Source: Zoogloea sp. (GTDB lineage Bacteria > Pseudomonadota > Gammaproteobacteria > Burkholderiales > Rhodocyclaceae). Taken from it: a stretch of 64,000 nucleotides of DNA. How positions within the stretch are numbered: the first letter of the stretch is position 1; each line of letters opens with the position of its first letter. The notes beneath the pieces are model-generated. The model was not told the origin of the DNA. It saw nothing but the letters and a program-made list of their open reading frames with translations, and did not search any database. Where the stretch lies: the NCBI RefSeq assembly GCF_023150065.1, contig NZ_JAKLLN010000013.1, positions 62,001 to 126,000 on the forward strand, in the 5' to 3' direction. This document shows positions 1 through 64,000 of the stretch, piece by piece. Position numbers and translations under genes: made by a program.

Positions 1-68
1 CCCTGGGATTGCACAGGTGTGCGACGGGGCTATGCTGAGCGCTGACCCCTTTTCAGGAGAGCGACAAC

Positions 69-326
69 ATGCTGCGCACAGGCGATTCACTCCGGTTCAC
101 ACCCGCCGAAGTCGAGGATTTCCGAAAGCTCGGAATCGACTTCGACGGCGTGCGAACGCAGGCCGACGTCGAGGCGGCGATGGCCACATGGACCAACGTG
201 CTCGGCGAGGAACGGCCGGATCTGCTGGAGAAGATCGCCGTGGAAATGGCCAGGGCCAAAGGGGTATTGCCACCCCCACGACTTACTGTCGTTAGCCCCG
301 AACCTGATTCTCCTGAGCAATCCTGA
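69..326 (+). CDS. Hypothetical protein, 85 aa
   Basis: I do not recognise this small soluble protein. The ATG at 69 has a Shine-Dalgarno sequence (AGGAG, 55-59) at good spacing, which supports it as real. The N-terminal half reads like a folded acidic segment (FTPAEVEDFRKLGIDFDGV, then an Asp/Glu-rich helix) and the last 20 residues are Pro/Ser-rich and probably disordered. It has no transmembrane segment and no cysteine. Its 3' end overlaps the converging gene 292-483 by 35 bases. The position in an accessory element suggests a mobile-element housekeeping protein, but no function can be assigned. Confidence 0.6.
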   Translation: MLRTGDSLRFTPAEVEDFRKLGIDFDGVRTQADVEAAMATWTNVLGEERPDLLEKIAVEMARAKGVLPPPRLTVVSPEPDSPEQS

Positions 327-483
327 TCCAGCGGTCGGCGATCCGGTCCAGATAGACCAGATCGTCGGCTTCGATGTCACCCGACTCGCGAAGACGGGCG
401 ATGACTTCCTTGACCAACTGAGGGTCATCCTTGGCGAGTTGGATCGCCATGGCGGCAATGCGCTTGCGGTAAGAGCCGAGCAT
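292..483 (-). CDS. Hypothetical protein, 63 aa
   Basis: A 63-residue soluble, highly charged helical protein of unknown function (starts MLGSYRKRIAAMAIQLAKDD). The ATG at 483 is preceded by a strong AAAGGAG Shine-Dalgarno. A longer in-frame extension exists upstream, but its sequence is low-complexity and it lacks the ribosome site, so I chose the short form. The start lies two bases beyond the stop of the small ORF 486-662, suggesting translational coupling in a two-gene operon. It converges on and overlaps the end of the 69-326 gene. Confidence 0.6.
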   Translation of the reverse strand: MLGSYRKRIAAMAIQLAKDDPQLVKEVIARLRESGDIEADDLVYLDRIADRWIRIAQENQVRG

Positions 484-485
484 GC

Positions 486-662
486 TCAACTCCTTTCGCT
501 GCGCGAGGGAAGAGCGCCACCGGTCGTATCCGCAGAAGACGGCAGGGGACGCAGCAGTGCGGCCACGGGACGCGACTGCACGGTGAGCGGCCGGCTGTGG
601 CCGGAACCGCCCAACAGCACGCAGGTGCGTGCGACGGATCGGGTTGCGATCGATGCGAACAT
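486..662 (-). CDS. Small ORF, 58 aa, upstream partner of the 63-aa gene
   Basis: This short reading frame starts at an ATG (660-662) with a perfect AAGGAG six bases upstream. It ends with a TGA at 486-488, just before the ATG of the next gene (TGAGCATG). The product begins MFASIATRSVARTCVLLGG and is Arg/Ser/Pro-rich, with no obvious domain and only a weakly hydrophobic N-terminus. The excellent ribosome site and the tight junction argue that it is translated, perhaps as a leader that couples translation of the downstream gene. The poor composition argues against a well-folded protein. Upstream lie operator-like repeats at 683-720. Confidence 0.45.
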   Translation of the reverse strand: MFASIATRSVARTCVLLGGSGHSRPLTVQSRPVAALLRPLPSSADTTGGALPSRSERS

Positions 663-682
663 GGTGTTCTCCTTCGTGTAAA

Positions 683-720
683 GGGAACACCCATCCCCAG
701 ACGGGAAACAGTGTTCCCGT
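683..720. promoter_or_regulatory. Operator-like repeats before the 58/63-aa gene pair
   Basis: The block contains GGGAACAC (683-690) matched by GTGTTCCC (711-718). Inside the right part is a perfect interrupted palindrome, ACGGGAA (701-707) to TTCCCGT (714-720). The GGGAA half-sites at 683 and 703 are 20 bp apart, two helical turns. This geometry fits a dimeric repressor site in the 5' region of the minus-strand genes. A possible -35 (TTGACC, complement of 743-748) lies further upstream, but no good -10 accompanies it. It could also simply form an mRNA hairpin. Confidence 0.4.
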
Positions 721-904
721 TCGGGTTTGCTCGACCTAGGAGGGTCAAGCGGCTCGGTGGCGGCACCTTGCGGTGCGCTGGGTAGATGGCGCTCTTGCGA
801 ACTCAGGCCGACTCATGCGGTGAAGCAGAGGCTCGCGAATCGGGGGAGCCGATTCGGATGACACGCATTCGGCAAGCCGGACGCTGGGCATGAAGCCTGC
901 TACT

Positions 905-990
905 GAGCCGATCACCGAAGTGATCGACAAGCCAGGAAAACCTGGTGTCAAGAGGCGGGTAACGACCGCGACGCCAGCCAAAGCTGGACT
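905..990 (+). ncRNA. Duplicated structured element, copy A
   Basis: Hairpin CGATCAC-CGAA-GTGATCG (909-926) and hairpin CCAGG-AAAA-CCTGG (932-945) are followed by the core AAGAGGCGGGTAACGACCGC (950-969) plus GACGCC (970-975). Then comes hairpin CCAGC-CAAA-GCTGG (974-987). The same core with one substitution recurs at 20028-20053, again between two hairpins of different sequence. Conserved core with covarying stems is the signature of a structured RNA or single-stranded DNA element. The strand is assumed. It may belong to the RNA-like motifs reported near replication genes of mobile elements (such as STAXI), which I cannot verify here. Confidence 0.5.
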
Positions 991-1013
991 TCAAACCACC
1001 CGCGACGGACGGT

Positions 1014-1075
1014 GTTGAAGGCTGCGCGGACACGATGTCCGCAAGAAGCACGGCCAGTGTGGTCCGATCTTCAAC
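1014..1075. other. Predicted three-way-junction fold
   Basis: GTTGAAG (1014-1020) pairs perfectly with CTTCAAC (1069-1075). It encloses a 7-bp stem GCGGACA/TGTCCGC with a CGA loop (1026-1042) and a 5-bp stem GGCCA/TGGTC with a GTG loop (1052-1064). The last stem includes one G-T/G-U pair. All three helices are nested and compatible, giving a compact junction of 62 nt. It lies 24 nt after the duplicated structured element and may be part of the same RNA or origin. No ORF explains it. Confidence 0.45.
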
Positions 1076-1332
1076 GGGACACAAAGGTACTCCGACCCTC
1101 GCCATCCCCACATGATCCATATGGCGACTCTTGCGTGTTGCGCCTTGGCAGTTGACAGGACGCTCCGCTCCCAGTGGCAAGAACCAAGCTGCATTCTGGG
1201 CTTGGGACTCGCCGCTGAGATGCTAGGTGGGCCACTGCGTGTTGCACTTTTTTTGTGCACGTGGGCTTCGTAGGTAGGCAGCCCCGGAGCTTACTCGGGT
1301 CGATCTCCTACACAGCGGAGTTTTCCCCATGG

Positions 1333-1355
1333 TTGTCCACAGAAATTGTGGGTAA
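1333..1355. promoter_or_regulatory. Two facing DnaA-box-like 9-mers
   Basis: TTGTCCACA (1333-1341) and TGTGGGTAA (1347-1355) each match the DnaA consensus TTATCCACA, or its complement, at 8 of 9 positions. They face each other with a 5-bp gap. They follow a run of hairpins and precede a GGTCAC/GTGACC inverted repeat. That is consistent with an element replication origin or a DnaA-responsive site. Single 8/9 matches are common by chance; the paired inverted arrangement is what makes this worth noting. Confidence 0.35.
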
Positions 1356-1372
1356 GTTGGGGCATCAAGGGG

Positions 1373-1522
1373 TCACTGCATATCTGCGGTGACCCGAACG
1401 ATACAGGTCTTGCCGCGACGCTGAGCTTCGGGCAAGGCTCCATCATCTCGGGGCAGTACAACCGCCAACAGATCCTCGCGAGTGCGCTGGTTGACTAAAC
1501 ACCGTTGCCGCTCACCCGTCAT
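1373..1522 (-). CDS. Possible small protein, 49 aa
   Basis: A 49-codon frame starting MTGERQRCLVNQRTREDL and ending VRVTADMQ has a balanced amino-acid composition unlike the surrounding Arg/Pro-rich frames. The proposed ATG at 1522 has no convincing Shine-Dalgarno, and the stop overlaps a GGTCAC/GTGACC inverted repeat. It may be a real small gene facing the DUF2325 gene, or chance. No family is recognised. Confidence 0.22.
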   Translation of the reverse strand: MTGERQRCLVNQRTREDLLAVVLPRDDGALPEAQRRGKTCIVRVTADMQ

Positions 1523-1578
1523 TCCAGACAAGGCCCCACATGCGGGCACGGGTTTCCTTTGCGCGTGGAGATAAAGGC

Positions 1579-2253
1579 ATGGCGAGTTTGGTGCGTGAGC
1601 TCGATCGCAAGCCAGCACGATCGGAGTTGGCAGTACTGGTGTCCCAGTATGGCAAGGTGCAGGAGCGCTGCAGCAACGTGATTGCCAAGCAGGCGGCGCT
1701 GATCGACGCCTTACAAGCCGAGCAGATGCGCTTGCGTGCGGAGTTGGTGATTCGCGTGACGGCTTTGCAGTTCGAGCGTGAGGGCCGTGCTCGCCTCGAA
1801 GCCTTGGTTCCGGGGCTGCCACGCCGGGCGTTACTCGCGCGCCAGATCGACCACTTGAAGGAGCGCATTGAGGTGCTGCTGCGAGAACGAACCCGCTGGC
1901 GATGGGGGAGTGATTCTCGGCATGTGGTGTGCATGCCGTCTTCGCCGGTCGCCGAGTCCCCGAGAGGCGATTGCGCTCACGGGATAGGCGAAGCCTGCCC
2001 TCGTGTCCTCCAGGATGTGGTCACGATCACGCCGGAGAGACCGGACGCGTCTGGCATGGACACCAGCCTGCAGGAGACAGAGCTTGTGATCTGTCGCACC
2101 GGCTGTATCAGCCAAGGTGATTATTGGCGCGTGCAGGATCAATGTCGTCGAACCGGTAAGCCCTGCATCCTGATCGACGAACACAAAGCCATTCACGCGA
2201 TGCGTCAGGGCGACGGCATCGTGGTCCAGGCCTGTCCGGTGCGCAGTCTGTGA
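1579..2253 (+). CDS. Coiled-coil DUF2325-like protein
   Basis: A 224-residue protein of unknown function. The N-terminal half (about 1-115) is predominantly helical and charged, with heptad-like leucines, and looks like a coiled coil. The C-terminal part holds the block LVICRTGCISQGDYWRVQD followed by CRRTGKPCILID. This resembles the DUF2325 domain, with its small alpha/beta fold and conserved Cys and Gly. I chose the ATG at 1579 because GGAG lies eight bases upstream; an in-frame ATG at 1540 is possible. Proteins of this type recur in proteobacterial mobile elements, but their role is not established. It lies next to the hairpin-rich region. Confidence 0.6.
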   Translation: MASLVRELDRKPARSELAVLVSQYGKVQERCSNVIAKQAALIDALQAEQMRLRAELVIRVTALQFEREGRARLEALVPGLPRRALLARQIDHLKERIEVLLRERTRWRWGSDSRHVVCMPSSPVAESPRGDCAHGIGEACPRVLQDVVTITPERPDASGMDTSLQETELVICRTGCISQGDYWRVQDQCRRTGKPCILIDEHKAIHAMRQGDGIVVQACPVRSL

Positions 2254-2325
2254 TCGGCTGACCCTGCGAAGCGACGGCTTCGGTAATGAGCCACCGGTTT
2301 CTTGATTTGTCCGAGGTATGACGCC

Positions 2326-2927
2326 ATGAAGATCCCCTACAGCATCAACCCTGGACGGCATCGTGCGTTGGAATTCCTGCTGTCTCGCTATTCGCCGTGG
2401 CCGTTGGCGGCGCCGGTACCCAGCGACGAGGAACTGCCCTGGTCTTCGCCGCCGCACTTCGCGCGGCTGATCATGGTCGCCTGCAGCCCTGGCGCTTCGC
2501 ACTGGTGCGCGAGAACGCGCTGGCTGCGCTTGGTGAGGCCTACGCGGAGGTCGCCTTGACGATGGGCCAGGATGTCGCCCCGGAACGCGCACGCGCCAAG
2601 GCGCTAGCCTCCCCCATGGTCATCGCCGTGGCGGCGAGGCTGGATGGGCAAAGCAAGATCCCTGAGCACGAGCAACTGCTGTCAGCCGGCGCGGCCGCGA
2701 TGAACATGCTCAATGCGCTGCACATGATGGGTTACGGGGGATTTTGGAAATCGCCGCCGGGTGGCCCCGAAGGGCCTCTGCGGTCTCTGATGGGGTTCGG
2801 GCGCACCGAGCGGATCGTCGCGATGATCCATGTCGGAACCGCCAAGGGCGAGAGCCGTGACCCAACGAGAGCAGACCCTTCAGGCTTTGTTTCCGAGTGC
2901 CAGGGTGCCGAGGCGCACGTGCTCTAG
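2326..2927 (+). pseudogene. Nitroreductase-family protein (YdjA-like), frameshifted
   Basis: Two overlapping frames join into one nitroreductase of about 200 residues. The first, from ATG 2326 behind GAGG, carries LLSRYSPWPLAAPVPSDEEL. The second continues with the FMN-binding signature LRAADHGRLQPWRF, then a helical domain and the C-terminal IVAMIHVGTAKG strand. The frame changes near 2433-2445, consistent with loss of one base in a C-rich run. The intact family reduces nitro groups or quinones using FMN and NAD(P)H. The extreme C-terminus overlaps the convergent gene at 2880, suggesting that the original stop is also lost. A sequencing error is the alternative explanation. Confidence 0.7.
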
Positions 2928-3650
2928 AAGCCGCTCCCGCTGGGCTTGAACGAGGCAGTAGCCCATTGTGGCGTCGTACAGCGCGAGGGCGATCTGCAGC
3001 GAATGCCGGATGTCGGTTTCCCGGGCCGTACGGCCGAATTTGCATTGCAGCGCGAATTGGTTTTCCGGGTCGGTCTCATTCGCGAAATAGAGTTCGAGCG
3101 CTTCGAAGGGCGACACGTAGTCGGCTGCCTCGATGTTCTTGAAGGGGCAGGAAGTGAAGAGTGAGGCGCCGGAGCGCGTGACGAGCATCTCGACGAGGTG
3201 ACGATGGTCGCGCAGCAAGCTGGCGAAGCCGGCGCGTTCGTGTGCGCCCCAGACCTCGAAGTCCAAGGCGATGAACGGAGGCGTGGCGCTGTCCTTCTCG
3301 GCGAAGCCTCGGCACACCGAAAGAGACACTGCCAAGCCCGTGGCGTCGAAGCCTCGTGGGTTCTCGGGGCGGGGCAGAGGGCGATTCGACTTGGTGTAGT
3401 AGCTGTTCGTGGGCCGCAGGCGGAATTCCGCGACCGAGACGGTGGGCTTGTCTCGTTGGAGAACCTCCTGCTTGGACTCGCTCAGAACGCGGCGCGTGAG
3501 ATCGGACGGCAGCGAAGTCAGGAGTTCGTTCGCAAGCGTATGGATCTGTTCGGCGAACTCGGCTGTGACGCAGGCCCAGCGTTGTTCGTCGTCGGTGTAG
3601 GAGCGGAATGGCAGGGTCTCTGCCATGTATTCCAGGATCTGAGCGAACAT
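2880..3650 (-). CDS. Hypothetical protein, 256 aa
   Basis: A full-length, well-composed protein that I cannot assign. It has a helical N-terminus (FAQILEYMAETLPFRSYTDD), a central region with mixed alpha/beta character, and a segment VLSESKQEVLQRDKPTVSVA. Cysteines are scattered without a metal motif. There is no signal peptide or membrane span. The ATG at 3650 lacks a clear Shine-Dalgarno; the ATG eight codons downstream is an alternative. The 3' end overlaps the tail of the broken nitroreductase. It faces away from dinG, leaving about 200 bp of divergent intergenic DNA. Confidence 0.55.
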   Translation of the reverse strand: MFAQILEYMAETLPFRSYTDDEQRWACVTAEFAEQIHTLANELLTSLPSDLTRRVLSESKQEVLQRDKPTVSVAEFRLRPTNSYYTKSNRPLPRPENPRGFDATGLAVSLSVCRGFAEKDSATPPFIALDFEVWGAHERAGFASLLRDHRHLVEMLVTRSGASLFTSCPFKNIEAADYVSPFEALELYFANETDPENQFALQCKFGRTARETDIRHSLQIALALYDATMGYCLVQAQRERLLEHVRLGTLALGNKA

Positions 3651-3853
3651 AGGGCTGCCAACAATAACGGTTGAAATTCATCCTCGCCCATTGGCGAATC
3701 ACCCTGGCCGTATGGCCTCACGGTGGTGGCCAGCCTAAGGGGTTCATGGCGATGGGGTGGGCGACCAAAGCAGTCATGGTACCGAGTAGACGGCCCAAGC
3801 GCACGCCGAGGCATCGCCCTTGAAAACCCCTCGGACCAACGGATGCTGGTCCC

Positions 3854-5994
3854 ATGCTTACCGAGAAAGAAAGGACCCTGATGCGACGCTGCCTTGACGC
3901 CGTTCGTCAGGGCATGCCGGGCTTCACGTCGCGCCAGCCGCAACTGCGGATGATGGCCACGGCGGCGCACGCGCTCGCCGCCATCGGTGATCCCGCCGCA
4001 CGGGAGGAGGGCGCACACCTCGCGGTGATCGAGGCCGGCACTGGGACGGGTAAGACCTTGGGCTACCTGCTGCCAGCGCTGGTGCTGGCCCACCTGCGCG
4101 GCAAGCACCTGGTGGTCGCTTCCTCGACCGTCGCGCTGCAGGAGCAACTGCTGCACAAGGACGTGCCCGCGCTGCGCCAGTGCCTGCCGTTCGAGGTGCC
4201 CTGCGTGGTGGCCAAGGGGCGCGCACGCTACGTCTGCCCGATGCGCCTGGAGAGCGGCGAGCGCACCGGCGCCGCACTGCCCGATGATCCGGACGCGGCC
4301 ACGCAGGACGACACGCCGGCTGCCCGCCCCAGCGGCGTGCGGCTGCTCGGACGGCTGGCGGACGCCTTTGCCAAGGGCACCTGGTCCGGCGATCGGGATG
4401 CCTGGCCGAGCGCCATCCCCGACGCCGACTGGCTCGCGGTGAGCACCGACCGGCAGGGCTGCCTCGGCGGCAAGTGCGCCCAGTTCAAGCGCTGCCCCTT
4501 TTACCTCGCGCGCCAGGAGATGAAGGACGCCGACCTCATCGTTGCCAACCACGACCTGCTGCTGGCGGCGGCGGACATGGAGCCCGGCGCGGTGCTTCCC
4601 GACCTTGCTGACACGATGCTGGTGCTCGACGAAGCCCACGGCCTGCCGGCCAAGGTGGTCGAACACTGCGCCGCACGCCATTCGCTCAAGGGCGCCCAGG
4701 TCTGGATCGAACGGGCGGCGGCGCTCGCCGAGGACGCGGCCGCGGCCCTGCGCCTGGATGTGGCGCTGACCCAGGCGGTGGCGGCCGCGTCGCTGGCGCT
4801 CGACGAGCGGATGGATGAACTGCACGCGGCGGTGGGCGAGCACTGCCGCTTCGAGGCCCAGGCGACCGTCTGGCGCTTTCCTCACGGCATCCTGCCGGAC
4901 CGTTGGCGGGAGATCGGCGCCGGGCTGGCCCAGGCCGCGGCGGCGATGACGCAGGTGCTGCAGGCCGTGCGCGAGGCGATGCTGGCGGCGGCCGGTGATC
5001 GCCCGGCCCAGGTCCAGACGCACCTGTCCGGGCTGGGGTTCTACCTCGCCAAGCTCGCCCACGTCGAGCAGACCTGGGCCTGGATACTGCGCAAGGACGC
5101 AGCCCAGGCCTTGCCCACGGCCCGTTGGGTCGAGCGTCACGCCGGCGCCGCGCACGCGCAGGACTACCTGGTCTGCGCGGCACCGATCGGCGGCGGCGAG
5201 AAACTGCGCGCCCTCCTGTGGAATCGTGTAGGTGCTGCGGTGCTGACCTCGGCGACGCTGCGGGCCTGCGGCCGGTTCGAGCCCTTCCTGGAGGAAAGCG
5301 GCCTGTCCGCCTACCCGGCGCTGCATCGGCTCGACGTGCCGTCCCCGTTCGACTACGCCCGTCGGGCCACGCTGCACATCCCGCGCGTGCGGGCACATCC
5401 GCGGGACGCTGCGGCGCACACGGCCGAAGTGACCGAGCGCCTGCCGGCGCTGCTGGCCTGCGACCTCGGCGCGCTGGTGCTGTTCGCCTCGGGCCGCCAG
5501 ATGCGGGAGGTCTACGACGGGCTGCCCGAGGCCTTCCGCGCACGCGTGCTCATGCAGGGGCAGGTGTCGCGGCAGGAACTGATCGCCCGCCACAAACAGC
5601 GCGTCGACCAGGACGAGCCGTCCGTCCTGTTCGGCCTGGCGAGCCTCGCCGAGGGTGTCGATCTGCCGGGCGACTACTGTACGCACGTCGTCATCGCAAG
5701 CTGCCGTTCGCGGTACCCAGCAGCCCGATGGAGCAGGCCCGGCGCGAGTGGGTCGAACGGCAGGGGCGTTCGGCCTTCATGACGCTCAGTGTGCCCGAGG
5801 TCGGCATCCGGCTCGCGCAGGCCGTCGGCAGGCTGCTGCGCACCGATGAGGACAGCGGGACCGTGACCGTGTTCGATCCACGCCTTGGGAGCACGCATTG
5901 GGGTCGCCAGCTGCTGCGCGGACTGCCGCCATTTCGGATGGTGGTCGGGGAGACGCAGCCAACTCGGCGTCTTGTCTCGACGCCGATGGCCTGA
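3854..5994 (+). pseudogene. dinG: DinG-family ATP-dependent helicase, frameshifted
   Basis: The joined frames give about 713 residues, the usual length of DinG. The first frame (from ATG 3854) has Walker A EAGTGTGKT near residue 60, the iron-sulphur region with cysteines in YVCPMRL and CLGGKCAQFKRCPFY, the VANHDLLLA motif, the DEAH box VLDEAHGL, and GLASLAEGVDLPGDY. The frame breaks at about 5697 (ATCGCAAGCTG, where one A appears missing). The other frame resumes with KLPFAVPSSP and the helicase motif VI region RLAQAVGRLLRTDED. DinG enzymes are superfamily 2, 5'-3' helicases that unwind R-loops and other structures. The gene is inactive if the deletion is real; only the last 100 residues would be lost, but they include motif VI. 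Confidence 0.85.
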
Positions 5995-6138
5995 ATCCTA
6001 CGGCTCTTGCTGTACGCTGCGTGACAGGTCCGGTACCGTTTGTTGCGCCAGCCCTTTCGCTCGCAGGCTTGCGCGGGGTTGTGGCAGCGTAAGTCGTTGA
6101 CCTCCATGCTGGCCTTTGGGCAAGAGGCCGGGCGAGGG

Positions 6139-6447
6139 TCAACTGAGGTGCGAGTCCAGGACGCTCAGTGACGGCTGAGGTAGTTCGACGGCGACGCGGC
6201 TCAGCGTTTCGATCTCGCCATTCAACCAGCGCAACTCACCGGCATCGTCCTTGAGATGCAACTGGCCCTCTTCGAAGTCGAGGGCACCGCGCCCCGGCCG
6301 CAGTTGGAGTGTCGTGACGTGCCGCTCCGCGATCCAGACCCACTCGTTCCCCCGCGTCTCGCAGCGGTCACGCGTTCGGGATATCTCGGCGAGGTGGCCA
6401 CGTGGCGATTTGAAGAGTTTCAGGACGGTGTAGGACGGCGAGGACAT
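6139..6447 (-). CDS. Hypothetical protein, 102 aa
   Basis: A small protein of unknown function (MSSPSYTVLKLFKSPRGHL...). The pattern of alternating hydrophobic residues (WVWIAERHVTTLQLRPG, then GALDFEEGQLHLKDD) suggests a mainly beta fold. No membrane segment or metal motif is seen. There is no good Shine-Dalgarno before the ATG at 6447. It is the first of three minus-strand accessory genes (6139-8673) and lies downstream of the SMEK-like gene with about 170 bp between. It could be cargo or a remnant. Confidence 0.4.
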   Translation of the reverse strand: MSSPSYTVLKLFKSPRGHLAEISRTRDRCETRGNEWVWIAERHVTTLQLRPGRGALDFEEGQLHLKDDAGELRWLNGEIETLSRVAVELPQPSLSVLDSHLS

Positions 6448-6613
6448 CAGGACAGCAAAGCAGACGAACGGTGAAAAATTCCCCTACCTTATCACTCGAC
6501 ATCGCCCAGTCCAAAAGACCGTTCCCGCTGCATGTCGATGAGATTCGCGATGAAGCGCAGTGTGTCGGTGCCGCGTGGCACTCAGGCAAACAGGCTTGCC
6601 GCGAAGAGGTGCT

Positions 6614-7654
6614 TCAGAACACGGACAGATCGGCCGTGCCGATCACTTTCCGCAAGTCGAGTTGCTTCGCTTTGACGAAATCCAGGAACTGAGCGGCCAG
6701 GTCGTCGCTGTCGAACGTGATGCGCATGCCAATCTCAGGCGGTCCGTAGTTGTAGGGGTCTTCGCCGTCAATGCTGACGAATCCGGCATGTTCAAGGATG
6801 TCCAGTTCTCCCTTGAGGTCTGCGCCCCGATACTCGCGTTCCACCTTGCTGTAAAGCGCATGTGCCCATGCATCCTGGAACCGGCGGGATTTCCCCGTCT
6901 CTTTGCGCTCATAAAGCATGACCAGGAACTCTCGGGTGATCCTTGGCAGTCGCGAGAGGCGTTTCCCAAGCTTCTGAAGCGCCTGACGGATCTCCTTGGT
7001 CTCCTTGTCATTCAACTCGGCACCGACTTCATCGCGCAGGTAGTCGATGAAGGCGTCGCCGTTGCCCACCTTGGGCGTAATCCGAGCCTCCCATCGGTCG
7101 TACCCCGAGGTGGGGTACTTCCCTTCCTCGTTGGGGACTTCAAGCTCGACCTTCAGGCGCGCAACCTCGGTCCGGATCAGTTGGTGCAGTTTCTGCAGCG
7201 CGTCGATTGGCAGGCCCACCGTCTTGCGCGCCAGATCATCCATATCCCAGATGTTGCCGGCACCAAAGTGATGTGGGGCGCACAGTGTGGGGTCCAGTGT
7301 GTAGGAGCCTTGCTTTCTGCCAACCACCAGTACGACGATGTTGGTGAACTTGGCGGCTTGGGCGCCCGTGATCTTCTCCAGCGTCGAGTGCACCTTGGCC
7401 GCGTCCGCCCGTGATGTCACCTGAATCCCGAGCTTGAGGTTTTCGTCCCCAAGATCCAGCCCAGGTTCATTGGAGCGCTCCTGGTTGAGGTTGTGCAGAT
7501 GGCTGCCAAGAAGAACGTTCAGGATGTCCCGGAAGAAGTTCTCGGCATAGACCGTCAGATCCGTCAGGCCCAGCCTGTTGCGCATCGCTACCTGCTGTGC
7601 GACGGTGCTGAGTTCGTCAATGATCTCGCCAATGTAGTGGCCGCGTGTAATCAC
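6614..7654 (-). CDS. SMEK-domain-like protein
   Basis: A 346-residue protein whose first 95 residues fit the SMEK domain pattern. It opens MITRGHYIGEIIDEL, then NRLGLTDLTVYAENFFRDILN (Glu38), then SNEPGLDLGD (Asp67, Asp70) and LKLGIQVTSRA. The D...(I/L)QVTS arrangement resembles a restriction-endonuclease-like core, and such domains are found in bacterial defence and conflict proteins. Residues about 190-346 form a separate helical/winged region (AGFVSIDGEDPYNYG). It is cytosolic by sequence. It is followed on the same strand by the 102-aa gene and preceded by the Cys-motif gene 7681-8673, 26 bp away. A nuclease role is inference; the domain call is from memory of the consensus. Confidence 0.6.
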   Translation of the reverse strand: MITRGHYIGEIIDELSTVAQQVAMRNRLGLTDLTVYAENFFRDILNVLLGSHLHNLNQERSNEPGLDLGDENLKLGIQVTSRADAAKVHSTLEKITGAQAAKFTNIVVLVVGRKQGSYTLDPTLCAPHHFGAGNIWDMDDLARKTVGLPIDALQKLHQLIRTEVARLKVELEVPNEEGKYPTSGYDRWEARITPKVGNGDAFIDYLRDEVGAELNDKETKEIRQALQKLGKRLSRLPRITREFLVMLYERKETGKSRRFQDAWAHALYSKVEREYRGADLKGELDILEHAGFVSIDGEDPYNYGPPEIGMRITFDSDDLAAQFLDFVKAKQLDLRKVIGTADLSVF

Positions 7655-7680
7655 GGGATTCCTTTGTCGTTGTGTGGCGC

Positions 7681-8673
7681 TCAGGGGATGAGGACGATCT
7701 GCTTCTTGGACTTCGGCGTGAGCGTCAGTTTGTGGGCCACATAGGTGACGGATCGCGTCCGGTCGGGTTTGTCGGGGGAGGTGTTCTCGATCGGGCCGCT
7801 TACCTTACAGAGACCGAACATGACAATCTCGGCATCAGGTGGGAAACCGCCGAGCCAGGAAGCATCGGGGTGTGCGATGCTGACCTCGAACGACTCTATC
7901 CGCATGGGATCGTCCGTCTTGCGATACAGCGGCCGACAGTTGAGGAAGCTGCTCTTGTACTTGGCACCAGCGGGGGGCTGATGGAAAGACCGCACGGAAC
8001 CGACCAGGGCAACCGGATAGGGGTTGTTGCCGCCCTTGGCAACCAGTTCCCAGGCTTCATCGAAGCGATCATGCTCGAAGAAGAACTGTTTCCAGGGAAG
8101 CCGCTTGGTACCCAATCGCAGGACCAGTTCGGCGGCAAGCAGAGCATCGGACTCGCACATCGCGCGCAGGACCAGGAGGTCGGCCGTGGTGCGCAGATAG
8201 CTGTCGAGCCGCTTCTCCGAGGTGATCACCTCGGTCGCCGTCTTGGGTGCTCCGGCGGTGAGGCCGCTGTCAATGACCGTTGGTGCACTGCCCGACAGCC
8301 CGTGCTTGCGAAGTCCGTTGTGCAGGGCGAGCAGACGCAGCTCCCGCTTCCCGTCTTCCAGTGAGTTCAGGAACTCCGGGTCGGATTGCGCCGCAATGAT
8401 CTTCAGGCGGCCCGATGCGTCGTAGCGGCAGCCGGCGGCGTGTTCCGATCCACGGGTCAGGCCGATGTAGGCCGGTACATCGACGGGCTCGATGCGGTTG
8501 GCCCGGTTCTGCTGGTAGCGCGGGACGAACCGGACATCGCAGCCACATGACGGATCGTCGCAACGAAGATCAGGCGCGGTACCGCCCCCATCCGTCATGC
8601 CTTGCAGTTCCTCGACCGTGTGACGGTGTCCATGGCGATCCCGCGCTGCGCGCATCTTGATGCCTTTGCTCAT
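7681..8673 (-). CDS. Unknown protein with N-terminal Cys/His motif, 330 aa
   Basis: No family is recognised. Near the N-terminus it has Cys38-x4-Cys43-x-Cys45 and later His78-x3-Cys82 (RCDDPSCGCDVRF ... SEHAAGCRY), a plausible zinc site. The remainder is mixed alpha/beta with a C-terminal basic tail (LTLTPKSKKQIVLIP). The ATG at 8673 has a strong GGGAGG at nine-base spacing. The frame stays open far upstream across the opposite gene, but that extension is antisense noise. It lies just before the SMEK-like gene on the same strand, so the two may work together. It diverges from the PP-loop gene at 8881. Confidence 0.6.
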   Translation of the reverse strand: MSKGIKMRAARDRHGHRHTVEELQGMTDGGGTAPDLRCDDPSCGCDVRFVPRYQQNRANRIEPVDVPAYIGLTRGSEHAAGCRYDASGRLKIIAAQSDPEFLNSLEDGKRELRLLALHNGLRKHGLSGSAPTVIDSGLTAGAPKTATEVITSEKRLDSYLRTTADLLVLRAMCESDALLAAELVLRLGTKRLPWKQFFFEHDRFDEAWELVAKGGNNPYPVALVGSVRSFHQPPAGAKYKSSFLNCRPLYRKTDDPMRIESFEVSIAHPDASWLGGFPPDAEIVMFGLCKVSGPIENTSPDKPDRTRSVTYVAHKLTLTPKSKKQIVLIP

Positions 8674-8880
8674 GTTGTTGTCGTGCCTCCCAGAGTGATT
8701 CGTTTCGGAAAGTGTGCCACGCGACGCGCGCCAACGACATGGTTTTGGCATTCGCGCTCCCCCGTCAGCCCTTCGCATGATCCAAGCGGACGATGTCTCA
8801 CGAGAAGCTGAAGGCGGCTCGTCAAGGTGCTGACCTTGATTCCGCGATGGCGTCCGTAGCCTGGGAGCAGGAGGTCTATC

Positions 8881-10038
8881 GTGGAACAGATCGAACTGCC
8901 CTGGCTGGCATCGGCAGCTTTTCCCCCAACCATCGCGGCAAGCACGGCCGCAGCCGAGTGCTTTGCCGTGGCGCGCAATCCGCAGATCGACATCGCCCTG
9001 ATGGGCCATGCGCCGGTCTATGTCGGCGTCAGTGGCGGCAAGGACAGCCAGGCGCTGGCCTACCGGATTCAGGCTTATCTCGACACCATCGGGCACGCCG
9101 GAACGCGGGCATTGATCCACAGCGACCTGGGGCGTGTGGAATGGCGCGATTCCATCCTGGTCTGCGAGCGGCTCGCCGAGCGCTTGGGCTGGGAGCTGAT
9201 CGTCGTGCGCCGTGCGGCGGGCGACATGATGGATCGCTGGCTGTCGCGCTGGACAGCGAACGTCGAGCGCTACGCTGCCTTGTCGTGCGTGAAGCTCATC
9301 ATGCCGTGGAGTTCGGCGTCCCAGCGCTTTTGCACCAGCGAATTGAAGTCTGCGGTGATCGCACGCGCCATCCGGGTACGGCACCCGACCGGGACGGTGA
9401 TTTCGGCCGTGGGCATCCGGCGCGAGGAGAGTCCCGCACGATCCCGCGCGCCAGCAGCCAAGCGGGACGAGCGGTTGACCCGCTCGCGTGGGATCGGCCT
9501 CACCTGGAACCCGCTTATCCACTGGCCGCGTAGCGACGTGCTCGACTACATCCGCACGCGTGGGGACATCCTGCATGCCGCCTACCGGATCTACGGCAGC
9601 AGCCGGGTCTCGTGTGCGTTTTGTGTGCTGGCGTCGCAGGCCGACTTGCTGGCCGCCACCCGCTGTGAAGAAAACGCAGCGATCTACCGCGAAATCGTCG
9701 AACTGGAGACTCGCTCGACCTTCTCGTTCCAGAGCAAGCGCTGGCTGGGCGACGTGGCACCGGGCTTGCTCGATGCACCGTTGCTCGCGGCCCTTGTCGA
9801 GGTCAAGGAGCGGGCCGCGCAGCGGCAGGCTGCCGAGGCGGAGATTCCCGCCCACCTGCTCTATGAAGCGGGCTGGCCGGTGAGCATGCCGACGCCGGCC
9901 GAGGCGCGGCACCTCGCATCGGTGCGCCAGCGCGTTGCCGAAGCCGTGGGCATCGCCGTCGATTGCCTGGACGGCGATGCGGTCGGCGCCCGCTACGCGG
10001 CGCTGATCCAGCAACAGACCCAGCGACGGCAGGCATGA
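8881..10038 (+). CDS. PAPS-reductase-family PP-loop protein
   Basis: A 385-residue member of the phosphoadenosine-phosphosulphate-reductase-like PP-loop ATPase family. The signature GVSGGKDSQALA (SGGKDS at 51-56) binds ATP; IHSDLGRVEW and RFCTSELK follow in the family order, and SCAFCVLAS adds a Cys-x2-Cys. Related proteins include DndC-type and IbrA-type enzymes, whose substrates on mobile elements are mostly unknown, so true sulphate reduction is unlikely. The start is GTG at 8881 with AGGAGG upstream. It overlaps the next gene by ATGA and leads a run of three genes up to the ParB gene. PP-loop/ParB pairs resemble IbrA/IbrB. Confidence 0.75.
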   Translation: MEQIELPWLASAAFPPTIAASTAAAECFAVARNPQIDIALMGHAPVYVGVSGGKDSQALAYRIQAYLDTIGHAGTRALIHSDLGRVEWRDSILVCERLAERLGWELIVVRRAAGDMMDRWLSRWTANVERYAALSCVKLIMPWSSASQRFCTSELKSAVIARAIRVRHPTGTVISAVGIRREESPARSRAPAAKRDERLTRSRGIGLTWNPLIHWPRSDVLDYIRTRGDILHAAYRIYGSSRVSCAFCVLASQADLLAATRCEENAAIYREIVELETRSTFSFQSKRWLGDVAPGLLDAPLLAALVEVKERAAQRQAAEAEIPAHLLYEAGWPVSMPTPAEARHLASVRQRVAEAVGIAVDCLDGDAVGARYAALIQQQTQRRQA

Positions 10039-10325
10039 TGGCCGTGGGACGCGCCTTCGGCGGCAACGTGTGGGTGGTCTGGACGCCGGGTGTGCTGGTA
10101 TCGCTGCGCCGACTCGGCCACCGCGAGGCCATCCAGCGCTTGTGCGCCGAGTTCGACGAGGACGGCCCGGATTGTGGCTACAACGCCGTGATCCAGGACT
10201 ACGCCAGCATATGGTGGAAGCAGGCGAACAGCGACCCGAACCTCACCCGGTTTTCCGACCATCACCGACAACTGGCGGCGCGCCTGAAACGCATGACGGG
10301 CCGCACCCATTCGACAAAGGCCTGA
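10035..10325 (+). CDS. Hypothetical protein, 96 aa
   Basis: A small soluble protein of unknown function, starting within the stop of the PP-loop gene (ATGA overlap), so translation is probably coupled. The sequence (NVWVVWTPGVLVSLRRLGH, then AVIQDYASIWWKQANSDP) is rich in aromatic residues and appears folded. It has one Cys pair separated by about 15 residues and no known motif. Its place between the PP-loop gene and the PRTRC ParB gene suggests a role in the same unit. Confidence 0.6.
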   Translation: MMAVGRAFGGNVWVVWTPGVLVSLRRLGHREAIQRLCAEFDEDGPDCGYNAVIQDYASIWWKQANSDPNLTRFSDHHRQLAARLKRMTGRTHSTKA

Positions 10326-10327
10326 CC

Positions 10328-10573
10328 ATGAAGCTGGATCAGCAACTGCTCGACCGGATCACCTTGAACGACCGCGACGCCTTGTGCGAAGTCGCGCACC
10401 TGTTGCGTGAAGCGGATCGCGCCTGGAACCGGATCGAACGCGGCAAACAGACCGAACTCAGCGCCATGCACCACGACGACGGCTCGCTGGCGTACTGCCT
10501 GCGCTGGGCGCAGCAGGCGGCGGACGAGTTGATCGCGGCAACCCAGGGGGCTGGTTCGCAGACGAGCCGGTGA
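10328..10573 (+). CDS. Hypothetical protein, 81 aa
   Basis: An all-helical small protein (KLDQQLLDRITLNDRDALCE ... LAYCLRWAQQAADELIAATQG). It follows the previous gene by two bases. The tight spacing and good codon use argue that it is real and co-transcribed. No family is recognised and there is no membrane segment. It precedes the ParB gene by 65 bp. Confidence 0.6.
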   Translation: MKLDQQLLDRITLNDRDALCEVAHLLREADRAWNRIERGKQTELSAMHHDDGSLAYCLRWAQQAADELIAATQGAGSQTSR

Positions 10574-10638
10574 GGGCGCAGGTCCTTGAAAGAGATCGGC
10601 CCGGCGAGAGCATGAAGACATCCCATCAGGAGGCCGTC

Positions 10639-12408
10639 ATGGACACACCGAACCATCCCACCCTGCCGCTGCGCCGCATCGTGCAGGGCAAGAACCCCCG
10701 CGAATACTTCGACCCGGCGGAAATGGCCGAGTTGGAGGATGGCCTGCGCGCTGCCGGCCGCGTCATCCAGCCCATCCTCGTCCGCCCGATCCCCGGCACC
10801 GACCGCTACGAAATCGTGGCGGGGGAGCGCCGCTGGCGCGCCGCCCAGACCGTCTTCGGCGACGACTACGACATGCCCGTCGTCATCGAGGCACTGAGCG
10901 ACGAGCAGGCCGAAGCCTTCGCCACCATCGAAAACCATCACCGTGCCGCCATGTCGCGCGCCGAGGAGGCGCAAGCCGCCCGCCGCCAGTTGATGCGCCA
11001 CAAGGGTGATAAGGACGAGGCGGCGGCAGCACTTGGCTGGAAGCCCGAACTGCTGGAGCGACGGCTGGCGCTGCTGACCTGCACGCCCGCTGTGTTGAAG
11101 GCACTCACGCACCGGCAGATTCAGCTTGGTCACGCCGAACTGCTGGCCGGGGTGCCGCCTGAGAAGCAGAACGCCGTGCTGACCGGTGTGATTGCGCACA
11201 AGGTGCCGGTGGGCGTCTTGAAGGAGCAGCTTGGCCGCTTCGCCCGCCGTCTGGCTGACGCCATCTTCGACATCGCACAGTGTGCGGCCTGCCAGCACAA
11301 CTCGTCTCGCCAGTCCGGGCTGTTCGACGCGAGCCTGGGCGACGGCTTCTGCCAGCACCCTACGCACTACGACGAACTCACGCAGCAGGCCGTGGCGGCG
11401 AAGGCGGCGAGCTTGGGCGAGCAGTACCCCATGGTTCGCATCGTCAAGGCGACCGATGGTTTCTTGCCGCTGTCAGTGGCCGAGGACGGCGCGCTCGGTG
11501 TCGGCGCAGCACAGTATGCGGCCTGCAAAGGCTGTGCCTCCTTTGGTTGTGCCGTCTCGGCCATGCCGGGCACGCAGGGCGAAGTGACGACTTCCCTGTG
11601 CTTCGATGCGGCTTGCAACAGCCAGAAGGTCGCCGCGTGGGTGAAGGCGCAGCGCGAGAGCACGAAGCAGGAGAGGACGTCTGACAAGGCCGTGGCCCAA
11701 GGCAGCAAGCGCCAGCCGGCGTCCAAGACGAATGCCAAGCCCGCCACTGCGCCGAGCAACAAGACGCCGCAGCGCGTCGTGGACTACCGGCTCATGCAGT
11801 GGCGCAAATGGGCCGCGAAGGAACTCATGGTGCAGCCAGAGCGCAACCGGCGCGTGATGGTCGCTTTGGCGCGCTCGGGCCGGGCCAGCGACGTGCGCAG
11901 CACCGAGTACGGGCAGGCGGCGAGCCGGATCGCCGGCGCGGGTGCGATGGAGGGAACGGGCTTTCGCGGCCTGCTGCAAGAGGTGGATGCCATCGACGCA
12001 CAGCACCTGGAACGGCTGACCCTCGCGGTCACCGCCGCAGCCGCGTTCGGCGTGACCACGCACGACTTGGAGGCGCTGCTGAACTACCTCCAGGTCGATG
12101 AGGCAAAACACTTCAAATGGGACGCTGCCTTCCTTGAACTATTCACCCTGAGCGAACTGGACGCCCTGGCCAGTGAGGTGGGGCTGCGCGCAAAGATAGG
12201 GGCGAGCCTTTACAAGCTGGCCCGCGAGAAGAAGAAGGCCGACTTCATCAAGGCGCTGCTTGCCGTTTCGGACTTCCCCTATGACGGCTCCGTCCCGGCC
12301 GTCATGCGCTATCCACGCAAGACTGAGCAGCCCGAAGTCGAACCGCTCGACCCCGATGCGGCCGAGGAGGTAGAAGGCGCCGACGAGGACGCCGCCTTGG
12401 CGGCGTGA
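10639..12408 (+). CDS. PRTRC system ParB-family protein
   Basis: A 589-residue protein with an N-terminal ParB/Spo0J nuclease-like domain (about residues 10-110; IVAGERRWRAAQ and the TIENHHRAAMSRAEEA helix), followed by a helix-turn-helix-like segment (DEAAAALGWKPELLERRLAL). The middle has cysteine clusters (CAACQHN, GFCQHPTHY, CKGCASFGC, CFDAACN) that could bind zinc. The C-terminal third is helical with an acidic tail. The start at 10639 has AGGAGG upstream; in-frame GTG 10570 and ATG 10612 are weaker. ParB proteins are CTP-dependent DNA clamps in segregation, but here it leads the PRTRC cassette and no ParA is adjacent. A terminator-like hairpin follows directly. Confidence 0.85.
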   Translation: MDTPNHPTLPLRRIVQGKNPREYFDPAEMAELEDGLRAAGRVIQPILVRPIPGTDRYEIVAGERRWRAAQTVFGDDYDMPVVIEALSDEQAEAFATIENHHRAAMSRAEEAQAARRQLMRHKGDKDEAAAALGWKPELLERRLALLTCTPAVLKALTHRQIQLGHAELLAGVPPEKQNAVLTGVIAHKVPVGVLKEQLGRFARRLADAIFDIAQCAACQHNSSRQSGLFDASLGDGFCQHPTHYDELTQQAVAAKAASLGEQYPMVRIVKATDGFLPLSVAEDGALGVGAAQYAACKGCASFGCAVSAMPGTQGEVTTSLCFDAACNSQKVAAWVKAQRESTKQERTSDKAVAQGSKRQPASKTNAKPATAPSNKTPQRVVDYRLMQWRKWAAKELMVQPERNRRVMVALARSGRASDVRSTEYGQAASRIAGAGAMEGTGFRGLLQEVDAIDAQHLERLTLAVTAAAAFGVTTHDLEALLNYLQVDEAKHFKWDAAFLELFTLSELDALASEVGLRAKIGASLYKLAREKKKADFIKALLAVSDFPYDGSVPAVMRYPRKTEQPEVEPLDPDAAEEVEGADEDAALAA

Positions 12409-12434
12409 GCGCCGCAGCCACTGGAAAACCCCCG

Positions 12435-12473
12435 ATGCCTTCGTAGCATGGTCTTCGAAGGCATTTCTTTTTT
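12435..12473 (+). terminator. Intrinsic terminator or attenuator after the ParB gene
   Basis: ATGCCTTCG (12435-12443) pairs with CGAAGGCAT (12456-12464) across a 12-nt loop and is followed by TTCTTTTTT (12465-12473). This is a textbook intrinsic terminator. It lies between the ParB gene and PRTRC E, and the Shine-Dalgarno of E (GAAGGAG) begins right after the T-run. It may therefore limit expression of the downstream PRTRC genes or separate two transcription units. Confidence 0.75.
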
Positions 12474-12486
12474 GAAGGAGCGTGAC

Positions 12487-12987
12487 ATGACCCTGTTTGC
12501 AGAACTCTATGCGCTGGCCCTGACCGCGACGCTGACCATGACGGTGAGCGCCGACGAGAAGTCGGGCCGGCTGACCGTGAATGTGATTCCCAAGCCGCGC
12601 AAGGACGTGAGCGAGCCGACGCTGACGCAGCCCCTGAGCCTGACGGCGACCCCGCAGGAATTCGATGAGGGTTTCATCGCGGCGCTGACCGGCTACCGCG
12701 AGGTGCGCCAAAGCCTCGCGCAGCAGGCGGAAGCGACCAAGGAGGTGATCGAGGCGGCGAAGGCCGCTTCGGTGAAGAAAGCCAGCGATGCGGCGAGCAA
12801 GGCCGCCAAGTCCGGTGCCGCCACCGGCGTGACCAGCAAGGTGGCGAGCCCCGCGAACATGCCTGTCCAGGCGACGCCCGCAGAGGATGACGACGAGGGA
12901 GCCGACACCGCCTGCACGAGCGCCACGCCCGCCGCTGCGGCAACCGCAGCAACGGCGGGTGCCGAGTCCTACGACCTCTTCGGTTGA
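12487..12987 (+). CDS. PRTRC system protein E
   Basis: A 166-residue protein matching PRTRC protein E in position and in its opening (MTLFAELYALALTATLTM, then beta-strand residues SGRLTVNVIPKPR). The first 80 residues appear folded, and YREVRQSLAQQAEATKEVI forms a helix. The remaining 70 residues are Ala/Thr/Asp-rich and disordered, ending YDLFG. The start is fixed by GAAGGAG at 12474-12480. The biochemical role of E is unknown. It is separated from protein C by 112 bp containing small hairpins. Confidence 0.8.
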   Translation: MTLFAELYALALTATLTMTVSADEKSGRLTVNVIPKPRKDVSEPTLTQPLSLTATPQEFDEGFIAALTGYREVRQSLAQQAEATKEVIEAAKAASVKKASDAASKAAKSGAATGVTSKVASPANMPVQATPAEDDDEGADTACTSATPAAAATAATAGAESYDLFG

Positions 12988-13051
12988 GCGCCACCGAAGC
13001 GCCGCGACGTGGGCTTGCAACCGCCCCTTCGGTTGAGAGACTGGATTCCAA

Positions 13052-13071
13052 GGCGGTCGAAGGCGACCGCC
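13052..13071. other. Perfect 8-bp hairpin between PRTRC E and C
   Basis: GGCGGTCG (13052-13059), AAGG loop, CGACCGCC (13064-13071). A second small stem, CAACCG/CGGTTG, lies at 13018-13035, and an 11-nt direct repeat CTTCGGTTGAG occurs at 12978-12988 and 13027-13037. The hairpin has no T-run, so it is not an intrinsic terminator. It may stabilise or process the mRNA ahead of the protein C gene. Confidence 0.4.
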
Positions 13072-13099
13072 ATCTCACCGAACCAAGGAGCAAAACACC

Positions 13100-13567
13100 A
13101 TGTCGATTGCAGTTCTCGAAATCAGGCGATCCTTCCGCTACAACGGCATCATGCTGCCGGACGTGCCGGGGTTCGAACCCCGCGAAGTGCGCGACCTCTA
13201 CAGCGCGCAGTACCCCGAACTCGTGAGCGCCGAGGTCGAGCCCGGCGAGGTGCGCGACGGCGTGCAGGAGTTCAATTTCCGCAAGGCGGTCGGCACCAAG
13301 GGCGCAGGCGTTGCGCCTGCCGGGGTGCAGGCCGAAGGCGGCGAGGCCGGCCCGCGCCTTGCAGCCCTGTTGGCGACGATTCAGGCCGACGAGGCAGGGG
13401 CGAGCGGCGCGCAGTCCAAGTTGTCCGCCGCGCTGTCGCGCCGTAGCGTGCTGGCCCGTTCGACGGCGATGAGCCGGTTCGCCCAGGCCACCCTGGCGAA
13501 GCCGCACCTCGATGCGCGCCCGCACCGCTCGGCGGCGACAAGCGACATGCTGGCGCCGGTGGCATGA
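13100..13567 (+). CDS. PRTRC protein C (ubiquitin-like) with long C-terminal tail
   Basis: Residues 1-68 match PRTRC protein C, a predicted prokaryotic ubiquitin-like fold: IAVLEIRRSFRYNGIMLPD, then EVRDLYSAQYPELVSAEVE, and the ending FNFRKAVGTKG. Protein C is usually about 70 residues. Here the product is 155 residues because of an 87-residue Ala/Ser-rich tail containing EGGEAG (79-84) and a helical segment. If C is conjugated through a C-terminal glycine, the tail would need removal, a job suited to the JAB protein A downstream. The start has AAGGAG at nine bases. Its stop overlaps the ATG of protein F (ATGA). Confidence 0.8.
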   Translation: MSIAVLEIRRSFRYNGIMLPDVPGFEPREVRDLYSAQYPELVSAEVEPGEVRDGVQEFNFRKAVGTKGAGVAPAGVQAEGGEAGPRLAALLATIQADEAGASGAQSKLSAALSRRSVLARSTAMSRFAQATLAKPHLDARPHRSAATSDMLAPVA

Positions 13568-14646
13568 CGCCGAACCTGAACATCGGCATGGACAGGCCAG
13601 TCTTCGCCGCGATGCCCATCCTGGCGCTGCCTCAACTGAGTGGGAAGGTGCCGCTGTCGGTGGCCTCGCGTTCGCAGGCCAAGGCGAACGCGGGGCTGTG
13701 CCGTTGCCTGATCGATGCGGGCATCGTGCATGAGGATGCGCTGCCCGCGAACGAACCCGATCCGCTCAAAGCCTGCCAGCAGGCTATCGACGCCTGGATC
13801 AAGCGCCTGATCGGGCCGCTGCACTGCCTGCAACCCCGTGTGGCGATCAACGTGCTCGACGAGCACCAGCACCACCCGGCCAGCCGAGAAGGCAAGCAGA
13901 GCGCCTACGCCTACCTCGACCTGTACTGGTGCGAGTACCACGAGAGCGAATGGCCGGTGGGCCGGCAACTGGAAGCGCTGAATACGGCGATGCCGGGCCT
14001 CGGGGCCACGGTGTTGCAGGTGCTGCGCGAGCAGAGCCGCTACGTCTATCCCGTCTTCACCCCCGACATTGCCGACGACGTGTCGTCCTATCTGTACTGG
14101 CAGGGCGAGTCGGACGAAGAGGCCGCGCTCGACATGATGTGCGAGGACGACAACGAAGCCGACCGGGAGGCCATGCGCGACGAAATGGTCACCCGCGCAA
14201 TGCTCGACGCCGCCTATCCCGAGTGGGCGCGGCGCTGGCTGGTGCGACCGGAGAAGGGGAGGCGTCGGCGCAAGGGCGAGGCGGCCCTGCGACTCTGCGA
14301 TCTGCGGCGTGCAGCCAAGACCCTGACCGACCCTGCGATGCGCGCCATCGTCGCCGACGCACTGGCGCTGTCCAAGCTGGCGCTGGACGACAGCTTCCGG
14401 CCCGACATCGACGGCGAGTACATCGGCTTCGGGGCCGTGCTGTCCTGGGACGAGGCCGACATCACGACGCGCATCTACGACGACCTGCTCAACCTCGCGC
14501 ACCAGTCCGAGTTCTGCGACCGCATGGGCGAGGCAGTGATCTCGCTCGACGACCCCGGCGCGCTCGGTGCTTGCTTTGCCCGCCTGGGCCTGCGCTTTGA
14601 GGCCATCGCGCTGATCGACCGCTTGATTCACGCCCTGAGCGACTGA
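13564..14646 (+). CDS. PRTRC system protein F
   Basis: A 360-residue protein corresponding by position and length to PRTRC protein F; its function is not known. The N-terminal half carries a conserved-looking LHCLQPRVAINVLDEHQHHP segment. The middle is very acidic (SDEEAALDMMCEDDNEADRE). The C-terminal region (DADALAL-type helices, GEYIGFGAVLSWDEADITT) looks globular. It has no membrane span. It starts inside the stop of protein C, so it is translationally coupled to it, and ends 26 bp before protein B. Confidence 0.75.
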   Translation: MTPNLNIGMDRPVFAAMPILALPQLSGKVPLSVASRSQAKANAGLCRCLIDAGIVHEDALPANEPDPLKACQQAIDAWIKRLIGPLHCLQPRVAINVLDEHQHHPASREGKQSAYAYLDLYWCEYHESEWPVGRQLEALNTAMPGLGATVLQVLREQSRYVYPVFTPDIADDVSSYLYWQGESDEEAALDMMCEDDNEADREAMRDEMVTRAMLDAAYPEWARRWLVRPEKGRRRRKGEAALRLCDLRRAAKTLTDPAMRAIVADALALSKLALDDSFRPDIDGEYIGFGAVLSWDEADITTRIYDDLLNLAHQSEFCDRMGEAVISLDDPGALGACFARLGLRFEAIALIDRLIHALSD

Positions 14647-14672
14647 GACTGTTCTCAGGAGGTCATTCCAAG

Positions 14673-15422
14673 ATGAACGAAGCCGAGTTTTCCATCCACA
14701 CCCCGACCGAGAACGTGCTGACGCTCGATCAGGCGGTGCTGCTCTACCACGGCCGCAACGGCGGCGCGCTGGCCACCGTCCACGAGGTGATGACCGTGGA
14801 CGGTGCGCCGGTGATCGGCGCGGGCCGCGCCATGACCGCGCAGGCGGCACGCGAACTGGCCGCAGCCTTGCTCCAGCGGGTGGCCCACAGCGGCTTCCTG
14901 CCCGAGACGGTGCTCTACGTGCATGGCGACCTGATCCTGTGGTGGGTACCGCCTGCACGCCGCCACATTGCCTTCCGGGTGGATGGCGACCATGCCGAAG
15001 CCTTCGGCGGTGGCGAGCGCGGGGAGACGGTGCCGCTGCCGGGGCTGGTCTTCGCGGCATCGAGCCGGACGTGGGGCGTTTGGGCCGTCAAGGGAAGCCG
15101 CCGCCCGACGCCGCAGACCCCGCTGTACCAAGCCCCATTCTTCAACGTCAATGGGCAGGGCGGTATCTGCCAAGGCAATGTGCCGAAGCCCGAAGGCACC
15201 ACGGTGGAGAAGATCGAAGCCTGGAACGATGCCTTCTTCCGCTCCTACTTCACCCACCCGAACGTGACCGGCAAGCTGCTGCGCTACCGGGGCGGCGCCT
15301 ATGCCTTCTGGCGCGACATGCTCGACCGGCGTTTCGCCCGCTTCCCGGAGCGCGTGCTGGTCGATGTCAAGACGACGCTGGGCGGGCTGCTCGGAGAAAA
15401 AGACCGCAAGGGGGCCGCATGA
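14673..15422 (+). CDS. PRTRC protein B (E2-like)
   Basis: A 249-residue protein corresponding to PRTRC protein B, a family classed among prokaryotic E2-like (ubiquitin-conjugating-like) proteins. It has one cysteine only, Cys166 in NGQGGICQGNVPKPEG, a loop position expected for the catalytic thioester cysteine. The preceding beta-rich region (LILWWVPPARRHIAF; TWGVWAVKG) fits the E2 sheet, and FERVLVD-type helices follow. The start has AGGAGG upstream. The stop overlaps the ATG of protein A. Its predicted partners are the ubiquitin-like C and the E1-like ThiF protein encoded in the same run. Confidence 0.8.
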   Translation: MNEAEFSIHTPTENVLTLDQAVLLYHGRNGGALATVHEVMTVDGAPVIGAGRAMTAQAARELAAALLQRVAHSGFLPETVLYVHGDLILWWVPPARRHIAFRVDGDHAEAFGGGERGETVPLPGLVFAASSRTWGVWAVKGSRRPTPQTPLYQAPFFNVNGQGGICQGNVPKPEGTTVEKIEAWNDAFFRSYFTHPNVTGKLLRYRGGAYAFWRDMLDRRFARFPERVLVDVKTTLGGLLGEKDRKGAA

Positions 15423-16120
15423 TGGACGTGCGCGATCAAGCCTTGCTGGCCTCCTGCCCGGTGGTGGCCGCACCGCGTTTCAGCCCGCTGCCGGACATGG
15501 CCAACGGCCAGCGCATCATCGTGGCGAGCAACGGCTGGTTCGTCCAGACCCGGCTGGACTGGCTCGACTGCATCACCGCACTGAGCCTGGATACCCCGGC
15601 GATGCGCCTGCCCTACGGTGAAGTCCGGGAGCACCTGCGTTTCAGCTTCGGCCAATTGCCGATCCCGCTGATCGAGGCGTTTGTCGCTCATGGCCGCAAG
15701 CACCTGCCCGATGAAGCCGCTGGTGTGCTGATCTACTCGCGCGGCACCGGGCGGCTGCGACTGGCGTTCTGCGAGGCAGTGCGGGCCTCACCCGTTCGCA
15801 TCGACTACCGAAGGCCACCGATGGCCGACGACGAAACCGTGGCCGTGGACCTGCACACGCACGGACGGGCTCCGGCGTTCTGGTCAGCCGACGACGACCG
15901 GGACGACCAGGGCATCAAGGTGGCGGGGGTGTTCGGTCTGCTGGATCAGCCCAAGCCGATGGCGCGGTTCCGGCTGGTGATCAACGGCCTGTACCAGGAC
16001 TTGCCGCGCCACCCGTGGCCGGGGCCTGATGCGTTTGCGGACAGGGTGGACGGCGAGGAATCCGCCCCTTGGCCGAACCGCTGGATGCGCAGCGTCATCC
16101 GCCGCTGGACAGGCGCTTGA
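15419..16120 (+). CDS. PRTRC protein A (JAB/JAMM metallopeptidase-like)
   Basis: A 233-residue protein with a complete JAMM zinc motif: Glu99 (LPDEAAGVLIY) and H146-x-H148-x7-S156-x2-D159 (DLHTHGRAPAFWSADD). This is the active site of JAB deubiquitinase-like peptidases, which cleave isopeptide bonds or process ubiquitin-like precursors. The N-terminal 90 residues (QRIIVASNGWFVQTRLDWL) are specific to the PRTRC family. It is coupled to protein B by an ATGA overlap and followed by the E1-like gene 51 bp later. A role in maturing or removing protein C is the natural inference. Confidence 0.85.
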   Translation: MMDVRDQALLASCPVVAAPRFSPLPDMANGQRIIVASNGWFVQTRLDWLDCITALSLDTPAMRLPYGEVREHLRFSFGQLPIPLIEAFVAHGRKHLPDEAAGVLIYSRGTGRLRLAFCEAVRASPVRIDYRRPPMADDETVAVDLHTHGRAPAFWSADDDRDDQGIKVAGVFGLLDQPKPMARFRLVINGLYQDLPRHPWPGPDAFADRVDGEESAPWPNRWMRSVIRRWTGA

Positions 16121-16171
16121 AAGCGGCCCCCGGCGCGGGACACTGAGTGCAACACGTCATGGAGGCTGTGC

Positions 16172-17011
16172 ATGGAACATCGAATTGATCCCCGACTGTT
16201 GGAGCGCCGGGTGCGTTGCCATCTGGTCGGGGTGGGGGGCAATGGCGCGCAGATGGCGACATGCCTTGCCCGGCTGGACATTGCGATGCGCGCCCTCGGC
16301 CACCCGTACGGGCTGCATGTGCAGGCCTTCGACGCCGACCGGGTGAGCGAGGCGAATGTCGGGCGGCAGTTGTACAGCGCCGCCGACCTCGGCCGATACA
16401 AGGCGCTGGTGACGGTGCATCGGCTCAACCAGTTCTACGGCCTCGACTGGGACGCCTACCCGATGCGCTACGAGGACTACGTGGAGGGGCACCGGATTTC
16501 AGGTGGCGCTGACATCCTGATCAGTTGCGTGGATAGCCGCGTGGCACGCCGCAACCTGCATCAGTTCCTGTTCCGCGATCACGTTCCGTGTCGCTACTGG
16601 CTCGACCTGGGCAACACGGAAACCACTGCCCAAGTGGTGCTGGGCCAGCCGGACAACCACGCTGTGCTGCGCAACGCGGGCGATGCCCCGAGACTGCCGT
16701 GCGTCACCGAGCTTTTCCCGGAACTGCTCGACGAGACGGTCGTGGAGGACAACCAGCCATCTTGCTCCGTTCGCATGTCGCTGGCCTCGCAGGGGCTGTT
16801 CGTCAATGACGTGGCCGTGCGCTTCGGTGCGCTGCTGCTCTACGAACTTTTCTCCCGTGGCGGACTGGGCCAGCACGGCGTGGTCATCAACCTCGACAGC
16901 AAGCGAACCGGCCCCATCGAGGTCGATCCTCGAACCTGGGCGCGCTTCGGATTCCGGCATTCTCAAGACGATGCCCACGCAGAGCCTGCAGCCGAGGAGG
17001 CCATGGTATGA
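16172..17011 (+). CDS. PRTRC ThiF-family (E1-like) protein
   Basis: A 279-residue E1/MoeB/ThiF-type adenylating enzyme. It shows the nucleotide-binding GVGGNG (20-25), the Asp/Asn/Arg signature FDADRVSEANVGRQ (Asp54, Asp56, Asn62, Arg65) and the ISCVDSRVARRN helix. Candidate catalytic cysteines for thioester transfer are Cys177 (RLPCVTELF) and Cys198 (NQPSCSV). The MoeB-type zinc Cys-x2-Cys pairs are absent. Such enzymes adenylate the C-terminal glycine of a ubiquitin-like protein using ATP. GGAG precedes the ATG at 16172. The 3' end overlaps the next small gene. Confidence 0.88.
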   Translation: MEHRIDPRLLERRVRCHLVGVGGNGAQMATCLARLDIAMRALGHPYGLHVQAFDADRVSEANVGRQLYSAADLGRYKALVTVHRLNQFYGLDWDAYPMRYEDYVEGHRISGGADILISCVDSRVARRNLHQFLFRDHVPCRYWLDLGNTETTAQVVLGQPDNHAVLRNAGDAPRLPCVTELFPELLDETVVEDNQPSCSVRMSLASQGLFVNDVAVRFGALLLYELFSRGGLGQHGVVINLDSKRTGPIEVDPRTWARFGFRHSQDDAHAEPAAEEAMV

Positions 17012-17208
17012 AGGATTGGAACGTGTGGGTCAGCCGTGAAGGGTGCGGTGTGGTGATCGGCACGGTGTCCGAGGAAAACGAGTCGCTGGCCCGATGCGCG
17101 GCGCTTTCTCGCTACGCGGTTGCCGAAGAAGAACTCGCTTCGGGGGCGGTGCCATCCATGAGATGCGCCATCCTGCCCGACGAGGATTTCGGGGTGTCTC
17201 CGGCGTAG
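17008..17208 (+). CDS. Hypothetical protein, 66 aa
   Basis: A short protein (MKDWNVWVSREGCGVVIGTV...) starting within the stop of the ThiF gene by ATGA, so it is co-translated with the PRTRC cassette. The pattern suggests a small beta-alpha-beta fold with one long helix (SLARCAALSRYAVAEEELA). Two or three cysteines are present, without a recognised motif. Function unknown. A small accessory partner of the E1-like enzyme is conceivable but not shown. Confidence 0.6.
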   Translation: MKDWNVWVSREGCGVVIGTVSEENESLARCAALSRYAVAEEELASGAVPSMRCAILPDEDFGVSPA

Positions 17209-17315
17209 TCCGGGGCGCATCGGGGCAAGGGCTGATCCTCCGATAGACTTGGGACAACCCCGGACGCGGCTTTGCCGACCCGGCGTCAGACGGACAAGCT
17301 GCAACGAAAGCGCTC

Positions 17316-17666
17316 ATGGCACGCAAACGCACCCTGCAAGAGATCGACCGGGAAATCGCCAAGCTGAATCAGGAGGCGGATGCCATCCGCGCATCCGAGA
17401 AAGCAGAAGTGGCGGCCAAGATGAAGGACGCCATTGCCTACTATGGCTTCACGGCCGCCGACCTCGGTCTGGCTCGCGGCGGCAAGAAGGAGGCGAAGGC
17501 CAGCACCAAGGCCAAGCCGAAAGCGGGCAGGGGTGCTGGCAGCGCCCCGGCACGCATCAAGTACAAGGATGATGCGGGCAACGCATGGTCGGGGTTTGGC
17601 CGCAAGCCCAAATGGTTCGTCGAGGCGCTGGCCAGCGGCAAGACGGCCGAGCAACTGCTCGCCTAG
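17316..17666 (+). CDS. H-NS-family DNA-binding protein
   Basis: A 116-residue histone-like protein. The N-terminal helix (RTLQEIDREIAKLNQEADAI) is the oligomerisation coiled coil, the middle is a Lys/Ala-rich linker, and the C-terminal KYKDDAGNAWSGFGRKPKWF is the H-NS DNA-binding hook (W-x-G-x-G-R-x-P). H-NS proteins bind curved AT-rich DNA and silence foreign genes. Carriage on the element may limit the fitness cost of acquisition or regulate element genes. It lies 107 bp after the PRTRC run and is probably expressed separately. The start has only a weak ribosome site. Confidence 0.88.
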   Translation: MARKRTLQEIDREIAKLNQEADAIRASEKAEVAAKMKDAIAYYGFTAADLGLARGGKKEAKASTKAKPKAGRGAGSAPARIKYKDDAGNAWSGFGRKPKWFVEALASGKTAEQLLA

Positions 17667-17854
17667 CCCCAGATGGATGGCAGCCCTGGCCGTGGCTGCG
17701 ATTCATGACGTTTCATTCATCGCACCTTCGAGCGTATGCTGGCGCAAACCCGCCTCATTTCCGCTCGAAGAATCACACGCATGGATCATCTGAATGACTG
17801 GCCCAAGACGGCCATCTGGCCGTCTCCGACGGGCGCGGGAGCGCCTGAACTTCA

Positions 17855-18082
17855 ATGGGTGACCCGATGAGCGAGGATCATCCCATCATCAAGCAGTTCG
17901 AGGCGCAGGCCGAAGTGCTGGACATCACCGGCAGTGCCGAAGCCATTGACGAGGCCATCGTTCAACTGGCCACCTGGATGGACGGCCTCGAACTCTCCGA
18001 TGACGACGCGGCCTTGCTGTGCCGCATCGGGTCCATCCTTTACCGGGAAGGACTGCGCCGGCGCATGGACAAGGCCGGGTGA
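17855..18082 (+). CDS. Hypothetical protein, 75 aa
   Basis: A small acidic all-helical protein (IIKQFEAQAEVLDITGSAEA, then LATWMDGLELSDDDAALLCRI). The ATG at 17867 (MSEDHP) is an equally good start. No known domain. It stands alone between the H-NS gene and the convergent recombinase gene. An inverted repeat GACGGCCA/TGGCCGTC lies just upstream at about 17807-17824. Confidence 0.5.
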   Translation: MGDPMSEDHPIIKQFEAQAEVLDITGSAEAIDEAIVQLATWMDGLELSDDDAALLCRIGSILYREGLRRRMDKAG

Positions 18083-18151
18083 TCCTTGCGGAATGTGGGA
18101 ACGGGGCCGCAATGCCCCCGTTCTCTTTGGCGCAGCGCGCACCCCTACGGT

Positions 18152-19354
18152 TCAGCGCTCCTCGGGCATCTCTTCATCGCCCGGCGTACTCGGCTTCGCG
18201 TCTGGCGGCTGGGCCTTCTGCGCCGCTTGCCGCGCCAGCAGTCCCCCTAAGTAAGCTCCCGAGGCGCGGGGGCGATTGTGGCCAGCCAAGCGGGCAGCCG
18301 AAAGCCTGGCTTGCGCATCCACATCCGGGGGCACGTCCGTTCTGCCGCGCACCGGGGGTGCAACCCCGGCCTTCGCGCTGTAGTGGTCGATCAATGCTTC
18401 ATGCCGCAGACCGTGCGACGTGGCGCCCAGCCCTTCCTTGGTGAGCTGAAAGCGTCCCATCACGTAGTCGAAGCGCCGCAGGTTGCGATCCAGGCTGCGG
18501 CGGGGATCGCCCATGTGTGCGTCGTCATCCGTGGCCAGCGCCTGGGCGAAACGCAGCGCCGCCATGCGCTGCGCTGAATCCAGCGGGACGAAGCGCAGCC
18601 GCCCCCCTTTCGCGCCTTCCTTGATCCGCACGTAGCTGTCGGCCTGTCGTTCTTCGGACGGCAGCCCCGTGGCCTCGAACGGCACCACGCAGCGATGCGG
18701 TCGGAACATGACCGATTCCTTCCTCCGCAGGCCAAAGGCGCGCATCAGCTTGAGCGACGCTCCGATGTAGCGGTCGTAGAGGCACACCTCTTCGATCACC
18801 GCGTCGATGTCGATGCCGGCCGCCGTCCAGCTCTTGTCGCGCTCGGCGTTTTCGTGGCGCTGGTATTCGGCGGGCGTCAGGCCGTAGTGATCCGGCTTGC
18901 GGATGAAGCCCGGCTTGCCCAACCACATCGCCAGTCCCCGCAGGAAACTCAGGTAGGTCTGGATCGTGGCCGGCGCCAGCCGCTCTTTCTGCCAGACGGC
19001 GACCATGGCCCGGATGTGGCGATCCCCCAGGTTGCGCGGGTCGGGCACCATCTTGAAACCGGCCTTCTGGTGCAGGTCGCGGAAGAAGCGCCGCAGGAAG
19101 TCGGCGCGCTCCTGCCGGGTCTTGTGCGAGACGGTCTTCTCCCGTGCGGTGTGCTGGGCGTTGTACAGGGTGATCAGCAGGTCAAGCACACGCATGGGAT
19201 CGGCGTGGCCGGGCCGCAGCCGTTCAAGGGCTTGCTCCGGCGACAGGGTGGCGCGCTCCTGGTCGCGGCGCGGCTGGTGATGGTGGGCGTCACGCCACGC
19301 GCCCAGGGAACCCTGGACACGGCGGGGGGCGTGTTGTGTGTTGAATCTGGACAT
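18152..19354 (-). CDS. Integrase-domain tyrosine recombinase
   Basis: A 400-residue tyrosine recombinase of the integrase-domain type common on plasmids and ICEs. The N-terminal core-binding region (KTRQERADFLRRFFRDLHQK) precedes the catalytic domain, which has Arg in FGLRRKESVMF, His-x-x-Arg-like HGLRHEALIDH, and His/Tyr in LAGHNRPRASGAYLG. The C-terminus is Pro/Gln-rich. The start at 19354 is supported by GGAG seven bases upstream; an upstream in-frame extension lacks this. It is the second recombinase of the element and far from the border, so it may act in resolution or inversion rather than integration. Confidence 0.82.
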   Translation of the reverse strand: MSRFNTQHAPRRVQGSLGAWRDAHHHQPRRDQERATLSPEQALERLRPGHADPMRVLDLLITLYNAQHTAREKTVSHKTRQERADFLRRFFRDLHQKAGFKMVPDPRNLGDRHIRAMVAVWQKERLAPATIQTYLSFLRGLAMWLGKPGFIRKPDHYGLTPAEYQRHENAERDKSWTAAGIDIDAVIEEVCLYDRYIGASLKLMRAFGLRRKESVMFRPHRCVVPFEATGLPSEERQADSYVRIKEGAKGGRLRFVPLDSAQRMAALRFAQALATDDDAHMGDPRRSLDRNLRRFDYVMGRFQLTKEGLGATSHGLRHEALIDHYSAKAGVAPPVRGRTDVPPDVDAQARLSAARLAGHNRPRASGAYLGGLLARQAAQKAQPPDAKPSTPGDEEMPEER

Positions 19355-20559
19355 GGCAAATCTCCGACAGCAGTGCCGTGAGCCGTCCCGGCGGCGCACA
19401 GCGGGAATGGGGTGGAATCCATCGGTTCATCGCCTCGCGGATTCCGATGCGCGGGCGATGCGTGGTCAGGTGTTTCAGCAAGGCGTGCGACCACGAGCGC
19501 GCCATGCCTACCCAGGGGTTTGCCGGTGAGGCGCGGGATGCGCGTCAGCCGACTCGGTCGTTCTTAAAAATGAACACGGTGATCCGTCTCGCTTTCGCAT
19601 TTCTGCGTTCGTCGAGAGTTGGGATGCCGTCCCGCCTCATGGGCCGGGAACAACATCGGCGCCAAGGTCTGGCCTTGCGCGCCATGGGGGATCAATCCTC
19701 TGAATGCGTAGCGTCATCCCCCTGCATGGGTCCGCCCCTTGACCGAAAGTCCAGGGCAGTGCGAGGTTCACGAGCGAGGGGCACATGGGGAGCCCAACAA
19801 GGGGCCAACACAGCCATGTGCTGCGCGAAGTGCGCGTGCTCGAAGGGATGACGGGAACAGCGGCGCGGCATCAGGTGCCGGCCGGGGAACTGCTCGAACG
19901 CAGGACTCGTTCTCGGGGAACGTCTGGCAGATGACTGCCAGCAATGCACTGCGCTGCTCTACGGGGGAAACACTTCGGGCATGGGCTCAAGGGGCCATGC
20001 CGAGCCCGATTCATGGATCGGGACTTGAAGAGGCGGGTAACGACCGCAACGCCTTTCGCTCCGCGATGGAGCAGGCCAGGAGGCCTCGGGAGACTGTAGT
20101 TCACACCCAGGCCGCGATCGGGTCAATGACGAGCAGGGCCGCGCCACCCACTTGACGCCAGAACGGCGGCGTTTGCGGGTGGCCCTTGAAATTGCAACGC
20201 GAGGGGCGCTTATTTTTGGAAAGCCCTCCGGAATGGCCCGCCGCCTGGGGTTGACATTGCTCTTGCCTGCCTCTGGTTTTGATCGTGAGGGTTTCGATGC
20301 CCATTGACCCCTGGGAGCGCCCTCGGCGCTGAAAGCGTGGTCTTGACGACGTCCGATCCAGTGAGACCGTAGTCCGACACGGAAGACGCGGGGCGGCGTG
20401 GTCGGAGGTACTCGACCTGCACACGGCCTCGGCTCGTATCGGCTGGGAACACAGTCCGAGCTGATTGCGAGAACGAGGCTTTCCCCAGCGATTTCCGTGT
20501 GGAACGGTCGCATCGACAAACCGATGCTGACCCCTCTCGAACCCATACAGGAGTCATTC
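19355..20559. other. Hairpin-rich non-coding region B
   Basis: No convincing gene in 1.2 kb; the open frames here have poor composition and no ribosome sites. Small stems include GGCAG/CTGCC near 19926-19939, GGCATGG/CCATGCC (19978-20001), CCCGAT/ATCGGG (20005-20022) and GCTCC/GGAGC (20058-20072). Copy B of the structured element is at 20005-20093. Near the right end is a weak sigma70-like -35 (TTGACA, 20251-20256) without a good -10, then the 5' region of the PRTRC D gene with AGGAG before its ATG. It resembles region A in character. Confidence 0.5.
20005..20093 (+). ncRNA. Duplicated structured element, copy B
   Basis: Hairpin CCCGAT/ATCGGG (20005-20022) leads into the core AAGAGGCGGGTAACGACCGC (20028-20047) plus AACGCC (20048-20053). 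Hairpin GCTCC-GCGAT-GGAGC (20058-20072) and GGCC-AGGA-GGCC follow. The core differs from copy A (950-975) by one base in 26, while the flanking stems differ in sequence but keep their positions. Copy B sits upstream of the actin-like segregation gene; copy A lies 19 kb away in the same orientation. It is a candidate structured RNA or single-stranded DNA signal of the element. Confidence 0.5.
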
Positions 20560-21588
20560 ATGGACTTTGTCGTCAGAGCCGTCGACGTCGGCTTCGGAAA
20601 CACCAAGTACGTCATCAGCGCGTCCGGCAGCGAAATTCGCTGCGCCAGCTTCCCGTCAGTCGCCTATCCAAGCATGCGGGAACCGTCCGCCCAGCCCGGC
20701 TACGAGCGACGCAAGACGGTGGCCATCCCGATCAACGGTCTCTTCTACGAGGTCGGTCCAGAGGTCGAGCTGGCGGCGGATACCTTCCGCGCGACCCAGA
20801 TGCACGACCGCTACACCGAGACGCCCGAGTACATGGCGCTGCTGCGCGGCGCGCTGGCCCTGATGAAGCAGCCGTCGATCGACCTGCTGGTCGTGGGGCT
20901 GCCCGTGGCGGCACTCACTACGAAGAAGACCGCACTCGAGAAGGCCGTGACCGGAACCCACGACATCGGAAACGGCAAGACCGTGGTGGTTCGCAAGGCC
21001 TTGGCCATCGCCCAGCCCCAAGGCGCCCTGGTGGACTTCGCCGTCCAACATGGCAAGGGCGCCACCATCGAGCGGGAGCAGAGCCTGATCCTCGATCCGG
21101 GCTCCCGGACCTTCGATTGGCTGGTGGCCAGGGGCATGCGCCTGGTGCAGGCCAAGAGCCATTCGGTGAACCGGGGCGTCTTCGACATCCTGCAGGCTAT
21201 TGCGGCCGAGATCGGGCACGACATCGGGACGCCGTACAACGACATCGAGGCCATCGACCTGGCACTGCGCACGGGCAAGAACCCGGTGATCTACCAGAAG
21301 CCCTACGACATCTCCCGAGCCATGCCCATGGCGCATTCGATCGCCCAGCAGGCCGTGGCGTCGATGATGCGCTGGATCGACGCGAGCTACAGCTTCCAGA
21401 ACATCATCCTGGTGGGTGGGGGCGCATACCTGTTCAAGAAGGCGGTGAAGGAGGCTTTCCCCAAGCACAAGATCCTGGAGGTCAAGGATCCCTTGCATGC
21501 CAACGTCCGCGGTTTCCAGATCGCCGGCATGAACCACGCGCCCAAGCTCCTGGGAGCACCGGTGGTCGCGGTGCAGGGAGGTGCGTGA
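20560..21588 (+). CDS. PRTRC protein D (actin-like ParM/StbA-type ATPase)
   Basis: A 342-residue actin-fold protein. The phosphate-1 loop is AVDVGFGNTKYV (Asp9), the phosphate-2 loop is LILDPGSRTFDWL, and the adenosine motif is IILVGGGAYLFKKAV. This matches PRTRC protein D, a relative of the plasmid-segregation filaments ParM and StbA, which push plasmid copies apart using ATP-driven polymerisation. The start at 20560 has AGGAG at spacing six. In this element D is split from the main cassette by the H-NS and recombinase genes. It is followed with a TGATG overlap by a ParR-like gene, as in ParM-ParR operons. Confidence 0.85.
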   Translation: MDFVVRAVDVGFGNTKYVISASGSEIRCASFPSVAYPSMREPSAQPGYERRKTVAIPINGLFYEVGPEVELAADTFRATQMHDRYTETPEYMALLRGALALMKQPSIDLLVVGLPVAALTTKKTALEKAVTGTHDIGNGKTVVVRKALAIAQPQGALVDFAVQHGKGATIEREQSLILDPGSRTFDWLVARGMRLVQAKSHSVNRGVFDILQAIAAEIGHDIGTPYNDIEAIDLALRTGKNPVIYQKPYDISRAMPMAHSIAQQAVASMMRWIDASYSFQNIILVGGGAYLFKKAVKEAFPKHKILEVKDPLHANVRGFQIAGMNHAPKLLGAPVVAVQGGA

Positions 21589-21890
21589 TGAACGACACCG
21601 TGTCCCCGAAGCTGGAAACGATCCGGATGCTATTCGAGCTGGATCGGGAGGATGACCCGCGGCTCTACGACGACCTGATCCGCTTCAAGAAGGGTACCAA
21701 GCGCATCAACCGCTTGCGTCTCCTGGCGCACGAGGCCGTGCTTGGGCAGTTCAGCCAAGCCGCAAATGGGGCGGGCGGCCCGGCGGTGCCCGTGCCGCCC
21801 GCTGCGGGGGTTGCAGTCAGTGGCGTGTCCGCAGCGGCTTTCGAGATGCCTGCGGCCGCTGACGTCTTTGCCGCGCCCCTCGAGAACTAG
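21588..21890 (+). CDS. Small ParR-like partner of PRTRC D
   Basis: A 100-residue protein starting in the stop of the actin-like gene. Residues about 8-55 (LETIRMLFELDREDDPRLYD, then RFKKGTKRINRLRLLAHEA) look like a ribbon-helix-helix or short helical DNA-binding region. The C-terminal 45 residues are Ala/Val/Pro-rich and disordered. Position, size and architecture fit the adaptor (ParR/StbB-like) that links an actin-like filament to a centromere. The family identity is inferred from context; no centromere repeats were recognised nearby. Confidence 0.6.
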   Translation: MNDTVSPKLETIRMLFELDREDDPRLYDDLIRFKKGTKRINRLRLLAHEAVLGQFSQAANGAGGPAVPVPPAAGVAVSGVSAAAFEMPAAADVFAAPLEN

Positions 21891-21909
21891 CCTTGCCTGG
21901 AGAACGTCC

Positions 21910-22404
21910 ATGAATGAATCGAACTTCATGTTCATCCACGGCTGGGTGGACGATGTCACCCGGGAAGCCGATCAGGATGCGTATCGCCTTCGAGTGAGGT
22001 TGGCCAACGGGCAGGTCGCGGACTTCCTGCTCAGGAAAATGGAGCGCCCCGTGAGACTGGGCGACGAAGTCAGCATCGTCGTTGAGCGCGATCGGCCCGG
22101 GCGGGTGCTGGTCCTCATGGATCACGCCACGGGTGAAGCAACGAACCAGCTGCGCGAGGATGACGCTTGCCGGCCAACCGATTCGGATGCCGTCATCGTT
22201 GCGGCGACGGCCGGCGGCTTTGCCGTCACGCTGGGCTGGGCGGCGGTGCCCGCCACCTTGTCGTTTGCCGTGCTGTTCTGGCTGGTCGTGCGCTGGTGGC
22301 CTCATGTGCGCCGGCGCCGGACAGCCGCGCTGGTCGACTACCTGGTGGATCGAGAGTACTGCCGCTGGCGATCCGGTCTCGACCGCGGAAGGGCGGCGCG
22401 ATGA
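21910..22404 (+). CDS. Hypothetical membrane protein, 164 aa
   Basis: The N-terminal 75 residues form a likely beta domain (FMFIHGWVDDVTRE ... YRLRVRLANGQVADFLLRKM ... VSIVVERDRPGRVLVL). Residues about 93-125 form one long or two short hydrophobic helices (VIVAATAGGFAVTLGW; LSFAVLFWLVVRWW), followed by an Arg-rich cytoplasmic end. GGAG precedes the ATG. It overlaps the CFI-box gene by ATGA, placing it in one operon with the segregation genes and the nuclease-like gene. Function unknown. Confidence 0.6.
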   Translation: MNESNFMFIHGWVDDVTREADQDAYRLRVRLANGQVADFLLRKMERPVRLGDEVSIVVERDRPGRVLVLMDHATGEATNQLREDDACRPTDSDAVIVAATAGGFAVTLGWAAVPATLSFAVLFWLVVRWWPHVRRRRTAALVDYLVDREYCRWRSGLDRGRAAR

Positions 22405-22862
22405 ATCGGGGCCAGACCTCTCGAGCTCGGGGTGGACGCGCAGGGGTCAGCGCTTCCGAACTTGCGCAGATGGGCGTTTGCGAGCGGCTCGTATTGTTCG
22501 AGCACCGGTATGGTCCGCAACGCTCGGCACAGCAACTTGTCGCCATGAAACGGGGTGACCGCGAGCATCGTCGGTTCTTTCTGGAGGGACAGATCGAGCG
22601 CCGGGGACGCTGCTTCATCGCCACCCTGGTCTATGGGGCGGGGGAGGAGGTCACGACGCTTCGCTCGTTCCGGGACCGGGTGATGCGTCCCACGCGGCTC
22701 GGTCGCGCGCTCATCCTTGCCTACTACCGAACTGCCCCGGGCGTCTGCCGCTTTCTGGAATGCCATCCTCTTCTGGTGCGGGCTATGCGGGGGCTGCTCA
22801 GGCCGGTGGTCTGGATTGCCGCGAAGACCCTGGCCGATCGGGGAGGGAAGGGCGATGTTTGA
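22401..22862 (+). CDS. CFI-box protein with Cas4-like N-terminal segment
   Basis: A 153-residue protein. The C-terminal half is a CFI-box module: CFIATLVYGAGEEVTTLRSF (from residue 71), then RLGRALILAYYRTAPG and a hydrophobic end. This module is found at the C-terminus of many otherwise unrelated proteins, and its role is unknown. The N-terminal half (SASELAQMGVCERLVLFEHR ... RGDREHRRFFLEG) resembles the first helices of Cas4/RecB-type nucleases, with a lone Cys27 and a G-x3-H-like motif. The next gene, overlapping by eight bases, carries the remaining nuclease motifs, which suggests a split enzyme. Confidence 0.6.
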   Translation: MNRGQTSRARGGRAGVSASELAQMGVCERLVLFEHRYGPQRSAQQLVAMKRGDREHRRFFLEGQIERRGRCFIATLVYGAGEEVTTLRSFRDRVMRPTRLGRALILAYYRTAPGVCRFLECHPLLVRAMRGLLRPVVWIAAKTLADRGGKGDV

Positions 22863-23370
22863 GCGCGGTCTCGTGGCCTTGGCCCTGTCGGCATTCGTTG
22901 TCTGGCTGCTGCTGGGGTGGCGCCGACGGCGGAGCGACTGGCTACCCAGGGAGCTGCGGCGGGCCGAACTGGCCTACGCCGAGAAGCTGTTTCGTGGCGA
23001 CGGCCCGACTGTTCTGACGGCCAAGGTCGATCGCGCTTACCGACTTGAGAGCGGGGTTCTCGTGCTGGTGGAGCTGAAAACCCGTGGGGTCAACCGTCCC
23101 TACCGCTCGGACGTGATTGAGCTGTCCGCTCAGCGGGTGGCCATCATGAAGCAGACTGGCGAAGCCGTGGCCAGGCATGGCTATGTGGTTGTGCAGACCG
23201 GAGAAGGTCGCCGCACCGCGCACAAGGTGACCCTGCTGGATGGCGCGGAGGTCGAGGCCTTGGTTGATCGTCGGAAGGCGATCCTGGAAGGAAGTGTTCA
23301 ACCTCTGCGCACTTGCGCACCAAATCTGTGCCGCAAGTGTGTTTTTGCGAAGAAATGCACGGATAGCTGA
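22855..23370 (+). CDS. Membrane-anchored Cas4/RecB-like PD-(D/E)XK nuclease
   Basis: A 171-residue protein with an N-terminal membrane helix (GLVALALSAFVVWLLLGW, residues 5-22) and a cytoplasmic PD-(D/E)XK core: Asp59 (AKVDRAY), Glu73-x-Lys75 (LVELKTRG) and Gln93 (IELSAQRVAI). The C-terminus has four cysteines, C154-x4-C159-x2-C162-x5-C168, as for the Fe-S cluster of Cas4/AddB-like nucleases. The usual N-terminal part of Cas4 is absent here, but something like it is in the preceding gene. Cas4-type enzymes cut DNA ends. A membrane-tethered form could act on transferring DNA. No CRISPR array or other cas gene is present. Confidence 0.7.
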   Translation: MFERGLVALALSAFVVWLLLGWRRRRSDWLPRELRRAELAYAEKLFRGDGPTVLTAKVDRAYRLESGVLVLVELKTRGVNRPYRSDVIELSAQRVAIMKQTGEAVARHGYVVVQTGEGRRTAHKVTLLDGAEVEALVDRRKAILEGSVQPLRTCAPNLCRKCVFAKKCTDS

Positions 23371-23459
23371 CCAAAAGCCAGTGAACTCATAAACACCGGA
23401 TGGCCTGAGCCGTCTTAGTGGGCAGAGGAGAACGTCTTCTCAACGATGACGACAACAGG

Positions 23460-23711
23460 ATGGACACAGACATGCTTGAAATCACTCGCAAGTCTTGCGA
23501 TCCGGATTTCGATGACGCGTGGCGTCTCTTTACGGCGATGCATGACAACCCGTCAAGCGCGACGGCCAGGGATCTCATCAAGTGGCTCGAGCAGTGCCCG
23601 CAGCATGTTCGGGCCTTTGATGACGTGTTGACGCTGTGGGCGCTGGCAGGAGGCGGCCTGGTCAGGCGCACCAATCCTGCCGTTTTGGAGGCACCGGTCG
23701 CGGTTCAATGA
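23460..23711 (+). CDS. Small DUF4880/FecR-N-terminal-like protein
   Basis: An 83-residue protein with the pattern DDAWRLFTAMHDNPSSATAR followed by WLEQCPQHVRAFDDVLTLW. It resembles the N-terminal cytoplasmic helical domain (DUF4880) of FecR anti-sigma factors, but without the membrane helix and periplasmic FecR domain. The start is uncertain: GTG 23418, ATG 23460 and ATG 23472 are in frame and none has ideal spacing. It stands alone between the nuclease operon and the convergent integrase. It could bind a sigma factor or serve a regulatory role; this is inference. Confidence 0.5.
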   Translation: MDTDMLEITRKSCDPDFDDAWRLFTAMHDNPSSATARDLIKWLEQCPQHVRAFDDVLTLWALAGGGLVRRTNPAVLEAPVAVQ

Positions 23712-23738
23712 AAGGCTACCCGTGCGCAGCCGTTGCCA

Positions 23739-24995
23739 TCAGGCGGCCCGGCGCAGGGGTACGACGGTCCAGGGAAGTCCCTGTTCGCAAGCCAGGAGGA
23801 AGGCCGCCCACAACTCGAGTGCAGCCTGACGCTCCGGGAGGTAGTCGTACTGGTCGTAAATCTCTTCCATGCCTTTCAGCACATGGTTCAGAGATCTTTC
23901 GGACACCTCGTTGGAGACGCCCATGGCCTTCATGTGTGACTTCACCGTACTCCGGGTGTCATGCGGGGTGAATCTCCGGATGTCCAGGCCACCTCTTTCA
24001 AACCTGCGGGTCAGCGCTGCCCAAAGTGTGCTGTTGCCGACGTGGGTGTCCCCACCGAGTCTGGCGCGTCTGTGACCACGACGAGCGGGAAGAACCCAAC
24101 GCGAGTCCCCGGCACACTTCTTCAGCTCCCGGAACCATGAAACGACTGTCGGGCACAGCGGTACTACGTAGCCGCGTCGCGTCTTCACCGTTTCTTCGGT
24201 GACGATCCAGGTGCCCTTGTCCAAATCCACGTTGGCCCACTGCGCCTTCACAAGCTCGATCGTCCGCACGCAGGTTGCGAGCAGGATTCTGAAGGCGAGG
24301 GCGTTTTCGATGCCGATGGAGTTGATGTCTGGCAGCAGCGTCCGCAACTCGTCTTGAGACAGCATCAACCTGCGGCGTACGGGAGGACGTTGGCCAATGA
24401 CCGAGATCAGATCAATTCCAACGGTTGGATTGACATGGATGAGCCGTTTCCCGAGGGCATGGGCGAACAGCCGGTTGCAGGTCGAACGAAGCCGCTTGCA
24501 CATCGTCCAAGTCCGCCCTGAATCGGCGATCATGCCGACGATGTCTGCGGATGTCACGCTCGTGACCAGCATGGCACCGAGCTTGGGAATGATCACCTGG
24601 TCGAGGTCTGCGTTGCGGGCTTCCTGAGTGCTTTCCGCAAGTGCCACAACAATCTTCTCGCGATAGTCCTCGGCGAGCTCTCGAACACTCCAGGTGGTTC
24701 GGACGCGAATCTTCTCCTGCTTTTTTGTGATCGCGGGGTCGCCACCCTTGTCGATCTCAACGCGCTTTTCGCGTGCAAGTTGGCGTGCGGCAGGGAGGCT
24801 GATGTCGGGGTAGTTGCCCAGCGTCAGTTCTCTGGAGCGCCCTCCGAACTGGTAGCGGAGAACCCAGGTGGCCGTACCGGCCGCAGACAGGGTGAAGGTA
24901 AGCCCGTCGCCGTCGGTTCTGGCGATGGGTTCGCGTGCACGCACCCAGTGCTGGAGCTGCACCGGCGTCAGTAGATTCTTGCCTCTTTTTGCCAC
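23739..24995 (-). CDS. Tyrosine-recombinase integrase (P4-type)
   Basis: A 418-residue phage P4/CP4-type integrase with an N-terminal DUF4102-like arm-binding domain (DGLTFTLSAAGTATWVLRYQ; RELTLGNYPDISLPAAR), a SAM-like core-binding domain, and the catalytic domain with Arg in ATCVRTIELVKAQW, His-x-x-Arg in TPHDTRSTVKSHM, His in LNHVLKGMEEIYDQY and a terminal Tyr. I chose GTG at 24995, which has GGAGG at eight-base spacing; a TTG at 25049 lacks one. It lies at the border with the chromosome and probably mediates integration and excision at an att site in 25,050-25,290. No tRNA gene is at this border. Confidence 0.9.
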   Translation of the reverse strand: MAKRGKNLLTPVQLQHWVRAREPIARTDGDGLTFTLSAAGTATWVLRYQFGGRSRELTLGNYPDISLPAARQLAREKRVEIDKGGDPAITKKQEKIRVRTTWSVRELAEDYREKIVVALAESTQEARNADLDQVIIPKLGAMLVTSVTSADIVGMIADSGRTWTMCKRLRSTCNRLFAHALGKRLIHVNPTVGIDLISVIGQRPPVRRRLMLSQDELRTLLPDINSIGIENALAFRILLATCVRTIELVKAQWANVDLDKGTWIVTEETVKTRRGYVVPLCPTVVSWFRELKKCAGDSRWVLPARRGHRRARLGGDTHVGNSTLWAALTRRFERGGLDIRRFTPHDTRSTVKSHMKAMGVSNEVSERSLNHVLKGMEEIYDQYDYLPERQAALELWAAFLLACEQGLPWTVVPLRRAA

Positions 24996-25090
24996 CTTGA
25001 TGTCCTCCGGGCGCTCTCGGGGGACGATAGGCCGAGGGCATGTCTTCAACAGCTCTTTTGCTTCGAGCAGAGGCGCAACATCAACTTCTT

Positions 25091-25136
25091 AGCTACGTCC
25101 CTGGCTACAAATTCTAGCTACGAAGCCAGCTACAAA
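25091..25136. repeat. Four AGCTAC-type repeats upstream of the integrase
   Basis: AGCTAC at 25091, GGCTAC at 25103, AGCTAC at 25116 and AGCTAC at 25128 are spaced 12, 13 and 12 bp. The larger unit, AGCTACG-N6-GCTACAAA, is tandemly repeated with a 25-bp period. Short direct repeats of this kind next to an integrase are typical of arm-type binding sites for integrase or excisionase, or of an operator for the integrase promoter. The following 100 bp are clearly AT-rich compared with the rest of the window, fitting an att region. Confidence 0.5.
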
Positions 25137-25290
25137 GCAAGCCCGACATGTCCTGAAACGGTGGGGTATGAGATGGCTAAAAACTGTTGTTTGACAATAG
25201 TTTATATAGGTTCCGATTGGGACGTCTTGACACGTTTTGATGTTGCATTAGGCATTGCAGGTGGCGATTTTCATGGGGTGATTCAGGTCC

Positions 25291-25776
25291 TCAGCGCTTG
25301 GCGGCCGGATAGCCGGCGTTGTCCAGCAGGCCTTGCCAGAGGGGCTCGGCCAGGCCGGATTCGGTCTGTTTGCCGACCACCAGGGTGGGGACGAAGGGCT
25401 CCTTGCCGAAGCGGGCCTTGAAGGCTTCGACCTGCTCGGCGCTGTCGATGGTGGTTTCGCTGAAGGGCACGCCGCGCTTCTGGAGCAGGGCGCGTCCGTC
25501 CTCGCAGGGTTTGCCGCAGTCCTTGCTGGTGTACAAGGTCACCGGGAAGCTGGCGACCGCCTTGCGGGTCAGGAAGGGCGTCTGGGCGTTGCCCCGGTTG
25601 GGTTGGACGTTGCGCTCCTCGAATTTCTTGATGGCCTGGGGGGGCGGCTGGTCGCTGTACTGCACGCGACCCTGCTCATCCACCCAGCGATAGGCGCTCT
25701 GGGCGGCGGCCGGCCCCGCGCCGGCGAGTGTCACCAGCAGCAGGGACAGCAGCGCGCGGGGGCCGGCGGGTTTCAT
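25291..25776 (-). CDS. DUF4124 and glutaredoxin-like secreted protein
   Basis: A 161-residue protein with a signal peptide (LLSLLLVTLAGAGPAAAQSA), a DUF4124 segment (YRWVDEQGRVQYSDQPPP) and a C-terminal glutaredoxin-like fold. The fold begins VTLYTSKDCGKPCEDGRALL, with a Cys-x3-Cys redox centre, and ends with VPTLVVGKQTESGL. It is probably periplasmic and acts on disulphides. The ATG at 25776 overlaps the stop of the oligopeptidase gene. This is the first chromosomal gene beyond the integrated element, and its 3' end faces the element. Confidence 0.8.
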   Translation of the reverse strand: MKPAGPRALLSLLLVTLAGAGPAAAQSAYRWVDEQGRVQYSDQPPPQAIKKFEERNVQPNRGNAQTPFLTRKAVASFPVTLYTSKDCGKPCEDGRALLQKRGVPFSETTIDSAEQVEAFKARFGKEPFVPTLVVGKQTESGLAEPLWQGLLDNAGYPAAKR

Positions 25777-27842
25777 GCCGGCACCATGCCGCTGTGGCGC
25801 AGCAGGGCATCCACCTGCGGTTCGCGGCCGCGGAAGGCCTTGAAGGATTCGAGGGCCGGGCGGCTGCCGCCGACGGCGAGGATCTCGTTCCAGAAACGCT
25901 GGCCGGTGGCGGCGTCGAGCACGCTGCCCTTGGGGCGGCCTTCTTCCTCGAAGGCGGCGAAGGCATCGGCCGACAGCACCTCGGCCCACTTGTAGCTGTA
26001 GTAGCCGGCTGCGTAACCCCCGGCAAAAATGTGGGTGAAGCTGTTGGGGAAGCGGTGCCAGGCTGGCGGCACCAGCACGGCGACCTCCTTGCGGACCTCG
26101 GCGAGGAGGTCCAGGTAGTTCCGGCTGGCGGGGTCGAAATCCATGTGCACCAGCAGGTCGAACAGGGAGAACTCGAGCTGGCGGACGGTGCCCAGGCCGC
26201 TCTGGAAGTTCTTGGCCGCCAGCATCTTGTCGAAGAGGGCCTTGGGCAGGGGCTCGCCGGTGTCGGCGTGGGCGGTCATCTCGCGCACCACGTCCCATTC
26301 CCAGCAGAAGTTCTCCATAAACTGGCTGGGCAGCTCGACGGCGTCCCACTCGACGCCGTGGATGCCGGAGACGGCCAGGTCTTCCACCTGGGTGAGCAGG
26401 TGGTGAAGGCCGTGGCCGGTCTCGTGGAAGAGGGTGATCACATCGTCGTGGCTGAAGGTGGCAGGTTTGCCGCCCACCGGGCCGGGGAAGTTGCACACCA
26501 GATAGGCCACCGGGGTCTCGATGCCGCTGGCCAGGCGCCGGCGGGTGATGGCGGAATCCATCCACGCGCCGCCCTTCTTGGTGTCGCGGGCGTAGAGGTC
26601 GAGGTAGAACTGGCCGACCAGCTGGCCGGCCCGCTCGATGCGGAAGAAGCGCACGTCCGGATGCCAGACGGGGCCGCTGTCGGGCTTGATGCTGACCTGG
26701 TACAGGCGTTCGACGACCTTGATGAGCCCGTCCAGCACCTTGTGTTCGGGCAGGTATTCCTTCACTTCCTGTTCCGAGAAGGCGTAGTTGGCGACGCGCA
26801 GCTTTTCAGAGGCATAGGCCACGTCCCAGGGCTCGAGGGGGGAGAGGCCGAGCTGCTCGCCGGCGAAGGCGCGGAGTTCGGCCAGGTCGCGTTCGGCGAA
26901 GGGCTTGGCCTTGACGGCCAGCTCACGCAGGAAGCCCAGCACCTGGTCCGGGGTGTCGGCCATCTTGGGCACCAGGGAGACTTCGGCATAGTTGCGGTAG
27001 CCGAGCATGCGGGCTTCTTCGGCACGCAGGGCGAGGATCTGCTGGATCAGCGGGCCGTTGTCCCACTCGGGCTTGCTGTAGCCGTTGTCGATTTCGGCGG
27101 CGCGGGTGGCGTAGGCCCGGTAGAGGGTTTCGCGCAGGCTGCGGCTGTCGGCGTACTGCATGACCGGCAGGTAGGAGGGCATCTTCAAGCCGAACTTCCA
27201 GCCTTCCTGGCCGGCCTTCTCGGCGGCTTCACGGGCGGCGGCGATGACGTCTTCGGGCAGGCCGGCCAGATCGGCCTCGTGGGTGACCAGATGGCTGAAG
27301 GCGTTGGTGGCGTCGAGCACGTTCTCGGAGAATTTGGCACCCAGGCCGGCCATCTCTTCCTGGATGGCCTGGAAGCGGGGCTTCTGCTCGTCGGGGAGTT
27401 CGGCGCCGGAAAGGCGGAAGCCGCGCAGCTCGTTGTCGATGATGCGACGGCGGGCCGGGCTGAGGGTGGCGTACTCGGGGCCGTTGGCAATGGCTTTATA
27501 TTTTTCGAAAAGCTTAAGGTTTTGCCCCAATTCGGCGTAAAAACGGGTGACCTCCGGCAACATCGCGTTGTAGGCCTCCCGCCATTCGGGGGTGTCCATG
27601 ACGCTGTGCATGTGGGCCGCAATGCCCCAGGCCCGGCCGAGGCGCTCGCCTTCGTTCTCGATGGGTTCGATAAAGCTGGCCCAGGTGGGGGTGGCGGGGT
27701 CGTCCTGCAGGCGTTCGACGGTGCTGCGCAGGGCATCGAGCAGGCTGCGCACGGCGGGCTCCACGTGGGCGGGCTGGATGGCGTCGAAGCGCGGCAGGCC
27801 GGACAGTTCGAGCAGGGGCGAGGTGGCGGGGGTGGCGGTCAT
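25773..27842 (-). CDS. prlC: Oligopeptidase A (M3 metallopeptidase)
   Basis: A 689-residue zinc peptidase of the thimet-oligopeptidase family. The active site is HETGHGLHHLL (His-Glu-x-x-His) with a distal Glu in the GIHGVEWDAVELPSQF block. Length equals the usual PrlC/OpdA length of about 680. These cytosolic enzymes degrade short peptides, including cleaved signal peptides. The start at 27842 (MTATPATSPLLELSGL) was chosen over an in-frame upstream extension because the family begins near here; the ribosome site is weak. The redox-protein gene follows with a four-base overlap. Confidence 0.93.
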   Translation of the reverse strand: MTATPATSPLLELSGLPRFDAIQPAHVEPAVRSLLDALRSTVERLQDDPATPTWASFIEPIENEGERLGRAWGIAAHMHSVMDTPEWREAYNAMLPEVTRFYAELGQNLKLFEKYKAIANGPEYATLSPARRRIIDNELRGFRLSGAELPDEQKPRFQAIQEEMAGLGAKFSENVLDATNAFSHLVTHEADLAGLPEDVIAAAREAAEKAGQEGWKFGLKMPSYLPVMQYADSRSLRETLYRAYATRAAEIDNGYSKPEWDNGPLIQQILALRAEEARMLGYRNYAEVSLVPKMADTPDQVLGFLRELAVKAKPFAERDLAELRAFAGEQLGLSPLEPWDVAYASEKLRVANYAFSEQEVKEYLPEHKVLDGLIKVVERLYQVSIKPDSGPVWHPDVRFFRIERAGQLVGQFYLDLYARDTKKGGAWMDSAITRRRLASGIETPVAYLVCNFPGPVGGKPATFSHDDVITLFHETGHGLHHLLTQVEDLAVSGIHGVEWDAVELPSQFMENFCWEWDVVREMTAHADTGEPLPKALFDKMLAAKNFQSGLGTVRQLEFSLFDLLVHMDFDPASRNYLDLLAEVRKEVAVLVPPAWHRFPNSFTHIFAGGYAAGYYSYKWAEVLSADAFAAFEEEGRPKGSVLDAATGQRFWNEILAVGGSRPALESFKAFRGREPQVDALLRHSGMVPA

Positions 27843-27946
27843 TTTTATGAAAGCAGTCAGTTGAGTGGTTTCATTTTGCCGAATTCCGCGCGGAGTGTCG
27901 CCTGTGTTGGCGGCCGGAGGCGGAACGGCAGGCATGCACAAAGGGG

Positions 27947-28819
27947 ATGGGCGTGAGCGACAAGGCGTTGAATCTGGCAGAGCAGGCTTTCCTGCATACC
28001 ATCAACCAGGAGCTGGAGCGCGGCGAGCTGCGTTTCCCGACCTCCATGGAAGTGACCATGCGGGTGCTGGAGGCCCTCGACAACCCGGACCTGGACCTGG
28101 GCCGGATGTCGACCATGGTGTCTGCCGAACCCCTGCTGGCGGCCCGTACCGTGGCGCTGGCCAACTCGGCCTGGTACAACCCGAGCGGGCGTGTGGTGAC
28201 CGATGTGCCGAAGGCGCTGGTGCGCATCGGCTTCGGCAAGTTGCGCGCCCTGGCCATGGCGGTGGCGGCGGAGCAGCTGATGCACCGGGAGGTGCTCGGC
28301 CCCTACCAGCCGCTGATCCGCAAGCTGTGGGCCCATTGCGTGGATGTGGCGGCGACGGCCAGCGTGCTGGCCCGGCTGTGTACGGCCCAGGACCGGGATG
28401 CGGCCTTCTTTGCCGGCATGGTGCATGACATCGGCCAGTTCTTCCTGCTGGCCCGGGTCTGGGAGTATCCCGAACTGCTGAATGATGACAGCCCGCTCTC
28501 GGATCTGGTGCGGGTCTGGCATGCCCCGGTGGGGCGGGCGGTGCTGGCGGCCATGAGCATGCCGCGGGAGCTGGTTGATGCGGTGGACAACCCGGAGATC
28601 TATGGGGGCGAGTGGCCTCCGACCACTATCCCGGACCTGATTTTCATTGCCAACCTGGTGGCGGAGTCGCGCAATCCGTTCTCGCCCGAGGATGAGGATT
28701 TCCGCCGGGGCCTGGCCCGGGCGGCGACCCTGGGGCTGGATGAGGCCCGCCTGGAGAAGGCGCTGGCCGAGTCCGCCGAGGAGCGGCAGGCGTTGATGGC
28801 CCTGTTCCACGTCGGCTGA
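27947..28819 (+). CDS. HDOD-domain protein
   Basis: A 290-residue protein consisting of one HDOD domain (about residues 25-220), with the degenerate HD-phosphohydrolase-like core FFAGMVHDIGQFFLLARV and the ALVRIGFGKLRALAMAV helices. HDOD proteins are signalling scaffolds in proteobacteria; a catalytic role has not been shown for most of them. No attached GGDEF, EAL or response-regulator domain is present. The GTG two codons downstream of the ATG could also serve as start. It is transcribed divergently from prlC and ends at a strong bidirectional terminator. Confidence 0.85.
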   Translation: MGVSDKALNLAEQAFLHTINQELERGELRFPTSMEVTMRVLEALDNPDLDLGRMSTMVSAEPLLAARTVALANSAWYNPSGRVVTDVPKALVRIGFGKLRALAMAVAAEQLMHREVLGPYQPLIRKLWAHCVDVAATASVLARLCTAQDRDAAFFAGMVHDIGQFFLLARVWEYPELLNDDSPLSDLVRVWHAPVGRAVLAAMSMPRELVDAVDNPEIYGGEWPPTTIPDLIFIANLVAESRNPFSPEDEDFRRGLARAATLGLDEARLEKALAESAEERQALMALFHVG

Positions 28820-28851
28820 ATCCGGCCTCGCACTTACCCGAGGCAGAACCA

Positions 28852-28889
28852 AAAAGCACACAACCCGCCGAGGCGGGTTGTGTGCTTTT
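28852..28889. terminator. Bidirectional intrinsic terminator
   Basis: An 18-bp perfect stem: AAAAGCACACAACCCGCC (28852-28869), a two-base loop, and the complementary GGCGGGTTGTGTGCTTTT (28872-28889). Runs of T on either strand fit termination of the HDOD gene from the left and purC from the right. Confidence 0.85.
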
Positions 28890-28911
28890 GGGCTGCCCGG
28901 CGAGGGTGCGC

Positions 28912-29844
28912 TCAGAGGCGCTGGCCGGTGAGGTGCTCGTAGGCTTCGACGTACTTGGCAGCGGTGCGGGCGATGACTTCGTCCGGCAGCTTGGGGCCGG
29001 GGGCGACCTTGCCCCAGTCCAGGGTTTCCAGGTAGTCGCGCACGTACTGCTTGTCGTAGCTCGGCGGGCTGATGCCTTCGGCGTAGCTGTCGGCGGGCCA
29101 GAAGCGCGAGGAGTCGGGCGTAAGGGCTTCGTCGATCAGGTGCAGGGTGCCGGCGGCGTCGATACCGAACTCGAACTTGGTGTCGGCGATGATGATGCCG
29201 CGGGTGGCCGCGTAGTCGGCGGCTTCGGAGTACAGGCGGATGGCGGCGTCGCGGGCTTCGGCGACCAGTTGGGCGCCGGTCTTGCCGGTGCCCTTCAGGG
29301 CGTCGGCGAGGACGGCATCGGTGCGGGCCTGGGCTTGCTCGAAGCTGATGTTCTCGTCGTGATCGCCGACCTCGGCCTTGCTGGCCGGGGTGAAGATCGG
29401 GAAGGGCAGCTTCTGGGCCTGGCGCAGGCCGGCGGGCAGGTCGATGCCGCAGATGGCGCCGGTGTCCTGGTAGTCCTTCCAGCCGGAACCGATCACGTAG
29501 CCACGCACCACGGCCTCGATGGGCAGCGGGGTGAGGCGCTTGACCACCAGGGCGCGGCCGCGCACCTGGTCACGCTCGTCGGCAGCCACCACGCTCTCGG
29601 GGTCGATGCCGGTGAGCTGATTGGGGACGATGTGGCCGAGCCGGGCAAACCAGAAGTTGGCCATGGCGGTGAGCACCTGGCCCTTGCGGGGGATCGGATC
29701 CGGGAGGATGACGTCGAAGGCCGACAGGCGGTCGGAGGTGACGATGAGCAGTTTGTCGGCGTCGATGGCGTAGATGTCGCGCACCTTGCCACGGCCCAGC
29801 AGGGTCAGGCTGCGGATGGAGGATTCGAAGAGCGGAGTGGTCAC
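28912..29844 (-). CDS. purC: SAICAR synthase PurC
   Basis: A 310-residue phosphoribosylaminoimidazole-succinocarboxamide synthase, which joins aspartate to CAIR with ATP in purine biosynthesis. Diagnostic segments are [47 protein letters not shown], and [17 protein letters not shown] with [11 protein letters not shown] prefer GTG at 29844 (VTTPLFESS), where the family normally begins. A TTG at 29865 would lie only seven bases after the -10 hexamer of the promoter seen just upstream. It is a single-gene unit ending at the bidirectional terminator. Confidence 0.93.
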
Positions 29845-29871
29845 GGTCTGGTGTCCGTCGGTCAAAACGCG

Positions 29872-29900
29872 ATTATAGCGGGGTGGCGGGGGTCGGTCAG
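29872..29900 (-). promoter_or_regulatory. Sigma70 promoter for purC
   Basis: On the minus strand CTGACC (complement of 29895-29900) is followed by a 17-bp spacer and a perfect TATAAT (complement of 29872-29877). Transcription would begin about 20 bases before the GTG start of purC. The promoter overlaps the last codons of the preceding DUF3422 gene. No purine-repressor box was recognised. Confidence 0.7.
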
Positions 29901-31198
29901 TGTCCGGCGTCGGCGGCGGCCAGATGCTTGCGCATGCGGTGCAGGCCGAAGGCCACGAAACCGGCGATCAGGGGAATGGCGGCGGCGGTGATGCCCTCCG
30001 GCGTGAGGGGCTCGATCTGGTGCTTCACGCCCTTGGCCATGTACTGCACCAGCTGGGAGGCGTAGTAGGTGATGGCCACCACCGACAGGCCCTCGACGGT
30101 CTGCTGCAGGTGTAGCTGGAGCTTGGCGCGGCGGTTCATCTGGCCCAGCAGTTCCTGGTTCTGGCGCTCCAGCTCCACCTCGACCCGGGTGCGCAGCAGC
30201 TGGCTGTTGCGGGCCACGCGGCTGGACAGGTCTTCCTGGCGGCGGGCCATGGTGACGCAGGTGTTCATGGCGGGCAGCAGGCGCCGTTCCATGAATTCGT
30301 GGAAGGTGGGCAGGCCGATGATGCGGCGCTCGCGCAGCTCGGCGATGCGCTGCATCACCAGGCTGTGATAGGCCCGGGCGGCGCCGAAGCGGAAGGTGGT
30401 GCGGGCCACCGAGTGCTCGACTTCGGCGGCCATGGTGGTGAGGTCGGCCAGCACGCTGCGCTCGTCGTCGGTGCTGCGGGCGCTGCCGGTACGGTCCATC
30501 AGGTCGGCGAGGCGCTGCTCGGCGGCGCCCAGCAGGCGTCCGACCTCCTTGGCAACCGGAAAGGCCAGCAGGGCCATCAGGCGGTAGGTCTCGATCTCCA
30601 CCAGGCGTTGCACGGTGCGGCCGGCCTGGCGGCGGGTCAGGGATACGTCGATGACCAGGAAGCGCGAGAAGCCGTTTTCGAAGAGAAAGTCGGTGAACAC
30701 CCAGGCAGCGCCATCGGCCACGGTGGCGCCGACCATCTGCCGGCCGGTGGGGGAGAGCTGGGCCATGACGCTCTCGGGCGTCACCTCGGCGGCGGAGCGG
30801 AGCTCGACGTGGGTGGCGACGATGAGCTTGCCCGGCAGGCTCTTGAGCCAGGCCTCGGGTACCACGGAGAGGGCCGAGGCGCTGCCATCCAGGCCCTCGC
30901 CCCGGGCGATGGAGCGGAAGAAGGTGTAGCTGGAGAACTCGTTGTGGAGTTCCCACTTGAGCTGGAAACTGCCGAAGTCGATCAGGTGATGGGTGCCGGC
31001 GTCGTCGATGGGCTGGCCGAGGAGCTTGCCCAGGGCGATGAGGTGCTGCTGGGCGGCGCCGGGGGCTTCGTCCTGGTGGTGCAGGGCGAGGTAGCTGATG
31101 AGCTGCGGGCTCTCGAGGGGCACCGGCGGACGGGCGTGAAACTCGTCGTTGAGGGCCTGACGCTGGTCGTGTTCGGTGAAGTGGGGTGGCAGGGTCAT
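29897..31198 (-). CDS. DUF3422-family membrane protein
   Basis: A 433-residue protein of the DUF3422 family, common in proteobacteria and of unknown function. A large cytosolic N-terminal region (starting [20 protein letters not shown], a typical family opening) contains long helical stretches. The C-terminus holds coiled-coil segments ([20 protein letters not shown]) and two membrane helices around residues 370-420 ([36 protein letters not shown]). The organisation resembles CorA-like channels with a C-terminal membrane hairpin, but no GMN motif is present. Confidence 0.8.
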
Positions 31199-31318
31199 GG
31201 GATCTGACAGGCCGGGGGTGATCGGGGAATCATCTTGCCGTTACGGAAGCCAGGCTGGCAAGCCTGCCGGCAGGATGGTCGTGCTACGGGTCACGGGGCG
31301 TTGTTGCGCTGCAACAAA

Positions 31319-31699
31319 TCACCGGTTGGCGAGCAGCGTCACGGCCAGCGCAGCCACGGCGAGGACGCCGACGAGGGCCAGGGCGATACCCAGTTGCCGG
31401 ACCCGCTGCTGCAAGCGGTGGGTGGTGTCCACCAGTTCGGCGTTCTGGGTGGCCAGCGCGGCAAGGAGCCCGGCGGCTTCCTGCTGTTGCAGGCTCAGCT
31501 CGTCGAGCTGACGCGCCAGGGCGGCCAGGCGGGCATCGTCGGGGCCTGCCGCGTTCGAGGGGGGGACGGTGTCGGCCGGCGCGCCCTGGGGGGCGGCCTT
31601 CTGCCACAGTTTGCGGGCGCTCTGGGCGAGGTCGGGCGCCCTGGCGATGACTTCGGACCAGGGAATGGCCTTGACGAGGGTGGACCAGGGGAGCGCCAT
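31319..31699 (-). CDS. Small membrane-anchored hypothetical protein, 126 aa
   Basis: A Pro/Ala-rich N-terminal part is followed by a coiled-coil segment (ARLAALARQLDELSLQQQEA, then ELVDTTHRLQQRVRQL) and one C-terminal membrane helix (LGIALALVGVLAVAALAVTL). A tail-anchored inner-membrane protein is likely. The start has GGAA at seven bases. It follows the aldolase gene after a terminator-like hairpin, so it probably depends on partial readthrough or its own promoter. No family recognised. Confidence 0.65.
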   Translation of the reverse strand: MALPWSTLVKAIPWSEVIARAPDLAQSARKLWQKAAPQGAPADTVPPSNAAGPDDARLAALARQLDELSLQQQEAAGLLAALATQNAELVDTTHRLQQRVRQLGIALALVGVLAVAALAVTLLANR

Positions 31700-31716
31700 G
31701 GGTGAGTTCCGGAATG

Positions 31717-31741
31717 AAAAGGGGCCGGCATGGCCGGCCCC
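31717..31741 (-). terminator. Terminator after the aldolase gene
   Basis: GGGGCCGGC (31721-31729) and GCCGGCCCC (31733-31741) form a 9-bp GC stem with a 3-nt loop. On the minus strand it is followed by TTTT (complement of 31717-31720). This fits intrinsic termination of the aldolase transcript. Confidence 0.7.
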
Positions 31742-31773
31742 GATTCTGACACGCCGGCGAGCCGGCGGCAGGT

Positions 31774-32838
31774 TTAGCGGACGATCTGGTTGAGGGAGCC
31801 GCTCTTGTAGGCTGCAGCGATCTTGTCCAGGGAGATGGGCTTGATCTTGCTGGCGTTGCCGGCGGTGCCGAAGGCTTCGAAGCGGGCCTTGCACACCAGC
31901 TTGGCGGCTTCGCGGGCGGGCTTGAGGAATTCGCGCGGGTCGAACTTGGAGGGGTTCTCGACGAAGAACTTGCGGATCGCGCCGGTCATGGCCAGGCGGA
32001 TGTCGGTGTCGATGTTGATCTTGCGCACGCCGTACTTGATGCCGCGGACGATCTCCTCGACGGGCACGCCGTAGGTTTCCTTCATGTCGCCGCCGTACTC
32101 GCGGATGATCTCGAGGAGCTCCTGGGGCACCGAGGAGGAGCCGTGCATCACCAGGTGGGTGTTGGGGATGCGGGCGTTGATGGCCTTGATGCGCTCGATG
32201 GCGAGGATGTCGCCGGTGGGCTTGCGGGTGAACTTGTAGGCGCCGTGGCTGGTGCCGATGGCGATGGCCAGGGCGTCCACGTTGGTCTGGCGCACGAAGT
32301 CGGCGGCCTGGTCGGGGTCGGTGAGCATCTGGGAGTGGTCCAGGGTGCCTTCGGCGCCGATGCCGTCTTCCTCGCCGGCCTGGCCGGTCTCGAGGGAGCC
32401 CAGGCAACCCAGCTCGCCTTCGACGCTGACGCCGATGGCGTGGGACAGCTCGACCACGCGGCGGGTCACGTCCACGTTGTATTCGTAGGAGGACGGGGTC
32501 TTGCCGTCTTCCATCAGGGAGCCGTCCATCATCACCGAGGAGAAGCCGGAGCGGATGGCGCCCTGGCAGATGGCGGGGGACTGGCCGTGGTCCTGGTGCA
32601 TGACCACGGGGATGTGCGGGTAGGCTTCGACGGCGGCGTCGATGAGGTGGCGCAGGAAGGCTTCGCCGGCGTATTTGCGGGCACCGGCGGAGGCCTGCAT
32701 GATCACCGGGCTGTCGGTTTCCGACGCGGCTTCCATGATGGCCTGGACCTGTTCGAGGTTATTGACGTTGAACGCGGGCAGGCCGTAGCCGTTTTCGGCG
32801 GCGTGGTCGAGAAGCTGGCGCATGGAAACAAGGGACAT
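31774..32838 (-). CDS. fbaA: Class II fructose-bisphosphate aldolase
   Basis: A 354-residue zinc-dependent aldolase of the Calvin-cycle subtype, interconverting fructose-1,6-bisphosphate with dihydroxyacetone phosphate and glyceraldehyde-3-phosphate. Signatures are [40 protein letters not shown] (zinc His and catalytic Asp), [19 protein letters not shown] and [15 protein letters not shown]. The ATG at 32838 is preceded by GGAG; upstream in-frame residues are not family-like. It lies downstream of pyk on the same strand, grouping two glycolytic enzymes. Confidence 0.94.
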
Positions 32839-32956
32839 GGTTTTTTCTCCGGGGGCCGGGGCCGGCCTGGTAAAGACGTAAAACCGCAATTCTACCAAGC
32901 CGGCATGCCCCCTGCGCGACCGGCAGGTGAGCATATGTCCCAAATTGTGTTGCCGG

Positions 32957-34402
32957 TCACACCACCCCGGGCTTGGGGGTGTCGCCCACGCGGACGATCT
33001 TCATGGTGTTGGTGCCACCCGCGGCGCCAATGGGCTCGCCGATGGTCAGCACGATGAGGTCGCCGTAATCGACGACGCCCTGCTCGAGCAGGATCTGCTC
33101 GGCTTCCCACAGCATCACGTCGCGGTCGGCGTGCAGCTGCGACATCAGCAGCGGATAGACCTCCCGGTAGAGGGTCATCTGGTTGCGTGCCGACACCTCG
33201 GGGGTGAGGGCGTAGATGGGCACGCCACTGTTGAGGCGGCTCATCCACAGGGCGGTGGAGCCGGTCTGGGTGAGGGAGGCGATGGCCTTGACCTTGAGGT
33301 GGTAGGCGGTCCACATGGCGGCCATGGCGATGGACTGGTCGATGCGCGTGAAGATGCGGTCGAGGAAGTCCCGGTCCATGGTGACCTCGGCGGATTTCTC
33401 GGCTTCCAGGCAGATCCGCGACATGGATTCGACCACCTCGACCGGGAACTTGCCCGAGGCGGTTTCGGCGGAGAGCATCACCGCGTCGGTGCCGTCGAGC
33501 ACGGCGTTGGCCACGTCGGAGACCTCGGCGCGGGTGGGCACCGGGCTGTGGATCATGGACTCCATCATCTGGGTGGCGGTGATGGCCAGCTTGTTGCGCT
33601 CCCGGGCGGCGCGGATCATGCGTTTCTGCAGGGCCGGCACGGCGGCGTCGCCCACCTCCACGGCCAGGTCGCCCCGGGCCACCATGATGCCGTCGGAGGC
33701 GTCGAGGATCTCCTCGAGGTTGGCGACGGCCTCGGTGCGTTCGATCTTGGCGATGAGCATGGCGCTGCTGCCGGCGGCGCGCAGCAGCTGGCGGGCCATG
33801 TACATGTCGGCGGCGCCCTTGGGGAAGGAGATGGCGACGAAGTCCACGCCGATCAGCGCGGCGGTCTTGATGTCGTCCATGTCCTTGGCGGTGAGGGCCG
33901 GTGCGGTGAGGCCGCCGCCCTGGCGGTTGATGCCCTTGTTGTTGGACAGCTCGCCGCCCACCTTGACCCGGGTGTGGATCTCCTGGCCGAGGACGCGATC
34001 GACGCTGAGCTTGAGGCGGCCGTCGTCCAGCAGCAGCACGTCACCGGGCTTCACGTCCCGGGGCAGGTCCTTGTAGTCGAGGCCGACCCGGTGGGCATTG
34101 CCGGGGCCCGTGAGGGCCGCGTCGAGGATGAAGGCGGCGTCCTTGGCCAGATTGATCTTGCCCTCTTCGAATTTGCCGACTCGGATCTTGGGGCCCTGCA
34201 TGTCGGCCAGGATGCCCACCGGGCGGCCGACCAGCTGGGCGGCTTCACGGATCTGGTTGGCGCGGGCGATGTGGTCCTCGGCTTTGCCGTGGGAGAAATT
34301 CAGGCGCACCACGTCCACGCCGGCGTGGACAAGGCGCTCAAGGGTCTGCAGGTCGGAGGAGGCGGGGCCGAGGGTGGCGACGATCTTGGTGTGGCGGGAC
34401 AT
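32957..34402 (-). CDS. pyk: Pyruvate kinase
   Basis: A 481-residue pyruvate kinase, making pyruvate and ATP from phosphoenolpyruvate and ADP. It has the N-terminal [20 protein letters not shown], the active-site signature [20 protein letters not shown] (with catalytic Lys), [14 protein letters not shown], and [20 protein letters not shown]. The C-terminal regulatory domain is complete. The start at 34402 is fixed by AGGAG; the longer frame to 34468 is untypical. A TAGAAT hexamer about 40 bases upstream may be its -10. Confidence 0.95.
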
Positions 34403-34518
34403 GAGGTCTCCTGGTTGTAATTGGTCTGTTCGGCGTGGTGTCGGAGGCGATTCTAGGGCATGGGACATGGCAGCGTGATTGCATCAGGTCAAGCGGCGGG
34501 CTTGCCTGCGGTTTGCCG

Positions 34519-36468
34519 TCACGGTGGGTTGCGCCGCGTGACGGCGCCGCTGGCGCCGTTGCGGCCAATGGATTTGGTGCGATACATGGCGGCGTCGGCG
34601 CGACGCGTGAGGCTGTCGAGATCGGTGCCGTGGTCCGGGTAGAGGGCAATGCCGATGCTGACCGAGACCAGGGCCTCCCGGCCATCCAGGATGAAGGGCG
34701 CGTTGATGGTGCGGCGGATCTTCTCGGCGACGGCGAGGGCTTCGTTCATGCCGCCCATATCATGGAGCAGGGCGGTGAACTCGTCACCCCCCTGGCGGGC
34801 GAGCAGATCACTTGCCCGCAGGCACTGGCGCATGCGTCTTGCCGTCTCGATGAGCAGGGCGTCGCCGGCGGCATGGCCGAGGCTGTCATTCACTTCCTTG
34901 AAGTGGTCCAGGTCCAGGTAGAGCAGGGCGAAACGGCTGTGCTGCCGGCGTGCCATGAGCAGGCTGGTGTTCATCTGGTCCAGGAAGCTGGCCCGGTTGG
35001 CCAGACCGGTAAGGGAGTCGTGGGTGGCCAGGTAGTGGATGCGCTCCTCCGAGGCCTTGCGTTCGGAGATGTCGGTGACGCTCAGGATCACGCTTTGCAG
35101 TCGGCCGTCCTTGTCCAGGTAGGGGGCATCCGTGACGATGGCGGTCAGATAGCTGCCGTCGGCGGTGAGCAGGGTCTGCTCGTAGGTGGCAGGCTCGCCG
35201 CGCAGCAGCCGGGCGAGGAAGCGGCTGCGGCTCGCCGGATCACCAGGGGGCCACAGGGCGGTGAACGGCGTTCCGATCAGGTTGCCTTCCGGATGGCCGA
35301 GGAGGCGCTGCAGGCGTGGGTTGAGGAAGGAAAAATGGAGGTCGGCATCGAGGGCGGCAATGCCGTCCCGCGACTGATTGACCAGGGTGCTGTAACGGGC
35401 CTCGCTGCTGCGCAGGGAGTTGCCGATGCGATCAAGCTCCCGGGCCCGTGAGCGGGCGCTGGCCAGGGAAAGGGTGAGCAGGACGAGCAGGCCGCAGATC
35501 AGCACGATGGACCCAGTCTCCAGCCGATTGCCGGCGGCATGGCTGGGGGCCAGGCGCGGCGTGCTGTCGAACGCCAGGGTCCAGACCCTGCTGTCCAGCT
35601 CCAGCAGGGTCCGGTCGCTGAGCTCCGCGGTGTCGTCTGCGTCCGGGTGGCTGTCGAAGAGCAGGGCCTCGGGTTTCGTGTCGTGGCCATCGTAGATGCG
35701 CAGCCGGATGCGCGGCCCGGCATTGCCCAGGGTGCCGGCGATCAGATCGTTCATGCGGAAGGGGCTGTAGACCCAGCCGAGAAACGCGCGCTCGCGCTGG
35801 GCCGGGGTCCCCAGGTCTACGCCCCGGCGGAATACGGGCACGTAGAGCAGTACGCCGGGCTGTGGGTCGATGGTGGTCTCCTGAACCAGCCGGACCTTGC
35901 CCGACAGGGCCGGCACGCCCAGCTGCAGGGCCCGGGTCATGGCCTCCCGGCGTACCGGCTCGGACAGCATGTCGTAGCCGAAGGCCCGCTGGTTGCGCCA
36001 GTCGAAAGGCTCGATGTAAACGATCGCACCATACTCGCTGCGTGGCCCCGGGGGGCTGACCCGATAGTCAGGGAAGCCCTCGGCGCGGATCCTCTCTTCG
36101 TGGCGGATCAGCTGGTCGGCGTCGACGTGCATGGCAAAGCCGACCCCCTGGATTCCCGGGTAATCCACCGGCAGCTGCAGGGCTTCCACGTAGCTCCGCC
36201 ATTCGCTCCGGGTCACCTCCCTTGAGGCCAGAAACAGGGCGCGGGCGCTGATCAGGACCTGCCGGTAGGCTTTCAGCCGCTCCTCGATGCGCAGCGTCAC
36301 CTCCCCGGTTTCCCGGGCAAACGCGTCCTGCGCGGCCCGCTGGCGGGCCTGCTCCAGCCGATCCACCACGATCAGTCCGATCACGCTCGAGAACAGCAGC
36401 GCGATCAGGGTCGGCACGGCGACGGCTGGCGTCAGCGTGCGAGCGAGCCATCTGGCAAATCCCGGCAT
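34519..36468 (-). CDS. CHASE-PAS-GGDEF diguanylate cyclase
   Basis: A 649-residue membrane sensor. Helix 1 (VAVPTLIALLFSSVIGLIVV) and helix 2 near residue 325 (GSIVLICGLLVLLTLSLAS) bracket a periplasmic CHASE domain (YPGIQGVGFAMHVDADQL; GYDMLSEPVRREAM). A PAS domain with PAC follows (about 350-475; LVNQSRDGIAALDADLHF), then GGDEF (HDSLTGLANRASFL; LARQGGDEFTALLHD). The active-site GGDEF and the RASD inhibitory site five residues before it are intact, so it should make cyclic di-GMP with product inhibition. No EAL domain. The ligand is unknown. Confidence 0.9.
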   Translation of the reverse strand: MPGFARWLARTLTPAVAVPTLIALLFSSVIGLIVVDRLEQARQRAAQDAFARETGEVTLRIEERLKAYRQVLISARALFLASREVTRSEWRSYVEALQLPVDYPGIQGVGFAMHVDADQLIRHEERIRAEGFPDYRVSPPGPRSEYGAIVYIEPFDWRNQRAFGYDMLSEPVRREAMTRALQLGVPALSGKVRLVQETTIDPQPGVLLYVPVFRRGVDLGTPAQRERAFLGWVYSPFRMNDLIAGTLGNAGPRIRLRIYDGHDTKPEALLFDSHPDADDTAELSDRTLLELDSRVWTLAFDSTPRLAPSHAAGNRLETGSIVLICGLLVLLTLSLASARSRARELDRIGNSLRSSEARYSTLVNQSRDGIAALDADLHFSFLNPRLQRLLGHPEGNLIGTPFTALWPPGDPASRSRFLARLLRGEPATYEQTLLTADGSYLTAIVTDAPYLDKDGRLQSVILSVTDISERKASEERIHYLATHDSLTGLANRASFLDQMNTSLLMARRQHSRFALLYLDLDHFKEVNDSLGHAAGDALLIETARRMRQCLRASDLLARQGGDEFTALLHDMGGMNEALAVAEKIRRTINAPFILDGREALVSVSIGIALYPDHGTDLDSLTRRADAAMYRTKSIGRNGASGAVTRRNPP

Positions 36469-36598
36469 GATAGAAGCGCCTCCCTCTGGCTCCCGGGCCC
36501 CGTGCGGGGTCTCCCCCGGTGTGGGCGGAGCCTGTTTCCGGCTTAACGGCAGCGTTGTCGGGAGTTTGATCCTGGTTGTGGATAGTGGTGGAGTGCGC

Positions 36599-36626
36599 AG
36601 ACTTCAAATTCCAGGGGTGTCATAAT
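36599..36626 (+). promoter_or_regulatory. Possible promoter of the rfb operon
   Basis: CATAAT (36621-36626) is a good -10 candidate. The matching -35 (AGACTT, 36599-36604, 16-bp spacer) is weak. It lies 94 bp before rfbB in the only intergenic space between the divergent cyclase gene and the rhamnose operon. Confidence 0.3.
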
Positions 36627-36719
36627 CAGAAGGCTTTACGGAGGCGTTTCGGTACTTGCCGGACGGCCTCCAGCGCGGCCCGCAGGCGGCGCCCATCCGT
36701 GAAACCCTGAGGACCCCCC

Positions 36720-37778
36720 ATGATTCTCGTAACCGGCGGTGCCGGCTTTATCGGTGCAAATTTCGTTCTCGACTGGCTGCGCACAAGCGACGAGCCGGTG
36801 GTGAACCTGGATGCCCTGACCTACGCAGGCAACCTGGAAAACCTGGCTTCCCTCAAGGGTGACCCGCGCCACATCTTCGTGCAGGGCGACATCTGTGACC
36901 GTGAGCTGGTGGATCGCCTGTTTGCTGCACACCATCCCCGGGCCATCGTCCATTTTGCCGCCGAGAGCCACGTGGATCGCAGCATCCATGGTCCTGGTGA
37001 TTTCGTGCGCACCAACGTCAATGGCACCTTCACCCTGCTCGAGGCCGCCCGTGGCCACTGGATGAGCCTGGAGGGTGAGGCCAAGGCGGGCTTCCGCTTC
37101 CACCACGTGAGCACCGACGAGGTGTACGGCTCCCTGGGCCCTACCGATCCGGCCTTCACCGAGACCAAGACCTACGAGCCCAACAGCCCCTACTCGGCCA
37201 GCAAGGCGGCTTCCGACCACCTGGTGCGGGCCTGGCACCACACCTACGGGCTGCCGGTGACCACCAGCAACTGTTCCAACAACTACGGCCCCTACCACTT
37301 CCCCGAAAAGCTCATCCCGCTGATGATCGCCAACGCGCTGGCCGGCAAGCCCCTGCCGGTGTACGGCGACGGCATGCAGATCCGCGACTGGCTCTTCGTC
37401 ACCGACCACTGCTCCGCCATCCGCGCCATCCTGGCCAAGGGCACCCCCGGCGAGGTGTACAACGTGGGCGGCTGGAACGAGAAGCCGAACATCGAGATCG
37501 TGAACACCCTGTGTGCGTTGCTCGATGAGCTCAAGCCCGATCCGGCCGGCAGCTACCGCCGCCTCATCACCTACGTCACCGACCGTCCGGGCCACGACCG
37601 GCGCTACGCCATCGATGCCCGCAAGATCGAGCGCGAGCTGGGCTGGCGTCCGGCCGAGACCTTCGACACGGGCATCCGCAAGACCGTCGAGTGGTATCTG
37701 GCCAACCAGGAATGGGTCGCCCACGTGCAGAGCGGCGCCTACCGGGACTGGGTCGAAACCAACTACGCGGCGCGCTAA
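36720..37778 (+). CDS. rfbB: dTDP-glucose 4,6-dehydratase
   Basis: A 352-residue short-chain dehydrogenase/reductase, the second step of dTDP-L-rhamnose synthesis. It begins with the NAD-binding [20 protein letters not shown] and contains [11 protein letters not shown], the active-site [12 protein letters not shown] and [15 protein letters not shown] (Tyr-x3-Lys), plus [17 protein letters not shown]. It is the first gene of rfbBDAC. Product sugars feed O-antigen or other surface glycans. Confidence 0.96.
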
Positions 37779-37788
37779 GCCTCTTCCG

Positions 37789-38682
37789 ATGAAAATCCTT
37801 CTCTTCGGCAAGAACGGCCAGGTGGGCTGGGAGCTGCAGCGCAGCCTCGCCCCCCTGGGCGAGGTGGTGGCCCTCGATCACGATGGTGCACCGGGCCTTT
37901 CGGGCAACTTTGCCGATCCCGACAGCCTCGCTGCCACCGTGCGTGCGGTCGCCCCCGATCTCATCGTCAATGCTGCCGCCCACACCGCCGTGGACAAGGC
38001 CGAGAGCGAACCCGAGCTGGCCCGCGCCCTCAACGCCCTTGCCCCCGGCGTGCTCGCCCGTGAAGCCGCCGCCAGCGGTGCGCTGCTGGTGCATTACTCC
38101 ACCGACTACGTTTTTGATGGCAGCGGCGATGCCCCCCGCGCCGAGGACGCCCCCACCGAACCCCTGTCGGTGTATGGCCGCACCAAGCTCGAAGGGGAAC
38201 AGCTGATCCGGGCCAGCGGCGCCCGCCACCTCATCTTCCGCACCAGCTGGGTGTACGCCGCCCGGGGCGGCAACTTCGCCAAAACCATGCTCAGGCTCGC
38301 CGCCGAGCGCGACACCCTGACCATCATCGACGACCAGCATGGCGCCCCCACCGGTGCCGACCTGCTGGCCGATGTCAGCGCCCACGCTGCGCGGATGACC
38401 CTGGCCAACCCGGCGCTGGCAGGTACCTATCACCTGGTGGCCGGTGGCGAGACCACCTGGCATGCCTATGCCCGCCATGTCATCGAATTTGCCCGGGCCC
38501 GGGGTGTGCCCATCAAGGTCGCCTCCGAGGCCATCCTCCCGGTGCCCACCAGCGCTTTCCCCACGCCCGCCCGGCGCCCGGCCAACTCCCGGCTCGACAC
38601 CCGCAAGCTCCAGCAGACCTTCGGCCTCAAGCTGCCGGCCTGGCAGCAGGGCGTCGACCGCATGCTCACCGAAATCCTGTAA
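37789..38682 (+). CDS. rfbD: dTDP-4-dehydrorhamnose reductase
   Basis: A 297-residue reductase, the last step to dTDP-L-rhamnose. It has the N-terminal nucleotide-binding LLFGKNGQVGWELQRSL, VNAAAHTAVDKAE, HYSTDYVFDGSGDAPRAEDA and the catalytic VYGRTKLEGEQ (Tyr-x3-Lys), then FRTSWVYAARGGNF. It starts 10 bp after rfbB and ends 12 bp before rfbA. The ATG at 37789 lacks a strong Shine-Dalgarno, and translation is probably helped by the upstream gene. Confidence 0.95.
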   Translation: MKILLFGKNGQVGWELQRSLAPLGEVVALDHDGAPGLSGNFADPDSLAATVRAVAPDLIVNAAAHTAVDKAESEPELARALNALAPGVLAREAAASGALLVHYSTDYVFDGSGDAPRAEDAPTEPLSVYGRTKLEGEQLIRASGARHLIFRTSWVYAARGGNFAKTMLRLAAERDTLTIIDDQHGAPTGADLLADVSAHAARMTLANPALAGTYHLVAGGETTWHAYARHVIEFARARGVPIKVASEAILPVPTSAFPTPARRPANSRLDTRKLQQTFGLKLPAWQQGVDRMLTEIL

Positions 38683-38694
38683 GCGGACCTCCCC

Positions 38695-39579
38695 ATGACC
38701 CAACGCAAAGGCATCATCCTCGCCGGCGGCTCCGGCACCCGGCTGCATCCGGCCACCCTGGCCGTCTCCAAGCAGCTCATCCCGGTTTACGACAAGCCCA
38801 TGATCTACTACCCGCTCAGCACCCTGATGCTGGCGGGCATCCGTGACGTCCTGATCATCTCCACCCCCCAGGACACCCCGCGCTTCCAGCAACTGCTGGG
38901 TGACGGCAGCCAGTGGGGCCTGAACCTGCAATACGCGGTGCAGCCCAGCCCGGACGGCCTGGCCCAGGCTTTCGTGATCGGCGCCGACTTCGTCGGCAAC
39001 GGGCCCAGTGCCCTGGTGCTGGGCGACAACCTTTTTTACGGCCACGAGTTCGGGCGTCAGCTGCAGGCGGCGAGCCGGGGCGAAACCGGCGCCACCGTGT
39101 TCGCCTACCCGGTGCACGACCCGGAGCGCTACGGGGTGGTTGAGTTTGACGCCGCTGGCCGGGCCATCAGCCTGGAAGAGAAGCCCAAGGTGCCCAAGAG
39201 CCGCTACGCCGTCACCGGCCTGTATTTCTACGACAACCGGGTGGTGGATGTGGCCCGGGAGCTCAAGCCGGGCGTGCGCGGCGAGCTGGAGATCACCGAC
39301 GTCAACCGCCAGTACCTCGAATGGGGCGCGCTGGATGTGCAGGTGATGGGCCGAGGCCACGCCTGGCTCGACACCGGCACCCACGAGAGTCTGCTCGAGG
39401 CTGGTCTGTTCATCCAGACCATCGAGAAGCGCCAGGGCCTGAAGATCGCCTGCCCCGAGGAAATCGCCTGGCGCGCAGGCTGGATCAGCGCCGAACATCT
39501 GCAGAAGCTTGCGGCACCGCTGGCCAAAAACGGCTACGGCCAGTACCTTCTGCGCATCCTCGACGACAAAGTGTTCTGA
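38695..39579 (+). CDS. rfbA: Glucose-1-phosphate thymidylyltransferase
   Basis: A 294-residue nucleotidyltransferase making dTDP-glucose from dTTP and glucose-1-phosphate, the first committed step to dTDP-rhamnose. It shows the signature [54 protein letters not shown] and [16 protein letters not shown]. Length is typical. It ends in a four-base overlap with rfbC. Confidence 0.96.
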
Positions 39580-40124
39580 TGAAAGCCATCCCGACGGCGA
39601 TTGCCGGCCCCCTGATCCTCGAACCGAAGGTCTTCGGCGACGCCCGGGGCTTCTTCATGGAAAGCTACAACGCCCGGGTGTTCCACGAGGCCACCGGGCT
39701 GGACGTGAACTTCGTGCAAGACAACCACTCCCGCTCCGGCAAGGGCGTGCTGCGGGGCCTGCACTACCAGATCCAGCAGTCCCAGGGAAAACTGGTGCGT
39801 GTCGTGCGCGGCTCGGTGTTCGACGTGGTGGTGGATCTGCGTCGTGCCTCGCCCACCTTCGGGCAGTGGGTCGGGGTCGAGCTGTCGGAAGAGAACAACC
39901 GGCAGTTCTGGATTCCGCCGGGCTTTGCCCATGGTTTCCTGGTGACCTCCGACAGTGCCGACTTCCTGTACAAGACCACCGACTACTACGCGCCCGAGCA
40001 CGAGCGCAGCCTGGCCTGGAACGATCCCGATGTGGGCGTCGCCTGGCCCCTCGACGCTGCGCCCCTGCTGTCGGCCAAGGATGTCGCCGGCAAGCCCCTG
40101 GGAGAGTGTGAAACCTTTCCCTGA
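39579..40124 (+). CDS. rfbC: dTDP-4-dehydrorhamnose 3,5-epimerase
   Basis: A 181-residue cupin epimerase, third enzyme of the dTDP-rhamnose pathway. It has EPKVFGDARGFFMESYNARV, FVQDNHSRSGKGVLRGLHYQ (catalytic His), VDLRRASPTFGQWVGVEL and IPPGFAHGFLVTSDSADFLY. It starts inside the rfbA stop (TGATG). This completes rfbBDAC; no glycosyltransferase follows, so the rhamnose is used by enzymes encoded elsewhere. Confidence 0.95.
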   Translation: MKAIPTAIAGPLILEPKVFGDARGFFMESYNARVFHEATGLDVNFVQDNHSRSGKGVLRGLHYQIQQSQGKLVRVVRGSVFDVVVDLRRASPTFGQWVGVELSEENNRQFWIPPGFAHGFLVTSDSADFLYKTTDYYAPEHERSLAWNDPDVGVAWPLDAAPLLSAKDVAGKPLGECETFP

Positions 40125-40160
40125 GGGGCGGCCTTCGACCGGCCTCTGACAATTATTTCT

Positions 40161-40190
40161 TTGTTGGCCCCGCAAGCCCCGCGCGATAAT
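40161..40190 (+). promoter_or_regulatory. Candidate promoter of wecB
   Basis: TTGTTG (40161-40166), an 18-bp spacer and GATAAT (40185-40190) lie 33 bp before the wecB start. The -10 matches five of six bases; the -35 matches three. It would give wecB expression independent of the rfb operon. Confidence 0.45.
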
Positions 40191-40222
40191 GCGCGCCTGT
40201 CATTCCGCCCGTGGAGTCCTGC

Positions 40223-41329
40223 ATGTCCCGTTCCCTCATCTACCTCGTCGCCGGCGCGCGTCCCAACTTCATGAAGATCGCGCCGATCGTGCGAGCCCTG
40301 CAGGCGCGGGCCGATCGCTTCGATTTCCGCATCATCCACACCGGCCAGCACTACGACCGGGAGATGAGCGACGTCTTCTTCGACGAACTGGGCATCCCCA
40401 AGCCCGACTACCACCTGGAAGCCGGCGGCGGCAGCCACGCCACCCAGACCGCCAAGATCATGGTGGCTTTCGAGGAGATCTGCCAGAAGGCCCGCCCCGA
40501 CTGCGTACTGGTGGTGGGCGACGTGAACTCCACCCTGGCCTGCTCCATCGATGCCAAGAAGCTCGATATTCCGGTGGCCCACGTGGAGGCCGGCCTGCGC
40601 AGCGGCGACATGCGCATGCCCGAGGAGATCAACCGCCTGGTGACCGACAGCATCTCCGACTGGTTCTTCTGCACCGAGCCAGCGGGTGTGGACAACCTGC
40701 TGCGTGAAGGCAAGGCCCAGGACGTGGTCTTCCATGTAGGCCATGTGATGGTGGACAACCTGCTGTTCCAGCGCGACAAGCTCGATGCGTCGGACAAGGC
40801 TGGCATGGACACCCAGGCCATCAAGGCCAAGTATCCGAAGTACGGCGTGGTCACCCTGCACCGGCCGTCGAATGTGGACGACGAGGCCAACCTGCGCGGC
40901 ATCGCCGGCGCGCTCAAGCAGATCGCCGCCGACCTGCCGCTGATCTTTCCGGTGCACCCGCGCACCCGCGGCAACCTCGAAAAATTCGGCCTCGACCTGG
41001 GCCCCAACGTGGTGCTGACCAAGCCCCAGTCCTACATGGAGTTCCTCAACCTGTGGAAGGACGCGGCCCTGATCATGACCGACAGCGGCGGCCTGCAGGA
41101 AGAAACCACCGCCCTCGGCATTCCCTGCCTGACCCTGCGCGAGAACACCGAGCGCCCGGTGACCATCGATGAAGGCAGCAACGTGCTGGTGGGTACCGAC
41201 CCGGCGCGCATCCTCGAAGAAGCTGCCAAGGTGCTGGCCGGCCAGGGCAAGCAGGGCCGGCGCCCGGCCCTGTGGGACGGCAAGGCCGCCGAGCGCATCG
41301 TGGCCGATCTGGACCGCCTGCTGCCCTGA
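40223..41329 (+). CDS. wecB: UDP-N-acetylglucosamine 2-epimerase (non-hydrolysing)
   Basis: A 368-residue epimerase forming UDP-N-acetylmannosamine from UDP-GlcNAc, used in surface polysaccharides. It begins LIYLVAGARPNFMKIAPIVR and contains IHTGQHYDREMSDVFFDEL, VVGDVNSTLACSIDAKKL, HVEAGLRSGDMRMPEEINR and MTDSGGLQEETTALGIPCLT. The ATG at 40223 has GGAG upstream; the GTG at 40211 is in frame but less likely. A strong terminator follows. Confidence 0.95.
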   Translation: MSRSLIYLVAGARPNFMKIAPIVRALQARADRFDFRIIHTGQHYDREMSDVFFDELGIPKPDYHLEAGGGSHATQTAKIMVAFEEICQKARPDCVLVVGDVNSTLACSIDAKKLDIPVAHVEAGLRSGDMRMPEEINRLVTDSISDWFFCTEPAGVDNLLREGKAQDVVFHVGHVMVDNLLFQRDKLDASDKAGMDTQAIKAKYPKYGVVTLHRPSNVDDEANLRGIAGALKQIAADLPLIFPVHPRTRGNLEKFGLDLGPNVVLTKPQSYMEFLNLWKDAALIMTDSGGLQEETTALGIPCLTLRENTERPVTIDEGSNVLVGTDPARILEEAAKVLAGQGKQGRRPALWDGKAAERIVADLDRLLP

Positions 41330-41354
41330 GCACTGCTTCAAGGCACTGCCAATG

Positions 41355-41390
41355 AAAAAGCCGCTGGGGGCAACCCGCAGCGGCTTTTTT
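41355..41390. terminator. Bidirectional terminator between wecB and ftsY
   Basis: AAAAAGCCGCTG (41355-41366) pairs with CAGCGGCTTTTT (41378-41389) over an 11-nt loop. The T-run continues to 41390 on the plus strand, and the A-run supplies a T-run on the minus strand. It serves the convergent wecB and ftsY. Confidence 0.85.
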
Positions 41391-41407
41391 GCGTGAGCCT
41401 TCCGGCC

Positions 41408-42523
41408 TCAGGCGGCGGGCGGGGTGCCCGGTTCCTGACCCACCGGGGTGAACAGGGCGTCCACGAACTCCTTCGTCCGGAATACCTGCAGGTCGTCGAT
41501 CTGCTCGCCCACGCCGATGAAGCGCAGGGGCTTGGGGCACTGGCGGGCGATGGCCGCCACCACGCCGCCCTTGGCGGTGCCGTCGAGCTTGGTGAGCACC
41601 AGGCCGGTGACGCCGATGGCGGCGTCGAAGGCCTTGACCTGCTGGATGGCGTTCTGGCCGATGTTGGCGTCCAGCACCAGCAGCACCTCGTGGGGGCCGC
41701 TGGGTTCGGCCTTCTGGATCACCCGACGGACCTTGGCGATCTCTTCCATCAGATGCAGCTGGGTGGGCAGACGACCGGCAGTGTCGGCCAGCACGATGTC
41801 AATGTTGCGGGCCCGCGCCGCGTTGATGGCGTCGAATACCACCGCGGCCGGATCGCCGGACTCCTGGGCGATGACCGCCACGCCATTGCGCTCGCCCCAG
41901 GTCATCAGTTGCTCCCGGGCCGCGGCCCGGAAGGTGTCGCCGGCGGCCAGCAGCACGCTTTTGCCCTGGCTCTGGAAATGCTTGGCCAGCTTGCCGATGG
42001 AGGTGGTCTTGCCCGAGCCGTTGATGCCCGCAATCATGATGATGTAGGGCGTGTGGCCGCTGATCTCGAGGGGTTTCTCGAGGGGGGCGAGGATGTTCAG
42101 CAGGCCTTCGGAGAGCGCCCCCTGGAGCTGGTCGGCCGTCTCCAGCTTGTCGCGCTTCCAGCGCAGGCGCAGCTCCTTGAGGAGGTGCTGGGTGGCTTCG
42201 ACGCCGCAGTCTGCCATCAGCAGGGTCGTTTCCAGTTCTTCGAGGAGGTCTTCGTCGATCTTGCGGCGGCTGAACAGACTGGTCAGGCCGCCAAGGCCAC
42301 CACCGATCTGTTCCCGGGTGCGGGACAGGCCGGCCCGCAGGCGGTCCATCCAGGAGCGTTTCTTTTCGGGTTCGGGCGTGTCGGCCGCAGGGGCGGGGGC
42401 CGTCGCGGCCGGTGCGGCGACCGCTGCCGGGGGGGCAGGGGTGGCTGGAGCGGCTTCAGGGGCTTCGGGCTCCGGAGCCGGTGCGTCGCCCGGCTTCAGG
42501 GCTTTCTTGAGGAAACCAAACAT
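41408..42523 (-). CDS. ftsY: Signal recognition particle receptor FtsY
   Basis: A 371-residue SRP-family GTPase that docks ribosome-SRP complexes at the inner membrane. An Ala/Pro-rich N-terminal A region is followed by the NG domain with [18 protein letters not shown] (P-loop), [19 protein letters not shown] and [19 protein letters not shown]. The first residues ([13 protein letters not shown]) can form a membrane-binding amphipathic helix. It is divergent from the M16 peptidase pair. Confidence 0.96.
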
Positions 42524-42591
42524 GGAGTGGTGAGTCAGAAAGTGGGTCGATCGGGACGAGGCCGGGGGAAAATGCCCCTGCTTTGCCCGGT

Positions 42592-42621
42592 TGGCCGAGC
42601 TGCCGGAATGCCGCTATGATG
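42592..42621 (+). promoter_or_regulatory. Candidate promoter of the M16 peptidase operon
   Basis: TTGGCC (42592-42597), an 18-bp spacer and TATGAT (42616-42621) lie about 60 bp before the first peptidase gene, in the divergent space with ftsY. Agreement with the consensus is fair. Confidence 0.4.
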
Positions 42622-42682
42622 CCGCGCCATACGCCGGCCGGTGGCCACCGTTTCCGAATTTTACCAGATGCTTCAAGAGCCT

Positions 42683-44056
42683 ATGATGAATCGCAGATTG
42701 CGGGTCGCCAGTACTGCCCTTGCCCTCACCGCAGCCCTTGCCGGGCCGGTGTGGGCCAACCCTTTCGAGACGGCACTTCCCAACGGAATGAAGCTGATCG
42801 TCAAGGAGGATCGCAGGGCGCCGTCCGTCGTACATATGGTGTGGTACCGGGTGGGCGCGATGGATGAGGTGGATGGCACCTCAGGGGTCGCCCATCTCCT
42901 CGAACACATGATGTTCAAGGGCACAAAGAAGCTGGGCCCGGGGGAGTTCAACAAGCAGGTGGCGGCGGCGGGCGGGCGCGACAATGCCTTCACCAGCCAC
43001 GATTACACCGCCTACTTCCAGCAGGTGCCCAAAGAAGCCCTGGGCCGGATGATGGCCCTGGAGGCCGACCGCATGGCCCACCTGCAGGTCACCGATGAAT
43101 CCTTCAAGAAGGAGATCGAGGTGGTCAAGGAGGAGCGCCGTCTGCGCACCGACGACAAGCCGCGCTCCCTGGTGGTGGAGCAGCTGATGGCCACCGCCTT
43201 CCAGGCGCACCCCTATCGCCGGCCGATCATCGGCTGGATGAGCGACCTGGACAACATGACGGCCCAGGACGCCCGGGACTGGTACCAGCGCTGGTACGTG
43301 CCCAACAATGCCACCCTGGTGGTGGTGGGTGACGTGGATCACAAGGCGGTCTTCAAGGAGGCTGCGGCCACTTACGGCAAGGTCAAGGCCCGGCCGCTCC
43401 CGGTACGCAAGCCGCTGATCGAGCCCGAGCAGACCGGGCCTCGCCGCACGGTAGTCAAGGCTCCGGCCGAGCTGCCCTACGTGGCCTTGGCGTGGCGGGT
43501 GCCCACGCTGCGGGATGTGAAGGCGGATGGTGATTTCTACTCCCTGCAGGTGCTGGCGGCCGTGCTGGACGGCTATGAAGGCGCGCGGTTGGCAAAGAAC
43601 ATCGTGCGCGGCAGCCGGGTGGCGGTGACCGCCGGGGCCGGCTATGACGGCACTGCCCGGGGTGAGTCCCTGTTCTACCTGGATGGCGCTCCGGCCGCCG
43701 GGCAGACGCCCGCCGACGTGGAGGCGGCCCTCAAGGCCGAGATCGTGCGCATCCAGAACGACGGGGTGTCCGAGGACGAGCTGCGCCGGGTCAAGGCCCA
43801 GGCGGTAGCCGGTCAGGTTTACAAGCGTGACTCGCTGATGGGCCAGGCCATGGAGATCGGCATGGACGAGATGGTCGGCCACTCCTGGAAGGACGACGCC
43901 CAGATGCTGGAGCGCATCCGCGCCGTGACGGCTGCCGAGGTGCAGGCCGTGGCCCGCAAGTATTTCCGGGATGAGACCCTGACCGTCGCCCAGCTCGATC
44001 CCCTGCCGGTGGATCCCCAGGCTCGCGCCAAGGCCGCCGCCCCCCACCGCCACTGA
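42683..44056 (+). CDS. M16 zinc peptidase, catalytic subunit
   Basis: A 457-residue secreted or periplasmic insulinase-family peptidase. The signal peptide is RVASTALALTAALAGPVWAN. The inverted zinc motif His-x-x-Glu-His is in SGVAHLLEHMMFKGTKKLG, with a distal Glu in KKEIEVVKEERRLRTDD. It pairs with the next gene, which lacks the zinc motif, the two-subunit arrangement known for this family in proteobacteria. I chose the tandem ATG at 42683; an upstream GTG at 42641 is in frame but would bury the signal peptide. Confidence 0.9.
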   Translation: MMNRRLRVASTALALTAALAGPVWANPFETALPNGMKLIVKEDRRAPSVVHMVWYRVGAMDEVDGTSGVAHLLEHMMFKGTKKLGPGEFNKQVAAAGGRDNAFTSHDYTAYFQQVPKEALGRMMALEADRMAHLQVTDESFKKEIEVVKEERRLRTDDKPRSLVVEQLMATAFQAHPYRRPIIGWMSDLDNMTAQDARDWYQRWYVPNNATLVVVGDVDHKAVFKEAAATYGKVKARPLPVRKPLIEPEQTGPRRTVVKAPAELPYVALAWRVPTLRDVKADGDFYSLQVLAAVLDGYEGARLAKNIVRGSRVAVTAGAGYDGTARGESLFYLDGAPAAGQTPADVEAALKAEIVRIQNDGVSEDELRRVKAQAVAGQVYKRDSLMGQAMEIGMDEMVGHSWKDDAQMLERIRAVTAAEVQAVARKYFRDETLTVAQLDPLPVDPQARAKAAAPHRH

Positions 44057-44081
44057 CGGCTCCCGAATTCGAGGTTGATTG

Positions 44082-45415
44082 ATGATTTTCCAATGCAAAC
44101 GTGTGGGGGCGGCCCTTGCGCTGACCTTCGCGACCCTCTCGGCCCAGGCCGGTATGACCATCCAGAACTGGACCGCAGCCAACGGTACCCGGGTGTTCTT
44201 CGTCGAGAGCCGGGCCTTGCCGATCGTCGATGTGCAGGTGGACTTCCGTGCAGGAGGCGCCGAGGTGGCGCCCGGCAAGGCCGGTCTTGCCGGCCTGACC
44301 CGGGGTCTGCTCGATACCGGCGCAGGCAGCCTGGACGAGGATGCCATTGCCAACCGGGTCGCTGACCTGGGGGCGCAGATCGGGGGGGGAGCGGACATGG
44401 ACCGCGCCTCCGTGTCCCTGCGCACCCTCAGCACCCCCGCGGAGCGGGACGGGGCGGTGGATCTGCTGGCCACCCTGATCCAGCAGCCGACCTTCCCGGC
44501 CGCCGCGGTGGAGCGGGAGAAGGCGCGCAGCATTGCCGGGCTGAAGGAGTCCGACACCCAGCCGGACGCCATCCTGTCGCGCCGCTTTGCCGCGGCCGTC
44601 TTCCCGGATCATCCTTACGGGCGTCTACCTGCGGTCGAAACCATGGCTTCCCTCACCCGTGAGGATCTGGTGGACTTCCATCGGCGCCATTACACCGCGG
44701 CCGGCGCTGTGGTCAGCATTGTCGGTGATGTTTCACGCGGGGAAGCCGAGGCCATCGCCACCCGGCTCACCGGGGCCCTGCCGGCGGGGGAGGTGCCGGT
44801 GACGCCGGCCGATGCGGTGCCTGCCGCGGGCCAGACGATCCGTGTGCCCCATCCGTCGGCGCAGGCCCACATCGCCGTGGGCCAGCCGGGCATCCGTCGC
44901 GGCGATCCGGATTTCTTTCCCCTCGTGGTCGGCAACTACATCCTTGGTGGCGGTGGCTTTGTTTCCCGACTGACCCGCGAGGTCCGCGAGAAGCGAGGCT
45001 ATGCCTACAGCGTCTATAGCTACTTTTCCCCGCAACGCAGCGTCGGCCCCTTCCAGATCGGCCTGCAGACCAAGGGCAGCCAAGCGGACGATGCCCTCAA
45101 GGTGGTGTCGGAAACCCTGGGTGCCTTCCTCAAGGACGGGCCGACCGACAGTGAGCTGAAAGCCGCCAAGGAAAACCTGATCAACGGCTTCGCCCTGCGT
45201 CTCGACTCCAACCGCAAGATGCTGGAGCAGGTGGCGGTGATCGGCAGCTACGGTCTGCCCCTTGATTACCTGGACACGTATCGCGACAAGGTGTCGGCCG
45301 TGACCGCCTCGCAGATCCGCGATGCGTTCCGGCGTCATGTGTCGCCCGAGCGCCTGGTGACCGTGGTGGTGGGCGGGGAGGGCGACAAGCCCGCCAACCG
45401 CAACGGGGCTGCCCG

Positions 45416-45419
<4 letters not shown>
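44082..45419 (+). CDS. M16-family protein, non-catalytic subunit
   Basis: A 445-residue paralogue of the preceding peptidase with a signal peptide (GAALALTFATLSAQAGM). The zinc motif is replaced: the equivalent segment reads GLAGLTRGLLDTGAGSLDED, so it should not bind zinc. The C-terminal Arg/Tyr substrate-binding region (REVREKRGYAYSVYSYFSPQ) is kept. It probably forms a heterodimer with the catalytic partner. GAGG precedes ATG 44082. The stop overlaps the TTG start of rsmD. Confidence 0.88.
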
Positions 45420-46752
<1,333 letters not shown>

Positions 46753-46776
46753 GCACGCCGGCTGCGCAGGAAACAG

Positions 46777-46813
46777 ACAGGGCCGGGCTCCCCCGAGGGG
46801 AGTCCGGCCCTGT
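46777..46813. terminator. Hairpin between the ferredoxin and the convergent GTPase gene
   Basis: A continuous 17-bp stem runs from ACAGGGCCGG (46777-46786) and its inner extension to CCGGCCCTGT (46804-46813) with a CGA loop. T-runs on both sides are short, so it may be a weak intrinsic terminator or an RNA-stabilising hairpin. Confidence 0.55.
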
Positions 46814-46853
46814 TGCCGTACATCGGTTGGTGCGTGCCCGGCCGGCGGTGGCC

Positions 46854-48830
46854 TCAGGCGGCCAGTGCCGACGGGGCATTGCTGCCCGCCGGCATTTCCA
46901 GGGCCAGTTCGATGCGCTCGGCCAGGGCATTGAGCTGGGCCACCTGGTGGACCAGCAGATCTTCTGCCTGCTGCAGTTCCCGCACCCGGTCTTCAAGGGT
47001 GTCGGTGGCCTGGTGGATGCGTTTCACACTCTCCAGGCGGCGCTTGAGCTGGAGCTGATATTCGCGCACCTGGGTCTCCAGCGGCGCCATCACGGCCCGC
47101 AGCCACTGCTCCGCATCCCGGTTGGCGATCTCGAAGGTGCGCCGGGCCTGGACGGCCACGGTTTCGAAGAACTTCTGGGTGAGGGTGTGCTTCTCGGTGG
47201 TGACGATGGTCAGCACGGTATTGAACTGGTTGTTGAAGGCTTCTTCGAGGCGCTCGATCTCCTTCTCGTAGCGCAGGGTCGAGAAGGCCGTGGGGGCCGC
47301 CAGCTTGAGGCCGTGCTCGACGGTGAAGCGCTTGTACATGGCGTCGAGCATTTTCGAGATCTCGCCGATCTCGTCGGTGGACTTCTTGAGGTTGCCGCGC
47401 AGGTGCTGGAAAAAGCCCTTCATGGCGTCCCGCAGGCCGCGGGAGAAGGCGGCGTCGAGCATGGCCTCGCGGGTGCGACGGGTCTCGTCGCGCAGGGCGT
47501 CGAGGCCCAGGTGGCCGAAGAGGTTGTTGGACAGGCTGGAAAACACGCTGCGCACGGCGTAGTACTTCTGCAGGCCCTGTTCGAACTCGTCTTTCTCGGA
47601 GCGCACCTTGCGCATCATGTATTCGATGACGTTCTGGTTCTTGCCGCGCAGGTCGGTGAGTTCCTGGAGCTGCTCACGCAGGCCGGAAAGGCGGGCGTTG
47701 AGGAGCTCGCGGCTGCGGCTGACGATGTCGGTCACGTCGCCGTGGGTGTTGTCGCGGACGATGTCGCGCTTGGTGGGGAGCAGCTCGGTGGACAGGGCCC
47801 GTTCGAGGCTCAGGATGCGGCTGCGATCGAGCAGCTCGGGGTCGTCGTTGACCTTGGCGACCAGCCCCTTCTGGGCCGATACCGGATAGACCTGGGCGGG
47901 TGAGACTTCGAGGGTGCTGGCGACGCTGGCCACCTGGCCGGCAATCTCCCGCTCGATGTCTTCCTCGCTGCGCAGGCCGTCCCACAGACCGTCGATCTTG
48001 TTGAGGGCGATGATGCGCCCGCGCTGCCGGCGCCCCGCATTGACGTGCTCCCGCCACACGGCCAGGTCGCTCTGGGTGACGCCGGTGTCGGCGGCCAGGA
48101 TGAACAGTACCGCGTGGGCGTTGGGCAGCAGGTTGAGGGTGAGCTCGGGCTCCGCGCCGATGGCGTTGAGGCCCGGGGTGTCGAGAATCACCAGGCCCTG
48201 TTCGAGCAGCGGGTGAGGGAACTGGATGATGGCATGGCGCCAGCGCGGGATTTCCAGCTTGCCCTCGGCATCGGGGCGGATGCCGTGGTCGCCGCTTGCG
48301 TCGATGGGGAAACCCAGCTCTTCGGCTTCGGCCTGGCTGGCCAGGCGGGTTTCGCCGACCTGGGCGAGGGCCTGCTGCAGGCTCTCGGCCGAGCTGGTGT
48401 CGAGGGGGCGGGTCTGCCATTCCTCGGGGTAGCGCTTGAGTTCGGTGATGCTGGCGTTGGTCTTGCGGCTCTCGATGGGCAGCAGGCGGATTTCCGGCTT
48501 GTCCCCTTCCTTCCATTGCAGCTCGGTCGGGCACATGGTGGTGCGCCCGGCGCTCGAGGGCAGGATGCGGTTGCCGTAGCCGGCAAAGAAGACGGCGTTG
48601 ATGAGCTCGGACTTGCCTCGGGAGAACTCGGCCACGAAGGCGACGATCAGCTTGTCCTCACGCAGGCGGTCGAGCAGGTACTGGAGGCGCAGATCGGACT
48701 GGGCATCGCCGATCTCGTTGAGCTGCAACCACTTGCGCAGCTCCCCGATTCCGGAGGCCACATCTCCCCGCCACTGGGTGTAGGCAGAGAAGTGTTCAGC
48801 GAGCATGTGTGCGTCTTTCACGGGCTTCAT
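46854..48830 (-). CDS. Dynamin-like GTPase
   Basis: A 658-residue bacterial dynamin-superfamily protein. GTPase motifs are G1 AEFSRGKSELINAVFF, G3 VILDTPGLNAIG and G4 IALNKIDGLWD. Long helical coiled-coil regions fill the C-terminal half (RDETRRTREAMLDAAFSRGL; LETQVREYQLQLKRRLESVK), as in dynamin stalks. Such proteins remodel or protect membranes, and some act in phage defence or membrane repair. The start is at 48830 or the GTG three codons later (better spaced from CCAGGA). It is next to mutM on the same strand. Confidence 0.82.
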   Translation of the reverse strand: MKPVKDAHMLAEHFSAYTQWRGDVASGIGELRKWLQLNEIGDAQSDLRLQYLLDRLREDKLIVAFVAEFSRGKSELINAVFFAGYGNRILPSSAGRTTMCPTELQWKEGDKPEIRLLPIESRKTNASITELKRYPEEWQTRPLDTSSAESLQQALAQVGETRLASQAEAEELGFPIDASGDHGIRPDAEGKLEIPRWRHAIIQFPHPLLEQGLVILDTPGLNAIGAEPELTLNLLPNAHAVLFILAADTGVTQSDLAVWREHVNAGRRQRGRIIALNKIDGLWDGLRSEEDIEREIAGQVASVASTLEVSPAQVYPVSAQKGLVAKVNDDPELLDRSRILSLERALSTELLPTKRDIVRDNTHGDVTDIVSRSRELLNARLSGLREQLQELTDLRGKNQNVIEYMMRKVRSEKDEFEQGLQKYYAVRSVFSSLSNNLFGHLGLDALRDETRRTREAMLDAAFSRGLRDAMKGFFQHLRGNLKKSTDEIGEISKMLDAMYKRFTVEHGLKLAAPTAFSTLRYEKEIERLEEAFNNQFNTVLTIVTTEKHTLTQKFFETVAVQARRTFEIANRDAEQWLRAVMAPLETQVREYQLQLKRRLESVKRIHQATDTLEDRVRELQQAEDLLVHQVAQLNALAERIELALEMPAGSNAPSALAA

Positions 48831-48909
48831 TCCTGGCTGGGCGCCGCTACGCCGGCAGTAATCGTCAATATTGTTAGCATAAACGGGATCGGGGCCGACC
48901 GAAACCGTT

Positions 48910-49719
48910 TCAGCGCTGGCAGCGCGGGCAGTAGAAGCTGGCCCGCTGCCCCATGATGCGTTTGCGGATCGGAGTGGCGCATTTTCGGCACGCCTCGCCC
49001 TCGCGGCCGTAAACGAAATACTGCTGCTGGAAGTAACCCGGCGAGCCATTGCTGCCGACAAAATCCCGCAGCGTGCTGCCGCCGGCGGCCAATGCATCGT
49101 GCAGGGTTTCGCGAATGCACCGGGCCAGGCGGGCGCAGCGCCGGGGGCCGAGTTCGCCGATGGGCGTGGTGGGGTCGATGCCGGCCCTGAACAGGCTCTC
49201 GGAGGCGTAGATGTTGCCGACGCCCACGATCTGGTGGCCATCCATCAGAAAGAGCTTGGCCGGTGTCTTGCGGCCCTGCGCGGCCGTGTGCAGCCAGGGG
49301 CCGTCGAAGCCATCGTCGAGGGGCTCGATGCCGAGCCTCTCGAGCAGCGGATGGGGCGTGTCACCGCTCTGCCACAGCACCAGTCCGAAGCGGCGGGGGT
49401 CGCGCAGGCGCAGCGCACGCTCGCCGAAAAGGATGTCGAGGTGGTCGTGCTTTGCCGGTGGTGTCGCTGTGGGCACGATGCGCAGGCTCCCCGACATGCC
49501 CAGGTGCACCAGCAGGCTGCCATCGGGAAAGCGCAGGAGCAGGTACTTGGCGCGGCGTTCCACAGCGAGCAGGGTCTGTCCGCGGAGGAGGGAATCCAGG
49601 TTTTCAGGTATCGGGTGGCGCAGCCGGGCGTTGCGGACGATGGCGCCGGTGCTGCCGAGGTGGGTCAGTTCGGGCGCGATTCCCCGGCGGGTGGTTTCGA
49701 CTTCAGGCAGTTCGGGCAT
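48910..49719 (-). CDS. mutM: Formamidopyrimidine-DNA glycosylase
   Basis: A 269-residue base-excision enzyme removing 8-oxoguanine. The N-terminus PELPEVETTRRGIAPEL has catalytic Pro2 and Glu3. The helix-two-turn-helix region is GVGNIYASESLFRAGIDPTT, and the zinc finger CRKCATPIRKRIMGQRASFY ends with CPRCQR. Complete length. It diverges from the TPR gene; the 160-bp space holds a TACAAT hexamer on the minus strand. Confidence 0.95.
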   Translation of the reverse strand: MPELPEVETTRRGIAPELTHLGSTGAIVRNARLRHPIPENLDSLLRGQTLLAVERRAKYLLLRFPDGSLLVHLGMSGSLRIVPTATPPAKHDHLDILFGERALRLRDPRRFGLVLWQSGDTPHPLLERLGIEPLDDGFDGPWLHTAAQGRKTPAKLFLMDGHQIVGVGNIYASESLFRAGIDPTTPIGELGPRRCARLARCIRETLHDALAAGGSTLRDFVGSNGSPGYFQQQYFVYGREGEACRKCATPIRKRIMGQRASFYCPRCQR

Positions 49720-49878
49720 GGGGAAAACGGGGCGGAGGGGCTCGCTTGCTGGGCTTGGGGAAACCGCCTAACATCCGGCGAACCCTATTGTAGCTGTGCG
49801 ATCAAAGACCATGTCGCGCCGCTGCGCGCTTTTCGGGACGGCGGCCGACCGAACCCCGAACGCCTTTCAGAGACATCC

Positions 49879-51606
49879 ATGAAGCCTACCTTTCGCCTTG
49901 TTCAAGCGGCCGGATTGCTGGTCACCCTGCTCGTCTCGGCCGGCCTGTTCGCCGGGGCAGCCCATGCCCAGCAGGATGCGCCCGGAAACGACGCGGCGAA
50001 GGAGGCCTATCCCGCCCAGGAGCTGACACCGCAGATCCTGCACCAGATGATGCTTGCCGAGGTGGCTGCGGCCCGTGGGCAGACTGCGATGGCCGCTCGC
50101 TCCTACCTGGATCTGGCACGTCGTACGCGGGATGGGCGGATTGCCCGGCGCGCCGCCGAGATGGCGCTGTTCTCCCGCGAGTCGGATCTGTCCAGCGAGG
50201 CCGCGCGGCTGTGGCTCGAGATCGAGCCCGGCTCGGTCCAGGCACAGCAGCTCACCTCCGGAACCCTGGCCAGCACGGCCCGCATCGACGACTTGCGCGC
50301 CCATCTTGCCGAGGCGCTGACGCGTCAGGGTGATGCCATCGGTCCGGCGCTGCTGGGGCTCAACCGGGGGCTGGCACGCATTCCCGACAAGCCTCTCATC
50401 CGGCGCCTCGTTACCGAGCTGACCGAGCCTTACCTCAATTACCCGGAGGCCTGGTTCGCCCGCGCCAATGCGGCTTTCGTGGCGGGCGACGGGGCCGCCG
50501 CGTCGGAGGATCTGGATGGAGCCCTACGCCTGCGCCCCGACTGGGAGCAGGCGGTGGTCCTCAAGGCCCAGTTCGAGCATGAGGCTTCCCCAGGCTCTGG
50601 CATGCGGACCTTGCAGGCCTACCTGGAAAAGCATCCGGATGCGCGCGAGTCCCGCATCACCCTGGCCCGGTTCCTGGTGGCGGGCAAGCAGTTTGCGCCG
50701 GCCAGGGCGCAGTTCGAGCAGATCCTCACGCGTCAGCCCGACGACAAGGACGCCATTCATGCAGCGGGCCTGCTCGCCATGCAGCTGGGGGATGGCGCCG
50801 GAGCGGAGGCGCATTTCCGCCGCCTGCTCGATCTGGGTTTTGCCGAAGAAGACAGCATCCGCAGTTATCTCGGACAGATTGCGGAGGAGGCAAAGCGTTA
50901 CGACGAAGCGATCGGCTGGTACAAATCCGTAACCCCCGGTAGTCGTTATGTTGCGGCCCAGGCGCGGGTGGCCCAGATCATGGTGAACCGTGGGCAGACC
51001 GCCGAGGCCCGGCAGTATCTGCAAACCCTGGCCCGTGACGCGGCGCCGGCCGAGCGTCAACAGTTCGTTCTGGCCGAGGCGCAGATTGCCCGCGATGCAG
51101 GGCGTAACGAAGACGCCTTCAATGTTCTGGACGAGGCCTTGCGGGGTGATCCGGAAAGTGCCGAGCTTCTCTACGAGTCTGCCTTGATGGCCGAGCGCAT
51201 TGGCCGTCCCGAGGTGATGGAAGGGCGGCTGCGCAAGCTGATTGCCCTCAAGCCCGATCATGCCCACGCCTACAACGCGCTGGGTTATTCCCTGGTGGAT
51301 CGCAACCTGCGGCTCGATGAAGCCGAGGGCCTGATCCGCAAAGGCCTCGAGATCGCTCCGAACGATGCTTTCATCCTGGATAGCCTGGGGTGGGCCCTGT
51401 ATCGGCGTGGAGACCTGAACGGCGCCCTTGCCCAGCTCCAGCGGGCCTTTGAGTTGCGGGCCGATCCGGAGATCGCCGCACACCTGGGGGAAGTGTTGTG
51501 GATGATGGGGCGGCGTGACGAGGCCGCCCGTACCTGGAAGGATGCCGCCAAGGCAAATCCCGACAACACGGTGCTGGCCGACGTCATCAAGAAGTTCAAG
51601 CCTTGA
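49879..51606 (+). CDS. Secreted TPR-repeat protein
   Basis: A 575-residue protein with a signal peptide (LLVTLLVSAGLFAGAAHAQQ) followed by at least eight tetratricopeptide repeats, for example AARSYLDLARRTRDGRIARR, HAYNALGYSLVDRNLRLDEA and FILDSLGWALYRRGDLNGAL. It is probably periplasmic and serves as a protein-binding scaffold. It sits directly upstream of lolB, as in many betaproteobacteria, so a link to outer-membrane biogenesis is plausible. I chose ATG 49879; the frame is open far upstream but that part lies antisense to mutM. Confidence 0.85.
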   Translation: MKPTFRLVQAAGLLVTLLVSAGLFAGAAHAQQDAPGNDAAKEAYPAQELTPQILHQMMLAEVAAARGQTAMAARSYLDLARRTRDGRIARRAAEMALFSRESDLSSEAARLWLEIEPGSVQAQQLTSGTLASTARIDDLRAHLAEALTRQGDAIGPALLGLNRGLARIPDKPLIRRLVTELTEPYLNYPEAWFARANAAFVAGDGAAASEDLDGALRLRPDWEQAVVLKAQFEHEASPGSGMRTLQAYLEKHPDARESRITLARFLVAGKQFAPARAQFEQILTRQPDDKDAIHAAGLLAMQLGDGAGAEAHFRRLLDLGFAEEDSIRSYLGQIAEEAKRYDEAIGWYKSVTPGSRYVAAQARVAQIMVNRGQTAEARQYLQTLARDAAPAERQQFVLAEAQIARDAGRNEDAFNVLDEALRGDPESAELLYESALMAERIGRPEVMEGRLRKLIALKPDHAHAYNALGYSLVDRNLRLDEAEGLIRKGLEIAPNDAFILDSLGWALYRRGDLNGALAQLQRAFELRADPEIAAHLGEVLWMMGRRDEAARTWKDAAKANPDNTVLADVIKKFKP

Positions 51607-52163
51607 GAGCGCTTGCCCTGATTTGCGTGCTGGGTCTGGCCGCTTGTGCCACGACCCAGGACGCTCCGCCCCGTGCCGCCTTGCGGAGCCTGGCCGAAAT
51701 GCCCCGGTTTCAGCTCGAAGGACGTCTGCAGGTGCGCGACGGCGAGCGCAGCGCCGTGGTGGGTGTCGATTGGCAGCACGCAATCGAGCAGGATGTCTGG
51801 TTTTTCACGGGGCCCCTGGGCCAGGGGCTGGCGAGCATAGAAAGCCAGGCCGGCAGGGCACGCATGACCCTGTCCGACGGTAGTCGGGTCGAAGCGGATA
51901 CGGCGGCCGAGCTTGCGGAGCGTGTGCTCGGCATCAGCGCCCCCTTCGCCGAACTGCCCCGCTGGGTCACCGCGCGGGTGCGCGAGGGCGCAGAGGTGCG
52001 CCAGCTCGACGCCCTCGGGCGTCCGCGCCAGGTCATTGATCGCGGTTGGACCATCGATTACACCGAATACACCGGAGAGGCGCCCGACGACCTCCCCCGC
52101 AAGCTCGACGTTCATCGGGGCGATACCCGCCTGCGCCTGATCGTCGACAGCTGGAACCCCTGA
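51603..52163 (+). CDS. lolB: Outer-membrane lipoprotein receptor LolB
   Basis: A 186-residue lipoprotein with lipobox LGLAAC (Cys15), which inserts lipoproteins into the outer membrane after delivery by LolA. Family blocks include FQLEGRLQVRDGERSAVVGV, EADTAAELAERVLGISAPFA and LPRWVTARVREGAEVRQLDA. The start is TTG at 51603, overlapping the stop of the TPR gene. ispE follows after one base. Confidence 0.88.
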   Translation: MRALALICVLGLAACATTQDAPPRAALRSLAEMPRFQLEGRLQVRDGERSAVVGVDWQHAIEQDVWFFTGPLGQGLASIESQAGRARMTLSDGSRVEADTAAELAERVLGISAPFAELPRWVTARVREGAEVRQLDALGRPRQVIDRGWTIDYTEYTGEAPDDLPRKLDVHRGDTRLRLIVDSWNP

Positions 52164-52164
52164 C

Positions 52165-53028
52165 ATGCACGCCATTCCCTTCGACCCTGTGGCCACGGAC
52201 GTGCGCCTGCCGGCGCCCGCCAAGATCAACCTCTTTCTGCACATCGTCGGCCGCCGCCCGGATGGTTACCATCTGCTGCAAACAGCCTTTCGCCTCCTCG
52301 ATTGGGGGGACGAGATCCACCTCTCGCTGCGCAGCGATGGCCGCATCCTGCGCACCACCGATGTGCCGGGGGTTCCGCCCGAGGCCGACCTGGTGGTGCG
52401 CGCAGCGCGGGCCCTGCAGGAGGCAACGGGCGCAACGCAGGGGGTGGATATCGGCGTATACAAGCGCATTCCCATGGGCGGTGGGCTGGGAGGCGGGAGT
52501 TCGGATGCGGCCACCGTACTGATTGCCCTCAACCGCATGTGGGGCTGCAATCTGCCCGGAAAACGCCTCCAGGAGATCGGTTTGCGCCTGGGGGCCGATG
52601 TGCCTTTCTTCGTGTTTGGTCAGACCGCTTTTGCCGAAGGCGTCGGAGAAGCGCTCCAGGCCTTGAGGGTGGCTCCGGCCTGGTATGTGATGGTGGCGCC
52701 GAAGGTTGCCGTGCCCACTGCCGAAATTTTTTCTGCAGAAGAGTTGACGCGGAACACCGAACCCATAATAATGCGCGCCTTCGCAACACACACAACGCGG
52801 AACGACATGCAGGCAACAGTCTGCAAACGGTTTCCCGAAGTGGCTGAAGCGCTGGTCTGGTTGTCGCAGCATGGGGCAGCAAGAATGAGCGGTTCAGGGG
52901 CCTGTATCTTCGCCCCCTTCGATTCGGAGGAGGAAGCAAGTCAGGTTGCCGCAGCAGCCCCGCAGGGCTGGAAGGTCTGGGTAGCCGCAGGGCTCGACAG
53001 GCATCCACTGCAAGGCTGGCTTGTGTGA
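52165..53028 (+). CDS. ispE: 4-diphosphocytidyl-2-C-methyl-D-erythritol kinase
   Basis: A 287-residue GHMP kinase of the non-mevalonate isoprenoid pathway. It has PAPAKINLFLHIVGRRPDGY, the ATP loop IPMGGGLGGGSSDAATVLIA and the C-terminal ARMSGSGACIFAPF. Length is typical. The arrangement lolB-ispE-tRNA-Gln-prs-rplY-pth is a classical betaproteobacterial cluster; the tRNA begins 20 bp after the stop. Confidence 0.95.
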   Translation: MHAIPFDPVATDVRLPAPAKINLFLHIVGRRPDGYHLLQTAFRLLDWGDEIHLSLRSDGRILRTTDVPGVPPEADLVVRAARALQEATGATQGVDIGVYKRIPMGGGLGGGSSDAATVLIALNRMWGCNLPGKRLQEIGLRLGADVPFFVFGQTAFAEGVGEALQALRVAPAWYVMVAPKVAVPTAEIFSAEELTRNTEPIIMRAFATHTTRNDMQATVCKRFPEVAEALVWLSQHGAARMSGSGACIFAPFDSEEEASQVAAAAPQGWKVWVAAGLDRHPLQGWLV

Positions 53029-53047
53029 GGTGGTGAAAACGATTTTT

Positions 53048-53124
53048 TGGGGAGTCGCCAAGTTGGTCAAGGCACCGGATTTTGATTCCGGCATTCGAAG
53101 GTTCGAATCCTTCTTCCCCAGCCA
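53048..53124 (+). tRNA. tRNA-Gln (anticodon TTG)
   Basis: A 77-nt cloverleaf including an encoded CCA. The acceptor stem TGGGGAG pairs with TTCCCCA (one G-T pair). The D arm is GCC-AAGTTGGTCAA-GGC, the anticodon stem is CCGGA/TCCGG with loop TTTTGAT and anticodon TTG at 53082-53084, and the T arm is GAAGG-TTCGAAT-CCTTC. The discriminator G is followed by CCA. It lies between ispE and prs and is likely co-transcribed with them. Confidence 0.95.
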
Positions 53125-53197
53125 AATTCAGCGGGCAGGCCAAAAACCTGCCCGTTTTGTTTTAAGCTGTTCTAATTCGTTGTAACGAGAGGTGATC

Positions 53198-54148
53198 ATG
53201 GCTTCGGGCAGCCTGATGGTTTTCACCGGCAACGCCAATCCCAAACTGGCCGCAGATGTGGTGCGTCGTCTTGGGAAGTCTCTGGGTTCGGCCACCGTTG
53301 GTCGTTTCTCGGACGGCGAAGTCAATGTCGAACTTCTCGAGAACGTGCGTGGCAAGGATGTCTTCGTCCTGCAGCCGACCTGCGTTCCCACCAACGACAA
53401 CATCATGGAATTGCTGATCATGGTGGATGCGCTGAAGCGGGCCTCCGCTGGCCGCATCACTGCAGCGATTCCCTATTTCGGCTACGCTCGTCAGGATCGT
53501 CGTCCCCGTTCGGCCCGTGTGCCCATCACCGCCAAGGTGGTGGCCAACATGCTCCAGGCCGCCGGCGTGCAGCGTGTCCTCACCGTCGATCTCCACGCCG
53601 ACCAGATCCAGGGCTTCTTCGATATTCCGGTGGACAACATCTACGCGGCCCCCGTGCTGCTCGATGACCTGGAAAAGCAGAAGTACGAAGACCTGATGGT
53701 CGTGTCGCCGGACGTCGGCGGCGTGGTCCGGGCCCGTGCCTTCGCCAAGCGCCTCGAGTGCGATCTGGCCATCATCGACAAGCGTCGTCCCAAGGCCAAT
53801 GTGTCCGAAGTGATGAACATCATCGGTGAGGTCGAAGGCCGTACCTGCGTGATCATGGACGACATCGTCGACACCGCCGGCACCCTGTGCAAGGCCGCCC
53901 AGGCGCTCAAGGAAAACGGCGCCAAGCGCGTGATGGCCTACTGTACCCATGCCGTGCTGTCCGGCCCGGCGATCAGCCGCATCAATGAGTCCGATCTGGA
54001 CGAACTGGTGGTGACGGACACGATTCCGCTGTCCGATGAAGCCAAGGCCTGCAAGCGGATCCGCTTCGTGTCGATCGCCGAGCTCCTCGCCGACACCATC
54101 CTGCGGATCAGCAACGAAGAGTCCGTCAGCTCTCTCTTCAACGAGTAA
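53198..54148 (+). CDS. prs: Ribose-phosphate pyrophosphokinase
   Basis: A 316-residue PRPP synthetase supplying nucleotide, histidine and NAD pathways. It has [60 protein letters not shown], the PRPP-family [17 protein letters not shown] and [21 protein letters not shown] chose ATG 53198 preceded by GAGGTGAT; GTG 53192 is in frame. A terminator separates it from rplY. Confidence 0.96.
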
Positions 54149-54161
54149 TAGACCTGTTTTC

Positions 54162-54194
54162 AAGCCGGTGGGTGCAAACCCGCCGGCTTTTTTC
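54162..54194 (+). terminator. Intrinsic terminator or attenuator between prs and rplY
   Basis: AGCCGGTGGGT (54163-54173), GCAA loop, ACCCGCCGGCT (54178-54188) with one G-U pair, followed by TTTTT. It is a good intrinsic terminator just upstream of rplY, which then needs its own promoter or partial readthrough. Confidence 0.8.
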
Positions 54195-54238
54195 AGCCCG
54201 CCTGGTCGCGGACGGGCCCATCAACTGGAGTAGTGAAC

Positions 54239-54832
54239 ATGACCATTCAATTCAACGCCACGACGCGCGTTCTGCAGGGCACGAGTGCGAGCCGCCGCCT
54301 GCGTCGCGCTGGCAGTGTTCCCGGCATCGTCTACGGTTCCGGCGCCCCCGCCCAGATCGAAGTCGACCACAACGAGATCTTCCACGCCCTGCGCAACGAG
54401 GCCTTCCACGCCTCCGTGCTGACCATGGTGCTGGATGGCGCCAACCAGTCCGTGATCCTCAAGGACACCCAGTGGCACCCGTACAAGCAGCAAGTCCTGC
54501 ACCTGGATTTCCAGCGCGTTGACGCCACCCACAAGATCCACGTGAAGGTGCCCCTGCACTTCATCAACGCCGACATCGCTCCGGGCGTCAAGCTCGAAGG
54601 CGGCATGGTTTCCCACCCGCTGACCGAACTCGACCTCGAGTGCCTGCCGGGCGACCTGCCCGAGTTCATCGAAGTGGACCTGAAGGACCTGAAGACCGGC
54701 TCCTCCATCCACGTTTCCGCCCTGACCCTGCCGAAGGGCGTGAAGGCCCTGACCCACGGTGAAGACCCGGTCGTGGCTACCGTCCTGGCTGTTCGCGGTG
54801 GCGATGCTGCCGAGGACACCCCGGCTGCCTGA
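54239..54832 (+). CDS. rplY: 50S ribosomal protein L25 (general stress protein Ctc type)
   Basis: A 197-residue two-domain L25. It has the 5S-rRNA-binding N-domain ([60 protein letters not shown]) plus the C-terminal beta domain ([20 protein letters not shown]) of the longer Ctc form. GGAG lies upstream of ATG 54239; GTG 54233 is in frame. pth follows after 31 bp. Confidence 0.95.
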
Positions 54833-54863
54833 TTCACCTGAGGATTGCGGGGCCACCTGAACG

Positions 54864-55463
54864 ATGAGCCAGCCAGCACCGAAGCTTGTCGTCGGCCTCG
54901 GCAATCCCGGCAGTGAATACGCTGAAACCCGGCATAACGCCGGGTTTTGGTTTTGTGAGCGCCTTGCCCGTGAGCTGGGCACTTCCTTCAGCAAGGAAGC
55001 CCGCTTTCACGGTCTGGCGGCCAACGCCCGCAATGATGGCGTATGGCTGCTGATGCCCCAGACCTTCATGAACCGCTCCGGCCAGTCGGTGGCCGCGCTG
55101 GCGCGCTTCTATCGCATCGAGCCGGCCGAGATCCTCGTCGTCCATGACGAACTCGATATTCCTCCTGGTCAATTGCGCCTCAAGTTTGGTGGCGGCCTGG
55201 GGGGGCATAACGGCCTGAAAGACATCACTGCCCATCTGGGCACCCAGGACTTCTGGCGTCTGCGGGTGGGCATTGGTCACCCCGGCGACCGCAATGAAGT
55301 GGTCAACTTCGTCCTCAAGCCGCCCCGGCGTGAGGAGTCCGAACTCATCGACGCATCCCTCGACCGTGCCCTTCTGGCCTGGCCCCTGCTGGCCCGGGCC
55401 GACTGGAACGGGGCCACCCAACGCCTCAACGCGCGTCCTGCGCCGGCCAAGCCCGGCTCCTGA
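54864..55463 (+). CDS. pth: Peptidyl-tRNA hydrolase
   Basis: A 199-residue hydrolase that recycles tRNA from dropped-off peptidyl-tRNA. It has [20 protein letters not shown] (catalytic His in the TRHNAG block), [40 protein letters not shown] and [20 protein letters not shown]. Length is normal. It ends the lolB-to-pth cluster. Confidence 0.96.
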
Positions 55464-55571
55464 TTTTCTCCTTGCAGCTGCCTTAAGGCGCACCGTGTCC
55501 CTGCCGTAGACCTGATTCAGGTATTTCAGACCGGGTCACGATGATTTCCGGCTGTTTTGAGGAAGACATAC

Positions 55572-57194
55572 ATGCGCAAGCTTGCCGACACACCCATCTG
55601 GTTGCGTCTGACGGGTGCCATCTGGCTGATGCTGGTGATTGCCTGGGGCAGCATGATCGCGTGGGAAACCCGCGTGAATCGCCAGACCGCCATCGCCCAG
55701 GCCGAGGATTTTGCCCATTCCGTCCACGAAATGACCATGGCTGGCCTGACCGGCATGATGATTACCGGGACGGTGGGGCAGCGGGAGGTCTTTCTCGACC
55801 AGATCAAGCAGCTGTCCGTCATCAAGGATCTGGTGGTGATCCGTGCCGAGGCCGTCAGCAAGCAGTTTGGCCCCGGGAATCGCCCCTCGGCAGCGCTGGA
55901 TGCAGACGAGCAGGCCGTGATCGCCAGCGGCAAGGAACTGGTCCGGGTGGAGAGTGATGCCAGAAACGGGGAGTACCTGAGGGTCGTCAAACCGGCTCTG
56001 GCCTCCGAGAATTACCTGGGCAAGAATTGTGTCGGCTGCCATCAGGTTCCAGTGGGGACGCCGCTGGGGCTGGTCAGCATGAAGGTCTCCCTCGACAAGG
56101 TGAATGCTGCCGTCGATACCTTCATGTGGAAGAGCATTTTCAGTGCCCTGGCCCTGTCGCTTCCCCTGATCGTGTTCGTGGTGTTCTTCATCCGCAAGTT
56201 CGTCGTCAGTCCCCTGACCGAGATGAACCGCAGCCTTTCGGAGATCGCGAAGGGAGAAGGGGATCTGACCCGTCGTCTGAAGGTCGCCGGCCAGGATGAG
56301 ATCGGTCAGACGGCTGCGACCTTCAACGAGATGCTGGGCACCATCGGGCAGCTGGTGCGTCACGTGTCCGAGTCCGCCTCGAGAGTGACCGGATCGGCCC
56401 ATCAACTGGCTTCCAGTGCCGGACGGGTGGCCGACGGATCGCGACGGCAGAACGATCAGTCCATGAGCGCAGCGGCGTCCGTCGAGCATATGGCGACCAA
56501 TATCGCCAATGTCGCGACCAGTGCCGAGCGTGTCCACCAGCGCTCCCAGGAGAGCCTGCGTCGGGCCGAGGAGGGGGGGCGCACCCTTGAATCCCTCGTC
56601 GCCGAGGTGTGCCACGCGGAGGATGCCGTGCGCCAGATGGCAGAGTCCGTGGAGGAGTTCGTTCAGTCCACTTCGTCCATCACGTCCATGACCCAGGAGG
56701 TCAGGGACATTGCCGAGCAGACCAACCTGCTGGCCCTCAACGCCGCGATTGAAGCTGCCCGCGCCGGGGAGCAGGGGCGGGGCTTTGCGGTGGTGGCTGA
56801 CGAAGTCCGGAAGCTGGCTGAAAAGTCTGCCCGTTCCGCTGGCGAGATCGACACCGTGACCTCCCGCCTGTCCAAGCAGTCGGTGGCGGTCCGCCAGGCG
56901 ATCCACCGGGGGCTTGATCACCTGACGTCGAGCCGCGAGGCCGTCGCGTCGGTATCCAGCGCGATTGCCTCGGCCAACGAATCCGTGGTCGAGGTCGGAC
57001 GTGGTCTCGACGAGATCGCTGAAGCCACCGAGCAGCAACGCAATGCCAGCGCTGCGGTGGCGGGAAGTATCGAAACCATTGCCGAGATGGCCCGGGACAA
57101 TACCGAGGCGGTTGATTCCACCGCCCGGGCAGCCCAGGACATGGAGAACCTGGCCAGTCAGCTGCAGCAGACAGTTTCCCGTTTCCGAGTCTGA
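55572..57194 (+). CDS. Methyl-accepting chemotaxis protein with haem c motif
   Basis: A 540-residue chemoreceptor. Transmembrane helix 1 ([19 protein letters not shown], about 13-31) and helix 2 ([16 protein letters not shown], about 178-195) bracket a periplasmic domain containing CVGCH (153-157), a c-type haem attachment motif. This resembles haem-c PAS-type sensor domains. HAMP follows ([19 protein letters not shown]), then the signalling domain with the hairpin tip [20 protein letters not shown] and [20 protein letters not shown]. It could sense redox state, nitric oxide or oxygen. ATG 55572 has GAGGAA upstream; TTG 55557 is an alternative. Confidence 0.9.
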
Positions 57195-57213
57195 CGCGGC
57201 ACCCGGGCAAGAG

Positions 57214-57242
57214 AAAACGGACGGTTTCAACCGTCCGTTTTT
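57214..57242. terminator. Bidirectional terminator
   Basis: AAAACGGACGG (57214-57224), a 6-nt loop, and CCGTCCGTTTTT (57231-57242). T-runs on both strands serve the chemoreceptor gene and the convergent liv operon. Confidence 0.85.
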
Positions 57243-57290
57243 CATTGTTCAGCGTTCTTCCAGGGCGGCGTAGCGGTCCTGGGGATTTTT

Positions 57291-58247
57291 CTAGCGGATG
57301 CCTGCGCGCTGGATGAGGGCCTGGATCTCGCCGACGATGCCACGCCGGAAGGCCAGTACGCAGACCACGAAGATCAGGCCCATGATGACCGTGACCCAGG
57401 AGCCCACCTTGTCTGCCAGCTCGTTCTGCAGGGTCACGATGGTGGCGGAACCGACAGCCGGGCCGAGGATGGTGCCCAGGCCACCGAGCAGGGTCATCAA
57501 CACCACTTCCCCCGACATGTGCCAATGTACGTCCGACAAGGAGGTGAGCTGGAACACCAGGGTCTTGGTGGCGCCGGCCAGCCCGGCGAGGGAGGCCGAG
57601 ATGACGAAGGCGATCAGCTTGAACTTGCTGACGTCGTAGCCCAGGGAGATGGCCCGGGGTTCGTTCTCGCGGATGGCCTTGAGGATCTGGCCGAAGGGCG
57701 AGTGGATGGTGCGGTAGATGATGAAGAAGCCGATGCTGAACACCGCATACACCAGGTAGTACATGGCGATGTTGTCGGACATGTCGATCAGGCCGAACAG
57801 GTGACCGCGGGGCACGCCCTGCAGCCCGTCCTCCCCGCCGGTGGCCTTCACCTGCAGCACGATGAAGTAGACCATCTGGGCCAGGGCCAGAGTGATCATG
57901 GCGAAGTAGATGCCGGTGCGTCGGATGGCCAGCAGGCCGAAGATCCAGCCCAGCGCCCCTGCCGCCACCGTGCCGGCAAGGATGCCGATCTCGGGCGTGA
58001 CGCCCAGGTCCCGCACCATCAGCCCGCAGACATAGCCGGCCGTGCCCAGAAAGGCCGCATGCCCGAAGGACAGCAGGCCGGCAAAGCCGAGCAGCAGGTT
58101 GAAGGCGCAGGCAAACAGCGCGAAGCAGAACAGCTTCATCAGAAAGGTCGGATAGACCGCGAAGGGCGCGATCAGGCCGACGATGAACAGTCCGGTGTAC
58201 AAGACCTCGGTCTTGATCAGGGCGGAGGGTTGTTTGGCGGTGCTCAC
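57291..58247 (-). CDS. livM: Branched-chain amino-acid ABC permease LivM
   Basis: A 318-residue inner-membrane permease with eight or more hydrophobic helices (FIVGLIAPFAVYPTFLMKLF; ALFACAFNLLLGFAGLLSFG; VLMTLLGGLGTILGPAVGSA) and the family GHAAFLGTAGYVCGLMVRDL region. It forms the channel with LivH. The start is GTG at 58247 with GAAAGGA upstream. It is the last gene of the livGFKHM operon. Confidence 0.93.
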   Translation of the reverse strand: MSTAKQPSALIKTEVLYTGLFIVGLIAPFAVYPTFLMKLFCFALFACAFNLLLGFAGLLSFGHAAFLGTAGYVCGLMVRDLGVTPEIGILAGTVAAGALGWIFGLLAIRRTGIYFAMITLALAQMVYFIVLQVKATGGEDGLQGVPRGHLFGLIDMSDNIAMYYLVYAVFSIGFFIIYRTIHSPFGQILKAIRENEPRAISLGYDVSKFKLIAFVISASLAGLAGATKTLVFQLTSLSDVHWHMSGEVVLMTLLGGLGTILGPAVGSATIVTLQNELADKVGSWVTVIMGLIFVVCVLAFRRGIVGEIQALIQRAGIR

Positions 58248-58258
58248 GGGGTGTCCTT

Positions 58259-59140
58259 TCAGGCCTTGCCGAACAGCCCGGCGGGCCGCACCAGCAGAAC
58301 GATGACCATGATGACGAAGACGACGACGGCGGAGGCCTCGGGGTAGAAGACCTTGGTCAGCCCCTCGATCAGGCCCAGCCCGATGCCGGTGACGATGGAG
58401 CCCAGGATGGAGCCCATGCCGCCGATCACCACCACGGCAAAGACGACGATGATCAGGTTGGAGCCCATCAGCGGATTGACCTGGAACACGGGTGCTGCCA
58501 GTACGCCGGCAAAGGCCGCCAGGGCGACACCATAGCCGTAGGTGAAGGTGATCAGCAGGGGCACGTTGATGCCCAGGGCCTGGACCATCTGGGAGTTCTC
58601 GGTGCCGGCGCGCAGGTAGGCCCCGAGGCGGGTCTTCTCGATCATGTACCAGGTGCCGAAGCACACCGTGAGGGACGCGACGATGACCCAGGCGCGGTAG
58701 ATCGGCAGGAACATGAAGCCCAGGTGGATGCCGCCGGAGAGGGCTTCGGGCACTTCGTAGGACTCGCCGGAGATGCCGAACTGGTCGCGGAAGACACCCT
58801 CGATGATCAGGGCGAGGCCGAAGGTCAGCAGCAGGCCGTAGAGGTGGTCGAGCTTGTAGAGCTTGCGCAGCATGGTGCGCTCGAGGATCACCCCGAACAG
58901 GCCCACCAGCAACGGAGCGGCGATCAGGGCCACCCAGTAGTTGACGTTGAACTTGGTCAGGGCCAGCCAGGCAATGAAGGCGCCCATCATGTACTGGGCC
59001 CCGTGGGCGAAGTTGATGATGTTGAGCAGGCCGAAGATGATCGCCAGGCCGAGGCTCAGGATCGCGTAGAACGAGCCGTTGATCAGGCCGATCAGCAGCT
59101 GGCTGCCCAGCAGGGCGGTTGGGACGCCGAAGATTTCCAT
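58259..59140 (-). CDS. livH: Branched-chain amino-acid ABC permease LivH
   Basis: A 293-residue permease with GLINGSFYAILSLGLAIIFG and LNIINFAHGAQYMMGAFIAW at the N-terminus, and VVIGGMGSILGSIVTGIGLG (EAA-like coupling region) later. TGGAGT precedes the ATG. It lies 11 bp before livM and 58 bp after the binding-protein gene. Confidence 0.93.
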   Translation of the reverse strand: MEIFGVPTALLGSQLLIGLINGSFYAILSLGLAIIFGLLNIINFAHGAQYMMGAFIAWLALTKFNVNYWVALIAAPLLVGLFGVILERTMLRKLYKLDHLYGLLLTFGLALIIEGVFRDQFGISGESYEVPEALSGGIHLGFMFLPIYRAWVIVASLTVCFGTWYMIEKTRLGAYLRAGTENSQMVQALGINVPLLITFTYGYGVALAAFAGVLAAPVFQVNPLMGSNLIIVVFAVVVIGGMGSILGSIVTGIGLGLIEGLTKVFYPEASAVVVFVIMVIVLLVRPAGLFGKA

Positions 59141-59198
59141 GGGTCACTCCAGGGCCGGAGCGGCGCGGGGCCGCCCCGGGGGTCGTGGTTGCGGCGGC

Positions 59199-60413
59199 TT
59201 ACTTCTTGACCAGCGGGCAGCGGGACTGGGACAGGGGCTGGAAGGCTTCGGCCGCCGGGATGACCTGGCGGACGTTGTAGTAGTCCCACGGGTACTTGGA
59301 CTCGGCGGGCTTCTTCACCTGCATGAGGTACATGTCGTGGACCATCCGGCCGTCTTCGCGGATCTGGCCGTTCTTGGCGAAGAAGTCGTTGATGGGCATC
59401 TTCTTCATCTGGGCCATCACCTTCTTGGTGTCGTCGCTGCCGGCGGCCTTGACGGCCTTGAGGTAGTGATACACCGACGAGTACTGCCCGGCCTGGACCA
59501 TGGTGGGCATCTTCTTCTGTACGCCGAAGAAGCGCTTCGACCAGGCGCGGGTCTCGTCATTGAGATCCCAGTAGAAGCCTTCGGTCAGGTACATGCCCTG
59601 GGTGGTCTTGAGGCCGAGGGAGTGGATGTCGGTGATGAACATCAGCAGGCCGGCCAGGGACTGGGTGGGGGTGATGCCGAACTCGGCGGCCTGCTTGATG
59701 GCGTTGGTGGTGTCGGCGCCGGCGTTGGCGAGGCCGATGACCTGGGCACCGGAGGCCTGGGCCTTGAGCAGGAAGGACGAGAAGTCGGAGCCCGGGAAGG
59801 GGTGGCGCACGGAGCCCAGTACCTTCCCGCCGTTGGCGGTGACCACGGCCGATGCGTCCTTCTCGAGGGCCTGGCCGAAGGCGTAGTCGGCGGTCAGGAA
59901 GAACCAGTTCTTGCCGCCCTGCTTGGTCACGGCCTTGGCTGTGCCGTTGGCCAGGGCGTAGGTGTCGTAGGTGTAGTGGACGGTGACGTCGTTGCATTGC
60001 TCGTTGGTGATGGGGGTGGAGGCGGGGCCGCTCATCAGGGCGATGCGGTCTTTTTCCTTGGCGATCTTCATTACGGCCAGGGCCACGGAGGTGGTGACCA
60101 GTTCGGTGGCGGTGTCCACGCCCTCGCGCTCGAACCATTCGCGGGCCTTGTTGGAGGCGATGTCGGCCTTGTTCTGGTGGTCGGCGCTGACCACTTCGAT
60201 CTTGAAGTCGGGCTTCTCCTTGGCGATGAAGTCCTCGACGGCCATCTTGGTGGCCAGTACGGCGCCGGAGCCGGCCAGGTCGGAATAGGTGCCCGACAGG
60301 TCGGTCAGCACGCCGATCTTGACCACGCCCCCGGAGACCTGCGCCTGGGCTCCCGCAGACAGGGTGGCCAGGGCGGCGGTACAGGCGATGGAAATCGCTT
60401 TTTTCATGGTCAT
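59199..60413 (-). CDS. livK: ABC-type branched-chain amino-acid-like binding protein
   Basis: A 404-residue periplasmic substrate-binding protein with a signal peptide (KAISIACTAALATLSAGAQA) and a type I periplasmic-binding fold: VVKIGVLTDLSGTYSDLAGS, IEVVSADHQNKADIASNKAR and GKNWFFLTADYAFGQALEKD. The sequence is of the longer urea/amide/branched-chain group, so the real substrate could be another amino acid or a carboxylate. AAGGAGG precedes ATG 60413. It is encoded between the ATPases and the permeases. Confidence 0.88.
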   Translation of the reverse strand: MTMKKAISIACTAALATLSAGAQAQVSGGVVKIGVLTDLSGTYSDLAGSGAVLATKMAVEDFIAKEKPDFKIEVVSADHQNKADIASNKAREWFEREGVDTATELVTTSVALAVMKIAKEKDRIALMSGPASTPITNEQCNDVTVHYTYDTYALANGTAKAVTKQGGKNWFFLTADYAFGQALEKDASAVVTANGGKVLGSVRHPFPGSDFSSFLLKAQASGAQVIGLANAGADTTNAIKQAAEFGITPTQSLAGLLMFITDIHSLGLKTTQGMYLTEGFYWDLNDETRAWSKRFFGVQKKMPTMVQAGQYSSVYHYLKAVKAAGSDDTKKVMAQMKKMPINDFFAKNGQIREDGRMVHDMYLMQVKKPAESKYPWDYYNVRQVIPAAEAFQPLSQSRCPLVKK

Positions 60414-60444
60414 GTCTCTCTCCTCCTTGTTGTATTGATCCGGC

Positions 60445-61167
60445 TCAGACGCCGAGGGTTTGGTGCAGCCAATCCATCTTGCCGGGGAGCTCCTCCCGGG
60501 TGATCGTGGCGATGATCTCGCCGTGTTCAAGTACGTAGTGGCGGTCGGCCAGGGGCGCGGCGAAGCGGAAGTTCTGCTCCACCAGCACGATGGTGAAGCC
60601 GCGCTTCTTGAGCTCGATGATGACCTCGCCGAGCTTCTTGACGATGACCGGGGCGAGACCCTCGGTGATCTCGTCCAGGAGCAGCAGCTTGGCGCCGGTG
60701 CGCAGCACCCGGGCCATGGCGAGCATCTGCTGCTCGCCGCCGGAGAGCTTGGTGCCCGGACTGTTGCGGCGCTCCAGGAGGTTGGGGAACATGGCGTAGA
60801 TCTCGTCCACGCTCATGCCGCCGCTGGCCACCTGGGGCGGCAGCATCAGGTTCTCCTCGGTGGACAGGGAGGCGAAGATGGCGCGCTCCTCGGGCACGTA
60901 ACCGATGCCGTAGCGGGCCATGCGGTGGGTGGGCTCGGCGATCACGTCCTTGCCATTCACCATGATCGAGCCGGTACGCCGGCCCACCAGGCCGAGGATG
61001 GACTTGAGGGTGGTGGAGCGGCCGGAGCCGTTGCGCCCGAGCAGGGTCACGCACTCGCCGCGTCCAACGTTGAGATCGATGCCGTGCAGGATGTGGGATT
61101 CGCCGTAGAAGGCATGCAGATCGTGGATCCGCAGCATCTCGGGCTTGGGGTCGAAGGCGCTGGTCAT
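60445..61167 (-). CDS. livF: ABC ATPase LivF
   Basis: A 240-residue ATPase. The Walker A motif reads LLGRNGSGRSTTLKSILGL with Arg50 in place of the usual lysine (codon at 61018-61020). The signature LSGGEQQMLAMARVL, Walker B LLLLDEITEGLAPVIV and the switch histidine region are otherwise normal. It energises the LivHM permease together with LivG. It starts 13 bp after the livG stop. Confidence 0.93.
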   Translation of the reverse strand: MTSAFDPKPEMLRIHDLHAFYGESHILHGIDLNVGRGECVTLLGRNGSGRSTTLKSILGLVGRRTGSIMVNGKDVIAEPTHRMARYGIGYVPEERAIFASLSTEENLMLPPQVASGGMSVDEIYAMFPNLLERRNSPGTKLSGGEQQMLAMARVLRTGAKLLLLDEITEGLAPVIVKKLGEVIIELKKRGFTIVLVEQNFRFAAPLADRHYVLEHGEIIATITREELPGKMDWLHQTLGV

Positions 61168-61180
61168 GGATCGCTTCCGG

Positions 61181-61948
61181 TCAGTGGTGGGCGTCGTTCA
61201 TGTCGCTGGAGCCCACATAGGCCTCCAGCACCTGCGGGTTCTTCGACACTTCCTCGTAGGGGCCTTCGGCCAGCACGCTGCCGCGCTGCAACACCGTGAT
61301 GCGGTCGCACAGGTTGGCCACCACCGACAGGTTGTGCTCGACCATCAGGATGGTCCGGTTGGCCGAGACCTTGCGGATCAAGGCCACAACCCGCCCGATG
61401 TCCTCGTGGCCCATGCCCTGGGTGGGCTCGTCCAGCAGCATCATGGTGGGCTCGAGGGCCAGGGTGGTGGCGATCTCGAGAGCGCGCTTGCGGCCATAAG
61501 GCATCTCGGCGGTGACGGTGTCGGCAAAGCTGCCCAGGTCTACCGATTCGAGCAGCTCCATGGCCCGGTCGTTGAGCACGTCGAGGCTTTTTTCGGAGCG
61601 CCAGAAATGGAACTCGGTGCCGAGCTTCTTCTGCAGGCCGATGCGAACGTTTTCCATCACCGTGAGGTGGGGGAAGGTGGCCGAGATCTGGAATGAGCGC
61701 ACCAGGCCGCGGCGGGCGGTGACGGCCGGGGCTTCGCGGGTGATGTCGCGGCCGTCAAAGGTGATGCTCCCGCGGGTGGGGGGCAGAAACTTGGTGAGCA
61801 GGTTGAAGACCGTGGTCTTGCCGGCGCCGTTGGGGCCGATCAGGGCATGGATGTGGCCGCGGCGGACTTTGAGATCCACGTTGGAGACAGCCGCAAAGCC
61901 CTTGAATTCCTTGGTCAGACCGGCGGTTTCGAGAATGAAATCGCTCAT
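61181..61948 (-). CDS. livG: ABC ATPase LivG
   Basis: A 255-residue ATPase with canonical Walker A (IGPNGAGKTTVFNLLTKF), the LivG-type insertion containing FPHLTVMENVRIGLQKK, signature-like MPYGRKRALEIATTLAL, Walker B MMLLDEPTQGMGHEDIGRV and the H-loop ILMVEHNLSVV. It is the first large gene of the operon, 23 bp after a 45-codon ORF. Confidence 0.94.
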   Translation of the reverse strand: MSDFILETAGLTKEFKGFAAVSNVDLKVRRGHIHALIGPNGAGKTTVFNLLTKFLPPTRGSITFDGRDITREAPAVTARRGLVRSFQISATFPHLTVMENVRIGLQKKLGTEFHFWRSEKSLDVLNDRAMELLESVDLGSFADTVTAEMPYGRKRALEIATTLALEPTMMLLDEPTQGMGHEDIGRVVALIRKVSANRTILMVEHNLSVVANLCDRITVLQRGSVLAEGPYEEVSKNPQVLEAYVGSSDMNDAHH

Positions 61949-61971
61949 GGGACTTCCCGGGTGGGGCGAAA

Positions 61972-62109
61972 TCAGTATTTCGCCGGAGTGGAGTTGCGGA
62001 CGGGCCGACGTTGCAGGGCAGCTTGCCGCTGGCGGGCTGCAAGGTGGCGCGCCATGGCGATGGCGAGGCCTGACGTGAGGATTGCGGCCAGGATGGTCAG
62101 TGCAGTCAT
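61972..62109 (-). CDS. Small single-pass membrane protein, 45 aa
   Basis: This 45-codon frame has ATG at 62107-62109 and GGAG nine bases upstream. The first 20 residues are a membrane helix (TALTILAAILTSGLAIAMAR) and the rest is a basic, Gln/Arg-rich cytoplasmic tail. It lies directly upstream of livG on the same strand, so it would be the first gene of the transport operon. No family is recognised. Codon use and the ribosome site support it, but chance cannot be excluded for so short a frame. Confidence 0.5.
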   Translation of the reverse strand: MTALTILAAILTSGLAIAMARHLAARQRQAALQRRPVRNSTPAKY

Positions 62110-62410
62110 GGCAAGGTCTCCGTTGTTTTCTTATGGCATCAAGACTAGGGCCGGAGCGTGTCTACACCGTTGCTCAAATGTAACGAATGGTGCGCCTGCG
62201 TCCCGGGCTGAAAGCCTTATGCCTGCTGTGTTTGTGCCTTCATTAAGGGGCTTTCCCCTCCCCGCGGCCAATGGGGGAATACCCGAACTGACGCGGGCGT
62301 AAAGCGCTTGTGGCGAGCGGGTGTGCATCGAGTCGCAGCAGTAGCAGTCTGAGGAGCTAGAATGGAAGGCTGGCAGTAAATCCATATGTTTGCAGACGGA
62401 GTCCCCCGAG
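62110..62410. other. Divergent intergenic region between liv and ilvD
   Basis: About 300 bp without a gene. It contains a small hairpin AGGGG-CTTT-CCCCT (62246-62259) and a TAGAAT hexamer near 62360 that could be the -10 of ilvD, without a convincing -35. No leucine-responsive or tandem leader-peptide structure was recognised. Confidence 0.4.
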
Positions 62411-64000
62411 ATGCCCCAGTATCGTTCCCGCACTTCCACCGCCGGTCGCAACATGGCCGGCGCCCGCGCCCTGTGGCGCGCCACCGGCATGAAGGATGGC
62501 GATTTCGAAAAGCCGATCATTGCCGTGGTGAACAGCTTTACCCAGTTCGTGCCGGGTCATGTGCACCTCAAGGATCTGGGGCAGCTGGTCGCGCGGGAGA
62601 TCGAAAAGGCCGGTGGCGTGGCCAAGGAGTTCAACACCATCGCCGTCGATGACGGCATCGCCATGGGCCATGGCGGCATGCTCTACAGCCTGCCCAGCCG
62701 CGACCTGATCGCCGACAGCGTGGAGTACATGTGCAACGCCCACACGGCCGACGCCATGGTCTGCATCTCCAACTGCGACAAGATCACCCCGGGCATGTTG
62801 ATGGCCGCCCTGCGCCTCAACATTCCGGCGATCTTCGTGTCCGGCGGCCCGATGGAGGCCGGCAAGGTCAAGTGGGAGGCCAAGGTGATCTCCCTCGACC
62901 TGGTGGACGCCATGGTCAAGGCCGCCGACAGCAGCTGTTCGGATGAAGAGGTGGATGCCATCGAGCGTTCCGCCTGTCCGACCTGCGGTTCCTGTTCCGG
63001 CATGTTCACCGCCAACTCCATGAACTGCCTGACCGAGGCCCTGGGCCTGTCCCTGCCGGGCAACGGTACGGTGTTGGCTACCCATGCCGACCGCGAGCAG
63101 CTCTTCCTGCGCGCCGGCCGCACCATCGTGGACATGGCCCGCCGCTATTACGAGAAGGACGATGAGTCCGTGCTGCCGCGCGCCATCGCCAGCTTCAAGG
63201 CCTTCGAGAACGCCATCAGCCTGGATGTGGCCATGGGCGGCTCCACCAACACCGTGCTCCACCTGCTGGCCGCGGCCAAGGAAGCCAGCGTCGATTTCAC
63301 CATGAAGGACATCGATCGCATTTCGCGCCAGGTGCCGTGCCTGTGCAAGGTGGCACCGGCGGTGGCCGACGTGCACATCGAAGACGTGCATCGTGCCGGC
63401 GGCATCATGGCCATCCTCGGTGAGCTCAACCGCGCCGGCCTGCTGCACACCGACCTGCCCACCGTTCACACCAAGACCATGGCCGAGGCCCTGGCCAGCT
63501 GGGACGTGATGCAGGCCCACGACAGCGGCGTGTTCAACTTCTACAAGGCGGCGCCGGGCGGTGTGCCCACCCAGGTGGCCTTCAGCCAGGATCGTCGCTG
63601 GAACGAGCTCGATCTGGACCGCAGCAAGGGCGTGATCCGCGACAAGGCCAATGCCTTCAGCCAGGACGGTGGTCTTGCCGTGCTTTACGGCAACATCGCC
63701 GAAAAGGGCTGCATCGTGAAGACCGCCGGTGTCGATGAGTCGATCTGGACGTTCACCGGCCGGGCCCGTGTCTTCGAGAGCCAGGAGGATGCCGTGGCCG
63801 GTATCCTGGCCGACCAGATCGTGGCGGGCGACGTGGTGGTGATCCGCTACGAAGGCCCGAAGGGCGGCCCGGGCATGCAGGAAATGCTCTACCCGACCAG
63901 CTATCTGAAGTCCAAGGGTCTGGGCAAGAGCTGCGCCCTGCTTACCGACGGGCGCTTCTCCGGCGGCACCTCTGGCCTGTCCATCGGTCATGCCTCGCCC
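62411..64000 (+). CDS. ilvD: Dihydroxy-acid dehydratase, 3' end cut off
   Basis: The first 530 codons of an Fe-S dehydratase of isoleucine, valine and leucine biosynthesis (family length about 615). It has [40 protein letters not shown], the cluster cysteines in [20 protein letters not shown], and [20 protein letters not shown] at the right edge. It begins at ATG 62411 after CCGAG and runs off the window. Its biosynthetic role fits the adjacent divergent branched-chain amino-acid uptake operon. Confidence 0.95.

Follow-up and report, generated by a model that had tools for sequence, protein, structure and literature searches.

The PRTRC cassette and its genomic setting

Positions 10639-17011 of the 64,000-nucleotide stretch of DNA analyzed here (the window) hold a complete PRTRC cassette in the order ParB-E-C-F-B-A-ThiF, with the gene for PRTRC protein D outside this run, farther downstream (Table 1). 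The products of these genes all match their NCBIfam profiles above the curated cut-off, and the Pfam matches are consistent with them (Prok_Ub, Prok-E2_D, DUF2016 plus Prok-JAB, and ThiF). Each of the seven genes that an earlier note on this DNA had named as one run therefore belongs to its PRTRC family, and the profile searches of translated genes that it proposed returned the PRTRC, Prok-E2, Prok-JAB, and ThiF families throughout. Upstream of the cassette, the window also contains a PAPS-reductase-like gene (8881-10038).

Table 1. Features of the PRTRC cassette and its surroundings, in positions of the window
Feature	Position	Strand	Support and remarks
PRTRC ParB-family protein	10639..12408	+	TIGR03734 7e-214; ParB_N, HTH_ParB
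PRTRC protein E	12487..12987	+	TIGR03741 2e-29; alignments; listed ORF start 12448
E C-terminal tail codons, SYDLFG	12967..12984	+	Alignment of close sequences
PRTRC protein C, ubiquitin-like core ending ...AVGTKG (Gly68)	13100..13303	+	TIGR03738 8e-29; Prok_Ub; model
C extension after Gly68, 87 residues	13304..13564	+	Alignment, model
PRTRC protein F, alpha-helical family	13564..14646	+	TIGR03742 1.5e-100, PF14456; start overlaps C stop codon
PRTRC protein B, Prok-E2_D	14673..15422	+	TIGR03737 1.5e-79, PF14460; Cys166 codon 15168-15170
PRTRC protein A, DUF2016 + Prok-JAB (JAMM)	15419..16120	+	TIGR03735 4e-60, PF09436, PF14464; start 15419 or 15422
PRTRC ThiF/E1-like protein	16172..17011	+	TIGR03736 3e-90, PF00899; Cys198 codon 16763-16765
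H-NS-like protein adjoining cassette	17316..17666	+	PF00816 2e-12
Tyrosine recombinase (Integrase_1), between cassette and D	18152..19399	-	PF12835 6e-8
PRTRC protein D, actin/ParM-like	20398..21588	+	TIGR03739 6e-159; family match from residue 61 of ORF
P4-type integrase, right end of island	23742..25049	-	PF00589, PF13356

Families and gene order, with D farther on, are those of the known PRTRC cassette (TIGR03734-TIGR03742) and of operon type 6d, which was described from sequence by Iyer, Burroughs and Aravind in 2006 (PMC1779556); annotated plasmids agree. As that prediction is in print, the reading of the cassette as a ubiquitin-like pathway is not new. The literature searched yielded no experimental study or role of the PRTRC cassette, which is merely annotated in the accessible text of PMC7466150.

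The P4-type integrase abuts chromosomal housekeeping genes, which start at 25773; the cassette thus sits in an integrated island, close to its right end. It is in this sense that the mobile element of the earlier note holds. Of 10 large ORFs scanned upstream, three encode TonB receptors, three ABC transporters, one an acylase, and one a methylase, while two match no family; none of the 10 is conjugative, and neither the left island end nor transfer genes were found. A comparison of the right end (24951-25800) with the 124 kb examined gave a longest shared repeat of 14 bases, at an unlikely place, and there is no tRNA near this end, the sole tRNA lying far off at 53048-53124.

Within the host assembly, PRTRC_B and Prok_Ub each match once, in this cassette. 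The closest B protein, 100% identical, comes from a Zoogloea metagenome assembly, and further relatives among the 22 loci found come from Comamonadaceae, Rhodocyclales, and allied beta-proteobacteria. In sampled genomes, PRTRC_B occurs in 5/397 of the phylum, 3/360 of the class (one of them weak, below cut-off), 12/399 of the order, and 5/398 (four above cut-off) of the family of a Pseudomonas-like match, assigned by inferred kinship; these samples overlap, and all except the last include the window's genome. With B as the tblastn query, 309 of 72,556 plasmid records, including P. aeruginosa megaplasmids, proved to carry the E2-like gene of the cassette, which has nevertheless hardly been studied. 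Plasmids gave no near DNA match, and the viral contigs scanned gave no relative. Judged by these matches, the PRTRC cassette is distributed patchily, on large plasmids and islands.

Conserved residues of ThiF, B, and A

Alignments of distant cassettes show invariant G20, G22, G23, G25, D121, and C198 in ThiF (25/25), C166 together with N158, G168, and P173 in B (28/28), and E98, H145, H147, S155, and D158 in A (18/18). JAMM enzymes have a glutamate upstream of the motif, like the invariant E98 of A. The single cysteine that had been noticed in B is Cys166, and the JAMM motif of A is intact as described (H145-x-H147-x7-S155-x2-D158); a loss of these JAMM and cysteine residues in relatives, which would have spoken against the pathway, is not seen in A (18/18), B (28/28), or ThiF (25/25). 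Three of the 28 B sequences lack a histidine after the cysteine that, in our reading, corresponds to the residue described as absolutely conserved in 2006.

Compared with solved structures, the ThiF profile is nearest to ubiquitin- and NEDD8-activating E1s, followed by ThiF and Cap2. For B, a PDB sequence search returned nothing at E <= 1, and Foldseek with the predicted model gave nothing significant, with no E2 among the matches listed. By its family and its invariant cysteine, B is E2-like.

Protein C carries an extension behind its ubiquitin-like core

Protein C had been taken as a protein of about 68 residues; its real length is 155, with 87 residues beyond the glycine tail. The predicted model of the core has the beta-beta-alpha-beta-beta topology of the beta-grasp fold and resembles ubiquitin and SUMO at modest Z, so the fold on which the earlier reading depended is present in the model. 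A PDB sequence search with C gave nothing credible, and alignment to ThiS/MoaD profiles (hhalign) reached a best probability of 7.8, which is not significant. The core ends at a glycine in 64 of 65 cassettes (the exception being L032), and this glycine is single (KG, RG, or NG), not GG. In the window, it is Gly68, which would become terminal only after cleavage.

ThiF with a beta-grasp partner is common to ThiS/MoaD systems, and C could accordingly be a ThiS-like sulfur carrier instead of a protein tag, with ThiF making a thiocarboxylate that serves in the modification of DNA, RNA, or a small molecule. The PAPS-reductase-like gene upstream in the window would suit such a route, and similar genes lie near the cassettes of L040, L045, L049, and L103. 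However, an E2-family protein with an invariant cysteine and a JAMM protein would be out of place in a plain sulfur-carrier route, the ThiF profile is nearest to the ubiquitin E1s, and C ends in one glycine rather than two, all of which makes this reading quite improbable to us.

The extension consists of a low-confidence linker, a helical module, and a C-terminal tail that is conserved, reading SDMLAPVA in the window and mostly ...LxPLP among its relatives. In the model, the glycine lies inside the low-confidence stretch (residues 65-82), followed by helices. The alignment of close C sequences shows an invariant G-x-K-G, behind which a linker of varying length leads to a module whose end is conserved; 17 of its 18 other sequences carry an extension, which L022 lacks. 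An extension unique to this genome is ruled out, because within its cluster of 23 members 19 others carry it and three (L022, L029, L083) lack it. Other clusters contribute seven cassettes with extensions of 59-82 residues, and some other-cluster extensions (L036, L044, L047, L101) finish in a Leu/Ile-Pro-hydrophobic end. In L030, L034, and L042, a separate small ORF directly after C resembles the extension by its end. In PRTRC cassettes generally, C ends at the glycine in 30 of 65; with its 87 additional residues, the window's C looks like a precursor. Eukaryotic ubiquitin-ribosomal protein fusions are built in this way, with the ubiquitin-like protein as front half, released after its glycine; the partner in PRTRC C is instead an uncharacterised helical module, from which the core would be released.

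In the cassettes counted, extended C occurs only with protease A

We read 68 loci, 65 of them usable for counting A against the C tail. L025-L028 were dropped as short copies of loci L081, L082, L089, and L092, as were L011 and L012, whose contigs end before A is whole, and L035, in which no C was found. L003 was counted although its B is identical to the window's and it is probably the same organism, and L010, with a frame change in the C extension, was counted as extended. A is absent from 17 of the 65 cassettes, and in all 17, C ends exactly at the glycine. Where A is present, C runs past the glycine in 35 of 48 and ends there in 13, which with the 17 lacking A make up the 30 glycine-ending C proteins. 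Among the 35 extended ones, 27 continue for at least 59 residues and eight for 1 to 13, L032 with its core lacking the glycine being one of these eight.

The association is strong over all 65 cassettes (Fisher, p = 6e-8) and declines on dereplication by B identity, with p = 0.0002 for 35 clusters at 70%, 0.006 for 24 at 50%, 0.015 for 22 at 40%, and 0.07 for 14 at 35%. On a tree, absence of A amounts to three changes and the C tail to eight; the rule that extended C occurs only with A has no exception among the 65 cassettes, its testing resting on about three A-less groups.

We reject the possibility that A is merely displaced in the A-less cassettes on the basis of record-wide searches with Prok-JAB and PRTRC_A. 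Prok-JAB found nothing across the whole records of nine plasmids (one of them, L035, outside the 17), and PRTRC_A found nothing in six genomes or in two of three further records. The third, the Pelobacter plasmid of L032, has a displaced PRTRC_A and was counted as having A. The L043 plasmid carries one other JAB, weak and far from the cassette. Since Prok-JAB also matches 8 of the 14 control genomes, A could be substituted by a protein of the host.

The simplest reading of this pattern is that A matures C, for which support at the level of lineages is moderate. A C gene already ending at the glycine would make A dispensable. Maturation by A would parallel the action of BilC on BilA in the Bil system, where, in the accessible part of its description, the JAMM protein exposes the glycine of the ubiquitin-like protein (PMC11354881). 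The retention of A beside an already mature C (the 13 of 48) suggests a second role, the removal of C from targets.

The same 13 cassettes would also be expected if the extension were an uncut gene fusion, with A active solely in deconjugation and shared ancestry behind the A/tail pattern; the weakening of the Fisher test to p = 0.07 at 35% clusters and the mere three changes in A point the same way. Against this, the conserved glycine of an uncut fusion would be buried in the chain and useless for E1 chemistry, the junction is modeled as a low-confidence linker, and the linker varies in length while the glycine does not. We regard an uncut fusion as somewhat unlikely and keep to the maturation of C by A.

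The C-terminal tail of protein E

In protein E, the N-terminal part is conserved and is joined by a rapidly changing linker, acidic and rich in Ala, to a C-terminal LF tail, in which LFG is invariant in 17/17 close sequences. E ends in L[FW] followed by at most three residues in 16 of 25 lineage representatives, compared with 55 of 1648 background ORFs (p = 4e-18), the background being ORFs of at least 150 amino acids in the same loci, which include some E proteins and non-genes. Over all loci, the tail is found in 41/66. It is rare in the other cassette proteins (ParB 0/21, C 0/25, B 0/25, ThiF 0/25, A 2/17), and nine of the 25 representatives of E lack it, Pseudomonas and Alteromonas/Shewanella/Vibrio ones among them. 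A PDB sequence search with E gave nothing credible.

The tail resembles the beta-clamp motif Q-L-x-L-F, which, in the available text of PMC4549789, is a weak consensus that is often C-terminal. The full motif is present in L041 only (QLTLF), and Gln1 is not conserved. The clamp gene DnaN is matched on 11 of 22 cassette plasmids (10 above cut-off); for plasmids overall, two plasmid DnaN queries found 411 and 452 of 72,556 records, by another method (tblastn) and with plasmid size uncontrolled. Among these 11, the distance between DnaN gene and cassette is at most 5 kb in five (0.43 expected, P = 3e-5) and at most 25 kb in nine (2.15 expected, P = 1e-5), a proximity that general clustering of replication genes could explain. 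Tail and proximity hint weakly at the clamp, which is the leading candidate for docking.

Discussion

We consider it fairly probable that plasmids and islands keep the cassette as a compact system for ubiquitin-like conjugation, with maturation of C. The direct basis of this reading comprises the families, the conserved residues, the topology of the C model, the extension, the A/tail pattern, and the E tail; from these we infer the enzymatic steps. C would be synthesized as a precursor, and the JAMM protease A would cut after Gly68, freeing the ubiquitin-like protein from its C-terminal module. By its residues and kinship, ThiF would then adenylate the glycine of C and form a thioester on Cys198, from which C would be handed to Cys166 of B. 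B would transfer C to a protein target, from which A could also take it off. Where the C gene stops precisely at the glycine, maturation would be unnecessary and A could be lost. E, in which a variable acidic linker connects an N-terminal part to the LF tail, probably recruits the machinery to a docking protein.

The full ubiquitin-like pathway put forward in the earlier note stands in part, as far as families, catalytic residues, and the C model go; it had already been predicted in 2006, and would include ATP-dependent covalent attachment to a target. We found nothing to show that ParB or the filament is modified, as that note had proposed; the company of ParB and D does not reveal the target. 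Three points are new here: the precursor form of C, the link between C and A, and the combination of an LF tail on E with neighboring clamp genes. They suggest how C is matured and where the system may dock.

In the accessible part of PMC11354881, Bil (BilABCD, bacterial ISG15-like) is similar in having a ubiquitin-like protein, E1, E2, and JAMM protein in one operon. Unlike it, PRTRC C has a single ubiquitin-like domain, not two, and the cassette adds ParB, E, F, and D genes in a plasmid or island setting. Bub operons are named in the available text of PMC13373217 as a bacterial ubiquitination-like kind, and Citrobacter BubCD matches the PRTRC A profile weakly (E 0.33).

Among the literature found, bacterial E1/E2/JAB/Ubl systems with studied roles concern immunity or stress, and the cassette might likewise be carried by the element as a defense against phages or plasmids, in the manner of CBASS, Bil, or Bub. 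We think this unlikely, because the cassette genes include no effector or cyclase family (NCBIfam, Pfam), a PRTRC ParB gene stands beside the cassette in most plasmids examined, and its neighborhood often includes replication genes (SSB, DnaN, helicases).

A more specific extension of the conjugation reading, and at present a long shot, is that PRTRC is a bacterial counterpart of PCNA ubiquitination and SUMOylation. E would dock the enzymes on the DNA polymerase III beta clamp of plasmid or host, and C would be put on the clamp or a clamp-bound replication protein, with A removing it; large plasmids and islands would in this way have their replication or copy number controlled. To our knowledge, clamp-directed ubiquitin-like systems are known only from eukaryotes; if the clamp link were true, bacteria would have one too. 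In the window's own assembly, DnaN matches lie solely on another contig, so the host clamp would be the partner here.

Genes flanking the cassette and the right end of the island

Upstream of the cassette, the window carries a helicase, an SMEK_N-domain protein, and a PAPS-reductase-like gene, the last of which is also found near the PRTRC cassettes of four distant plasmids (loci L040, L045, L049, and L103). The right boundary of the island is marked by an integrase adjoined by chromosomal genes from window position 25773 onwards, with no tRNA and no obvious att repeat at that place.

Features of the window and of compared loci
Locus	Feature	Position	Strand
Window	Helicase (DEAD_2 + Helicase_C_2)	3854-5782	+
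Window	SMEK_N-domain protein (PF21941)	6614-7654	-
Window	PAPS-reductase-like gene	8881-10038	+
Window	Second tyrosine recombinase, between cassette and D	18152-19399	-
Window	Integrase, right boundary	23742-25049	-
L010 (Diaphorobacter aerolatus)	C	6473-7459	+
L032 (Pelobacter)	A, circular record	1598-2167	
L032 (Pelobacter)	C	5550-5753	+
L035 (Deinococcus gobiensis plasmid)	ThiF, then B	4872-7648	+

Divergent cassettes and C variants

Within the stretch read of the Deinococcus gobiensis plasmid, C, E, A, and ParB are not recognisable. The A gene of the Pelobacter locus lies separate from B and ThiF. Only this locus, one of 65 cassettes, lacks the glycine of the C core; its C ends in TKA. In Diaphorobacter aerolatus, the frame of C shifts within the extension, and the reading continues to 328 aa.
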